Assembly: GCF_964204865.1 (NCBI RefSeq)
Contig: NC_135257.1
Coordinates: 1,116,001 to 1,180,000, forward strand
DNA length: 64,000 nucleotides
DNA from: Styela clava
Taxonomy: Eukaryota; Chordata; Ascidiacea; Stolidobranchia; Styelidae
Reading direction: 5' to 3'
Shown here: in pieces, positions 1 through 64,000 of the stretch
How the letters are laid out: each line of letters begins with the position of its first letter
How positions within the stretch are numbered: the first letter of the stretch is position 1
Position numbers and translations under genes: made by a program
Notes under the pieces: generated by a model
What the model was told of the DNA's origin: nothing
What the model saw: only the letters and a program-made list of their open reading frames with translations
The model's database searches: none

Positions 1-578
1 AAAGTTATCCACTATCCACTAAACAACAGAACTTTAAATAGGTAATTAAGCTTGTTTTCATATTTTCATATACGTTTGCTCGAAGCAAAGGGCTTAGTCG
101 TCAGTAAAAGTGGAAAAGTACTGACAAAAACCTAGATGCACCCACCAACGTGCTTAAAACCATTGAACTATCCTTGCTAAAGAGATGTCAGTAGATAGCA
201 ATTGAGCAAGTTACAGATCGGAAATTACTGGCAAAAATGAAGCTTTCGAACAAAATTTATCAACCTGAAGGTGGTCTTGTAGCTTTAAACAAATTATATT
301 CATACCTATCTATTGAATTTGGACATACCCGATTAAAAAGTCATGTGAGCGCAATTCTATGAAAGGACTGTACAACTGGTATTTAGCATTTTTTGAAATA
401 AGCCCCCTCGCCTTAAAGGCAACAAAAACATCTAAAATCTGCATTTCTGTGGTTGTTATTACACTCACATGAGAGAGAAACCGCGTAACAGCGATAAGGA
501 ACTGCATTCATTTTTGAAGCATTTGTAGTATTGCTTTGGTTAATTTACTATATATATATAAACAACAACAACTCCTCA
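1..578. other. No gene recognised upstream of the R-SNARE gene
   Basis: Only short open stretches and no recognisable domain are seen. A TA-rich run (about 549-563) lies directly before the SNARE start codon, but it is too close to that ATG to serve as its TATA box. Confidence 0.5.
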
Positions 579-953
579 ATGACAGAAACTGAGAAGATAA
601 ATTCAAATGAATCAACCAAAACTGAAAAGTCTATTCCTAGACTGAAGTTCAGGAAACGCCATAAAAAGGGCTCTGATATTACAGTAAAACCATATAAAGG
701 GGACACCATCGAGGACCTATTAAAATCGGTTGAAGAGACGGAAAACATCATGAAGTGCAATGTGGAAACTATGATAAACGAACGAGAAAAACGACTGGAC
801 CAAATGCTCGAAGCATCGGAAAACTTGGAGGAGGCAGCAGAAAAGTTTCAAGTTCAAGCTAATAAAGTCAAGAAAAAATACATGTGTAAATATTATTGTC
901 CATGTTGCTATTGTTGTGTTGGATGTTGCTTGAATACGAAAAAGCCAAAATGA
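579..953 (+). CDS. R-SNARE (VAMP/synaptobrevin-like) with cysteine-rich tail
   Basis: Encodes 124 residues in one uninterrupted exon. The N-terminal half is polar and basic. Residues about 46-102 align with the VAMP SNARE motif: VEETENIMKCNV matches the VAMP VDEVVDIMRVNV pattern, the zero-layer Arg is in NEREKRL, and the KFQ..ANKVKKKY end matches the QFET..AKLKRKYWWK juxtamembrane end. One extra residue sits before the zero layer. R-SNAREs drive membrane fusion by pairing with Q-SNAREs. Where VAMPs have a transmembrane helix this protein has a short tail with eight Cys in 15 residues (CKYYCPCCYCCVGCC) followed by a basic end. By analogy with SNAP-25 and Ykt6 this suggests lipid anchoring by palmitoylation, which is inference. 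The frame is open 16 codons further upstream (531), but the ATG at 579 begins a more SNARE-like N-terminus. The lack of introns could mean a retrogene. An AATAAA follows at 1127. Confidence 0.72.
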   Translation: MTETEKINSNESTKTEKSIPRLKFRKRHKKGSDITVKPYKGDTIEDLLKSVEETENIMKCNVETMINEREKRLDQMLEASENLEEAAEKFQVQANKVKKKYMCKYYCPCCYCCVGCCLNTKKPK

Positions 954-1126
954 TCATTTTCACGTTTTGATACTTGCAAGCATTCCTTATATCTCAACAC
1001 GGATTTAATAATTGATGAAAGCTATGCAATACATCCCAACATAACTATTTTACCATACTAATATTAATCTTTCGTCTGAATGAATTACTTGAAAAATACG
1101 AAGTTCTCTGCTTGTTTTAATTTAAA

Positions 1127-1132
1127 AATAAA
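1127..1132 (+). terminator. Polyadenylation signal of the R-SNARE gene
   Basis: AATAAA about 175 nt after the stop codon at 953, followed by a GT/T-rich stretch (gtctgtttatg, then tgtggtctgttt), as expected for a cleavage region. Confidence 0.5.
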
Positions 1133-2302
1133 AGTCTGTTTATGAACATGTGGTCTGTTTCAAAACAACTTATTTGTTTCTTTTGTTTTTTATTGAGTAA
1201 CAAACAACAGCAGCATCAAAAATCTTGATAGACGGTGTTCCCACGTACGTGTCTGAAACCAAAATCGAAACAAAGAGTAGGCTCCATGCGGTACCATTTG
1301 ATTTGGTTTTCGTTGGGAGTTGGAGCAATCGAATTTGTGGTGTCATGGAGGCAGACGTATACATGCGGCCGATAGTTTAGCATACATCTTCCTATCTCAA
1401 TTTACTGTCAGCGTTTAAATAAGAAGATTTTATAATGTATACAATATATATATCAGTGTCAAATAACTGGTCTATTCTGTGGGCTTTTCGTTACACGGAG
1501 TCTGTGGTAGACCAAAAAGATATTGGAATGTAACACACATTAGCCTATATATACTCGTCATCTTCTCAGCGATTTGTCTGAGTATTCCACAGTAGCAGAG
1601 TAGGAATATTTGGGCCATGTCGCCTTTGTCGGCACGTGGGTCGTCGTTATCTTGTCGTAGCTTACTTAATTACAAAAGCTTATATTGTTTTGAACTTTAT
1701 ATTCCTCAAAATCCCAAAGTAAAAGAGTACAGAAAACTCCAGAACAGAAAGGTACATTTAAAAATTTAGAATATCCTTCAACGACAGAAGAGATCACGAT
1801 ATACATGGGTTAAATATCGAACAGTGCGTGCCTACGGAAGCTGGAAACAGCGTTGATAATATGGTGATTTTATCCTAAGGTAAGCTTGAAGTAGTAATTG
1901 ACCTACATGTCCAAATATCTTGCCATTGCTCGTTCGTTTTACAGCAAACTGGTTTTACTCACCGCCGCCAGATGTATCACAGTAATTTTGAGCCGTCAAG
2001 GACTTTGTTAAACTGATTTTTTGACGTATAAAAGCTGATATCTATGTTTCTGGAGGTCGTGATATTTTTCCTTCTCTATGGGGAACTTTATTTGTTAATA
2101 ACCTAGTTCATTCAGCAAAAACGGAAAAGTTTAATCCTATTTGTCAGCGCTGTGGTCCCTCTTATGAGGTTGTGGACTCATTTAATTAGTATATGTCAAA
2201 CTGTTACGTAGAAATGGTCTTTACAACAAATATCAAAGCTTTACAAGGAAACCATCCTGGCAAAAATTTCTCATAAGACGAACAACGTCAAATGTTTTAT
2301 TG
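1133..2302. other. Intergenic, nothing recognised
   Basis: I see no coding exon, repeat boundary or RNA gene here. The only open stretches are short and without motifs. Confidence 0.4.
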
Positions 2303-2310
2303 AACTAGAT
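2303..2310. repeat. Left 8-bp target duplication (AACTAGAT)
   Basis: AACTAGAT directly abuts the left terminal repeat and recurs exactly at 3968-3975 beyond the right one. An 8-bp duplication is the hallmark of hAT superfamily insertion. Confidence 0.85.
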
Positions 2311-3967
2311 TAGCGTTTCCCAAACTGTGTTCCGCGGAACACTAGTGTTCCGAGAGCGTCTCAATCAATCAATCAAATCGTTTTTTATTAGCCATCCCGG
2401 CAAAGCATAATAAAAATGAATTAATATCACTAAAATATTTGCACCGAATGGCAGAATAACCGTGAAATGACCATGTGGTCTACTCGTCAGTGGCAACCTT
2501 GAAATAGCTTAAAACTTAAACACAAAATTTGCACAGCGCGAAAAGTTTTTATGCTAGAACAGGATCGCCCCAAGATAGCGCTGCAAGGCAATAATACACC
2601 TTGTTATTTATAGAATTGGGGAATTCCCCCTATATAATTCCGAAGCAGTGCTGTTCCGGCACTTTTAGGTTAACGTTTCTGGGAAAAGTTAAACAATACA
2701 TATCGGGTTTAGTAATAGTTCGATACCAAAGAAAACCAGTACTGAAACTGGTAGTCAACGAGAAGAGATATCCTCATGACAGTAAAAATACCTCTATCAA
2801 CATGTAATTTACATGTAATTGTATTATAACATGAAAAAATAGTACAGATCAACAATCATGTCTGGGAGACAGTGAACACTGAAATAAAACTATGATATTG
2901 GAAAATGCACTACACATTTATGAAGAATATAAGGATAGTAAATGGTTGCGTAACTGAATTTTAAAATTTGGATATGTTGAGTCTTTAATACTAGAAGGTA
3001 AGTCATTCCAAATTTTTACCCCGGTATATCTCAGAGTACTTTGTGTGCGCTTTGATTTACATATTGGAACAAAAAAAGACGCTTGGGCTGATGATCGAGT
3101 GTGATGGCTATGTACATACGACTGTGCCGTGAAATAATTATCAAAAGCTCTTAGTTATAAATTTGATGAGTATTGATGCATTACTTTTGCAACTTCAAAA
3201 ATACACAAGTCTTTGAATTTGAGAATTTTTTGTTTAGCGAACAAAAGGGTTCAACTAGAACGAGGTGGAGAATTAGATAATATTCTTACAGCTTTATTTT
3301 GTAGAACTTCTATTCTTTTTGACAAATTTATTATTTATTAGTAACTGAGTATCTCCATGCTATCAAACCATACTGAATATGAGACTGAAAGAGAGCAAAA
3401 TATATCATACGCAGAACTCGAGAGTGGAGGAGTTTACGAACATTACTCAAAACTCCTACAGCATGTGATAATTTCCTTAACAATTCTGAAATATATATGT
3501 TTATTCCAGTTTAGGTTCTCATCAATATATCGCGTCTTTCGAGTGTTCCGTGAAAAGGGGATCAAAATTACGACTAAATTGGTCGCCATGGCGATCTCGG
3601 GATCGTGAAGTAATGACCAACTGGTGACCGTTCAATATCGCGTCACCGTCGACCTAAAGCGGACTCACTTTTTGAGGGTAGTGGCTTTTTCGTTAACCGT
3701 CAGCATAGAAAGGTAAAATGAATTTATCGATTCATATACACAGCATTTAAAATAAGAAACAACATCATAAATGGAATATGTAAAATATTCAATCATAATT
3801 TAGTTATGTTAGTTTTCGCGGCGCAGTTGGCAACTCGTCTCCCCTTCGAGAATCGCTGCACTACACCAGTTTTCTTTATCAATTTTGCTCTTTTATTTTT
3901 TGGTGTTCCGCGAGGCGAGATAAAAATCGTAAGTGTTCCGTGGCCAAAAAAGTTTGGGAAAACGCTG
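2311..3967. mobile_element. Non-autonomous hAT element interrupted by a LINE fragment
   Basis: The ends form inverted repeats: tAGCGTTTCCCAAACT at 2311 against AGTTTGGGAAAACGCTG ending at 3967. The subterminal parts carry GTTCCGCGGAACACTAG-type sequence on both sides. The perfect 8-bp duplication AACTAGAT (2303-2310, 3968-3975) and the CAGCGTTT-type terminus fit the hAT superfamily. No transposase is encoded. Removing the internal LINE piece (about 2362-3528) leaves an element of about 490 bp, a MITE-like size. Confidence 0.82.
2362..3528 (-). mobile_element. 5'-truncated CR1/Jockey-type LINE fragment inside the hAT element
   Basis: Read on the minus strand, 3525 to about 3250 encodes the end of a reverse transcriptase and the adjoining thumb region: IDENLNWNKHIYISELL, then RMIYFALFQSHIQYGLIAWR, then LSKRIEVLQNKAVRIL after a frame break. 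This closely parallels the corresponding region of the full LINE at 6162-9122 (FQTHIQYGIIAWGS). The minus-strand 3' end is a (TTGA)n tail (caatcaatcaatcaa at about 2362-2376), typical of CR1-like elements. GCGTCT occurs at both edges and may be a short target duplication. The copy is truncated and has frame breaks. Confidence 0.75.
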
Positions 3968-3975
3968 AACTAGAT
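3968..3975. repeat. Right 8-bp target duplication (AACTAGAT)
   Basis: Exact copy of 2303-2310, immediately after the CGCTG terminus of the hAT element. Confidence 0.85.
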
Positions 3976-5530
3976 ATTTAGAACTGTAGGGTTCGTTGTT
4001 ATTATTGTTTCCTAGACTCCGCGTGCCAAGATTGCGCTTTCTTTTGTGTCCGCCTCAAAGTCTCCAAAAACGTACAAAATCCTTGTTGTATTATAATCAT
4101 CAACGATAAAACAGTAGAAGATAGATAAAACGGTATAATAACTTAACTTGGTTGGTTGAGTTGCGTGATGTCCGAGAGTCTGCAGTCGAGTGTCCTAATT
4201 TTGTAAAGAAACAAGAGCCAAAAACGTGGCCAGCGCATCACGGGGTCACATAACCTGGGCTTAGGTGTCGCTATGAATAAAAGTATTCGTTCCGATGCGC
4301 AAGATTTGGAGTTACTCGTCGCCTAATTTATAAACCTGCCTTTGATTCGCTTTCATAGATGGGCTATACACCACAATGGCGAGTAGTTTTATTTGACTAT
4401 CTTGCACGCATAGCTCCTGAACCCATCAAAATCCGTCTGGGAACCCGCGGTCCATGAAACTGCGGTTAGGAACTGAAATAGGCACAGAAAAAGTTCCACA
4501 ATTTTGGCCTTCCTGCATAGGTATATATGCCGTCTACAATAGTTAGCATATTATAATATATAATTTTAGAAAAATCATCAAATCTATTTTTGACTTACTT
4601 TTTAGAGTCCCGAGATTGCGACCGTCATTCATTACATTGAACTTGTACCTGGATCAGATTAATACATTTTGAGGATTTACTAATTACAGGGTATCCTTTT
4701 TCAAGCTATGCATCAAAAGTCACAAAAGTAAACAAAGAACGAACCAAACAAATTTTAGGCTAATAGACCAATTGCCATTCAGCAGGCGTTAATTATATCT
4801 ATTAATTACGCCATAGGCAATTTGGAGGCTATTCGCCATCTTGAACGCGAGGTTGGTGTGTTGATTGAAAGCTGTGTCATATGTACGTTTTCCTGGCGCC
4901 TTCATTTGATCACAGTGTATAGCACTACAACGTATGTCAGTGTGATCCTTGCCTGTTTATTGAGGATATTTGCTCCAAACAAGGTCACGAGTAGTCAATA
5001 AAATTTAAGGAGAAAGATCCAAAAGTGAAATTGCGGGCGTACACTAAAGTGTCAAAAGCGACCGAAACTATTTGGAATTATGACAGAGAATTTGAAGCAG
5101 CAGTTCATGTCAATATGACCAGAAAAATACCAACTATGAGTAATGCTATGTTCCACATAACTAAAATTGTTGGAAAACTTTGGGCACAATTAGTCTAGCA
5201 CGTTGGTTGGGATTTATTCGTGTACCCATAATAAATAAGATCTGAGTCCAAGCACAGGCGAATTGCAACCACACACGAACGACCTGTTTGTTGGCGGCTG
5301 CCCCTCTTCTGGGGAATTGTCCTCAGATACACATGTTTGTGGCGATGGTTTTCAGTGGGCCCTGCCAATGGTGCAATTCAGGCTTGAATTTTCAGAATGT
5401 CTTTGAACCAAAGCGTTGTCCTTACTTTTAGCCGCAGCCGTTTTGGGTTGAAGCCATAGCCATCTGTTCTATGTGAGATCTGGCTGCCTAAATCTGTGGC
5501 CGCGAAGGCAGAGGGCAACTTCATGCCTAA
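3976..5530. other. Intergenic with one unassigned open stretch
   Basis: No family is recognised. On the plus strand 4995-5198 is open for 67 codons (SIKFKEKDPKVKLRAYTKVS and onward) but has no early Met and no domain I know; it could be a remnant exon or chance. A short palindrome (TTAATTATATCTATTAA type) lies near 4790-4810. Confidence 0.35.
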
Positions 5531-6161
5531 CAGATTCAGATTCAGATAATTTATTTCTATCATGCAAGAATTAACACAAAATTTAAAGCACGAAAAATTG
5601 ACAAACGTGTATAATGACAATCGTAAAAAATTAAATATACACATTAGAATTCATACAAGTGAGAGATTCATAGCAATAGATAAGGAGTCGCGAAAGACTG
5701 AGACAGTCATCGAGTCAGCGACACCTATGGGCTGGAGATTTAGAGGGAATGACAAAAAAAAATTATACAAATTTAATCAATCATAATTAACAGAGAAACA
5801 AAATCACAAAATACCACCAGAGTAATAATACACGCGACAGCGTCCTCGTGGGGTTCAACTGTGCGTTCATGGACCGTAACAAGAAATGAATGAAGCTCGT
5901 TGCTAGCAGCGATCAAAAGCTGGTTGTTGTAGCCTACTGAGGCATATTGGATACGAAACGTAAGGACCATTTTATTAGTGGAGTAGGATCACACAAAAAA
6001 TAACTGTATATGGTAACAGCAAGAATTCAAGTAAATCGGAATTTGTACGGAACAATATCCCATCACAGTACCGGTAACAGGGCGAGGCATCAAGACCGGA
6101 AGGGTGCCGTACGTTACGGAGACTATATGAACGTCTATATACAATACGCCAAGAAAGGAAA

Positions 6162-9122
6162 TCATATTATTTGAAAAGCTGACGGATCAAGTATATAGCC
6201 GCCTAGGTATACCTTTTTCAATGCTTGTTTGTATGCATCGTAATTCATGTTTCGAATACTATCAGCCAAAGAGTTCCATAATTTAACACCTAAATATTTT
6301 ATTGAATTTTGTGTTAGTTTGGTGGTGAAACGATGCACATAGTAAGAACCATGGGTAGAAGACCGTGTACTATGTGAATGAATATTACTTTGCTTATAGA
6401 AATAATGAGTAAATGTGACAGGGAGTTTATTGTTATGATGTTGATGCATCAGTTTCAGTACCTCTATTTTATGAATATCTGTCAGTTTTATAATTTGAAG
6501 TTCATGGTAGATTGGATTGAGTTGTTCGCGACGTCCACTACCAGAAAGAGCACGGATGGCTCTATTTTGGATAATCTCGATTTGATGTAATAGAGTTCTA
6601 TTGGCTGAACCCCATGCAATAATGCCATATTGAATGTGGGTTTGGAATAGAGAATGGTAAATCATACGGAGAGTTGTTACAGGTACAAAGTGCCTAAGTT
6701 TGTACAGTATTCCAACCGATCTAGATAGCTTAGCAGCCAAGTTCATTATGTGAATATCCCATTTCAATTGGCTATCCAAAAATATGCCCAAATATTTGTA
6801 AGAACTTACATTTTCTAATCTAGTGTTGCCAATATCAATCGAAAATTTGGTTTGAGTTTTATGTTTATTTGGTGAAATAAGCATAGTTTTGGATTTGTCG
6901 ACGTTTATAGATAATTTATTAGCCTTCATCCAATTAGCTACTTTTACTATTTCAGAGTTCACTCTTGAATGAAGAGCAGGGAGAGATTTATCGCTGTCGA
7001 GGAGATTGGTGTCATCCGCGAATAATTTTGAGAAGAATGATGAACAATGGGCGAGATCGTTGATGTAGATCAAAAATAATAAAGGCCCCAAATTAGATCC
7101 TTGTGGGACCCCGTGTGTCACAGGTAAGATGCACGAGCAGTAGTTTCCTACTTGAACGTATTGATTTCGATCACTTAAATAACTATGGAGGAGTTTATTA
7201 GGTAATCCCCTGACGCCATAATGCCACAACTTGTTCATTAGGATATCATGATTGACAGTGTCAAAAGCCTTCTTCAGATCGACAAAAATTGCACTCACAA
7301 ATTCTTTCCTTTCTAATTTGTCATAGATATAAGAAATTGTATCTAAAATTGCGTGTGATGTGGACTGATTGTTTTGGAAGCCAAATTGGTGTTTGTTTAT
7401 TACATTATGTTTTGTGAAAAAATTGGTCAACCTAATGTGAATTAGACGTTCAAATATTTTATTAATTGAAGAGAGGATAGAAATTGGCCTATAGTTTGAA
7501 ACAATTTTTTTGTTACCAGATTTGAAGAGAGGTATCACTCGAGCGACTTTGAGTGATGAAGGGAAGATTCCAAATGCGAGGGAGCAGTTGAACAATTTCA
7601 CGAGAAAAGGCGCGAGCAGTTCAGCAACGAATTTTAGGAAGCGAGGTGGGATGTTATCCGGGCCAACTGCCTTTCTTTCCTTCAAATTCAGAATTTCCAT
7701 CATTAATTCGGATTCAGTGGCCAAAGTCATGAAAATGGATTTACTAACACGGTTACAAAGAAATGGCCTAAAGTCACACATATCATTGGAAAACTTGGCT
7801 GCCAAGCTAGATCCGACCGTAGAGAAATACTTATTGAATTCAGCCGCGATTAAGCAACCGTCTTTCAGTATACTGCCATTTTCAAGACAGATTTCCTGAA
7901 TTATTTGTTTATTTGAGTTATTTTTTGTGGTTGTAAGTTGGTTTATAATTTGCCATGTATACCTTGGATTGCCCTTGTTCTGAGAGATAAGATTTTGGTA
8001 GTGAATTTGCTTCGCTTTTTCTAATGCGGAAGTAAGTATGTTTCGATACTTCTTAAAGTATGACCGTTGCAGAGGGTTGCCACATAAAAAATGGGTTTTA
8101 AATAACTTATTTCTATGTCTCGTACAATTGATCAACCCTTTGGTTAGCCATGGCTTTAACCTTAACCGTTTTTGCCGACGTGATAGTGGTCGAAGTGGGG
8201 CATGCCGATCGATGGTACTAACGAATGACTGTATGAATTCATCAAATATGCTGTCAAAGTTCTCAGCGTTTAAACTAATTGTGGCAAATCGATTATTTAT
8301 GCTGTTTTGAACCTCAGATCGAAAGGCATCAATTGAGAACCTTGACATATCCCTTGACAATATACACTCATTCGTTTTAATAGGTTTGATGCCACTTAAA
8401 CAGCAAAGGATGGGATAGTGATCGGTTACGTCAGAAAGAACAACATAAGAATCTATTTTTAAGTGCGTTAAATTGGTATACATGTGGTCAATAAGGGTGG
8501 CTGAGGTGGGGCTGACCCTTGTGGCTTCAGATATTATAGAAATAGCATTGTGTGACACAAGCATATTGATATAGTTCATAATTTGAGTATTGATAACAGC
8601 TGAAAATAAATTAATATTGAAGTCACCTACAATGAGAAATTTTTTATTAGCCAATTTGGCCAGGGATGGTTCGAATATGTTCGTAAAATCAGAAATATCG
8701 TTGCGTGGGTGTTTGTAAATGACACCAATTACCAGTTTGTCAGTGGCATTTTCTAAAACAATTTCAAACCATAAGTTTTCGCAGTTAGGATATTGAACGC
8801 TATTTTCTACGGTTACAGTAAACGTAATATCGTTTCTGATATAGGCGCCTACACCTCCTGCTCTAGTAGCAGATGGTGCGTGGATAAAGTTATATCCATC
8901 AATGCCTATGTTAGAGGAAAAATTATTAACTAGTTTGGTTTCGCTTATAGCTATTATGTGTGGGGGTACGGACAAGTGAGATAACAGAAAAGTTAATTGA
9001 TCGAGATTTTTATGGAGAGAACGAATATTCATATGAAAAATAATCAGATCAGTAGACGTACAAATGGAATTCAATTTTGAAACTTCGATACTGTTGCAAA
9101 CAAAATTACAGTTATTGGGCAT
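6162..9122 (-). CDS. LINE ORF2: AP-type endonuclease and reverse transcriptase
   Basis: 986 residues, uninterrupted. The N-terminal third is an apurinic-type endonuclease: NIRSL at residues 32-36, SETKL near 60, GDFNINLF near 166 and SDVTDHYPI near 230. The reverse transcriptase spans roughly residues 480-760, with FVDLKKAFDTVNHD, GVPQGSNLGPLLFLIYINDL, the catalytic FADD and KYLGIFLD. The C-terminal part holds the thumb-like FQTHIQYGIIAWG region common to CR1/Jockey elements. The enzyme nicks target DNA and primes reverse transcription of its own RNA. There is no stop or frameshift, so this copy is probably young. No RNase H domain is visible. Confidence 0.92.
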   Translation of the reverse strand: MPNNCNFVCNSIEVSKLNSICTSTDLIIFHMNIRSLHKNLDQLTFLLSHLSVPPHIIAISETKLVNNFSSNIGIDGYNFIHAPSATRAGGVGAYIRNDITFTVTVENSVQYPNCENLWFEIVLENATDKLVIGVIYKHPRNDISDFTNIFEPSLAKLANKKFLIVGDFNINLFSAVINTQIMNYINMLVSHNAISIISEATRVSPTSATLIDHMYTNLTHLKIDSYVVLSDVTDHYPILCCLSGIKPIKTNECILSRDMSRFSIDAFRSEVQNSINNRFATISLNAENFDSIFDEFIQSFVSTIDRHAPLRPLSRRQKRLRLKPWLTKGLINCTRHRNKLFKTHFLCGNPLQRSYFKKYRNILTSALEKAKQIHYQNLISQNKGNPRYTWQIINQLTTTKNNSNKQIIQEICLENGSILKDGCLIAAEFNKYFSTVGSSLAAKFSNDMCDFRPFLCNRVSKSIFMTLATESELMMEILNLKERKAVGPDNIPPRFLKFVAELLAPFLVKLFNCSLAFGIFPSSLKVARVIPLFKSGNKKIVSNYRPISILSSINKIFERLIHIRLTNFFTKHNVINKHQFGFQNNQSTSHAILDTISYIYDKLERKEFVSAIFVDLKKAFDTVNHDILMNKLWHYGVRGLPNKLLHSYLSDRNQYVQVGNYCSCILPVTHGVPQGSNLGPLLFLIYINDLAHCSSFFSKLFADDTNLLDSDKSLPALHSRVNSEIVKVANWMKANKLSINVDKSKTMLISPNKHKTQTKFSIDIGNTRLENVSSYKYLGIFLDSQLKWDIHIMNLAAKLSRSVGILYKLRHFVPVTTLRMIYHSLFQTHIQYGIIAWGSANRTLLHQIEIIQNRAIRALSGSGRREQLNPIYHELQIIKLTDIHKIEVLKLMHQHHNNKLPVTFTHYFYKQSNIHSHSTRSSTHGSYYVHRFTTKLTQNSIKYLGVKLWNSLADSIRNMNYDAYKQALKKVYLGGYILDPSAFQII

Positions 9123-9179
9123 CTAGGTTAAGGGAATACCATCATGAATATTTGCTAGTAAAATAATATAGCAACTGAC

Positions 9180-10091
9180 CTATCTGATGAATGATAGATC
9201 ATTTTCATTTCTGATTTGTCTTGCGTTAGTATCGTCATTTTTCTTGACAAAAATTTTGCCATTACTAGTCCATAGATATTTGTAACCACATTGTCTTTTT
9301 CGCTCCCTTGCTTGAAAATACAATGATCTTGCTGTTTTAGTTAGGTTCTCCACTATGAATATTTTGTTGAAGTTGAAAAAATTATTTGGATCTTTTGCTG
9401 TTCTCAGGTTTTTCCGGCTTTTAATTATGTTGGTTCGGACTCTCCTCGATGTGAATCGAGCAATTATTGCAGAAGATTTTTCTGAGTTGTCATAAGCTAG
9501 TCTGTGTGAATTATAAATGTCTGCAGTTGTTATGGTCACTCCAATTAACTTGGACAGTTTGCATACAAGCAAGTCTGTGTTTTCATTTTTTTTGTAAGTG
9601 ATACCGTGAAACTCGAGACATTCTAGTCGAGATCTTCTTTCTTGATCTTCGACGCGAGCTTCCAGGTCATCACATTCATCTTCGAGCTCCTCCACTAGTT
9701 CTTCTAGATCTTGAATCTTTTTTTGCTGCTTTTTAACTATGTCTTGTGTGGATTTAAGTGTTTTATTAACAGAGTCAAATTTATCTGACAAGAATTTTTG
9801 ACTTTCTCCAAGGTCACTCTGAATTTTGGCTATCACACCGAGCTCGCTTCGCATTTCTTTCATTGAAGAATCCAGGGAACTCAAGATGTGTTCAAAATTA
9901 GACGTTGCGACTTTAGAAGAATCCGATTGACTGGATGGTGATGGTTTGGTTGTCAAGCATTCATCAATCATTGAGGGCAATTGTATTAATACTTGGCGAA
10001 GAATGGTGTTGGTGATCACTGCCATGAGTGTGCTGTCTTCCTCCTGTGATGTGCTAGGCGATTCAGGTTTTGGTCGCTTGGAAGAATCCAT
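9180..10091 (-). CDS. LINE ORF1: coiled-coil RNA-binding protein
   Basis: 303 residues. A Ser-rich N-terminus is followed by a long heptad-rich coiled coil (about residues 75-150, including QDLEELVEELEDECDDLE). An RNA-binding-like region with LECLEFHGI and SSAIIARFTSRRVR comes next. The C-terminal block (YLWTSNGKIFVKKND then IRNENDL) resembles the FP25K-like C-terminal domain shared by many invertebrate LINE ORF1 proteins. Such proteins trimerise and coat LINE RNA. It ends 57 nt before ORF2 starts. Confidence 0.85.
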   Translation of the reverse strand: MDSSKRPKPESPSTSQEEDSTLMAVITNTILRQVLIQLPSMIDECLTTKPSPSSQSDSSKVATSNFEHILSSLDSSMKEMRSELGVIAKIQSDLGESQKFLSDKFDSVNKTLKSTQDIVKKQQKKIQDLEELVEELEDECDDLEARVEDQERRSRLECLEFHGITYKKNENTDLLVCKLSKLIGVTITTADIYNSHRLAYDNSEKSSAIIARFTSRRVRTNIIKSRKNLRTAKDPNNFFNFNKIFIVENLTKTARSLYFQARERKRQCGYKYLWTSNGKIFVKKNDDTNARQIRNENDLSFIR

Positions 10092-10100
10092 ACTCTATGC

Positions 10101-12040
10101 CTGGTATATTATACGATGTTTCAATAATATACAGAATGTAGAAGAAGGATGTTTTCTATGGTACTCCGATCTTGGTCATCAATACAGGCAGGCGAAGCAT
10201 AAGACTATTAGTATAGTTATAGAATAATTAAAGTAGCCTATTCCCATCTTAATCAAAACAGCAATGAAGGGGATTGAAAACCTATATAAGGGGATTGAAA
10301 ACCTTCCGGCGAATACACGTCCTCGCTCCACTACTTTAAAGACATGGAAATCCTCTGCAACCCTTCCATTACCCAGTCCGGCTCTCATGCCATCGTGGAA
10401 GCACCGCATTATATTAGCCATCTTAGGGGGAATAAGCCTACTGATTGGTGGCAGGATCAGTATGCTCCCCAGCTTTTCATTTTAGGGGGGCGTTTCGAAA
10501 TTGAAGGGGTGGTAAATATTTCGTAACTCATAATGATTTGTATTTGAAAAACGATCTACAAGAGGGGTTCTGAAAGTTTATTGATCGCGGACCAAAAGCA
10601 GATGAATATTCGCGAGCCAGAAGGGGGGGGGGGGGCACTAAAATAGGCTGCAAGCTCGATTTTAGATACTCCTAGCATCGCAGTTTGTTATGTAATAAAA
10701 TTAATAACTGTAATAGTTGGGTGGTAGAATACCCGAGGAATAAAAAACAAGCACGAATTTCAACAATAAATTTGCAACTGATAGTGACTATTGAAGTTAC
10801 TTGCTTAACTAGGGTACGGGGCCGTATAAATGGCTACTTGTGGTTTGTTTTGTTACACAAAAAATATCCCAATGTATACATATATATATATATAAAACTA
10901 AACGCCAACAAAACTTAGTTTAGTCAACTTAGTGTACTGTATATATATATGTGTAAATTCTAGAAGCTGTATATTGAACTTGTTTCAAGGACCTTACGAA
11001 AGATTTTGATCATAGTGCTCATACGGGGAATGCCACGATAATTATTACAACTGAACTTGCCTCTTTAACCTTGTATAAAAGTACGGTTCTACCATCGCTA
11101 TTATTCGCTACCTTCAACAATTGATAAAAATTAGCCCTGCGTCACTCTAATATTCGATTTGCGTAAGTCATTTTTGACCAATGCGATTTTCCTCGTCAAA
11201 ACCCATCTATGTAATATTGCGCACCAGCCTGTTGAAATAGTTTTATTAGATGGATAATGAAACGCTCTACTGAGAGAAGAAATCGTTTTGCCTAAGTCAT
11301 GGATGTGAAATACTCAATTTTGCTACCTTTTCAATGTTAACCACAGGGAAATATATATTTCCAGTTCAGTGATGTTAATTGAACAATGCATATTGTCATG
11401 CACTTATGCTGGTGTTGTTATACGGCTACGCAATCATGACGTTTTCATATACGATATTATAATGTCATACGCATTCGTTGGAGGTTGTCTCCTGCAGACA
11501 CGGCCGACGAAGCCTGCCGTTGAGTTGTGTGCCGTTATTAGTTGTTGGTGTGTCTTGTCATCATATAGCGATTGAAATGAGTGCTTCACTTCGGAGGAAC
11601 CTTAATGCGCATGCAGTTATTGCGAGAATATAAAGATTCAGGTTGGTCTGAGGTCTATTTAATATTTACAAAATTTCAGCAGTCTACGTACTACGGTACC
11701 AACTAAAAATGAGTTTAGTGAAAGACGTACAAGTACCTCGTCTATTTATCTACATTCGATATTAGGAAATACCTTATTCTAGCATAATTCCAATTAATCT
11801 GAGTTACAAGTATGGCTGTGCTCCGCAAATGAAAAGAAAATTGTAAACGGGCATTTATATAATTCAGGGCACACTAACACTTCGACATGCTGGCTAAATA
11901 TTACCACGAACTTTCTATTATTTCATTCTTATAGTTGACATGCCTGAAACCCAAACTGTGTCGGATCTAGACCCAGACTTTGTTTTTTGTGAAAAGAAAT
12001 TATTTAATAGAATCATTGTTGCTATGCTTTGAATCTTTTC
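10101..12040. other. No recognised gene; simple repeats
   Basis: Contains a direct repeat of aGGGGATTGAAAACCT (about 10268-10303), a poly-G run near 10622-10636 and TA microsatellites near 10880 and 10940. An open stretch at about 10314-10526 contains NKPTDWW, faintly like the hAT dimerisation region, too weak to call. A possible short exon (MPETQTVSDLDPDF, about 11940-12000, after a TATAG acceptor-like site) could be a 5' exon of the decayed gene that follows. Confidence 0.35.
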
Positions 12041-12054
12041 TCTCATTATCTGTT

Positions 12055-13545
12055 TCAGACGTTGGCTAAAAGGAAAGGCGTGAAACGGACGCGCCCCTTT
12101 AGTAGTTGCAAAAAGAATCTTCTTGCTGGATTAAATTACAAAAGCCGAAAGAGACAGCAGGAAAAGTGCGGCTGCCGTGCAAATCCATATATTGTCAGAA
12201 GTCCAGATTACGGCAATGTTTGAGTCTGACAGAAGGTGAAAGACAGTGGGTTTTCGAAAAATTTTGGAAAATGGAATCGTGGTCTGGAAAACGTTTCTAT
12301 GTCAGGGTTTTATTATCGAAGGTAAACGAGATTTAGAAACACTGATTTTATGTCACGATTTTCGCATATTATTCACATTTTTACTGTTTCGTAGGTTCCC
12401 ACCAAGCAAGCGAAAATTGCTGAAAATATGTCGAGAAGTAAGTCATCTTTTGAATACCGTTTATGATTACAAAAATGAATATGCATTCTGGTGTGCGAAA
12501 AACTGTTTTCGGCTACAATTGGCATTAGCCAACGAACTGTGTAGTCGTGGCTGTAAAGTCTGGCACCATTCATAAAGTTTTTGGACCCGCATCGTCCACG
12601 AAAAGGTATGTAGCAAAGAGAGCAATTAATGCACAATGTAATATTCATTGAATAATTACTGAAACATTCATTTTTTGAAAGTACAATTGCTTTTATCCAA
12701 AAGCAAGATATGGATTTTATTAAAATTCGGCTCCGTGCACTACCTACATTGCCATCACAATATTGGCGTTCTATAAATACCTTGAGAATAAAAATATCCA
12801 TATCCCGGAACGACTGTTTCAAACCTCCATCGTTTATATTCTGAAGAAGCAGCAAATGCTGAAAGACGGGGTATTAGCATCGCGAAGTTCAGGGACATAT
12901 TCAACACAGCAAATTTTTCTACGTTTCGGCCTAGGAAGGACCAAAGTGATATTTGTTTGGAATCTTCGCATGTAAATATCGACGACGGGAAGTATAGAGC
13001 TCATGTAATATCAAAAGATGTGGCAAGAGCTGAAAAAATGCCGACAAAGAATCAGCTAATGAGAGCAGATCCGTTTGAACTATGGACTTACAGGCAGCCC
13101 TGATTCTTCCCATAAAACCCACGCCAGTTCGATGTTTCATAAAACCGAACTTCATATGCATAATTTTAATTTTTATAATTTGCAAACAAAATAGGGATTC
13201 TGCTATCCATGGGAAGAGTACGAGGGCGATCTAAGTAGTGAATTGCTTTGCTACAGTTCTCTCATTTTCATCAATGAAAGAACTAGTGATATGGGTTGAG
13301 AACTTGTGGGTACCAAAACCGTAAAGAAATCGTCGCAAATGCATATTTAGATTTGACACGGAAACATAAGATTAAAATAGCGCAGAAATTTCTGACGACT
13401 GGACACACTCGGAGGAAAGTGGATTTAATGCATTCCGTGATTGAGATAAAAGTTGTGGCCGACGTTATTACGTCACGTAATCATGCAGTGCGCAAGGTCT
13501 CGGCCATTTCCATACCAGGTCAAGCCAGTACAACATCAGGATTTT
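12055..13545 (+). pseudogene. Decayed transposase-like gene of the GHT...D..H..IE family
   Basis: Pieces in several plus-strand frames line up in the order of a multi-exon protein family common in animal genomes. First, 12150-12312 gives LPCKSIYC, then LTEGERQWVFEKFWKMESW and a GTAAAC donor-like end. Next, 12395-12570 gives KIAENMSRSK, then (with stops) ICILVCEKLFSATIGISQRT, matching the usual VC...F..TLGIS..RV segment. Then 12870-13100 gives FRDIFNTANFSTFRPRKDQ. Finally, 13220-13520 gives YGLRTCGYQNRKEIVANAYL, where the family has SDNC.GQN.N, and FLTTGHTRRKVDLMHSVIE. Stops, frameshifts and loss of the usual acidic residue before C.GQN show decay. I recognise the family by pattern only and give no name. 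Confidence 0.6.
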
Positions 13546-14566
13546 AAGAAACTGACTCTTGAAAAGAGTGCTGCCAACATACGCACGGCGCTTTTATGAC
13601 GAAATTCCACACTATTCATAATAAATATATATTTTCATGAAACAAAAAAAAGTTATGTTAGTTGGTGCTGAGGAGTTAATTTACAAAGGGCTTGTTTTTC
13701 TTTCTGTTTTCCAATAAATTCTCCAGATAAAAGTTGTGGGGAAATAAATAATCGAATCGTATTTTAATGTCGCCTGAAACAGCGTTTTCCAAATGTCTGG
13801 TTGCCTGCTAGATTGTATTGTTGAGTTGCAAAATTGCGTATGTCAAAAATTCTAGCTTAGCGCTTATGAATTCAAATTTACACTACAGCATAGGAGAGTG
13901 GACACTTGTGATACCGCTTTCCGAGATCAACTATTATATTGGTTGGCTTTTATTTAAGGATGCATTGCTATTTTATTCTTTATATCCAATATTTATGGTC
14001 TCACTTTCGGTGGGTGTGCAGGGCGCGTTATTTTTGGTAATATATATTTTGAAAATAATAAATAATGTTATCAGAACAGATACGTTGTTTTGGGGATTAG
14101 ACGTCGTAGATACTAGAAATTACATACGCTTTCCGAATGTTTGGGTATAGGGCTTACGGATATAGTCAAGTTGCGAAATTGGGTCTCTGTATTATTTCCG
14201 GAAAACGAGCACGCGCATTTGGTGCCGTACCATTTCTTTATCAGCTGGATCCTGGGCTCACGACTGGTGACAAAACAAACCAACACCTTCTTATGACAAT
14301 TCAGCTATACGGTTCCTAACCTTTTTTCTACTTTCGCGAATTTTTAAATAGAAATTTTCCCCCATAAAGGCGACAATTCAAATTCAACACATTGAATAGC
14401 TTGAAACTGTGCAGCAAAGAAACACGCGGCCAAAGCCAGAGAAAAACCATATATGTTATGAATACGTACATATATATACCCATGGGCTTTAAATAAAGTG
14501 ACGGTATTCTACCACGACACAGCTGCCTAACTCATTTTACGAAATAATCCATGATGAAATAAACCT
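13546..14566. other. Intergenic, nothing recognised
   Basis: No supported exon. A hydrophobic open stretch at 13818-14150 has no motif and looks like chance in AT-rich DNA. Confidence 0.35.
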
Positions 14567-14572
14567 TTTATT
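14567..14572 (-). terminator. Polyadenylation signal of DYNLL
   Basis: AATAAA on the minus strand, about 310 nt after the DYNLL stop codon at 14885. Confidence 0.45.
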
Positions 14573-14884
14573 GTATTTGGTACATGGTCCAAATATGGTA
14601 GCACCATGCCAACACTTTCACAACAACATGATAACATAATTATGATGCAAGAAGGAAAAATTAAGTCAAAATGATTGTGTACATGATAACATTTAGGAAC
14701 TGCATTTGATGAACCTAGATAAAAAGGCGAAAAGAAAATTAGGTGTGTAGACTGTAGAAAATGTACCAGCCACAGAAATCCTTATATTCCCCAGGATGGA
14801 TATCAGGACAATGGTGATATAAATTGCACAGAAATATGCAAACATGCTATAAATGGCAAGCATACGAATAAAGCATAGATGAAA

Positions 14885-15427
14885 CTATCCAGATTTGAAA
14901 AGAAGGATGGCTACCTGACCCAAATAAAAATATATGAAATGTTTAGTTTCGTGTGTGACATAACTTCCAAAATTTCTACCAACAATGCAATGCCAAGTGG
15001 GATTGTATTTCTTGTCGAATTCCTTCTTTATAAATGCAGCTATGTCTTTTTCAATGTTGAATTTTTCAATCGCCTGTGGAATTGAAGAATCAGAATTTTT
15101 TAGAAAGAGTTTAAATGGTTTATATCCCAATTTGACCTGATGCTGGTAATAAGGTAATAGATTGTGAAATAGAGTCAAATTTACATACAAGAAGCAGTAA
15201 CAGTTTAGTGTAAAATGAACAGAACAATTAATATCTACTGCCGATATTCTAGCGAGTCAACTTCCTGTTGCAACATATACCAAAGATGATCACATATCGA
15301 GCATTTTATGAAGACTCGACTGACATGGCAAAATTAAAAGAATCACCTGAGTTGTACACTCAATAGCATCATTCTGCATTTCTTCACACATATCTGCATT
15401 TTTAATCACAGCTTTTTTGTCTCCCAT
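14885..15427 (-). CDS. DYNLL: Dynein light chain LC8
   Basis: Two coding exons, 15427-15347 (81 nt) and 15073-14885 (189 nt including stop), join in phase 0 to 89 residues, the exact LC8 length. Exon 1 gives [20 protein letters not shown] and ends ..CTTQ before a GTGATT donor. Exon 2, after a CCACAG acceptor, gives [20 protein letters not shown] and the near-invariant [33 protein letters not shown] end. LC8 is a homodimeric hub and dynein light chain that binds short linear motifs in a beta-strand groove. A CAG at 15437-15439 just before GTCAAAATG suggests a 5' UTR splice acceptor, so at least one non-coding exon probably lies upstream. Differences from human LC8 are confined to the N-terminal region and a few positions in the helices. 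Confidence 0.96.
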
Positions 15428-15439
15428 TTTGACCTGAAT

Positions 15440-16480
15440 TATAAGACATACATGAAGCAAAAGCATATAATATAAATACAACCAAAGTTGCAGAAATAAA
15501 TTTAAAAGATGATTGCTATACTAATGCACCCAAAGCAAATAGTTTATCAAAGATACAAGTGCCAGTCACTGACAATAAATAGATCAGATGGTTCTTGCTT
15601 ATCAGATCACAAAAGCACTCAATTATAATCTGAAATGAATTACTCTAGTTACGAGTATACCACATATATGAATCGCCTGGAAATTAAAATCAAGAATCAA
15701 TTAGCACAGGGTTTATACAGATTTTGTATAGCTTCCATCCAGTCACTCTCACCCCACCAGTATATTGTGCTCTTAACATCATAATATCAACTGCTGTTTA
15801 ACACCCCATTAATTCTTGATTAGTATACAGACAAATTGTACATCCTACTACAAATGAAATATCTAATACAGTAATAAGTCATGTGGTTGTGGCTGTATAT
15901 ACAGTAGAGCAAAATGCAGGCATCCCATGAGAATACCAAATGATTCAATTAATTTAGGATTAATTATACTGGCAATGAGACAGCTTAATCATCTGTCAGT
16001 TATAGAAACAATCAACTGGTTAACCATTTCAAGGTTCCAGTCAACAGGATAATCTGATGGAGGAAAAACAAACCATGTCACATGATCAATCTATGATTAC
16101 AGATAATTACCACACAGCCACAGGGTAAAATTTGGTTCGAAAATCAAATTATTAGGTAGGCAGCTGTTCTCTAACTTTTGTGTATTATGAATTTAAAATA
16201 AAATGATTGCTTGAAGTAGGCCTAGTGCCATTGTATGAAAGAACAGAAGAATGGGAAAAGGAAGTCAGATTACCGATGCCAACCGAGTACGGTAGTCTAA
16301 TACCGGTAGATTATTGGAGCCAACAGACAAGACAAAAACTGCCAAAAGTTGGACACATCGGGTGATGGGTCAGTCAGACCCTGATTCCTCTGACTCCATT
16401 TACCCACTTACACAGATTGTTTACAGACCTTTCGCTCCACAGGCTTACTAGGCAGCTAGATGGCATATGAAAATTTAAGT
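15440..16480. other. DYNLL 5' flank or 5' UTR intron
   Basis: No coding sequence is seen. It probably includes the 5' UTR intron of DYNLL, but I could not place the first exon. Confidence 0.35.
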
Positions 16481-16489
16481 TAGACTACC

Positions 16490-16740
16490 GGTACCTCAGT
16501 CGCCAGGGTACCGTACCGGTACGGTTTAAAAATAGTAATGGTCTATATAGGCCTACTGATATGATACACAAATATGAACAGTACCGTATAGATTTATTTA
16601 TGTATTTAGTCACAACAGTAACGACATACCGTACCGGTATGCAGATATGGTACCGGTACCGGTACGGTCAGACGGTACCGGTACGGTACCGTACCGGTAC
16701 AGGTACCGTACTCTCTTAGGTACGGTACCGGTACCCTGCA
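16490..16740. repeat. Cluster of GGTACC/CCGGTACCGG palindromes
   Basis: Overlapping palindromic GGTACC and ACCGGT units recur dozens of times in about 250 bp (for example ggtaccggtaccggtacgg near 16650 and ccgtaccggtacaggtaccg near 16688). The same motif is scattered elsewhere in the window (about 49041-49073, 54843, 55063, 55126-55140, 55290, 55595 and 63605). The cluster lies upstream of DYNLL. Confidence 0.75.
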
Positions 16741-18850
16741 AATTAGAACAAACATAACACTGTAACATCCGAACCTATGGTATAGGCCTATATGTATATC
16801 GGTAAAGATCATCAGTTGCATCACTCACCAATTAAGCGTTGCTCCAATCAAATTCAAAGCAATTCAGACAATACTGATATCCCTCTCTTGCACAGTCAGA
16901 TAGTCCACTATTCTGTATTCGTCAATCGAAGTAAGCACAAGCATTCTACCGCAGCAACACACGCACATGCTGCATACCATGCATGCCGATATTCTATTGG
17001 TTGAAAATTTAAATACGTACAAGTACCTCAATTTCATTGGTTGACATTCACTAATGTGAATAGCCTACAACAAGCCACCTTAATAACGACGATTGAAGCA
17101 CAGACCACAGCCTTCTAATCAGACAATATATATTATATAACATTTATGTTCGAATTGTTGGACACGTAGTGGACATAACGTTCGTTTCAATATTATGTTG
17201 TTTTTGTTGTTTGACACAGAATAACACACCTAGTGGAAATATTAAAAAACCCTTTTCTCTTTCAATACTGGACCAATTGCTTTGAAATTTTCAGTGGTTG
17301 AAGATAAAATTTTCAGGCTATTACTTTTATTCATTTTAAATATTTCTGTTAGCTCTGTGAGATTTGTTTTTGTTTGCTATGACGTCATTAAACCTTCTGC
17401 GCATATCTGACGCCATTTTGTGTCCTCCTGTACTGCTTCGCTTGGTGTGAATATTTTTGTAGACTGTGATCTGACGGAACGGTAAACCGTACTGTACTGC
17501 GAACAGACGTGTCCATATATTTGGGCGTAGCTCTCTTGTTTTTTATACCGCTTCACGTTATGAAATCTACGATTTGAAATGTACGACGTAGTTAGGTCGG
17601 ATCTCCGCTGTATGTTACCCAGTCTCAGTCGTTTTGTCTGTGTCCATCTGTGACGCCTGAACGACTGGAATAGACAAACTATTTGAAATTTCTCAAATGG
17701 GTTATCCTGTCAATCACGTAATGTGCGTATTACCGGTAGACTTTCGAACAAACCGTCTTTCACTTCGATTATTCATAAAGTGGGGAAGTAGAAATTCTTT
17801 TGAATATGTTTTTAATATTAGCCACAGACAAGGATGCCAGCGAGACGCGCAGCTCCCAAAACGAACTGGCAGGGTTGGGCATTTCAATCGAATAGTTAAT
17901 TATTCTGAGCTGACTTAATTAATTGTTAATTATTGGGAGCTGACTTTGATGGGGGGATCTGACTTTGATGACCTTTTGGTCGTATCGCTCCTTCCAGTCT
18001 ATACTGAATTAACTTGCATATTTTGTATATATTTTATTGTACCATTGTTTGTTGACGCGGAGTATTAGCGGAGATCCTGGGCGGCTGCCCGCCAACACTC
18101 GTGCTGGCCCGATCTACCCAGTAGTTATATATATATATATGTACCAGGGTTGGTATTTCGCGACTAAATTAAAAATTTGGGGTTGTGTTTTTCCAACTTT
18201 TCTCTAAACAATCTGGGGATTGAAAAAATCAGAAAAAGTACACGCATGAGCTGAAAATTCGAAAAAAACAAAACACACACATAGGCCTATATATATATAT
18301 ATATATATATATAGATTTAGAATGATACACAGATTATAAGTAATCCGAAGCTCAGCCTATTTTTATTGTGAAATAGGTTCTCGAAATATAAACTACTAAT
18401 TCATCCGATCATAAAAGGCATTCCTTCAATACACGGCAAAAACTAAAAGCCATACTCGACCAAGGAGCAAAAAAATCAGCAATCCGTGGATCGCACTTCC
18501 CACAGTTTATGCCTAAGTTATATGTCTGTGGAAGCACAATGCACTAGATAATAAGCAAAATCAAAATGTACCACCTAGTCGCGCCATAACACGAACAACT
18601 TCCAAATGTAGGATGTGACCGAGACCATCCACCACGGGCAAGGCCCGATGATATACATAGCCTACGTGGATCCTGCAGTATTGGCGTTGTGTCCAGTCCC
18701 GAACCAAGACACGCCCCCATTTGCCCCACATTATTCCCGAATCCCAATGGCAAAAACAGCGAAATCAAAAAACAGTTTTCACCAAAACCGCCATACTCCA
18801 GAGTGCCCCATCCTCACACCCACCTTAATTAAAGCTTTTTAATTGAATTC
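16741..18850. other. Intergenic with microsatellites
   Basis: Nothing coding is recognised. TA microsatellites occur near 18128-18142 and 18285-18313, the second preceded by a CA-type run. The stretch 17370-17470 (TGACGTCATTAAACC onward) is relatively GC-rich and could be promoter-like, but nothing confirms this. Confidence 0.35.
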
Positions 18851-19412
18851 GTTTACAGCAGGGGTTTCCAAACCGCGGCCCGCGGGCCAAATCCGGCCCG
18901 CATAACAATTTAAAATGGCCCACCGAGCTTAAGTGAAATAGTGTTCAACAGACTTTGTTTCTACTTTTTTGTGATCTATGGACACTGCCAATTGTTATGT
19001 CATTATTACAGTTTAAGCACACCCGTCTCTCAATTATGCGTATTAGGTATTAGAATAACATAGGGCAGTAATTCAGATAATAACCATATAAGAAAGCTTG
19101 AGATGTCAAATAACAAACATAAACTACACTCTGGAAACAGATTTTATTTAAATCTTAAATAAAGAAATGGCGGCGTTCGTATTTCTGTATTGGAAAAAAT
19201 CAAAATTCAGCGATTTGTCTTCTTTGTCAGCAAACCATCCCAATTCTGAAGAAATACGTCATGAAGCATTGTTATGAGTTAACAAACATGTTTTAAAAAA
19301 AGGTCATGACTTGACTAAATCATCGCGCACTACGCTCTTCCGGCCCGCGAACACCCTTCCGATTCTAATTTTGGCCCGCGGCCAATAAAGTTTGGGAACC
19401 CCTGGTTTACAG
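18851..19412. mobile_element. hAT-type MITE with perfect 8-bp target duplication
   Basis: The element proper is 18859-19404 (546 bp). It starts CAGGGGTTTCCAAAC and ends GTTTGGGAACCCCTG, an inverted repeat, with CGGCCCGCGGGCC-type subterminal sequence on both sides (gcggcccgcgggcc near 18875, ggcccgcggcc near 19371). It is flanked by exact GTTTACAG copies at 18851-18858 and 19405-19412. No ORF is present, so it must be mobilised in trans by a hAT transposase. Confidence 0.92.
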
Positions 19413-21505
19413 CCTTGCTTATACTTCTGACCTAACTTTATAAATCGAGTGCGCTATTCTTTTACTTGATAATCACATTTGTTCTACGTATTTTGTAATG
19501 TAATGAATTTCACTCCATTATTTTACGGATGACTATCCGGATATCAGAAAGCAAAATATCTCTCGGTTAACCGGATAATCCAACCCTTAATTTACACCCG
19601 TACACCTTCGCCCCCACGTACAAATTGCACTTGTAGACATTGGCACCCACGGATGTTTTCACCCATGACATTTGTTGGTTGGTTAAAAACTATAGCTACT
19701 CAGAATGTATCCACTGTTAAATTATTATTGACGTATTTTATAAAAATAAACTTCATATAAATGAGTGCAATTGTCAAACTCTAAAAGATTGTTTTTAATT
19801 CTAGACTTGCGATGCCAATACCGTCGAGAATTGTGTGTCGTTTATTTTTTAGATCACAACTTTGGGCGCTTTTGTTGGGACTTTTTGCCTGTCTTCACAC
19901 ATACACTGATATTTCTGTGTTGATTGTTTTTGTCAGGGATTTATCAATCTAAATTTCTTTCACAAGGACATAGGGAAAGAGACTTTATGTTCGGCTAAAA
20001 TTAATTCATTTTATAATATGTATTCAAATGACTTTGGTAGATTCGTTGGGTATCTGAATTCCGTCAAATTCAGAATACGAACTATTTATAATTTTGTAAT
20101 AATTTTATATATTTATCACCCCCTAAGCAAACTAAGATATTCGAACAATAAATTCTGCCCGGTGTAATCGGGGAGGCGACATGGAACGTGATCCTATTGC
20201 TCATCACTATGAGTTGACCGTCCAGCCTCTTTGTAAATGATGCACATATGAAACAGAATTGGAAATATGTATTCGAACACACAAGTTGACAGTGCTAAAT
20301 CGTTATATAATAACGGATAGTACCATCAGTCTCGTCGCTATGAACAAATTATAAGCGCCCAGCAAACAATATAACTCGATTGTCAACTCGAAATCAATAA
20401 TAAAGATTGCATTGGGAAGACCTAGAATTTTCATTTCAAAGCAAATAAATATACGACATAATAGGCACTTAAAACCAACCAAATTCAAATATTTTCGTAG
20501 ATTCAGTAGGCCTATTTTTTGAGCATGCATAATATATTCATTGTTATTTGTTACACAATAACAATTATATAGAATTTCTAAGTTGAATGTATAATTCCAA
20601 TAATGGTCAGGTGATTTTATGCAATAAAGCAGAGTTAGTATCGACCGATGAGTGAAATGTAAACCTGGCCCCTCATCCCGATAAGGATGCCCACAGTCAC
20701 CACTTGCACGCGATGGCAGCATTATAATGCTCGTTACATGTTGAACGTTCCAGCTTAGTGAATGACAAAAATTTTCTGATAAACATGAGGTCGTGTTCAG
20801 CAAATTGTCAAAAACAATCTATTCTTATTTGACTCTTCTAGTACCATTGGTCAATTTAGGAATACTCCCAATTCTCGTTCAAAAATCAAATAAGACGTGA
20901 ATATATAGATAAAGCAAAGAGAATAAAAAAGATTGGCAATTTTTATATATGCAAATTAACATAGTAATAGTTGTACACAGAAAATAAAACTCTTGATCAC
21001 GTAATGACGAAAACCGGGCAAAAACAATAAATAATAAAATTATATTGCAATGAATTTTACAGATATAAATAATGACGAAAGCCAGGAAACAATGCTTAAT
21101 GAAGAGTGGTGATATCTTTTTGAAAGTTATAAGGCAAATCTGATATACCAGTACGGCTTATGGGCATGTGTATCGTACATTATTAAATCTCTTCTCAAAG
21201 ATACTTTTTTCAATGACGCCTAATGCGCATAAAAGCAACTCGGAACTTATAGAGTCAGTAGAAAGTATACGTGTACAGAGAAATATCCAGACTGCCATCA
21301 ATTTATAATTTCCAGAAAAAGATTGTGAACTTTTTACGGATTAAAAAACGAAGTAAAATATTGTTAATCCTATATTAAATTTTAGAAACTGGCAGTGAAT
21401 TTCTAAGTCTTCCATTGCACTCACGCATTCACTAATTTTATAAAACAGAAGTGGTTTTATGAACACAATATTAATCGGAAAATAATGAGAACAAATAAAA
21501 ATTAT
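19413..21505. other. Intergenic, 3' of the receptor gene
   Basis: No exon or repeat boundary is recognised. The open frame at 20303-20803 (-) has no motif. An ATTAAA on the minus strand at 21511-21506, about 70 nt after the receptor stop codon, may be its polyadenylation signal. Confidence 0.35.
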
Positions 21506-21579
21506 TTTAATATCCGATCAAAGACAGTGACAGATACAAGGCACAAAAACAGTTGCAATATAAGCTGCAGTTACATGTA

Positions 21580-24500
21580 TTAGAGAATCAATTTATCAGA
21601 TGCTGGAGAGAAGACTGGTAGTTCTTGAGGTGTGTCTCCGAGATATATACCGCTCTCGGTGCTCGCGCCAGTCAATTGAACACGATCTGCATTACGGTCC
21701 CAGTTTGTTCCAGGAATGAATCCTTTTCCTTTCCGCCTGAAATATATTGATATGAATGTGAGATTTTTGGCAACGTGTGACCACTGTTGAATATTTGAGA
21801 AAATTTTACAGACTAGGCGTTATTTGATTTCGGAATTGAGTCCTAGTCGGATTCGATTCTCCACGTGATTCAGGACGTAATAATAAAAAAAAAGGACCCC
21901 ATATGCAGGATACCCATTATTCGTCTATTTGGATGTCTTTCATAGGCGATATTTTCCTAATACCGACATATCATACTATTAAATTTAAAAAAAAGCATAA
22001 GTTTCCACCAATTATGTTGGAATCTCTCATTTCATTAAAACAAAATGTTTTGTTCGTTTAACTGCATCAATTTCTTCTGCTTTCAACATAACTGAAAAAG
22101 TATTATTTTTACCTTTTTATGACAACAACAATTGCCGCTACCACGGCACAAAGTACGATTAACGCGATGACCAGGCCTACAATAAGTCCAGTTTTACTCT
22201 TTGCCCCTGTACCCGGTGCGTGTGAAGGTTCTAAAAGAGAAAAATGTAGTTTTAGGTAGTTCAAAGAATTCAAGTAAAAATAAACCCTTCAGCATCTATG
22301 CATTATACAAATGAAATCAATTGAACTTGGTGTAAAAAAGAGAATTAATGAATTTAGGTTCACAGATATTAAAAATTTGGCATCAAGCTTGACCGAATGC
22401 TTATGGATCTGTAATCCGATAGCACTATCATAAGCTTATCTATATACATACTAGACCTGGTATTTGGATGAACGGAAATAATTATTTCTTACCCTTTATT
22501 GATTTTGTTGTGCTTTCACCTTTGTTCATGGCTGTAGTTTTCAGATCATCTATTCGTGGAACAGGACTGATTGAAGCTGTCATCGTCGTAGACGACCTCG
22601 AAGAAGGTTTTCTTGTAGTTGCTTTCTTTAGCACTGTAGTTGCTTTGACAGTACTAAAAGTTGTGGACAATGCTGATGTGGTCGGTATAGGAGTCGTGTA
22701 CGCTGCTCTAACCTCTTCGTCACACGATTCAGGCCCAATGACAGCCCATCTTGAATCTTCTTGACATTCATACTGAAAAATAATATAATTGTACGAATTC
22801 TGTTCAATCATGTGTTTTAAAAAATTGTCCAAATTGTCTCTTTAATATATTCTCTTTTTAAACACAAAAAGCTGAAAAACTCCAACCAAAGGATTACAAC
22901 GAAGATGCTTGAATCGTTTTGTAAAATAAGATATAGCTAATTAATAAGAGGCTATACTCACTTGAAAAGCGATTCCTGAAATTTCGGGACATGTTACATT
23001 TATTAACGATCCTACTTTATTTCCACACGATGGTTTTCCCAACACTGCTTCGCTTGGTGTTGATGATTTCAATAAAATACTGTAACAGTTTCGTACTAAA
23101 AAGATATTAATGAAGCGTTTAAACCAAGTGGGATGTTATTGAATGCATATTAATCGTGTGTTTTTATCAAGTTCGCAGTGAAAAGTTAGCTAATTTAGTT
23201 TTGTTCATTTGGCGTTACGAAAATTATGTTGCATCCACTCAGGCCGAAGTGAAAAAACAAAAACATTTAGAGACCGCCTAAATGTGAAAGATGCAGAAAC
23301 TATTTAATGAAACGCGTTTAGCGTTGTTTGAATGAAAACTTGAAGTATCTGGGTACAGCGCATTAGTTGGCAGTTGCAATTCTGCAAATTTTCTGGCAGA
23401 ACATATTTATGCAATGCCAGCCATGGTTATTCGTAACGAGGTAAATTTCAGTATTGCTATCATCCACAAATTGCCGGTTACGACAAGACTTTGTTTATAA
23501 AAACAAAATTACATTCAGTGAGGGCGCTTACCAACCACATTCACTCTGAAAGTGCAAGTCGCTCTATTTCCACTTCCATCCATTGCATTGTATGAAAATG
23601 TATAAAAACCTTCTTTCAACTTGACAGGGGGTTCCATATTGTACTGGAAATATGTAGAAAAATGATCATTGCGGTCAAAATAATATATATACTGTTTTCG
23701 AAAGAAAAAATTTGAAAAATATACTTACAAAACTTCTTAATGTGACCGGTTGTCCTGAATTATCGGTGGGGTTGGGAACAGTAAAATTAAGTTCAGCCTC
23801 ATCGCTGCATTCGTCTGTCTGTATTTTGATATCATCAGGACAGGTGTCTCCAAAATCAGGCGCCTCGTTGTCATCTGAAATTACAGAAATAAGTCAAACA
23901 ATCACAAACACATACGCACCAACTATGATGTGTATTGAACATCAGAGTAACATCTTGCAACTGAAACGTTACAATTCTTATGGGTCCTGTTTCCCATCGA
24001 TTTTCGAAACTAGAGAAAAATAGTCCAATGAATGATAGTATCTATTTTTTGTATAAAAATACTAATTAACGCACCGAAATCGGTTGAGTAATGTCTTGGA
24101 TAACATAAGTTTGCTAATACGGACTTGAAAACTGAACTTACTTGTTGAAGCCATTTGGACACATGAGTTGTTGGCAGAAATATATTCATAATGATTCTGA
24201 CACACGCATTTATATGTGACGTCACTGGAAGTATGAACCGGAAGGCAGAGATGAGGACAGTTGGATTCTGCACAAGGACTTTTACCTAAAATATTTCAGA
24301 TTACTATTTAACAGAAAAGTTGTTAACGTAAAACAACCATAAACGACTAAACGAGATTATGACAACTGAATCATAGCAAAACGGTTTGCCATTTACTGCC
24401 CCACTGACATTCTAGTGCGCCTACTGCACGAAGATAACATGGTATTTTCAGTAGATGTTGGCATTTCAATAGTCACCCGCCAATGTATGACCTTGCTTTG

Positions 24501-27500
24501 ATCAAATTTGCATAAAAATGTTCGGATTTAAAAAAAAATTACATAAATTTGTAAGAATGATATTTCTTTTTTTCCAAATTTAGTTGTCAAATGTTATAAG
24601 TTATATAATAGGTAGCTTTGTGCGCCCGGAAATGGGTCAGATGAACGAATACAGTCTCATATATTAACTAATCAAACAAATATCCATCTGAACAAAACTA
24701 AAATGCGAAAAACATATATCATGATGAAAATGTTCCTTTACACAATTATTCCAAGTCACCGCGTATAATTGGAAATTTAGATCAATACTTTTTCTGCGCG
24801 CACGGCGTACAATGCATTACAATAACGTGACGACAGAATTTTCATTCACAAAGCGGCCAGTCCTTCGTATTAGGATGCGTGTGTGCCAGCCAAAGTGACT
24901 TTCGTTCCGTTTTCAGGACAATCAGTCAACTGTGTGGTACACAACACGCAATAAAACAACGTTTTTACCTATCAAAAGTTGCTCTCTTTTCTAAGCTAAT
25001 AACTGAAACATAACGTTACCAAATTAGAAATAGTATCGTATCACAAACGAAAAAACGGAGCAGCTGTTATGTTATCTGGCACCGCAAAACTAGCTGTTTT
25101 AACGTGATTTTAACCCAAAACGACCCGGAGCGTCAGTCCTTACTTGTAATTTACGAAACCAAAAATATTAATTGCTTTATACCCCATAGGTTTTGAAACT
25201 GCTATGACCAACTAGCTGAGGCAATGCGATGATAACAACCGGACTACTACAAGCCGGTAACAACGAATTGAAGATAAACTTACCGTTGTGAAACGTACTG
25301 CTGTCATACACATATAAGGCGGAAAGTTGATAAAACATTTGGGGCCCGAACTGACGAACTTCATCTGTTGTTCCTGTATTGTTCTTCGACCTCATCACAT
25401 CATGAACACTCACACGAACGAGATTTTTGCTTCCCATATCGGATACATAGAGATAATTTTGGTAATATGCTATCCCGGTAGGGAAGGGACGTTTCTGTAG
25501 AAATGAAAAATTTGTATTTTACCAATTTAAAGATTAAAAACTCGCATAATTATGGGACGAGATAGTGAAAAAAAGACATATGTTCAACAAAACATGTGGA
25601 AAGCTAACTATAGTCCACATAAGTTTAGTTTGTTCCATCGCGTGCTAACAAGATTAGCGTAGCGTCAAATATAAGGAATTAAAGAAACGTGACGTAAGTT
25701 TCTAAATGTAAATTTTGCAAATGACGTTGCGTCCAATTAGGAATTTGTATTTAAATTAGATAATTTCCTGAAATACCCTGAATAAGGCAGATTAAGATTA
25801 TGTCAAGTTGCATCAGAAAGTTTCATATTAGTATGGTAAAGACAAAATTCGATTTATAGTGTCTAAAACATTGGACATAAAACAATCATTTGCTTTTCCA
25901 AGTCGAATTATCTTGCTATATTAGGTATATATTAAAATTACACGGAAACGTGATATGAGAAACCTACAATACCGGGCCAGTCAGTGGTTATATCATATAC
26001 CTCCACGCTCTACTGTACCTTTGTTGACGGCATTTTGTATTTTCCATTGGTTTGGTCGTTCAGATTTAGCCAACCAATGGCATTTTCTTTAATTTCTGTC
26101 CAGTAAAGCACATTTCCTGAAATAGAACACGATTAAAAATGGAGTTGGAAATATATATGAGGAACTGTACCCATATAATAGGATGAATGAAAAATGTATG
26201 AAATGAATATATGCAGGTGAACGCATTATCACGCACCAACCTCAAGCTTTGTGAGACATTATTGTGATAACACAATCACAAAAAAGTATTTGTGTTTCAC
26301 TGTGTAGTATTTTAACCTCGTTTTATAATACTTAATACAGCATACCTTCTATGTCGAGGGACAAACCATGAGGTGTCGATTTCGATTGCACTATAACTTT
26401 TTTATCACTTCCATCCAACCGCGAGCTTGATATAACCCCGGATTGCAAGCCGGAAAAGGATAACTGCCCCCAATCAGACCAATAAAGGAACCTGAAATAT
26501 ATATCGATTTAAATTTGTACCTAACTTTATACCTAAAGGGATAGTCAGTTCTTTATGCAGGATTTATGAGTGATAAAAGTTAAATTTTCCACTTGTGATG
26601 AGATTCTAGCCTGGTTTTTAGCATTCATCCAAACGTTACAGTTGTTCGATTTGTCGGCATGTGCTCACGACGTACGTTACCATACCATACTCGTATACAC
26701 CCTGTATAACTGATCGAAAGATTAAAGGTTGCATTACAGCCAAGAAATAATAAGTATCATTCGGAGCTATATGCATGTAACATTATGTCGCTAGGTCGGT
26801 TTCCATTGGCACAAAATATTGTATTTTTATTGTGCTCACGTTACATTGACCAAAGAAAAATATCTAAATAAAACGCCCATCAAAAAATACTTGTTCACGC
26901 CCACCGGAAATAGGAAGTGACATAATTTCTGTTCTTAGTAAGATATCGATCTATAATCATGAACGAGACGATCTAAAATTGCCTTGTCACAACTACTAAT
27001 TTTGTGAATGAACAGTGACGTGTAATTTCACACACACGTTACTACGAAAAATGTCTGTGTTTTTTAACGTCTCATTTTACACTGAATGAAATTTCATTTG
27101 TATCTTCACAAACAGACGTTAGTTTCCCTTCATTTTTCTATATTTGTTGAAATAAGAATCGGTAGATCACCCATCTCATAAAACGTAGGGGGGACGAGCA
27201 AGCTTGAGACATATCATGAAGCGAAACTAAAGTTTTGCAGGTTCAGACTAACACCCCTAAAACGCCTCTCTCACGCCCATACCAGAAACCAACCCGATGT
27301 AGTATGAGCTATCATTTTATATTTAGCTACTTCTGTTTCATATTCTTGTCAAATTTAAGAGCATGAGCGTTTTTATTTAAAAATACAAGTTTATTTATAA
27401 CATGAAGCATACAGATTGTACAGTTTCTGTTAGTTTTTGGTAAAGTTGTATTCGGAAAATTGAAAAACGCCTCTCAAACGCCCAAAATAATGCCAATTTT

Positions 27501-30500
27501 CAGGATATGACTCAAAAAATCATGGAATGACATTACATTTTCAGTCCCAAGCCCGCCTACTTCGCATTCCCACACACCCAAGAAACGCCAATAAATTTGT
27601 TCTGATACCAAGTAAAAGCATGTTGTTTTATCAATACCATGTGATCTCGAACCACTCGATACTTATCTCCCCAATATGAAATACTATGCATTCCTGATGT
27701 CACTTTCTTCAGAAAGTGACATCAAGAATGCATTTGTTATATCCGAAACTAGAAAGTTATTAAAACTTTGTTTTATTAACAATAATATCTAGATGAAATA
27801 GACGAAGATGAGTGTCGTGAGGGCCTGCTTTTGCAGTTAAATGCAAAGCATGGCTTCGTGTCCAATAAGTTAAAATTAGCATTCAGCGTTGAATATTAGT
27901 GACAACATCACGCCAAGTTAAATCAAAACGTTCTATCAGATAAAAATTATCTTACGGCCAGACAAGGCCAAATTGGCGTATAGTAAACAAATTGCAGCTA
28001 GTATGTCTATCAACAGTGATGAAACAATATTAAACTCTTACCCTCGCTTCGTGTCAATAGTCATAGCCCACACTCTATGTAAATCTTGTACGTGAAGCAT
28101 ATGTGGATACGAACCATCTAGCTTCGATACATACATTGCGTCTCTTTCTGAGTCGACCCAATACATATTTTGAGACTCCACATCAAGCGCAACAGAATAC
28201 ACTAGATTGAAAATTGAGAAAACATTTACATTATTATTGTGCTGTTATTAAAATCGATTAGCAACCAAATAGGTTTTCTCAGAACTAATTTCTGCGAGTG
28301 GAGTATACCGTACGGTATACGTTTATCGCCGTGCAGAATATATCACCATATATAACTCGCATAGGAATATTAATATTACAACTAATTCATCAAAAAAATT
28401 CATTTGCCTCGAAACTTTGAACGAAAAAATGGAGCAAAGTATTTATTATATTCCTGGGATACAATGTAAGTTCCTAGTGAAACTAAAATAATAAAAAAAT
28501 GATAAATATAAAATATTTAATTGCTTTAATTTATATAGTCAATCGAAGATTATTACTGTAAACGTTTTTTCTTATATATATTTGCATATGCCCGATTAAA
28601 TCATTTAAATATTACCATTGACATTTCGGATACTTGTTCGCGATTTCTCCGATTCCGCCTATTTTGTCTGACTTACAGATTCGAAATACCACGATTTATA
28701 AAAAGACTCGATAAAACGACGGATATCTTAATATCAGAAGAAGTAGGGTTTGCAGTAATCCCATTTTAAATCCAACAGTTTTCTGTTTTCAAACCTATTA
28801 TAACGTTTCAATGAAGTATTTCTACATTGTGGTTTACAAAATTCTCGTATGTTCGGGCTCAGGATATCATATTATACAACCCACCTTGGGACTCATTGAC
28901 AAGGACCGTCTGGTATCGACCAAATAAATCAGCTCGTGATACAGTTCTTGTTCTCTCGTCGGCCCAGTACACTAACTTGGTATTAGGATCGTAAGCTACA
29001 GAAGTAGGCATTCTTAGGTTTTGCACTTCAACTTCCTGTGGTGCTATTGGACTTCCCATATTCATCTATAATTTCAAAAAAAAGATGGAATACTTTTACC
29101 GATACAAAAGTTACATTAAAACATAGTATAGCAAAATGACACCAAACTACCTTAACTACGCACTAGTCTTCAAAAAAGTGGAAAATGACTTCGGTCAGTT
29201 GTCGCTGCATAGACTTAAGGAACAAAACGTTGTGCCATAAGTATTGTATAGACTTTGATGCATGGTATCAAATTTTCTTTAATGTAGGCTAATCAGTTTT
29301 CGAATTTTTATTTCATACCCGTTTAAATGCATAATTTCCAATTCTACCTACAATTGTAATGTGATTGAAATTATGCATTGGAACATCAGGTCGTTGCAAT
29401 AACATATGATGATGTCCTTTATAATATAATAATGTGGACCAATCTGAAATTTAGTAAAGTAATTTCCAACCTGGTATATTTTTGAATGTTTTCCATCCAA
29501 CATAAGCACAAAATTATCAAAAATCATGCTGGCACGACAACTTCTACCATCAGATTGTATTCTGAATCCTGTCCTGCATTCACACGAATATTGGTTTATT
29601 CCGTATCTGGCGACACAAATGTGCTGACATGGACTTTTTGTACATTCGTCTGTAATATAGATATAATGCAAGAGATAGTAAATAACATCGAATGTTACAT
29701 ATTGGCTTAAGTAGAAACACAAAAAGCAATAATACATCGTTACAATTAGTATTCAGTCCTATGAAAAAATTGAAAAGAATTATCCATCATACGAGTTTTA
29801 TCTTCTTCCGAAAAGGGTTGTTCATATTTGCTGAAAACTGTGACTCCTCTGGGTATTTGCGAATAGTCAAAATCATATGATTGTACGATCTCGTTTGTAT
29901 TTTTGTCGATAAGAAACATCGATTTGCGTAGATCGTCAGTTACGTACAAATTATTCTGCAAGAAAAGAGTCCATTTTTGTATACTTTAATAAGAAATGAT
30001 AGAACAAAAAAATCAGATGCTCAAAGTTTTTCCATTTCTTACTTTGTAAGATGCCAAGCCAAAAAAGTATGATGAATTTGTGGAATAAACTTCATGAATG
30101 GTTTCAATATCACGCCTTGTTTTTAACCCGAAATATCTGATGCGACTTATTCCTCCTCTTTCTTTTAGGCGCTCTGTCCAGTAAAATCTAAAAAATCAAT
30201 TGTAGATTCATAAGTTAAAGATCAGAGCAAGTCCATTGCACTAAAATTCGAACGCAATCTTGATGGTAAATTTGATGGAAAATTATTAACCTGCACCTAA
30301 AATGACTACGGGAATTCATTTTGAAGTAATTAGAAAAATCTCATTTTATCAAATTCAATAATAGCCATAAAAATCTTATTCCGTTATTACAAATTTAATA
30401 TGAGATATTGTTGCATCAGATTTACAAGTTGTGAGAAAATAGTTGTTCATGTCATTTTCAGGAAAGCCCAGGCACGTTTTAACGTACACTTTAGACTACG

Positions 30501-33321
30501 TTGTATTTAGGCCAAGATAAATGGTTTCTATTTTTAACAAAAAAAATTTTGTGTAACAAGAAACTATGCATAAAGACGGAGTGCATTGGCTCCATTTATA
30601 ATTAGTAAGCGATGTAAAAGCAATAAAATATGCAAGCTAAATGCGAACCACATGTACATAATTTAACGTCGAATCGGAGATATGAAATATTTCTATGAGA
30701 CTAAACTCAATTGTAAAATTCGGTGAATATAGATTTATTTATATATATATTGATAATGAATGATACATCAAATTCCAACAAAGTTATAATTTCAGAAGAA
30801 ATAAATTATAAGTAAATTATAATTTATTCCGCACAGACTGCTATGCTTACCTATGATTGACAAAGTCAATGGCAACATCGCTAATAGTTTGTACTTCAGG
30901 AAAGGTATGTAAAAGTTGATGTGAATATCCTTCTAAACTACTCCTCCATATACGGCAGTCGTCTTCACGCTTTTCGGTCCAATAAATATACCTAGAAAAA
31001 TGTATTACTTTAAAAATTGATTGGTAATTAATTAAATACGTTTTGTATCATCATTTGTGATAAAAAAAAGTTAATCACGGTGAAGTATAAACAATATGGA
31101 ATCGCCAATCTGGTAATTAAATATTGAGCTAGCTTAATTTTTCTGAGATTTCTAACTAATTTCGTTTATTTCTTGGCTTTAATCTCATTCAACTTGGAGA
31201 GCAATTTATGCAGCAATATGATTGAAAAGTTTCTGTCATTCAGCTCATTATTGCCGCATACTAATATAAACCACGACTCAAATCACCAGGATGAGAAGAA
31301 CCAACAGGCTGTTGTTTTAACCTTACCTATCAGGCGGGTCAACCGCCACTTTAGCCGGTATTTCGCTGTCTATCGAAAACAAATTTCTGTAGTGGCTGAA
31401 GTTTCGATTTGCCACCATTATCCATTTGAAATTTGAATCAGTCCAGTAAACATTTCCTGATACCCAATCTACTGAAAGGCTGTCGATTCCCCAAGCCATT
31501 CCTTGGAAAACCTTCTTGTGTTCTTTCGTCTGAAATTATTCGCGATGTACATATAGATTAATGTTATTTCGCGGTTGGATGGCTGATTCTACATGACAAC
31601 ACATCGTCTGAGATACAGATGGACCATTAGCTGATAGTTGGGAAGAAACACAAATCACGACCATCTTACATTGTTAATGAAGTGATTAATAAAGCAAAAT
31701 CTTTCGATTTTGAATGATGCTGAATTTCGCGTTTAGTGAGTACTGCGTTGTGTTATCTTCATTTGTGCTGCAAAACTTTAATTGTAGATGTCGGTGCTAA
31801 TGGCATGCTAAACAGCACGTGACTTCAGTTTGCATTTATTGACTACATTACTACGCTTTAATATCTTCCTATTAGAGCGTATGTCTGTCATAGTACAATC
31901 GTGGGCTTTCATTGACCTTACCGGAAACTGGATCAATATGGCTGGCATAACACGTCATATGGAGAACACGGCAATGCGTAATCACACTACGTTCAGGAGA
32001 AACTTTCCTACATTTTCTAGAGGCGTTTACAATTTTGTACAAATAGTTTGATGTCGAAAAAATACATCATCCTTATTGAAAGCATACTTCTACATTCTCA
32101 CCTTTAGGTCATAAACACCGATGAAATTTCCAGCATGGTCACTGTAGTAGAGTCTCTTTGCATGATAATCTGCGGCTATAGCCCATATTTCACCATTCCA
32201 GAGACTTTGAAAAAGTAATTTTTTGTTGAGCTCTGTGCTGTCGTTCGAATTTTGATTCGGATCGGTGAAATAGGCATAAGTCTGAGTAAAATAAGTTCAA
32301 TGTTAATGTTAACGTATATCTATAGAACGCAAAATATTCCTAATTCATATTCCTAATATTCAAAAAACATTCGATAAAGGGGTTTGAAAAGCTACATTAA
32401 AAGATCAATTATGAAATGTTACCATTTCGAATGGACTATAAACGGGAAAAGATAGATACAATATATGAAGCGAAAGTGGTTTAATTGGGTTGTTATTGAA
32501 ACAACATTATAAATAACAAAAAATACCTTGTGCAAAAAGAATATTCGCCTTTTCATTGCCCAAAATATTAAATCACGATCGAAATCTTCAGAGGTGTCAT
32601 TCTGAACAGAAAAATAACATTGCGATATGTGATAAGAGAAGTGAAAATTGATCAATTAACTAGTTATTCTACACGTGACACGGCAAGATTTAAAGGCTAG
32701 TCAAGATTTAAAATGGGAGGAACCCGCCATATTTAACAAAAGACACAAAGATGAACCTTTCCATATGAGGGAGTGTAACAGAAATAGATATTATAGAAAG
32801 ATTTATATTATGATATACTAACAATAACGCCAATCCACCCAAAGTGGTAGCATGACTAAACATACGTCTATAAATTTGTCCTTGTTAGGATTTGTTTGAT
32901 CTAATTAGTCTATTATAAACATACTCACATTTGCTTCAGCTGATTCAAAAATCGCACCTGTGGTAAAGGAACATAAATTTTCATTAAAATATGGCGTCAC
33001 TTATATTCAATCGAGTAAGATTGACTGGCTGCAGATATTTTTCGTGTTCGGTTTCTGAGGCGAACTTTTTACAAAATAGTTACATGATGAATATAAATAT
33101 ATATACACGATGGATCAATTAACATAATGTTGAAAATTTAATGGAATCTTGCCTGGCCCTTTGTAACCCTTTCCAACTTGACCCAGGACAACCTTCGATG
33201 GTATTTATTGAAATATTTCTATGAAAAATTTTTGTGTTGATAGAGAATCATGAAATTAAAACTCACCAATAAAGAAAAGTAACACAGCGGAAGCAATGTA
33301 CCAGCGAAAACTTGCCACCAT
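21580..33321 (-). CDS. LDL-receptor-like YWTD/EGF/HYR/sushi single-pass receptor
   Basis: Twenty-one GT-AG exons join without a frame break to 1,018 residues: 33321-33267, 32957-32929, 32601-32527, 32281-32102, 31529-31327, 30991-30851, 30187-30043, 29955-29793, 29649-29471, 29065-28885, 28201-28042, 26491-26346, 26116-26019, 25494-25284, 24285-24142, 23874-23729, 23643-23532, 23095-22962, 22772-22493, 22230-22113, 21736-21580. The order is: signal peptide (MVASFRWYIASAVLLFF), YWTD propeller 1 (about 29-330; YYSD, YWTD, YWTE, YWTE, YVTD), EGF (331-368), propeller 2 (370-655; YWAD, YWVD, YWSD, YWTE, YVSD), EGF (656-703), HYR (704-789; PDFGDTCPDDI to GSGNRATCTFRVNVV), a sushi-like module (790-855), a Ser/Thr-rich stalk, a TM helix (about 939-963) and a 55-residue tail without NPxY. 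Paired propellers and EGFs recall LRP5/6-type receptors, but LDL-A repeats are absent. The ligand is unknown. The end of exon 8 (GTATGA donor) is the least certain junction. Confidence 0.87.
27686..27733. repeat. 48-bp perfect-length hairpin in receptor intron 11
   Basis: Arms of 22 bp (27686-27707 and 27712-27733) match at 21 of 22 positions around a TTCA loop (ATGCATTC..GATGTCACTTTC). The intron (26492-28041) also holds repeated aAACGCCTCTC blocks near 27257 and 27467. It may be a very small MITE or the core of one. Confidence 0.7.
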
Positions 33322-33327
33322 TCTGGT
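33267..33327 (-). other. First coding exon of the receptor with its splice acceptor
   Basis: A TATTGCAG acceptor is followed by ACCAGAATGG, so only six 5' UTR bases precede the ATG in this exon. This implies a separate upstream non-coding exon. Confidence 0.6.
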
Positions 33328-34087
33328 CTGCAATATCTTGCAAGTTGTTATTTGAGTCTTTAAAACTTTACTGTGATATATCTAGCCTAGTTTTGATCGA
33401 ATATTCGAACTAACTTGTCCTAGAATTAAATGCGTGAAGTAGCAAATAGGTATATCTAAATTCCAACAATTACAAAATTAGATATTGCTAACCTGATCAT
33501 TTTTATAAGTCAAATAACTATCCTACCAACTATCTTGTACTACAAATACCTCTACTATCTGTACTAACGCTGCCGAGTATGCATTTGTGACTTATGACAA
33601 AAAGTCATTATGTCCTTTATAAATATAGTCTAATTTATGACGTCACAGTCGATGAATGAAATCGCCTGGGCCAACAGCGACGCTATCATTCTTACTGGAC
33701 ACGCCCTCTGTCCACCCTAGTCTGCAACTTTATTGACCAGCACATAATTTGAACTGTATAAAGTTTGTTGATCAATAAGAATGTGAATCACTGTTTCTCA
33801 GCAAAATTTTTCCGCTCATATATCACGATGAAATTCTTCAACTAATGTATTAAAAGCAATGCGTCTTGATTCTACCTGATAAATCAATACCAGTGACAAC
33901 GCAGTTACAATAAATTCACGCCTGGTTCTAACAATTCATTCAGAAATAAAATAGCGCGACTTCGCTTATCAGTGAACTATCCGTACAAGTTGCACATCTG
34001 AAAAACAATATTCGGTCTTTTCATAACGTCAAAGAAATACGTACACCGATTTTTCTGCTGTTTGAATAACTTTCAAAGATACTTACT

Positions 34088-34255
34088 TCGGTGCTGTGTT
34101 TTGGATTTAAACCCGAATGCTTTTCTAATATGTTCAGCAAAACCCAGATTATATTGAGTTCGAATGAATATCGATGAATGAGTAACTAACCAACAACTTG
34201 ACTTTTGACGAGCTGACTTTTCAGCAAAAACTGCAGTAGCAGTTGCCTTTATATA
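34088..34255 (-). promoter_or_regulatory. Candidate core promoter and 5' UTR exon of the receptor gene
   Basis: On the minus strand a TATATAAA box (34255-34248) is followed, after a likely start about 30 nt downstream, by an exon-like stretch ending CACCGAA before GTAAGTATC at about 34087. That donor could splice to the acceptor in front of the coding exon at 33327. No other gene nearby needs this promoter. This is inference from spacing and consensus only. Confidence 0.45.
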
Positions 34256-36980
34256 AAATAGTGAACTATTGGCAAATCAAGTATTTATGATGATATTACC
34301 GCTGCACCTTTCTCCACGCTTCATTTTTCCCAATTTGTTGTGATACAGAATCGTTCCTGTTACGTATAGTTGCGCATTAATCTGCTTTCATAAATCCTAG
34401 TCAGTATCCAGCACCTATTTTGTTTATGCATCTGCACATTATGTCACGCGCCCACACACGGAATCGTTTGAGTCATGATGTAATATTGGGCCTTGAATAA
34501 CGCTGCCGGTGATGCGCTTCTCTTTCCGGCCTCAAGAATAGTCTGTAACCGTATATGTTTCAAACGAGCCTTCTGTTTATCTCAATGCGTTGATGTACGA
34601 CACTTAACTAAGGGAGTACGAGCAAGATCATTGTATGTAAATGGTTTTTATTCTATTCCTGCACATATCCTGGGTTAAAAAATAAATTATATATATTAGC
34701 AAGACATATTTCAAGGAGTTTTGTTGTCGGACTAAGATATTGATTTGCACAAAGCCACAGAATCGCATTCAACGAGTCAGGCGCGTCGCGCTGTATCACT
34801 CGCTCGCTAATCCATGATTCCGATGCTTTCCAAGCGAACGGTATGCATGATTTGGCGGTATTAAAATTGGTGTCGGTCTGTGCCAACGGTATGTTAGTCT
34901 TTGGTGTCGACTGAAGTTTATAGTAGGCTATATGCAGATTTATGGAATATCTATGACATTGATTATGGCGCCATAATGCATTTAAAAACTAACATCGAAA
35001 ATATAATATTGTACAGAAGTTCTAAATTTGTATACTGAATTTATTAAGAACGGATGTCCCTGACTCTCACTTGTTTTAAGCTATTTATCATCCAAATGAT
35101 GACGTTCATCCATATGCACATTTCGTGTCTAATAATATAATAAAAGTGTAGAAGTTCATCTTGGTATATATACGTACAGAGTTACAAGGCAGTTTACGAT
35201 GCAATTAAATTAAGTGATTCAATAAACCGTCAGTTGCGAGTCCAGTGACACGTTATTTATGCGTCTGAATCACAAAAATATCAATTTCTCATGTTCTGAG
35301 ATATATCTGCTCTTTAAGTTGACACTCAGAACATTTTACATACGTTGATGATACATACAAATTATTGGAACACAGGCAATGAGAGTGTGTACGAGAAATA
35401 CAGGGGAATGGCTGCAACTGCGCGTCCCAAGTTAATTGCTACGGTGAAATATACTCACTTTAGATTGACATGAGTTGATTAGAAGAAATGGAAAATATTG
35501 CTTGCTCAAGACGACTGGTAAGAGCGATCGAACTATTTTGCAGGAATCCCTGAAGTTGTGCTTTGAGCGCATCCGCTTGAAGCCGGGATGACAGAATTCA
35601 CAAAAAAAGAGGTTAAGATCCAGTCGTACGTTTAACAGAATGACAGTGACAACCTGGGAACATTTTAAAACTAACACTAGCGTGCTATACCAATGTCAGA
35701 TGTATTCACGGGATATATAGTTGCATAGCAAAGATATAGCGTTGGTCAAGTTATATCAAATTTAATGAGACACATCAAGTAAACACTTTTTACAATTCAA
35801 GTCATGCCAAACCGAGAAACGGCTACAACAACAATGTTGGCCATACATGCCTTGGCTGCAACATGGAAGCCAGCGAAATGCAATAGCGTGCGACTGAATC
35901 ACATGAGCGACCGATCGTCTAGCTCAGTTGTTCTTCTTAACCTTTGCGAACTCATCGAACCCGTGCGTTGTTCTGCAAGCTCCCGTCAAACCCCATCTTA
36001 TAATACGATTCGTATTGATCGATTCAAATAAGTAGCGCATTCAGAACTTTATAAACGGTGCAAGTTTATATAGAACGCGTGGTGTATGCTTAGAAACAAC
36101 AGCCATTGTTGGGTCACTTTGGTGCTCCTGCGCCATATTGAAGTCGTCCAGAACAAATAGTAACAAATTTAAGCTAAGCTCTGCAAGCAAGTATTTATTT
36201 ATCACTTGGATGAAATTAAAAAATGCTCTCATTTCATTATTCATTTATGTACATTTGGTTCATATCTTCTTACTTCACGGTGAAATCTAGTTACATTTTA
36301 TAAGAAGACCATGAATAAATAATGTTTCGATCACGTAAAATTAGCTTAAAAACCCCAAGGTTTATCATAACAACCTAACATATTTCGTGCCCATAAACGG
36401 AAGGCATATAAAAGCCCCATCATAGAGAAGTACACCCAAGCGTACGACATCTGTGACAATATGAATTTTCCACGAAGTGTACTGGAATCGAAAGGTGTAA
36501 TAGTCGTTGAAAGGTCCACTAAAACTAGTGGCTACCCGAATCCCGAAGCTAAGCCATTTTATGAGTTGTTTAAACATGTAACTTTTGTATATCTTATACA
36601 AACTATAATTATTTTAGCATAATTAGTAGGATTGTTAATAGAAAGGTTTCATCATATACAACTGTTTCAAGGGACCTTCGCCGAACCCCTGAAGCAGCTC
36701 CACCAAACCCAGGCTAAGAAACACTTGGCTAGCTCGTATAGCCAACAGACTTGACAACCAAGCTTCGAGACCAACCAGACGGTTATAATTGCCGGATTTT
36801 TTTTAACGACGGCAATTTCACACGGTCGAGTTGGTAATGTTCGTACAGAATTCAGTTTAGACGCTAACGGTCGTGTATTTGAATCTTTGGGCACTCATAA
36901 CAAGTGTGGGGGGTAGGCTGAAATGAGTGTAACCAAAATGACCAGAAGCCACCAGATGCATCGAAATATATTTGTGTGAG
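34256..36980. other. Intergenic, nothing firmly recognised
   Basis: No supported exons. An open frame at 36667-36894 (-) has the look of repetitive DNA but no boundaries I can define. Confidence 0.35.
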
Positions 36981-36984
36981 ACCA

Positions 36985-37025
36985 AATTATTGGGCGCTCC
37001 CGTAGCATGTGAACCGAGATGGCGG
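36985..37025. repeat. Half copy of a short palindromic repeat family
   Basis: GGGCGCTCCCGTAGCATGTG then AACCGAGATGGCGGAC resembles one arm of the palindromes at 38726-38823, 44829-44917 and 55278-55383. The other arm is not visible here. Confidence 0.5.
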
Positions 37026-37170
37026 ACTCTTGAACTTAGTATGTTTACCCGGTGTGTGTGTGTGGTATGGTAATATATGGCGCTTTAAACAATTTGAGTC
37101 TTTTGCGCCAGACAACTTAAATCAAAATTTTGTATATGCCTATAGTACTCTCTTGGTAGATTTCACAAAA

Positions 37171-38720
37171 TCAACAAGAGCTAGGGTCGCGTAAGATAGC
37201 TTTGAGTTGAAATTCAATGCCATAATCGCGGCATTTCATCTTTAGTATGCGTCTTTCATTTCTATATGCACGACAGTTCATTAGAAAATGTTCTACTGTC
37301 TCTGGATCATTACAGAAATCGCAAAGTCTATTATTATGGCATCCTATTTTATGGAGGTGCACATTTAAACGGCAATGTCCCGTCTGGAGTCGAAATATAA
37401 TTTTGTCCACTATTCGTGGTGACCAAGTGGAATTCTTGATGCTGTCTTCAATTGATGGGAAAATTGTCTTGTAATGAAACGCTTGGTCACTGTGTATAAA
37501 ATGTTGATCATTTATTAGCGCAGAATTGTCGAATTTGTGATTTGATTTTGTTTTGTGATTGGGATAATCTTTTGTCCACATCGACTTTCGCCGCTGATAC
37601 CTTTGCTATTTTGTCGGCGACTTCGTTACCCGGAATGCCAACATGTCCTGGAGCCCATAGTAGTGTGATTTTGCATCCTTGTTCCTGTAACTCAAAAGGA
37701 CAGGTCTGAATATTTGAAGATATATTACTAATTTGATCCGAGGTATTATTTATAGCGTGTATAGCAGACATACAATCCGATATGATAAGTATATTCCCTT
37801 TATAGTTATTTTTTGACCATGTAAGGGCACTATATATTGCAAAAACCTCGCAATCAAACGATGAACAGTCTTTGTCTAGCCTAAAACCCATACGAGAATT
37901 ATTATATGGAACATAAACCGCAGCACCGCATTTGTCATCAATTTTTGATCCATCGGTATAGATATGCACGTGTGATTGATAGGATTCATTTATATAATCC
38001 AAACTTATAGCTTTTGTTTGGTCGGGCGTATACCAAAGAAAAAGTATATTCGATAATGCATCGTCAATATTAATTTCGTCCAAATACCATGGGGGAATTT
38101 CTTCGGCTTTAAAGCAGTTTAGCCTTATATAAGAGGCATAATTGTAGTCGTCGTATACTCAATGGCATATCATTACAACAAACTTGTAAAGCAATTTTGG
38201 GCGTACTCATCATGCCACCTGCAGCGATGCGTAGACATTGAGATTGGATAATTTCGATTTTTCTTATGGCATTCATTGATGCTGAAAAATAGGCTTCCAT
38301 ACCATATTCAATAATGGGTCGAACTAGGGATCTGTACAATGACAAAAGGGGTGATTTGTTAGCTCCCCAGCTAGTTCCTATAAGCAAACGCAGCAGATTA
38401 ATCCGTTTACTACATTTTTGTACAACATATTCGATATGTCTCTTATAATTTAAGCGCCTATCGAAATAGACTCCGAGGTATCTTACTTCATTCCTGACTG
38501 GTGGTATTACACCGTTTATGTGTAGTTGTATTGGTGGTAATTTCTCTTTCGGGTGAAGAGCACACCTATTGATTTTGTGACCGAGATCTTAAAACCCCAT
38601 TGATTGCACCAGGACTGAATACAATCCAACGATCCAACAATGTTTACCAGGTAAAGGATAGGCCATAATTTTTTTCCAATTTTCCTTCTTTTAGTTCTAT
38701 TACGAGTTCGGGGACTAACC
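37171..38720 (-). mobile_element. I/Nimb-type LINE 3' fragment with RNase H, frame-broken
   Basis: Minus-strand segments in different frames give the order of an I-superfamily LINE. RT palm and thumb come first (38720-38516, CNQWGFKISVTKS and GVLFTRKR; then 38387-38109, YRSLVRPIIEYGMEAYFS). An RNase H domain follows (38083-37580, HVHIYTDGSKIDDKCGAAVY, CEVFAIYSALTW, ISDCMSAIHAI, GHVGIPGNEVADKIAK), then a C-terminal HCRLNVHLHKIGCHNNRLCD-like zinc region (37581-37171; CDFCNDPETVEHFLMNC). RNase H between RT and the end excludes CR1 and L1. The endonuclease and 5' RT are missing. Frameshifts near 38100, 38390-38510 and 37550 make it inactive. Confidence 0.82.
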
Positions 38721-38725
38721 AAGTG

Positions 38726-38823
38726 ATTCCCGTAGCATTTGTAACCGAAATTATGGCCTAACCCGAACCTGGTACAACTACTACGTTCCGGTGTCCGCCA
38801 TCTTAGTCACATACAGCGGGAGT
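38726..38823. repeat. About 98-bp imperfect palindromic MITE-like repeat
   Basis: The left arm TCCCGTAGCATTTGTAACCG pairs imperfectly with the right arm ending ATCTTAGTCACATACAGCGGGA. The centre contains GAACCTGGTAC, shared with the copy at 55278-55383. It abuts the 5' edge of the LINE fragment. Confidence 0.5.
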
Positions 38824-39384
38824 ACCAATTAATGTTACTTTCATTTCATTATCGAATGTTACCTTTATTAAAATTTTGCCTATAAAAGTCATGCGCAGTA
38901 TGCTCACGTCGTTTACTTGTTATATATGCTATGTTTATTATCGGGAAAAAAATAATAAATCATTTTGTAGATTTTATCGATTTCTCGATTATATTTTTTT
39001 ATATTTTCGTAATATTATAATACATCGAAACAACGTACTAAGTATTTAATGATCACATGTGCGGAGGCGTAGACTAGTAACCAGTGGTGGAAAATTGACT
39101 ATCCGGTTTTTAAGATATAGTACTGAATAATTGAAGCATCTGATGGGAGAAAAGTGAATCTTACATAAATAAAATATTACGCAACCGCTTTTTTAAAACA
39201 AAAATATTTTGTCTAAAATTATAACTAAACAGCATAAATGATCTGTCGTCACAGCTCAAGACAGTTGGGATTAAATCAATAATGTCATATACATAGTGCT
39301 ATTAGTGCACTTGAAAAGCTCAAATCTATAAAAACTTTAATTCATTGAGTTACCATTTTAAACTTGAAAAATTTGCTGTTGATA
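38824..39384. other. Short intergenic stretch
   Basis: AT-rich, nothing recognised. It ends at the AATAAA (39390-39385, minus strand) that probably serves the MARVEL-like gene. Confidence 0.35.
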
Positions 39385-39567
39385 TTTATTTAAGACATGA
39401 AAATGAAAAAGAGAATGTGAGGTAAAAATAATATGAAAATTCCTGACATTTGGTAAAAATCGACAAGACTATGTAACAAGGCAACAATAGTTATTCGCCA
39501 ACGTTGATCTGATCTTACAATTGATGTTGCTACGGTAGTATGCATATGCAGAATACCAATTAGCTAA

Positions 39568-41500
39568 TCACAATGATTCTACACCAACGGACGAAACACC
39601 AGGCGTCGCCGGTTGAGCATAGCCAGATTTTCTTCGATAAGTCCATGTTTTCATGTTAATTAACGTATAAATTGTCGCTAAGGCGTACATGCCTGCCAAC
39701 ACAGACCCTATCACCACTACAGCCAAGTTTTGTCCAGAATTACGCAAAATTCTGTCGTTAGGACACTCGCCTGTGTCTACCACCTCCGAGCTGCTACCCG
39801 ATTCACATATCCATACGAACCATTCGTAGCCTGCGGAAAAACAAACGCAAGCGATATAGAGGATGGCAAAAATGGCGTTTAAAGCAGCGTCCAATTTAAA
39901 GGGAATTATTTCCGACCTTGAAAACATGTAAAATATGAATGTGAGAAGAGTCAGCAACCAACTTGGTAGTGTGAGAGCAGAATAAAACAAAACTTGGTCG
40001 TTAATTTCAGGAGCCTCGTTGCTTGTTGACATGACTGAAATATAAAAAATAGATTTTCAATAACCAGCAGCCGAGGGTTAGAAAAGTATTCTGATTACCT
40101 TAAAAGCCAAGGAGCGAGAAAGGGAGAGTTTTACACATTTCAGATAATGTACACACCTCCAACACGCCATTCTCAGAACAGCGCTGAAACGACTGAGCTT
40201 AAATTCTCAACTTTGTTGTACAAAAATAAAATTCAGCACAAATATGAATAAATATAAACGTTATTAGTCTGTTCGCCGGAAAAATATGAAAACTATCCTC
40301 ACTGACTTCAATAATTAAGGTAAAACTCATCATTGGTTCATGTCAATGTTTCATGTATTAATTAGTTCGCAATTATTTCATTCCTCAGCTTTTGATAATG
40401 TGATACCATTCGTACTTCCGACCATCTTTATCACGGTGAAGTTCAAATTGGTGTTTATTTGTAATAAATTAAAAAGTGTTTAACTATATAACTTGACGTA
40501 CAAATTCAAATCGATAATCGTATTGCTGTGGAGTGGTTTGGACTGTGTGCTGAAATTTATTATTGCTAAGTGAACGACGATTTTAAATCATATGATGCAG
40601 TGCAGACAAACGTGAAAATTCTTATTGAGCTTGGTGAAGTATATTCATTACTCCTTAATTTAAATATGCTCAATTTTATGAGGTTCCTTTTTTATTCTTA
40701 TACAATTTATAACACCATCTTATATCTAATTGAAAATGTAAAACTATAAGCCTGTAACTATATTTTTCTACTTAATTTTTCTGCTTACGCATGCATGTAT
40801 ACAAATTAACTATCCATCAGAAGTATTTAGTTATTTCCAATAACTAATATATATAGATATACGAAAATTATCGGTAAGCATTTTTGCGTGAACCTGGAAA
40901 TGCTTTTCATTTGATGTAATATAATTTTGGCTTCGATTTAGAGTTTATAAGAGCACGTAGCGTCAACGCAAAACAACAGACAATGAATTAGCCAGTGGCG
41001 CAGATTCGAGTTCTTACAATTTTAACGACAATCTTGCAACTCAATTGGGAATTCGATTTTATACAGAAACAACATATTCACTAGGTTTCAAATTTTAGCA
41101 TCGCAATTACTGCACACCGTAAAATATTTCGGTAGCCCTGGGCGGTGAACAGCAAGCAACATAATTATATTCATACTTTTACAACAAGAACAGGGCAAAC
41201 ATGCAGAGTGAGGAATTTGCTTTTTGTGTAATTAAAAGTAAAAGAAATTGAATGGGTTTCAGTTGATATATTTGATGATGGGAATAGTCAAAGAGAATCA
41301 GCGTCTCTGGCTTTTCACAAATCGTATATAGTAGCCATTCCTCGTTGGGAGTTAGCGTAAAATACCAAACATCACTTACCGTCCCCAATGTAAACGATAC
41401 CCCAGCAAAATACACCGATAACGATTAGTGACAGCTTGAGAATTCCTTCTACAGACTTCACATATTCGTGGTTGAGTCTTGGTGGACAACAATTGTCCAT
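39568..41500 (-). CDS. MARVEL-like four-transmembrane protein
   Basis: Two exons, 41500-41380 and 40034-39568, join in phase 1 to 195 residues. Exon 1 gives MDNCCPPRLNHEYVKSVEGI then LKLSLIVIGVFCWGIVYIGD and ends before GTAAGT. Exon 2, after a TATTTCAG acceptor, adds three more hydrophobic segments (TLPSWLLTLLTFIFYMF, AIFAILYIACVCFSAGYEWF, NLAVVVIGSVLAGMYALATI) and a polar C-terminal tail. A helix preceded by KSVEGILKL, four TM segments and this length fit MARVEL-domain proteins (MAL/CKLF/plasmolipin type), which act in membrane apposition and vesicle traffic. The loop between TM3 and TM4 has a Cys pair (WICES..GECP) that may be disulfide-linked. The exact subfamily is not clear. Confidence 0.72.
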
Positions 41501-41682
41501 TTCTTCAGCATATAACACAAATTTCTAAACCCAACTAGAATACGACGGGTTTGATGAACAATTTTCCACTTCAGACCGTTTCGTGAACGGCCATTTGACA
41601 CGCTCGAGCTATTTTAGTAAATACTGTTCTGACAAATGTCAATACACCACTAACAGACTAACGAAAGAAGAGATTATCGTTA

Positions 41683-41690
41683 TGTATATA
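41683..41690 (-). promoter_or_regulatory. Candidate TATA box of the MARVEL-like gene
   Basis: TTATATAC on the minus strand about 185 nt upstream of the ATG at 41500. Placement is plausible, with no further support. Confidence 0.3.
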
Positions 41691-41760
41691 AGTGACATCA
41701 CTGCAAACATGGGTTAACTTCCTAATTCGTTCGAATAGCCTGCCGGATCTCTATCCATTC

Positions 41761-43629
41761 AATGTCACCAGGGGCGCAGCCAGGGGGGAGGTTACATGGG
41801 TCGTAACCCCCCCCCCCCCCCCTTTGGAATCTTTTTTTTTTTTAATAGTTTACGTTTACTTGCAATAATTTTATTCTTTGCGTTATCACTTTCGCCCAGC
41901 GTCCTAATTTATTATTATGTTTACGATTCGTTATCGCTGTTACGCGGCAGTGGATCTAGTTGCCAGCGGGGGGTCACGGAAGTGACAATCTACACTAAAC
42001 ATTTTTAAATACAATTGTACTACCTTTCACTTGACACAAATAGCAACGGACGTATCACACTATTGCCGTCAAAACTATTCCACAAGCGCGCTCTCGCCTC
42101 GCCACATTCAACGCATCCATACTTTTAATCACATACGTTATCGTTGGTTATCGGCTTATCGCTAATTACGAATTTTAGTTATGTAGTGCATCTTTAACAA
42201 GCGATGGCACCAGGATCATAAGCAAATAACAGACAAAATGAATTATTGGAAATGTATGGTTCATCGAAAAAAGGTGTCATAAAATAATATTCAATCTTCG
42301 AAAACAAAGCATTGCAAAATAATGTTCAATCTTCGAGTAAAAAGTATCGTAATATAATGTTCAATCCTCGGGAAATTTTTTTTTAAAGAATAATGTTCAA
42401 TCTTCGAGATTTTTGGGTAGCAAACTCGTCTGTCTGCGAAAAGCAGTTACATGCGTTGTCTTCCAGATCTTTTCAATAAACTGGTAACAATATGTTATTA
42501 AATTATAATTAAATTATTATAGTTAAATTATCGCTGAAAGTGAAGAAGCGCTATGCGCAGAATGCAGCTATCACGGGCGCGGGATTTCAAATTCGCGACG
42601 ATTTCACTTTCAGTAATATAGGTCTCGATGCATTGCAATAAAAATTAGAATTTATTAACAGTTAATTGCAACAAGCAAGAGTTTTACATTGAAAGACGTT
42701 CCCAATCAGTACGATACATGAGCTTGTTTTTAAATGATTGTAATCGTTTTATGAAGTTATAAATACGGGAACATCAAATATATTTATTTTGGAAATGGAT
42801 TGATATTTCGTGACGCACTCAAAGATAGTTTATGAACCATTGGCATTTGGCAAATATCATTAATTTATGCTATTTCTTAATGTTTCATGATTGCTAATAT
42901 TTCATTCTATTCTTATTTTACATTTTTTGCGGTATTTCAATTAAAATCATGACGATGGCATTTTATTTAACTGTTGACAATGGCGTAATAATCGGCGATT
43001 ACTAAAAGGTTGGAATGGGACATGCCAAAACAAAATAAACGAATTGACGCCTGACAAAGGGGGCAGGGTCTGGCGACAAATAGCCACATGTGTCGGTGTT
43101 TCCCTATCATCGGCATTTTCGGCATCACTTTGAAACTCTAAAACGCAAGGACACCCCGCGGAGTGAAGACTTTCTTTCGCATAGGGAAATATTTGAATTA
43201 CGATTGCTGAATAAGCGAAAAAAACAAATGCTTATTTTCTTGCTTGAAACAACGATAAACCAATTTAACCCTGTTGCCAAAAGTAATAGCATGCAATATT
43301 AACAAACTGGTAATAATATGTTGATAAATCGCCGCTAAAAGTAGAGAAGCGTTATGTGCAAATATCACAGGAATTTGAATTTGCGACGAATTCACTTTCA
43401 GTAATATAGTTAATGGCGCCTTGAAATGAAAAGTTGATTGATTTTTTTTGACCAAAGAGAATGGTCGGCGATTGCTGAAAGTAGGACATGCAAAGAAAGG
43501 CTAATGAGACACAGCGACGCACATGTTGTTTTGCCATCGTCGGAACATCTTTTTAAAGACCTATAAACGCGTTTTTATTTCACCGTAACCCCCCCTTGAA
43601 AAAATCCTGGCTGCGCCCCTGAATGTCAC
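41761..43629. mobile_element. Non-autonomous hAT-type element with internal duplications
   Basis: The element proper is 41769-43621 (1,853 bp): CAGGGGCGCAGCCAGG at the left, CCTGGCTGCGCCCCTG at the right, flanked by exact AATGTCAC copies at 41761-41768 and 43622-43629. A poly-C run follows the left end (41806-41822), with a matching GTAACCCCCCC near the right end. No transposase is encoded. The interior is built of repeats: four GTTCAATCTTCGAG-like units at about 42286-42412, and a duplicated block (42480-42625 resembling 43305-43412, both with TTCACTTTCAGTAATATAG). Confidence 0.9.
42286..42412. repeat. Four spaced ATGTTCAATCTTCGAG repeats
   Basis: ATATTCAATCTTCGA, AATGTTCAATCTTCGAG, AATGTTCAATCCTCGG and AATGTTCAATCTTCGAG occur at spacings of about 35-45 bp inside the hAT element. 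Subterminal arrays like this can be transposase-binding sites; here that is inference. Confidence 0.7.
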
Positions 43630-44248
43630 AACAACGCTTATGGAAGTTACATCCCGGCTACAGTACTAGTTGTCGAGAATTGTGGAAATGCCCTCCGGTT
43701 ATGTATATTTGTGTGGCAAATTAGAGGTGGAATAAATTTGCGGGGATGGTCAAAGTCTACCTGTACAATTTAAACAAGTTTGATTCGCACTAAAAATAGT
43801 ATTAATACAGGCACGCCAAAAATTGTGTTGGAGAGATGAACTATTTTCAAGCACCTAATTCCCCCTCCCCATTATGCATAGAAAGCATTGCATTTAATAT
43901 TCACTCTTTAACGGAACATTGGCCCGCGACTCGTAGAAACATCGGAGTGGTGTGGAGTTCTCGTATTGCTTTCCATAAGTTATAGAGTGATGTATAACGA
44001 CTGTTCCTTCTACCAGTATCCATTTGAAACAGTGATTTATTTTTGCATTGACTGTAGAATATGCACTGGTAGCCGCATAGGCTACCTATTTGTTTTAAAT
44101 ACTAGACGCATTTTCAGAAATTTAACGAGAAGCAAAAGCGAGACATTAATTCACTTTTCTAACATGAATGCTTCTCAAATTCCCTTTGAACTCATGGAGA
44201 GGATATTCACTTGACTTGGCATTTGTAAGCTAACCTGTCCGTCTAGTA
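43630..44248. other. Intergenic gap between two transposable elements
   Basis: No exon or repeat boundary recognised. Confidence 0.35.
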
Positions 44249-44828
44249 CAGTGGTTCCCAACCTTTTTTATATCGCGGCACACCTATAACAAATCATGAA
44301 CATTTCTAATTCCGACTCCAAACTGAATTTCATTACCACAATTTAAGTATTATCGATAAAACACTAAATTGGTTTAAAGTTGATAAAAACCGCTTTTTCC
44401 ACGTTATGAATTTCGTTCAAGGCCCGAAGATATATTGATGACAATAGCATTCAATATGTCGAAACGCTTATTCGATTTTTTAGACCACACGAACTATTCG
44501 AAAAAGGTACCCGTTTCTGTGTTCGAGATTTAAAATAATCGTCAATTCTACCACGCTTTCATGTGAAGAAGTAATTTACTAAATTTAATGAAGGTTTTAT
44601 CAAGATTTTTTTTACACCAGTATTTGGAATACCACGTGTTTCTCCAGATTACTGGCGTGATTACAGATTGCAAGGGAGGGCAAAATAGAATATTTTTATC
44701 AAATCGAATATATTTAACGACTTTTCGAATAACCGGTATTTTTTAGTATATATACAACAGACATCCAGAACGCTAGACATTCTAATGTTGGTGAGCTATT
44801 TCCGCCTGTCCTCTTTTTTGGAGTTTCA

Positions 44829-44917
44829 GAAGTATGTGCACCAAGATTGCGCACAGCCTCAACATAGTAAGTGTACCAGGTTATGTGCCATATTGGTGCA
44901 CATACTTCCGGAGCGCC
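44829..44917. repeat. 89-bp palindromic MITE-like repeat
   Basis: GAAGTATGTGCACCAAGATT opens the repeat and ATATTGGTGCACATACTTCC closes it as an inverted copy. The middle is GTGTACCAGGTTA. It resembles the copies at 36985, 38726 and 55278. Confidence 0.65.
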
Positions 44918-45055
44918 CGTTTCTACAAGAACCAGTTATTACACAACGGCGAACGTTGAAGTTTGGCTTTATATTCCTGGGAGAACTATGCGTTTATATC
45001 GTGACATATGTTAAAGACAGAAACATTTCGCACAATTATTTAGGATAGGATTTAC

Positions 45056-45382
45056 ATATTTATCCCGGGGGAGAGGAAAGCCGATAAGACGGCTTATCCA
45101 TATAGCGAACCACGGCCTCTCGTCCGGTTACCATTCCAAGTCGGGTATGGGATTAGTTTTTACTGTATTGTTTGTTTTCGGAAGTATGGACTTGGTGGTG
45201 GAGGAAGCCGTAACCGACCAGCGGTTACGTGAACCACCCAACGACGGCGAGGAGTCCAGCAATCCTTTCGCACATAACCATCCCTGCATGGGATTCGAAC
45301 CTGCGAACCCACGCAGAGTAATTAGAGGTGCGGTGGCGAGCGTATTCCTAACGCTTAGCCCGTTGAGCCACACCGCCGCGCC
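45056..45382 (-). mobile_element. tRNA-derived SINE
   Basis: On the minus strand the head carries an RNA polymerase III box A (TGGCTCAACGGG, 45370-45359) and a consensus box B (GGTTCGAATCC, 45301-45291), spaced as in a tRNA gene. A non-tRNA body and a tail of about 200 bp follow, ending near CCCGGGATAAATATGTAAATCC. The head is not a complete tRNA cloverleaf, so this is a SINE. The first bases of the head (GTGTGGCTCAAGG) are repeated just upstream at about 45383-45400. Confidence 0.82.
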
Positions 45383-45653
45383 TTGAGCCACACCACCGTT
45401 ACCTTGTTTCACATTTTCAATTTTACGAAGCGGTGTTGGTCCGCTTTATGCAAAACTCAAAATTGGAACAATACCGACTCCTCAAATTTGTCGTTTCTTT
45501 TTGTTAGCAAGAGCAGCGGGGGAATTGGAATCCCTTGAAATAAATTAAAAAATGAAATCTCTCCGCGGCACACCGAAATCATTTCGCAGCACACTGGCAC
45601 GGTGGTTGGGAACCACTGCTCTCAAGCAACAATAGCCAGTATTTTTGCTTGCA

Positions 45654-45659
45654 TTTATT
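45654..45659 (-). terminator. Polyadenylation signal of COQ5
   Basis: AATAAA on the minus strand about 165 nt after the COQ5 stop, just outside the adjacent hAT element. Confidence 0.55.
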
Positions 45660-45824
45660 TATAAATATAAAAAGAATGCATAGCTGTCACAATTCATCAA
45701 TTTTTCTGTGAATTAATGCATTTAGTCAACGCAGCCTCTGCAAAATCATTTCCATCATTTTTTGCACCCTGTCTTAGGAAACAACAATGATCATACTTCA
45801 GTGCGATCAGCATTTGGTCGAATG

Positions 45825-48771
<2,947 letters not shown>

Positions 48772-49174
48772 TGTCTGACTAATGCAGCTAATGATTCAGA
48801 TATTTTATTTCGTAGTGCATGAAATATTGTACAGGCAAAATTAAACAAACATAATAATAAAAATATAAAATAAACAAACATAAAATACAGCAATACCGGT
48901 ACTTCCGCAATTGTGATTCGACAATCAGACAGTAAAACCTACCCTACTCCAGTACTGGTACTTAATACAAGTTGTATGGAATTTTAGTCTAGTCAGCTAG
49001 TTGATCTCACTAACTGAATTCTGCTTGAATTGAAATATACCGGTACCTATACCGTACCGGTACCGGTACCGTATGACACTAAAAATTATCCCCAGACTGC
49101 TGGACTGCCAAATTATTCTACCCTACACCTACGGTAACTTACAGCCTTACCAGCCTACTTTACAATGTTAATTT
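48772..49174 (-). promoter_or_regulatory. Short COQ5 upstream region
   Basis: About 400 bp separate the COQ5 ATG from the 3' end of the LINE. It holds a GGTACC-palindrome cluster (49041-49073) and a TA/T-rich stretch. Any COQ5 promoter must lie here or read through the LINE. No clear TATA box is seen. Confidence 0.4.
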
Positions 49175-49484
49175 GCGACTTTATTTTTTTTTTTTTTTTT
49201 TTTTTAAACGCTCACAAATGTGTTAGATGTGATACAGTAATAATCATAGAAAAAATGGGAAATAAAATTTTTACATTCATTATTATCTCAAATTGTAATC
49301 CATAATATCCGACGTAGTTTCCATTTTTCAGTATTCCAATGTTCAATAATCCATGTATAATCCGTAATATCAATTCAGTGATATCAAGATGTTTTCAAGT
49401 TAATAATACATTAGTTAAGCATTATTTGTTATACATAAAAATAGAAAAAAAATATTAGCAACTATACATTTACTCAAAATATAA

Positions 49485-52400
49485 TCACAGACAGTTGGTT
49501 AAAAATTCTAATTCCTTTATGAAATTTGGTAATTTTCGAACTTTTTCTATATTTCTCCGACATGTTATTGAAGTTTGTATCTGTTTTATGACTGTTTGAA
49601 CGTTAGGTATCTTTTTTTGAAATATAACAGCATTTCTTTCTAACCAGATCTTATATCTTGTTATTGATATAAGTAATACTATAATGTTTTCATGAAAATC
49701 TGAAAAAAATACACTGTTCATTTGGGAAAAATCTAATAAAATGCAGGTCAAATAGTCTTCTCTTAAATTACTAATTTTCCTAATAACAGAAAAAATATAA
49801 TCATATATAAGTTGAGTGAATTCACATCTCAAAAATAAATGTGATATAAATTCTGGTTCTTTGCCACAGAGGGCACACAAATCATTTCCAGAAATCCACT
49901 TTATTCTTGCATGGGTTTTTAAAGGTAAAATTTCCCACATAAGTTTGTAATCAAAAGTTTTCAAATAATTTGGCAGTATTTTCCTGTGAATACTCTTGCA
50001 TGAATTCTCTATACTTCCACCACGTAAAAACACTAATCTAGAACCATTTAAAGAATTAACGATTTTATTGTAGAGCACTCTATGATTACCTTGAATAAAT
50101 TCATTTGATTTCAAATTATTCGTCCTGATGAAATCAAGAATAGCTTTATAAAATTGATTAGGAACAAATTTATGTAAAACACTGTTATTCGTCGACATTC
50201 TAAAGAACACACATAGTTGATGTCCAATGTTAGTTTCAGTATAATCCATTATAGTTTTTCTATCATTACTTGGGATGTTTCCCATTCTTTCACTGTAATA
50301 ATCAAATGCAGTCATTGAATACAAACACATTGTAAAAATTGGAATGTTTATGATGTCATAGCCACCGAATGGTTTTTCTTTACTTAATGTTTCAATGTTT
50401 AATAACGTCTTCTTACCACCAAATACAAATTTAACAATTTCATCATTGATTTCTCTACTAATTGATAATGTCATTGGAAATATTTTGGCACAGTATAGGA
50501 ATAATGGAAGTATTTTCATTTTTACTACTAAACACTTTCCATCGAAAGTGAGTGGAATATCACATAAATCTTCAATTTCATTTTTTGCTTTGTTCAAGCA
50601 GTTTGTCCAATTAGTTTCACTAGTATTGTAGTTCGCAAAGGTAACATTTAACACTTTTAGTTCTTTAACTGTTGTTACGCTTGTATGAAAATTGCTTTTC
50701 CATAATCCCAGTTTCATTAATTTTGTTTTTCTTGTATTAAGCTTGAATCCAGTAGCAATTTCAAATTGAACAATCTTGTTTAACGCATTTTGGACTGTTT
50801 TACGATTTCTCAGTGTTAACGTAATATCATCTGCAAATCCCAGACTTTTAATTTCCTTATTTGTAGGAGTCATGATTCCATGAATTTCTTTACATTTATT
50901 AATATAACATAGCAGCGGTTCAATTGCAATGATGAACATATGTAAACTCAATGGGTCACCTTGTCTTACACCTCGTTGTAGCTTTATTTTTCCGCTGAGA
51001 TATCCATTTATTAGAATCCTTGATTCTGCATCCAAATAGAGATCTTTTGTAAGTTGTAAGAATTTGCTTGTGAATCCAAACTTTTCCAAAACATTGTACA
51101 AGTATTCTAAGTCAACAGAGTCGAAAGCCTTGTTAAAATCTAAAGATATTAGTGTTGATTCATATGATTTATGTTGTTCTTGAGCACATAAATCTCTTAA
51201 AATAAATAATGTGTCCGTTATTTTCCGTCCTGGTACTGCTGTCTGATGAGGGTTGATGATTTCTGGTAGTACTTTTTTGATTCTGTTGGCTATAATTTTT
51301 GTAAATATTTTATAGTCAGTGTTCAATAGAGTTATTGGTCTGTAATTCATTATATCTTCTTGTTCTCCATTTTTATATATTAAAGTCGTATATCCCAATT
51401 TAATTTCTTTTGGGATGGTCGATTTGTCGAACATTTCTTGTATTATTTCGAAAACATCTTGACCCACTATATCCCAGCATTGCTTGTAAAACTCTACACT
51501 GAGTCCGTCAGGACCAGGTGTTTTGTTGTTTTTCATTGCTTTAATTGCTTCTGAAACTTCTTCGAGTTCAATGTCTTTCTGCAACATATCATTATCAGCA
51601 GTTTCAATTTTTGTGTCGACTGGAATTGCATCGAGGAATTCTTTTTGAATTTGTTCATTCGTTGTCTTTTTATTGAATAGTTCTTGGTAAAAATCTTGTA
51701 CAATTTGCATTTTGTCTCCCAATTTATTTTGGATAATTCCATCCTTGTTCTTTAACTTTTGAATGGACTTTTCTTTATTCCTCTTTCTTAATTTCTTGAA
51801 GAAGGATTTGGTACATTTTTCTTGATTATCATAGGAATCTGCCATGTTTTGTATTCGAATCTTGTTATCTCTTTCTTTTTGTTTTTTAGCCAAATTTTGC
51901 TTCATTTTGTTAAATTGAGTGAGAACTCTTTCTCCCATGTCTAACCTTTTTTTTAACTCTTGTAATTGGTTCATTTCGTTGTTGTACTCGTTTTGAGCTT
52001 TTTTAGCCAATTTCACTGAGTAGCAAACATTCAACTCTTTGATCTTATTCTTCATTTCAATCCACCATTTTGTTTTATTCTCAAAAAAGAATTTCAATGT
52101 TTTCCAGTTTGTCCACCTGTGTTTCAGTTCATTTTTAAATTGTTGATTGTCGTACACTGATGTATTATTTTTCCAGTAGCCTTTACCTCTTTCATCTTTT
52201 GTTTGGTTTATTTCTAACTGAATTGAGAAGATATCGTGATCAGACAAGTAAGTAGATTTACATTCAAAATTTTTTATATTACAATTTTTTGCAGAACAAT
52301 AAATTCTATCAAGTCTCGCTTGTATTGAATTATTTCTCCATGTATAAAATGGAGGAGCTTTGGGGAAACATTCTACAGAATCTATCATGTCAAAGCTTCT

Positions 52401-52931
52401 TACAAGTTCATTAAGAGCTTCCGAGACATATTCTCTTCTACTTCTTTTTGCAGTTGTAGATCGGTCTCTTTCAGGGTCGTGGACACAATTTGTATCGCCT
52501 CCTAATATAATGGGATATTGGGTATTTACAAATCTGTATATGTTTTTATAAAATAGTTCTTGGGTTGTGATATTCGTTCGACATGGTGCGTATATATTAA
52601 CAAAATGCATTTTTTCTCCAAATACATTTATATCAGTAGTAATCACTCTTCCAGTATTATCCCATTTGGTGTTTTCAAATTCAAACGTGGCTAATTTTGA
52701 CATTGTTAAAATTGCAACTCCTCTTGAATTGGATGTTGCAGAATTCCATAAGCTGTGTCCCCATAACCACTCTCTACTCCATTTTAATTCAACTTCCGGT
52801 GTGCTATGAGTTTCTTGGAGGAATAGCAAATCTGCTTTACATTTTGAAAGTTCTTGAAATAAGTTTTTTCGTTTCATATCTTCTCTTAGACCCTTGACAT
52901 TGAGAGTGAGTATGGTGAGATAAACCACCAT
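49485..52931 (-). CDS. Tx1/L1-type LINE ORF2: endonuclease and reverse transcriptase
   Basis: 1,148 residues without interruption. The endonuclease is at about residues 5-235 (LNVKGLREDMKRKN, LFLQETHST, GGDTNCVHDPERDRS, LSDHDIFSI). A Lys-rich linker with coiled-coil character follows. The reverse transcriptase is at about 460-760 (NNKTPGPDGLSVEFYKQCWD, SLDFNKAFDSVD, QRGVRQGDPLSLHMFIIAIE, the catalytic FADD). A C-terminal CCHC zinc motif (CALCGKEPEFISHLFLRC) lies near residue 1020. LNVKGLR, QETHST and the C-terminal knuckle place it in the L1/Tx1 group; the finer clade is inference. Confidence 0.93.
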   Translation of the reverse strand: MVVYLTILTLNVKGLREDMKRKNLFQELSKCKADLLFLQETHSTPEVELKWSREWLWGHSLWNSATSNSRGVAILTMSKLATFEFENTKWDNTGRVITTDINVFGEKMHFVNIYAPCRTNITTQELFYKNIYRFVNTQYPIILGGDTNCVHDPERDRSTTAKRSRREYVSEALNELVRSFDMIDSVECFPKAPPFYTWRNNSIQARLDRIYCSAKNCNIKNFECKSTYLSDHDIFSIQLEINQTKDERGKGYWKNNTSVYDNQQFKNELKHRWTNWKTLKFFFENKTKWWIEMKNKIKELNVCYSVKLAKKAQNEYNNEMNQLQELKKRLDMGERVLTQFNKMKQNLAKKQKERDNKIRIQNMADSYDNQEKCTKSFFKKLRKRNKEKSIQKLKNKDGIIQNKLGDKMQIVQDFYQELFNKKTTNEQIQKEFLDAIPVDTKIETADNDMLQKDIELEEVSEAIKAMKNNKTPGPDGLSVEFYKQCWDIVGQDVFEIIQEMFDKSTIPKEIKLGYTTLIYKNGEQEDIMNYRPITLLNTDYKIFTKIIANRIKKVLPEIINPHQTAVPGRKITDTLFILRDLCAQEQHKSYESTLISLDFNKAFDSVDLEYLYNVLEKFGFTSKFLQLTKDLYLDAESRILINGYLSGKIKLQRGVRQGDPLSLHMFIIAIEPLLCYINKCKEIHGIMTPTNKEIKSLGFADDITLTLRNRKTVQNALNKIVQFEIATGFKLNTRKTKLMKLGLWKSNFHTSVTTVKELKVLNVTFANYNTSETNWTNCLNKAKNEIEDLCDIPLTFDGKCLVVKMKILPLFLYCAKIFPMTLSISREINDEIVKFVFGGKKTLLNIETLSKEKPFGGYDIINIPIFTMCLYSMTAFDYYSERMGNIPSNDRKTIMDYTETNIGHQLCVFFRMSTNNSVLHKFVPNQFYKAILDFIRTNNLKSNEFIQGNHRVLYNKIVNSLNGSRLVFLRGGSIENSCKSIHRKILPNYLKTFDYKLMWEILPLKTHARIKWISGNDLCALCGKEPEFISHLFLRCEFTQLIYDYIFSVIRKISNLREDYLTCILLDFSQMNSVFFSDFHENIIVLLISITRYKIWLERNAVIFQKKIPNVQTVIKQIQTSITCRRNIEKVRKLPNFIKELEFLTNCL

Positions 52932-52961
52932 GAATTAAGTATATTTGACTAACTTGATTTA

Positions 52962-54266
52962 CTAAAGGTTTTGGGAAGTTTGCAATCTGGTTGAGGGATA
53001 TTTCTCTTCACCCATCTGTTGTAATAGTTCGTTAGCTTGTTTCAGAGACAAAGTTTTTTTCTTTTTTGGGGAACGAGATCGAGACTTAGATGTTCCTTTT
53101 CGATTCTTTTTCTTGTTAGGTGGTTGGCTTGTACTGTGATCAGGTTGAGCAATATATGGGATCGTTTTGTCAATACTTTTTGAACTATCTGTTGGCGTTT
53201 TGTCAATACTTTTTGAACTATCTGTTTTGTCAATACTTTTTGAACTATCTGTTGGCGGTGTTATGCCATCTGTTATATTTTCTTCATCACTGTCACTTAT
53301 TCCAGACAAGTTTCCGAAGAGACCAGCTTGGAGAAAAGCTGGTTTCGATGGATTTTCTTCAGCAGGTTTTTCTTCTGTATAGTCTACAGCTGGAGTGCTT
53401 TGTGTTTGTTGTTGTTTTGGTTCTTCTTGGTCTTCATGTTCTCTTTCAGTATTCATTTTTTCTTCATTATTGTTGTTCTCATTGTTTATTTCGCTGTGTT
53501 TTTGTGTATCGTTTATTACAGTGACTTCTGGGTTTTTTTGCTCTGTATTCTTATACCTGACTAGTTTGGGATTGAAATTTTGAGTGCAATTCTGTTTGAA
53601 GTGTCCGGTTTCACCACAAACTCTGCAGGTAGGAACTTGGTTCCAGTATTTGACAAATGTGTAGTATCCTTTAATTTTTACATAGCTCTTTATGGGTTTA
53701 TCTTCTAATTGTCTTTTTTTCATGAAAAATCTACGAATACCGTTTTTTATTCCATATCTGTCTTTAAGTTGTAGGATATCACTTATCTCACCATGGTTGT
53801 TTTCAAAGTAATCCTTGACATAATGATCTTCCATTGGAATCGGGACTCTGTGTACAAAAATAGCAACGCTTTCTGGTACATGTAAACGGTGTGCTGGCAA
53901 AGTTTCATTGCCTTCTTTTTTCATGTTCCATAATTTTTCATCCCATTCTATTGCCATAGTTCTCGATTTGAATGTTATATCTGCTGTTGTTCGTGATGTC
54001 TCCATGAATCCATCAATCATGTTAATTTCAATTCCGACTTTTTGAAAAAAAGAGTATATCATCTCTCTATCGATGAATTTACCAGTACCGGTTGTTCCAT
54101 TTTTGTCTTCAAATTTCAAAGACATACATTTCGACCTATCAACACATTTTCTTTCTTCTTCGTCTTCTTGGACACGCGTCCCTTTAATTTTATCAGAGTA
54201 CAAGGCCATCTTCAATCTTCGTCCATTCCTGGCAGTCCAGGGAGGACAAGAATTAATATTATTCAA
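52962..54266 (-). CDS. Tx1/L1-type LINE ORF1: zinc-knuckle nucleic-acid-binding protein
   Basis: 434 residues. An N-terminal RRM-like region (VAIFVHRVPIPMEDHYVKDY and following) precedes one CCHC knuckle, CRVCGETGHFKQNC, at about residues 214-227. The rest is acidic, Glu/Gln-rich and low complexity, then Ser/Lys/Arg-rich. Three near-identical SSKSIDKT units lie at about residues 342-368, reflecting a DNA-level tandem duplication (53160-53240). It probably binds the element RNA. Confidence 0.87.
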   Translation of the reverse strand: MNNINSCPPWTARNGRRLKMALYSDKIKGTRVQEDEEERKCVDRSKCMSLKFEDKNGTTGTGKFIDREMIYSFFQKVGIEINMIDGFMETSRTTADITFKSRTMAIEWDEKLWNMKKEGNETLPAHRLHVPESVAIFVHRVPIPMEDHYVKDYFENNHGEISDILQLKDRYGIKNGIRRFFMKKRQLEDKPIKSYVKIKGYYTFVKYWNQVPTCRVCGETGHFKQNCTQNFNPKLVRYKNTEQKNPEVTVINDTQKHSEINNENNNNEEKMNTEREHEDQEEPKQQQTQSTPAVDYTEEKPAEENPSKPAFLQAGLFGNLSGISDSDEENITDGITPPTDSSKSIDKTDSSKSIDKTPTDSSKSIDKTIPYIAQPDHSTSQPPNKKKNRKGTSKSRSRSPKKKKTLSLKQANELLQQMGEEKYPSTRLQTSQNL

Positions 54267-54318
54267 GTTTATGATATTTTAATATATATATATATCTTAA
54301 TTATACAGCGACTTTATT

Positions 54319-55277
54319 GCATCAAAGTTGATGCGTTTGATTGCTTATATAAAGTAAATGCAACTTTGCAAGCTGTGTCGTTGTAAACCTACCAACCCAC
54401 CCCTGGGTATTGATCTTGGGGGAATCCCCTTATACAGTATTCAATTTTTTGCGTCGTGGTGATTAAAGCAACTTTTATACAAACTGTACACCTTTCCTTA
54501 GTAACAAGCCATAATGCGTTCAGTGCGTTCATTTTGATACGAAACTAAACAATTTATTTAGTTCTCACATGTGCGCTGCAAAACTCATTTTAGGCGTTTT
54601 TAGGGTCTCGTTTCACGGCTTATGGACCTTTGACCCCTGAAAATCGGTCTTACTACTTACAGTACTTAGTACTTACTGAATTGAACCAGAATGGACCTCT
54701 CCCCGAGCAGCGACTTCCTTGTTTATTTCGTGACATTGGCCAATCAGCAAGATGCAAAAAGTGGCGTAACAATACCCCGTTTTCGCATCCGCTCAGACAC
54801 TTTTTTCACTAAGACAGATTTTCAAGCGTGGTTGTAAACATTACCGGTACCTCGTTTTTGAACTCTATTCTTCAGTTTTGATTGTTGTATTTCGGAAACC
54901 TAAATATAAATCAGATAATTTAATGATCACTCTGTCTTCGTAGGAGTTTTAATTTAATTGCAGTAATAAAATATTAGTGTGGAAATAGCCTAGACTAGGC
55001 TAAAATTCTCTACCGGTACTTTTAAAAAACAGATTGTTGTATGCGATGAAACACATACCGGTACCCCATTTTACAGGCGCCAACTCGCAAAAGCATTCTT
55101 AAAATAGCCCCGAAAATTTTGCAATGGTACCGGTACCGGTAGAGTATAGGAAGAAGGTTCATAGAGCGCAGAAGAGATGGAAACATTTTCTTTCATTATT
55201 TATTAGCGTCTATGAAATTTTAAACAATTCGATGGGAAGCAGCATACAGTAGGTAGTAGAGAATGATCACGAGTTTA
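54319..55277. other. Intergenic, nothing recognised
   Basis: No supported exon. Isolated CCGGTACC-type motifs occur near 54843, 55013, 55063 and 55126-55140. A plus-strand TATATAAAG near 54346 has no gene attached. Confidence 0.35.
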
Positions 55278-55383
55278 CACAGTATGTGTACCGGTACCAG
55301 CTTAGGGTGTGTCATGAAGTATGTGCACCAAGATGACGCACAACCTGAACACAGTATGTGTACCAGGTTAGGGTGCGTCATGT
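55278..55383. repeat. Tandem, partial copies of the short palindromic repeat
   Basis: CAGTATGTGTACC..CTTAGGGTG at 55279 and CAGTATGTGTACCAGGTTAG at about 55352 flank GAAGTATGTGCACCAAGATG (55316). One and a half copies of the family seen at 44829 are arranged head to tail. Confidence 0.6.
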
Positions 55384-55804
55384 TTGGTTATTTACAGATT
55401 TTGAAAATTACGGATATAAACGTGATCATTCCCTACCACTGTATATTGTTTCCCATTAAATTGTTTGAAATTTCACGGACGCTAATAAATAATGAACGAA
55501 CGAAACGAAAAATCTCTTCTTCGCTTTTTCCCTCACTTCTGCGCTGTTTCGCGCTCTTCTGCGCTCTATTCGATAAGTAGTAAGACCTGCTATACCGGTA
55601 CCTGTATAGTCTACTAAAAACATTATCGGCAGGGCAGAAAGTCAGTTCTGCTATTACAAAACTTCAATCTAGTAAAGTCAGAAAGTAGAACAATAACACG
55701 ATGGCAGCAATGTACCGTAAGCCATTTAAATGCGGATGTTGAAAAATATTTAGTGCAATAAACTGTGAAAAAAAAAGAAACAACAGGAAGACAGATTCAC
55801 CGGG

Positions 55805-55882
55805 CTGACAGACAACTCGACTACACGGACAACTCACCAGAGACAACTCGACTACCTAGAGGCCTGGTGAGTTGTCCGTCTT
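55805..55882. repeat. Palindrome related to the MULE termini
   Basis: ACGGACAACTCACCAG (55825-55840) is matched perfectly in inverse by CTGGTGAGTTGTCCGT (55864-55879). ACAACTCGACTAC occurs twice around it. AACTCACCAG and ACAACTCGACTAC are also sub-motifs of the MULE TIR at 56299-56520. Confidence 0.7.
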
Positions 55883-56298
55883 TTGGCATTTTCTACGGTG
55901 GTGTTTTAGGTCTATAGAAATGCGTTTTTGATATTTTTAGTGCTCAAATGTTGAGAAAAATACATAAATATGCTCTAGAAAGCATTTTTATTTGTATAAG
56001 TGGCTTATTTTGATCATGTTTTATGAATACAAATACAGTCTACAGACGAAATTGGAGTAACGTTAGCGAAGTTAGACTGTTGACTTATAGCAGAGCCATT
56101 ATAAATGGCTCTGCTTATAGGACTGTGTTCGTTTAATTTTTTGAACTTTATTGGTATTAAATGTTTTGAATGAGCACCTTCAAATATATTAAAACCTTTA
56201 GACTTCACAGTAACACTTAAATATTAATGAATGTGAGCTCAGTAGTCTATGGTTGTAGTAGTCTAAACTCGCCTACGGCAGTCGCCCGACAGGCCGTC

Positions 56299-56520
56299 AA
56301 CTCACCAGTCGAGCAAACGCTCTGCGACGTGACGTCATCGATGCTCGAAGTGAAGACAACTCGACTACCGAGCAACGAGAGGCAGACAACTCATCAGTCG
56401 AGCAATCGCTCTGCGATATCGATGCTCGAGGAGAAGACATTGCTTTGCAAAACGCAGACTCAAGAGTTGCATAGCATTTACTTAGTGCCGACTGATATTA
56501 ATTGTAAGCCAACTCACCAC
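56299..56520 (+). repeat. Left TIR of the MULE
   Basis: Contains an internal near-duplication: AACTCACCAGTCGAGCAAAC and AACTCATCAGTCGAGCAATC each lead to CGCTCTGCGA and ATCGATGCTCGA. Confidence 0.82.
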
Positions 56521-56797
56521 CTGAGTAGTCTACCAGCCGACGGCTAGGTTCCATCTGCTGGGATACAACAATCGGGTTGGAGTCATGATGGGTGTCATGG
56601 GCCTGGTAGCAGTCCAGGCACTCCCACTCAAACGTGACGTCCTGTTTTTTTAATAGCCTGTACTGTTCCCTTGTCATTGCCACACCTGAATTATTAAAAC
56701 ATTTGCGATGAAACCAATTTCGACAGACGTCACAGATGAGTCCCTCCTGCTTCATGGAAACGTTGTCGTCACATCTCTTGCACATATTTGGAGTCAT
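56498..56797 (-). CDS. PHD-finger protein carried by the MULE
   Basis: 99 residues with a Cys4-His-Cys3 PHD finger: CKRC (6-9), CDVC, WFHRKC, WECLDC. PHD fingers read histone H3 tails or act as protein docks. The gene starts 56797 and reads into the left TIR, where the frame closes (56498), so its end may be element-derived or the protein may be truncated. It runs divergently from the transposase. No intron is evident. A role in targeting or regulating transposition is inference. Confidence 0.68.
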   Translation of the reverse strand: MTPNMCKRCDDNVSMKQEGLICDVCRNWFHRKCFNNSGVAMTREQYRLLKKQDVTFEWECLDCYQAHDTHHDSNPIVVSQQMEPSRRLVDYSGGELAYN

Positions 56798-56904
56798 CTT
56801 GAATTCTTGCGTAGTTTTTGTGGAGTTAATATACCGTTAGTCGTCCTCGTTTCAGTATAAAACTGTAATGAAAACGACTTCGGCTAATGAGTATTTACGT
56901 TTGT

Positions 56905-56998
56905 AAGGTGTCAGGCCGGCGATAATGAGGATTTGAACTCGGCGATAACCGAGCAGTAATCTAGGCGCGCGGCTTCATTATCACCGATCTGGCACCTT
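56905..56998. repeat. 94-bp palindromic MITE inside the MULE
   Basis: AAGGTGTCAGGCCGGCGATA at the left pairs with TCATTATCACCGATCTGGCA and CCTT at the right. It sits exactly between the divergent PHD and transposase genes. Confidence 0.65.
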
Positions 56999-57002
56999 AT
57001 CT

Positions 57003-57673
57003 AATCTCCGTGCATGGATATCACTTCACTCAGGCCATCATGAAGAAAGTGCGTCACAATAATTTGGCTCGCCTATACAACAAGTGAGTGGTTAACAATA
57101 TTTATATATGTCTTTGTACATCTTTCACTTCTTTTGTATTAACATGTTTTTATTTTGTTTTAGGGACGCTGGAACAAGAGACCTGATCAAGCATGTCATG
57201 GCGCTGTGCTATATACCACCTATGTTTATTACGTCCAGATTCAAATCACTGAAAGAAAAGATGCTAATCAAGAACTTCGCCGAATATTTTCAAAACACAA
57301 GACATACAACAGTGTCTGGACTCCCAATGATTGGTCAGTATTCGACGTAGAAATAAGAACGAACAATCATCTGGAAGGTTGGCACCGCCATTTTAACAGT
57401 ATAACTCGGAAAAATATGCCTTTTTACAGTTTAATCTCAACAATGTACGAGGTAAGTATAGGGATAGAGGCGGACGTTGTGGAGATTTTGGAAGAGAATG
57501 TTGTGGGGCGTGTCAACGGCAGGAATGCGGAAGCCAACGAGAGGGTGCAACGTGTCTGGGAACAGTTTAAGGAAGGAGAGTTATCTGTGGACTCTCTTGT
57601 TCGGAGGTGTTCAAGGATATACGTGCCGCAGTATTGCAAAGAGTATGTATGTAACGCAGCAAATTTCCCATAA
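57003..57673 (+). pseudogene. MULE transposase C-terminal part, frameshifted
   Basis: Exon 1 (ends 57083) encodes SVHGYHFTQAIMKKVRHNN and onward, the HFTQA segment that follows the MULE catalytic core. An 80-nt GT-AG intron (57084-57163) follows. Exon 2 reads DAGTRDLIKHVMALCYIPPM and FAEYFQNTRH in one frame, then, after a 1-nt slip near 57315-57335, TPNDWSVFDVEIRTNNHLEG and WHRHFNSITR in another. RTNN.EGWH is diagnostic for animal MULE transposases. The upstream core is absent, so this is a remnant. Confidence 0.74.
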
Positions 57674-57805
57674 CGTTTAGTATTCAAATAAAATTCATTA
57701 TTCGTAACGAAAAAGAAAACAAAACCTTCCATCCATTAAATTTCCCCATAACGTTTAGTATTCAAATATCATATTAAATTCATTAATCGTAACAAAAAGT
57801 AAACA
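57660..57805. repeat. Tandem duplication of about 78 bp
   Basis: AAATTTCCCATAACGTTTAG (57660) recurs as AAATTTCCCCATAACGTTTA (57737). Both are followed by GTATTCAAAT.. and CATTA.TCGTAAC. Confidence 0.75.
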
Positions 57806-57917
57806 TCATTTATCCATACTTCGGCCCTGTTTCTTTGCCAGGCGCAGCGACAGTGCCTATCTGTTCCTGGTTTTCTTCTGCAAAAAGAAATTCCAACTCT
57901 ATGACTGAAACCTTGCC

Positions 57918-58139
57918 GTGGTGAGTTGGCTTACAACTAATATCAGTCGGCACTAAGTAAACGCCATGCAACTCTTGAGTCTGCGTTTTGCAAAGCAATG
58001 TCTTCTCCTCGAGCATCGATATCGCAGAGCGATTGCTCGACTGGCGAGTTGTCTGCCTCTCGTTGCTTGGTAGTCGAGTTGTCTTCACCTCGAGCATCGA
58101 TGACGTCACGTCGCAGAGCGTTTGCTCGACTGGTGAGTT
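57918..58139 (-). repeat. Right TIR of the MULE
   Basis: Inverted copy of 56299-56520 with a few differences (for example a C for A before TCGAGCATC). Its length equals the left copy. Confidence 0.82.
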
Positions 58140-58350
58140 ACCAACTTTCATGACCTTTGACCGATGCTGCCAGCAACATTTTTTCTGGTGGTTAGGGGGA
58201 CAAGCGTCGTTTCGGTACTTGTTGACTTCAATCAACTTATTCAGTTATTTCTAAGTACTTGCTTGGAAGACCGGAAGGGCGCGTTGTGTGTAGTGTAGGT
58301 GTTGCTTTAATAGTATTTTTCATGTTATAAATTAAATACAGATTAAAAGA
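58140..58350. other. Spacer between MULE and THAP/DDE gene
   Basis: No boundary or coding segment is identified. It may contain the promoter of the following gene. Confidence 0.3.
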
Positions 58351-61300
58351 ATGACGAAACACTGGAACTGCTTTGTAGCAGAGTGCAATTCTAACTGCTG
58401 AACTGGAGAAACTCCCACCTGTATTTCTATGTTCCGCTTAAAAAGGAGCTTTTGTCACATTATAAAAGCTTCTTTAGAACGGATGGAATAGATTGGAGGC
58501 GTCGGCAATGCATCTGCCCATTGCACTGGAGTAAACCAAGGCGAAATTCACAACATTTGCCTGATATCAGGGTGCCTACTGGTTCTAGTCTTCTAGACAA
58601 AAGAGGAGTGTTAGGGAACATAGGGCTGTGAAAAGAGGTGCAAGGGAAAGTAGGCGCAACAAACTACTAGAAAAGTCACAACCTGGTGAGATATTACAGA
58701 ATGTCAAGGAGAGTCTGAGTGAAGTGAGTGGAGAAAATGCTACTCTTCGCGTTCACCTTCGTCAGCAGGTCACTGATAATGAATTACTTGCCAGTGAAAA
58801 TTTTAGATTGAGAAATACAATAGAAAAGCTAAAGAAGGAGTTGAAGGAAAGCGAGGAAGTGAGAAAATTGGAACAGAGAAATGTTGAAAGAATAATGGAG
58901 AACAAATGGAAGTTTAGCTGGGACACTGTGACAGAAAGTTATTTCAAGTATTTTACAGGCATGAGTCGGGACAGTCTTGAGACTTTGTTTAGCTGCTTGA
59001 AGCCATACCTACACCTAATCAAATATCAATCATGTATTAGCAGCAAAAGTTACAAGCGGAAGGTTAGTAAAGAGAACGAGCTTTTCACGACTCTATCCAT
59101 CTGCAGACATGCTCTGCATATGGAATTTGCAGGCTGGATGCTCAAAGTTTCGGCCTCGACAATGAGCAGAATTTTTGAAGCATGGATAGTGTTTGGCGAT
59201 GCAGTTTTGGGTATGGTAGACTTGCAGCCTTCACATGGATTAATGAAAAAAGTTATTCCTCAAATTTACCAAGAATTGGGATTCGGCCATATAACACTGG
59301 TCTTGGATGCAACGGAATTCAAAACAAAACAGTTTTCCGATTTGAATTTAAACACAATCTTTTTTTCTGATTACAAGCAATGTCATACTGTTAAAGCACT
59401 TGTCTGCTTAGCTCCTCATGGCGCTTTAACAATGGTTCCAGATTTATATCCAGGATCTATCACAGACACGACAATAACACAAATAACGGGCTCACTCAGA
59501 AATTGTTTACTTCATGATGGAATATTGACTGACAAAGGTTGGTATTGAGTGGTTGTAGTTAGTTTTACCAATGACATTAAACAACATGATAGGCAACTCT
59601 GACGTCACTCCATAAGACTACAGGCAAAACATTGTATTTCATGATACGCTCCAATGCACATATTTCTCGTCGCCTTTCGCGTCCGTTTTCCGCTCGCTCT
59701 TGCTACTCGGCGTCTTTTTTACGTATAGTACCTGCCTTTTTGCGCCTGTAACGAAACAAAATAATCTCTATATCTAAGAAGTTTTGCTTACTTGGAAAGC
59801 TGGAATAACAGGCAAGCTGTAAAGAGCAATTCTGGACATCATAGACGTTTTTTTTTTATCAGAGAAGATTACAAACGCGATAGCGGAAAGATTTGTGTGG
59901 AACATTTTGCAGATAATGACAAAGTTCAAAGTTAGTAATTTTAATGTTTGCGCTTAATCATTGAAATTTCATTTAAAGAGGGTGTCATACAAAACTGTGC
60001 TGCGATACAATTCCATAACACAAAGTTTGCACTTATCGAACTTGCTTTTGTAGGTGAATTTATTAGACATATTACATATTCAGTTAATCGTAGGTAACAT
60101 TGCTGGTACATAATGCATCGTAGATAGGTTTGTTTAAATTTAGGAATTTAGCTCATAGCCCACTAATTAATATTATCTTCTATGCAGGAGGTTGCAGGGC
60201 TGAATTCAACTTGCAGCCTTACCGATCACCTGACGATGCTCATTTAGTTTGGCTCGAGCAAGTCTTCTTGAAATGCTTGTGTGGATGGAAACTACCTATA
60301 TTTTTTGCCTTCCTCCGATTTTAGACAAATTTATTCTGAGGGATTTCGCATATAATTCTCACTAATTGTTGGCTGTTTATAATTCCTATTGATTGTGAAT
60401 TCTGATTATAACAATGAGTTGAAAATTTTTTTACCTAATTTACTGGCACCTTTTTCTTGTCAATACTCCAAGCTGAGGTAATAAACATGACAATACATTT
60501 ATGTCATCTGGAAGCAAAATATGCACACTAATTAATAGTTTGGCACATTGAGATAATACATCATGACAGAAAATACAAGTTAAAGATATGTATGACCATC
60601 ACATGGTAATTAAAATTAAAAAAAATTAATAGGGGCTGTGGAGTATGGAAAGTTCAAGACAAAGAAAAAAACAAATGTTCATAGCTCATGAACTCTCAAT
60701 TTTGCCTCCATTGCTTTGTGAAGGCCAGTATATTTCGAGTGGCTGAATTGGTTTACCTTTATGATAGCAACGATTTTGTATTTAATATAGCGAGATTATT
60801 TCAATTTAATTGAAGTGATATAATTTCCCAAAGCAATGCTTGAATCGTCTAGAATAGATCAGTGGTGTCAAACTCATGGGTTTTCGAGAGCCGCATTGCA
60901 TTTTGAAAATTGTAAAAAGAGCCGCAAACAGTTTTTGATAATGTATACTTAAAAGATATTTTTAGGATAGTTTTAGTTTGTGACATATATTGTGATGCAA
61001 CTAAACAGTTGGATTAAGTTTTATTATTTTCCTCAATTTCAAATGCAATTACATATTAATATTTGCATTCCACTATTATTGCAACATTTGCAAGTTACAG
61101 TATTTATTATAAAAAATCGTAAAATTCTATGTACAACCATCAAAATCATTTTTGAACAAGCTTTGAATAAGGAAATAATAATACATACACTAAAAATAAC
61201 TTAATCTAAATATATGAACCTAAAATTAACAAAAATACTACAGTATAAACTCAATGTTTTAATAATTACATTTGTCCTGGCGTTTGGCATCTTTTTTGTG

Positions 61301-64000
61301 TCACCAGCATACTAAGGCCAGTCTGAAATGATTTTATAGTACCAACTCTAACTAACGAGGCCACATGATCATGGGTTTATCTGGATCTTTACGAATGTTT
61401 AATTAATTCCAGTAATGCAAAAAAGTTACTTTTATCATTTCATGTATAGATCAGTAAAAAAACAAATGACAGATTTTTTCGACAAGACATTTCGCACTAC
61501 ATTGCGTGGCATAGGATTGCTTGAATTATTATTGATATTGATTTTTAGTAACTAAGTCGTTGTATAATCATATTAATATACAAACACATGGAAATTTTCT
61601 GTTCGAAGTTGGTCTTCGAATTTGTCATATTGACTGCTGAGCTTATTGTGTTTTTTGATTGTATTGATGGAAATATGACAAATTAAACAATGTGCTTCAG
61701 AATTTTGTGAAGAGCAGAAATGTTACAACTCCCATTTTCTTCGAAAATGCCACCTTCTTCATGTACTTTGCGTTTAATTTAATTACTCAAGTGTTTTATT
61801 CAAGTATTCTTTTGCTAGCTTGATGTGTATTCTTAATTGGGTCAAAATGTGGACAAAAAAAATCAATATTCCAAAACTACTTTCAGTAAATTGTTTTCTG
61901 TGTGAATAATCAATTTCACTTTAGAAGGTTTGAAAAATCTATTACATTTAGATAAAAAAAAAAAAACTTCCAAAATACTATTACAATTATTGTTAAACGT
62001 TCGAGGGCCGCACTGGAAGTTCTCTGGGGCCGCGAGTTTGAGATCCCTGGTCTAGATTGAAGTTATTCAAAAAATATATGATAGTATTTTATCATGAATG
62101 ATGATTATACCCCTTCCGGAATTTCTTCTATAGTACTACCAAAAGTTGATGAACCAAATATAACACAGGTGCAGTGAGGTACCCGTAATCCTCATTTCCA
62201 AAGCTGTTTTAAGTATGTCTGGCGTGTTTTGTGCCTTTTTACAAATAAGACCGCTTATGCAATCTTACGCTTTGGAATTTTTAGTTATTTTCCTCAAGCC
62301 CTGCAGAATGTGGGGGCCATACACAACTCTACCGGAGGGTCAAATGTCTTTGCATGCCTCCATAGGTTGTTTTTCTATTGCAATTTTCTATTTTCAAATG
62401 CATTATATTTCTTGGAATCACACTGTCACTGATATGTCGCCAGACTTCTGATATCTCCCCGTCTGCTATAGTTGTCCTGTGAATAAATAATAGGAAATTG
62501 AGATTAGACGAATAGTTGAAAGTTTTGCTTTATGTCGGCTTAATTTCTTGATTGATATACTTACTATTTCTGCTATTGCCTCTTGTGCTGCAAGAGTCTC
62601 ACAATGCTTAGACAGGTTTGTCCACAACTTTCACATCTGAAGAAAGAGAGGAGATTTATTAATTTTCGTTAAGAATAAATAAAGCAGTCTATATGATTCA
62701 GAATGGAAAAGCTAATAAATCCAATATCTCATGTTTTATTTAAAAAATATTTTACTGAATTTGGTATATAAACCAACTAATAAAAGGGTTTAGTCAGAAA
62801 ATTACAAGCATTCGTGGCTCCAAATACTTGAGAAATCAGACTATACAATATAGACCGGTATGAGTGAAATGTTAGGTGAACTTGTTAACACTTTGATTCA
62901 ATACGCAAATAAAAGTGAATGCGTAATAGTATGTTACAATGAGCAGCAATCAACATTGAGTATATATCCTCACTGATTAAAAAAATCTAACTGGAGGTGC
63001 ATGAACTATTTGAAACCATAAGGGGTAAGTAAATATGTAATTTCGGCAAATGGGCAACTACGTACCGTACTGAATTAATAACTTCGTAGTATTTGACAAA
63101 GGCTGGCTCTCCCACATGTACTTAACAGTGCGATGCCCGGGTGTGATATACAACAATAGTATTCACCTTACCTTTTACCGATCTCTTTTTACCCCAACTT
63201 TCAAAAATATCATTAAAATCGACAACAACTGTCAAAGCAGGCACGAACACCATTCGTGCTACGCCTTGAAAGCAGCACACATCCGCTCGTTTTCGTCTCG
63301 TCAAGGATGTGCATTGGAGCGTGCTATCGAATACGATCTTCGGACAAAAATGCCGGAGTTGCGCATCATGTTGTTTAATGTCATTGGTTTTACATGCTTT
63401 ATAAAATCTCGCAATGAATTGGCAATATGGGCTACCCTATATCTAACGAAAGCCCAATTTAGCGATGTACCCAATTAAGTCCACTCAAAGTACCTCACAT
63501 AACCATCTGGCTGTAGTATTCCCCAAAATATTGTATTTAGGTCTTCTGAATGCCTTTATCGTGCTCTATTATTTACAACCCCATGACCCCCTCTGCCCCC
63601 CATACGGTACCGGTACAGGTGCGAAGTCCTTTATGGGGGTAAAAAATCAGGAAGGAATTGAAGCTGAAGTGCCAAAAATATTGATTACACTTGTATTCTC
63701 ATCCACATTAAAATAACCAGAGCTCAGGTTTTTACTAAGTGTGAACATCTAGAAATTCAAAATAAAAATTGTGATCTAGGCCTGTTCTGTTCTCACTCGG
63801 TGATATATCAAATTTTAAGAGGGATTCTGTTTTTCAGGTTTTGCGATTAGTGAACTTGCTGCGGAGAAAGGTGCAGAGCACAACAGACCTCCAATGAAAA
63901 CAGAAAATCAATTTTGCGAAGGTGAATGTGATGACAATTACAAAATCGCATGTCTTAGGATTCATGTGGAAAGATGGTACGCATCATGCTTTATAACTAG
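58351..64000 (+). CDS. THAP-DDE_Tnp_4 transposase-like gene, split and partial
   Basis: The main exon is open from 58628 back to an in-frame TAG near 58580 and forward to 59537. It encodes a coiled-coil linker (ENATLRVHLRQQ..) and the DDE_Tnp_4 core (LVLDATEF with the first Asp, FSDYKQCHTVKALVCLAPHG, YPGSITDTTIT with the second Asp, LTDKG). At 59538 a GT donor follows DK(G). Past 4.3 kb, a TTTTTCAG acceptor at 63837 resumes in phase: FAISELAAEKGAEHNRPPMK, then ACLRIHVER with the catalytic Glu, then another GT at 63977. The gene continues beyond the window. Upstream (58351-58600) a C2CH THAP domain (NCFVAECNSN, CICPLHW, DLP-like LPDIRVP) is present but needs frame shifts near 58400 and 58600. 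This may be decay, assembly errors or a missed intron. Such proteins are PIF/Harbinger-like or domesticated transposases. Confidence 0.7.
58628..59537 (+). other. Main DDE exon of the split transposase gene
   Basis: 910 nt, ending in phase 1 at ACAAAG before GTTGGT. An in-frame stop follows 11 bases later if unspliced, which would remove the catalytic Glu. Confidence 0.7.
59538..60859. other. Left part of the transposase intron
   Basis: Mostly uninformative AT-rich sequence apart from the THAP-like segment at 59801-59935. A second open piece at 60186-60324 (GCRAEFNLQPYRSPDD..) is not recognised. Confidence 0.35.
59801..59935 (+). pseudogene. THAP-domain-like fragment
   Basis: Encodes WNNRQAVKSNSGHH and then REDYKRDSGKICVEHFADND before a stop. 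The W and CxxHF spacing matches the second half of a THAP zinc finger. The first Cys pair is not found. It sits inside the large intron of the transposase gene and may be a relic of a second THAP element. Confidence 0.4.
60860..62049. mobile_element. Non-autonomous hAT-type element in the intron
   Basis: Starts CAGTGGTGTCAAACTCATGG and ends CGCGAGTTTGAGATCCCTG, inverted ends with GAGCCGCA/GGGCCGCA-type subterminal sequence. Flanking 8-mers GAATAGAT (60852-60859) and GTCTAGAT (62050-62057) agree at six of eight. The interior is AT-rich and has no transposase. Confidence 0.78.
62058..63837. other. Right part of the transposase intron
   Basis: No supported exon. GTACCGGTAC motifs are near 63605. 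Minus-strand segments around 62460 and 62640 have splice-like edges but no open coding frame. Confidence 0.35.
63838..63976 (+). other. Second DDE exon with the catalytic Glu
   Basis: Follows TTTTTCAG. It encodes GFAISELAAEKGAEHNRPPM, NQFCEGECDDNYKIACLRIH and VER, the expected continuation of DKG in DDE_Tnp_4 proteins, and ends at a GTACGC donor. Confidence 0.7.

Follow-up and report, generated by a model that had tools for sequence, protein, structure and literature searches.

Do the YWTD/EGF coding sequence and the HYR and Cys-rich modules at this locus belong to a single gene, and if so, what kind of receptor does it specify? We analyzed a window of 64,000 nucleotides (the whole stretch of DNA under study), which lies on C9 of a 377-Mb genome, and joined the exons splice by splice. 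All 21 exons joined in frame on the minus strand, from an ATG at 33321 to a TAA at 21580, with GT-AG boundaries in 20 out of 20 introns. The coding sequence of 3,057 nt (1,018 aa) appears to specify one type I membrane protein in which a signal peptide is followed by YWTD, EGF, YWTD, EGF, and HYR domains, a Cys-rich module, a Ser/Thr stalk, a transmembrane segment, and a tail. The in-frame joining of 21 exons in this order, proposed in a preliminary description, is thus borne out at the DNA level. The features are as follows.

21580..33321, minus strand: whole gene, 21 exons, apparent type I receptor of 1,018 aa (splice join; GT-AG introns)
32929..33321, minus strand: exons 1 and 2, N terminus with a probable signal peptide at aa 1 to 28 (hydrophobic by hydropathy scan)
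29793..32601, minus strand: YWTD propeller 1, aa 29 to 331, exons 3 to 8 (motif scan; PDB matches to LRP2 and LDLR)
29537..29644, minus strand: EGF 1, aa 333 to 368, in exon 9 (FXa_inhibition below cut-off; six cysteines)
25284..29536, minus strand: YWTD propeller 2, aa 369 to 656, remainder of exon 9 to exon 14 (Ldl_recept_b; motifs)
24142..24285, minus strand: EGF 2, cysteines 660 to 697, exon 15, phase 1-1 (six cysteines; phases)
23532..23874, minus strand: HYR, aa 705 to 788, exons 16 and 17, phase 1-1 block (Pfam HYR)
22722..23095, minus strand: putative five-Cys sushi-like module, aa 790 to 851, exon 18 plus the first part of exon 19 (homology to a module encoded on C8)
22493..22721, minus strand: Ser/Thr-rich stalk, remainder of exon 19, running on into exon 20 (composition)
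22118..22186, minus strand: transmembrane helix, aa 943 to 965, exon 20 (hydropathy)
21580..21736, minus strand: exon 21, nearly the whole cytoplasmic tail (motif scan)
21506..21511, minus strand: ATTAAA hexamer 68 nt past the stop codon, possible poly(A) signal (sequence)

A motif scan detected six YWTD-like motifs in propeller 1 (aa 57 to 283) and five in propeller 2 (aa 423 to 604). The Pfam model Ldl_recept_b scored 55.2 bits (cut-off, 21) over four stretches, the best at aa 504 to 540. Both EGF modules have six cysteines with EGF spacing; the Pfam EGF models all remained below their cut-offs, FXa_inhibition reaching 27.2 bits (cut-off, 33.4). In a PDB search, LRP2 matched with an E value of 8.5e-138 for the whole chain, and among solved structures the propeller-EGF part was nearest to LRP2. 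The best stretch of this match (aa 127 to 696) crosses the exon joins from 5/6 to 14/15; this match, the gain in HYR score on joining, and the co-linear C8 paralog (both described below) indicate that the joining goes beyond chance. The tandem YWTD-EGF units of LRP6 and LRP4 aligned with aa 268 to 699 and aa 270 to 612, respectively, and a nidogen chain matched with an E value of 1.8e-18.

The HYR domain scored 36.7 bits on the Pfam model in the whole protein (cut-off, 21.7). Exon 17 alone, in frame translation, gave 21.5 bits, rising to 43.9 bits for the isolated domain once its exons were joined. Passages of two papers describe HYR as an Ig-fold or Ig-related module with a likely or possible part in adhesion (PMC3340373, PMC10263333). 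Exon phases delimit three phase 1-1 blocks, namely, EGF 2, HYR, and the Cys-rich module plus stalk, and the C-terminal modules were probably gained by phase 1-1 exon shuffling.

Beyond these modules, serine and threonine account for 36% of aa 850 to 940, hydropathy peaks at 3.6 over 19 residues starting at aa 947, and the protein ends in a tail of 53 aa. The preliminary description had pointed out that the LDL-A repeats and NPxY motifs of LRP-family receptors are both missing, and our searches agree. Pfam gave no LDL-A match in the protein at E values up to 10, and the three minus-strand frames between 17.5 and 36.7 kb held no hidden LDL-A exon at E values up to 1. The motif scan found NPxY nowhere in the protein and neither YxxPhi nor an acidic dileucine in its tail. 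NPxY is common, not universal, in the tails of the LDL receptor family, and a YWTD receptor without it could still be internalized via other signals.

Between 17.5 and 36.7 kb, the plus strand gave a single profile match at E values up to 0.1, far under its cut-off. Neither Rfam (gathering scores) nor ARAGORN (bacterial code) reported anything within the 64-kb window. There were no direct repeats of 25 or more between 21.0 and 34.0 kb; an imperfect palindrome at 33381 to 33424, just upstream of the gene, was the sole repeat of that size in this interval.

Elsewhere in the genome, the module order recurs in at least two paralogs, on C8 and C10. The C8 paralog (1,034 aa) is co-linear with the window protein and 26% identical to it over 898 columns (E = 1e-87). 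It scored 135.4 bits for Ldl_recept_b and 47.3 bits for HYR, and it has no LDL-A match and no NPxY; its tail carries one YxxL-type site (YGTL) close to the end. The C10 member is unassembled, and its reading gives YWTD, EGF, HYR, a five-Cys module, a Thr-rich stretch, and a TM-like segment in that order, with YNVM as the last residues; one exon reached 27.1 bits for HYR, above the cut-off. A possible fourth relative, also on C10, had no HYR within the 10 kb retrieved. When the C9 and C8 proteins were aligned module by module (300 shuffles), z scores were 4.9 to 18.5 in six out of six extracellular modules, compared with 1.6 for the stalk, -0.4 for the transmembrane segment, and -0.2 for the tail. 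These alignments show the extracellular modules to be homologous, with no detectable similarity between the tails. A genome probe with the EGF2-HYR-module part of the C8 protein found C8 itself, the window gene (E = 0.008), and weak places at E values of 0.22 and 0.28. Since this probe missed the C10 gene, our family counts are lower bounds. The window gene is therefore not alone: at least three genes of one genome, one of them unassembled, show the module order.

The paralogs also bear on the fourth module. The preliminary description had expected profiles to match both HYR and sushi; the HYR part stood, whereas the window module (70 aa) had no Pfam Sushi match and no PDB match at E values up to 10 and no NCBIfam match. 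On a profile of seven CCPs, it scored 1.5 bits, a value equalled or exceeded by 117 of 999 shuffles, and on a profile of 14 sushi domains 156 of 2,000 shuffles did as well. The sushi label is reached through homology to the C8 module, which matched Pfam Sushi with an E value of 0.0028 (18.5 bits, below the 20.7 cut-off); Sushi was absent from the Pfam results for the whole C8 protein at E values up to 1, and the C10 module had no Pfam Sushi match in the same range. The C8 module scored 17.6 bits on the 14-sushi profile (0 of 2,000 shuffles as good) and 7.5 bits on a profile restricted to the seven CCPs of factor H, where 7 of 2,000 full shuffles and 18 of 2,000 with Cys and Trp fixed were as good. 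A family profile of the module gave an E value of 0.0042 (probability, 8%) against sushi and 0.015 (probability, 3%) against HRM.

We had first favored HRM, the hormone-receptor motif known from adhesion GPCRs, which would imply that the C-terminal part derives from such a receptor. The window module scored 15.1 bits on a profile of eight HRMs, a choice of family made post hoc after inspection of the module sequence, and 14 sushi controls reached at most 6.3 bits; 1 of 2,000 full shuffles and 10 of 2,000 with Cys and Trp fixed were as good. However, the weakest held-out HRM scored 19.3 bits, and on an earlier five-HRM profile a true sushi domain obtained 8.6 bits against 11.7 for the window module. 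The homologous C8 module scored just 2.2 bits on the eight-HRM profile (168 of 2,000 full shuffles as good). Moreover, no GAIN or 7TM match was found between 17.5 and 36.7 kb (minus strand, E up to 1; plus strand, E up to 0.1). The same genome has 31 HRM-family matches, five of them above cut-off. Ten of the 31 were retrieved as loci, and three of these entered the HRM profiles: L008, L009, and L011 (the last despite being below cut-off). L010 is the same as L009 at all but one residue; three loci (L006, L007, and L012) are incomplete; and L013 to L015 read as sushi, L014 and L015 being entered as sushi sequences and L013 left out. We dropped the HRM identity, now rather improbable, because the C8 homologue looks like sushi, and we tentatively read the window module as sushi-like by descent.

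What, then, might the protein do? We consider it reasonably probable that it spans the membrane once and serves at the cell surface as a receptor, one of a small mosaic family (the C9, C8, and C10 genes), with adhesion or cell-contact recognition as its likeliest role. Of the roles suggested in the preliminary description (adhesion, self-recognition, or defence), the module set fits adhesion. With the two YWTD/EGF pairs farthest from the membrane, the receptor would probably bind protein ligands through them, as LRP-family proteins do. The Ig-like HYR domain and the sushi-like module would lengthen the receptor, a probably O-glycosylated stalk would raise it off the membrane, and the tails would be paralog specific. 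A bolder version, in which conserved ectodomains on differing tails make up an undescribed multigene receptor family for cell-contact recognition within its lineage, possibly of self and non-self, is speculative and on balance unlikely.

Alternatively, the protein could be an LRP-like receptor for endocytosis or scavenging in which the LDL-A repeats have been lost and the propellers take up the ligands. The proximity to LRP2 speaks for this, and YGTL and YNVM in the paralogs allow some leeway for uptake, but with LDL-A and NPxY both missing and neither YxxPhi nor an acidic dileucine in the C9 tail, the role of an LRP-type cargo receptor is unlikely. The tandem units that align with LRP6 and LRP4 could instead indicate a Wnt/BMP-type co-receptor or modulator, yet the C9 tail has, by eye, no LRP5/6-type PPPSPxS repeat and is dissimilar to the C8 tail, making this doubtful. 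A membrane-anchored precursor shed to free an EGF-like factor is very improbable: YWTD and EGF domains, one transmembrane segment, and the lack of LDL-A recall the general build of pro-EGF, but here both EGFs directly follow propellers, and the juxtamembrane part consists of HYR, the sushi-like module, and the stalk. Finally, a wrong fusion of two genes at exons 15 and 16, where the domain type switches and the preliminary description had allowed for a break, was rejected on the DNA evidence as scarcely credible, since intron 15 (between the EGF 2 and HYR exons) has 267 bp and no A[AT]TAAA, stop codons close the HYR reading frame ahead of exon 16, and a single exon of the C8 paralog holds EGF2 together with the N-terminal half of HYR.

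Adhesion or cell-contact recognition remains our preferred reading, and it can be set against known systems. YWTD propellers with EGFs and without LDL-A also occur in pro-EGF, nidogen, and Drosophila Cueball, of which pro-EGF and Cueball are single-pass proteins. To our knowledge, none of the three has HYR or sushi domains (by sequence, we compared only a nidogen chain). Among the matches listed in our literature search, we recognized no publication on the YWTD/EGF–HYR combination. Drosophila Uninflatable (Uif) is described as a large transmembrane protein with EGF, CCP, and HYR domains, for which a role in adhesion has been suggested and which can antagonize Notch (PMC3340373); unlike the window protein, it also has CLECT, CUB, and FA58C domains, and the passages on Uif do not describe YWTD propellers. 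The choanoflagellate RTKC8 is likewise a single-pass receptor bearing HYR domains (PMC10263333), but its tail contains a tyrosine kinase, and YWTD is not described for it in the passages concerned. With LRP2, LRP4, LRP5, and LRP6, the window protein has tandem YWTD propeller-EGF units in common (strong matches to LRP2, LRP4, and LRP6), whereas it has no LDL-A match or NPxY and instead carries HYR, the sushi-like module, and the Ser/Thr stalk. Here, a YWTD/EGF core that is familiar mainly from lipoprotein receptors and Wnt co-receptors would have been rebuilt as a stalked receptor with adhesion-type modules and without LDL-A. Found in at least three diverged genes of one genome, this design offers a tangible example of how receptors evolve, with exon shuffling as the probable mechanism, and it places defined genes at hand for ligand and cell-contact tests.

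The receptor gene on contig C9 runs on the minus strand from 33321 to 21580, and a splice-by-splice join of its 21 exons gives a single in-frame protein of 1,018 amino acids (aa). We checked this join exon by exon, and the coordinates originally proposed were exact. All introns are GT-AG, and an ATTAAA lies 68 nt 3' of the stop codon. The protein has a hydrophobic N terminus, nine N-glycosylation sequons, and a single strong hydrophobic segment (aa 943 to 965) preceded by a Ser/Thr-rich stretch (36% S+T, aa 850 to 940). When the protein was searched against the window with tblastn, its own exons were matched and all other matches had E values of ≥0.85. On the plus strand of the 17.5- to 36.7-kb region, no domain exceeded the cutoff. 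Other features of the window are as follows.

498-950, plus strand: synaptobrevin-domain open reading frame (ORF) (49.1 bits) with a Cys-rich C terminus
6165-10094, minus strand: LINE with two long adjacent ORFs, one encoding endonuclease and reverse transcriptase (RT) (RVT_1, 108.9 bits) and the second matching Baculo_FP_2nd (54.2 bits)
14888-15256, minus strand: dynein light chain exon (111.8 bits)
33381-33424: imperfect palindrome of 28 nt, a short distance 5' of the receptor start codon
39571-40056, minus strand: ORF of 162 aa in which several segments look membrane-like by eye; Pfam gave no match at E up to 0.01
47362-47679, minus strand: ubiE/COQ5 methyltransferase exon (65.9 bits)
49488-54278, minus strand: second long LINE, in which one ORF encodes an endonuclease-RT of 1,149 aa (RVT_1, 117 bits; zf-RVT) and another has a CCHC zinc knuckle
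58589-59545, plus strand: DDE_Tnp_4 transposase ORF (50.6 bits)

In the C9 protein, Ldl_recept_b scored 55.2 bits and HYR scored 36.7 bits (43.9 bits for the isolated HYR region), both above the Pfam cutoff, so the HYR label of the preliminary description held in a domain search. The 11 YWTD-like motifs of the protein form two clusters (aa 57 to 283 and aa 423 to 604), which we interpret as two probable six-bladed propellers, the first blade of the second propeller being without such a motif. The best PDB match was LRP2 (whole-chain E value of 8.5e-138; best stretch, aa 127 to 696), and further matches included LRP4, LRP6, LDLR, and nidogen. EGF models matched below the cutoff, and two six-Cys EGFs are present (Cys 333 to 368 and Cys 660 to 697). 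The reported lack of LDL-A repeats and NPxY motifs was borne out: LDL-A had no match in the protein (E up to 10) or in any of the three frames of the minus strand between 17.5 and 36.7 kb (E up to 1), and NPxY was absent from the protein. The tail contains neither YxxPhi nor an acidic dileucine.

Next, we searched the Styela clava genome (376.6 Mb in 379 contigs), in which the window occupies C9:1116001-1180000, with the C9 protein. This gave 30 matches at E up to 0.01, 11 of them outside the gene and 19 to its own 21 exons (the two shortest were missed). On contig C8, a YWTD place and an HYR place were separated by 7 kb and followed the order of the C9 gene. The C8 paralog (C8:18278784-18267567, minus strand) has 20 exons encoding 1,034 aa, with 26% identity to the C9 protein over 898 columns (E value of 1e-87). 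Ldl_recept_b scored 135.4 bits and HYR scored 47.3 bits in it, and a search for LDL-A was negative at E up to 1. Its tail (C8:18267567-18267873) is longer and, unlike the C9 tail, carries a PxxPxR stretch (PPLPHR). A third gene, on the minus strand of C10, is known as an unassembled series of matches in the order YWTD, EGF, YWTD, EGF, HYR, five-Cys module, Thr-rich stretch, and transmembrane-like segment; one HYR exon alone scored 27.1 bits, above the cutoff. About 35 kb from this gene, a fourth place (C10:14118001-14129055; fetched as L050 and L038) combines YWTD and EGF with a hydrophobic segment. No HYR was seen within the 10 kb fetched, so this place may represent a shorter relative. Family counts are lower bounds, since a C8 EGF2-HYR-module probe missed the C10 gene. 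Other YWTD places are on C1, C2, C5, and C16, where the check for HYR covered two places (L035 and L039).

The locus had been described as a single gene, for which a break between exons 15 and 16 would be the critical alternative. Intron 15 is only 267 bp with no A[AT]TAAA signal, the HYR frame runs into stop codons 5' of exon 16, and the ATG opening that exon is in another frame. A single exon of the C8 paralog, exon 14, encodes EGF2 together with the N-terminal half of HYR. From this evidence, two separate genes seem very unlikely.

The five-Cys module after HYR (aa 790 to 851) had been called sushi. This label received no direct support, so the preliminary description is confirmed in part: Pfam and PDB gave no match at E up to 10. 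Against seven factor H CCPs, the module scored 1.5 bits, a value reached by 117 of 999 full shuffles and by 200 of 999 with Cys and Trp fixed (held-out CCPs, 16 to 30 bits); against a 14-sushi profile, it scored 2.7 bits (156 of 2,000 shuffles as good). A profile of eight HRMs gave 15.1 bits (1 of 2,000 full and 10 of 2,000 fixed shuffles as good), with sushi controls at ≤6.3 bits (14 domains) and held-out HRMs at 19 to 45 bits. The homologous C8 module, whose alignment score with the C9 module was equaled by 0 of 2,000 full and 4 of 2,000 fixed shuffles, led us to regard HRM as unlikely, as it scored 2.2 bits on the HRM profile, whereas its score of 17.6 bits with the sushi profile was equaled by 0 of 2,000 shuffles. 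It also matched Pfam Sushi weakly (E value of 0.0028; 18.5 bits, below the cutoff of 20.7) and scored 7.5 bits on the factor H CCPs alone (7 of 2,000 as good). No Pfam domain matched the C10 module at E up to 1. All three family modules have the pattern C..C.N..GS..NVTC...C...W...C, and their profile leans slightly to sushi (E value of 0.0042; probability, 8%) over HRM (E value of 0.015; 3%), both weak. A plausible but not proven reading is that the C9 module is sushi-like by descent. Searched alone against the genome, it matched only itself at E up to 10, and such a search thus misses diverged paralog modules too. Separately, three HRM exons lie within 48 kb on C10 (10359113, 10377099, and 10406471); two differ by one residue and another is similar, likely a tandem cluster of HRM receptors.

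Phase 1-1 blocks are a usual signature of exon shuffling. In the C9 gene, such blocks are EGF2 (exon 15), HYR (exons 16 and 17), and the five-Cys module plus stalk (exons 18 and 19); the C-terminal modules probably originated in this way. The extracellular modules of C9 and C8 align far above shuffles (z = 4.9 to 18.5), whereas no such excess is seen for the stalk, transmembrane segment, and tail (z = 1.6, -0.4, and -0.2), which suggests that the ectodomain is the part kept between them. The component modules are all known. Among the papers searched, in part the top-listed matches, we recognized none with the YWTD-EGF-YWTD-EGF-HYR-sushi-like-stalk combination, and this arrangement of modules appears to be a new variation on YWTD receptors.

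The C9 product is a putative surface receptor for adhesion or contact recognition. The complement-type repeats of LRP1 are LDL-A repeats, which the C9 protein lacks. Clusters of these repeats are where LRP1 interacts with many of its known ligands, and its tail has NPXY, YXXL, and dileucine motifs (PMC11325810), whereas the C9 tail has none of the three. HYR is presented in two papers as an Ig-fold or Ig-related module, likely or possibly adhesive (PMC3340373, PMC10263333). Because the LRP1-type repeats and tail motifs are absent and HYR may be adhesive, we would favor adhesion or contact recognition over cargo uptake.
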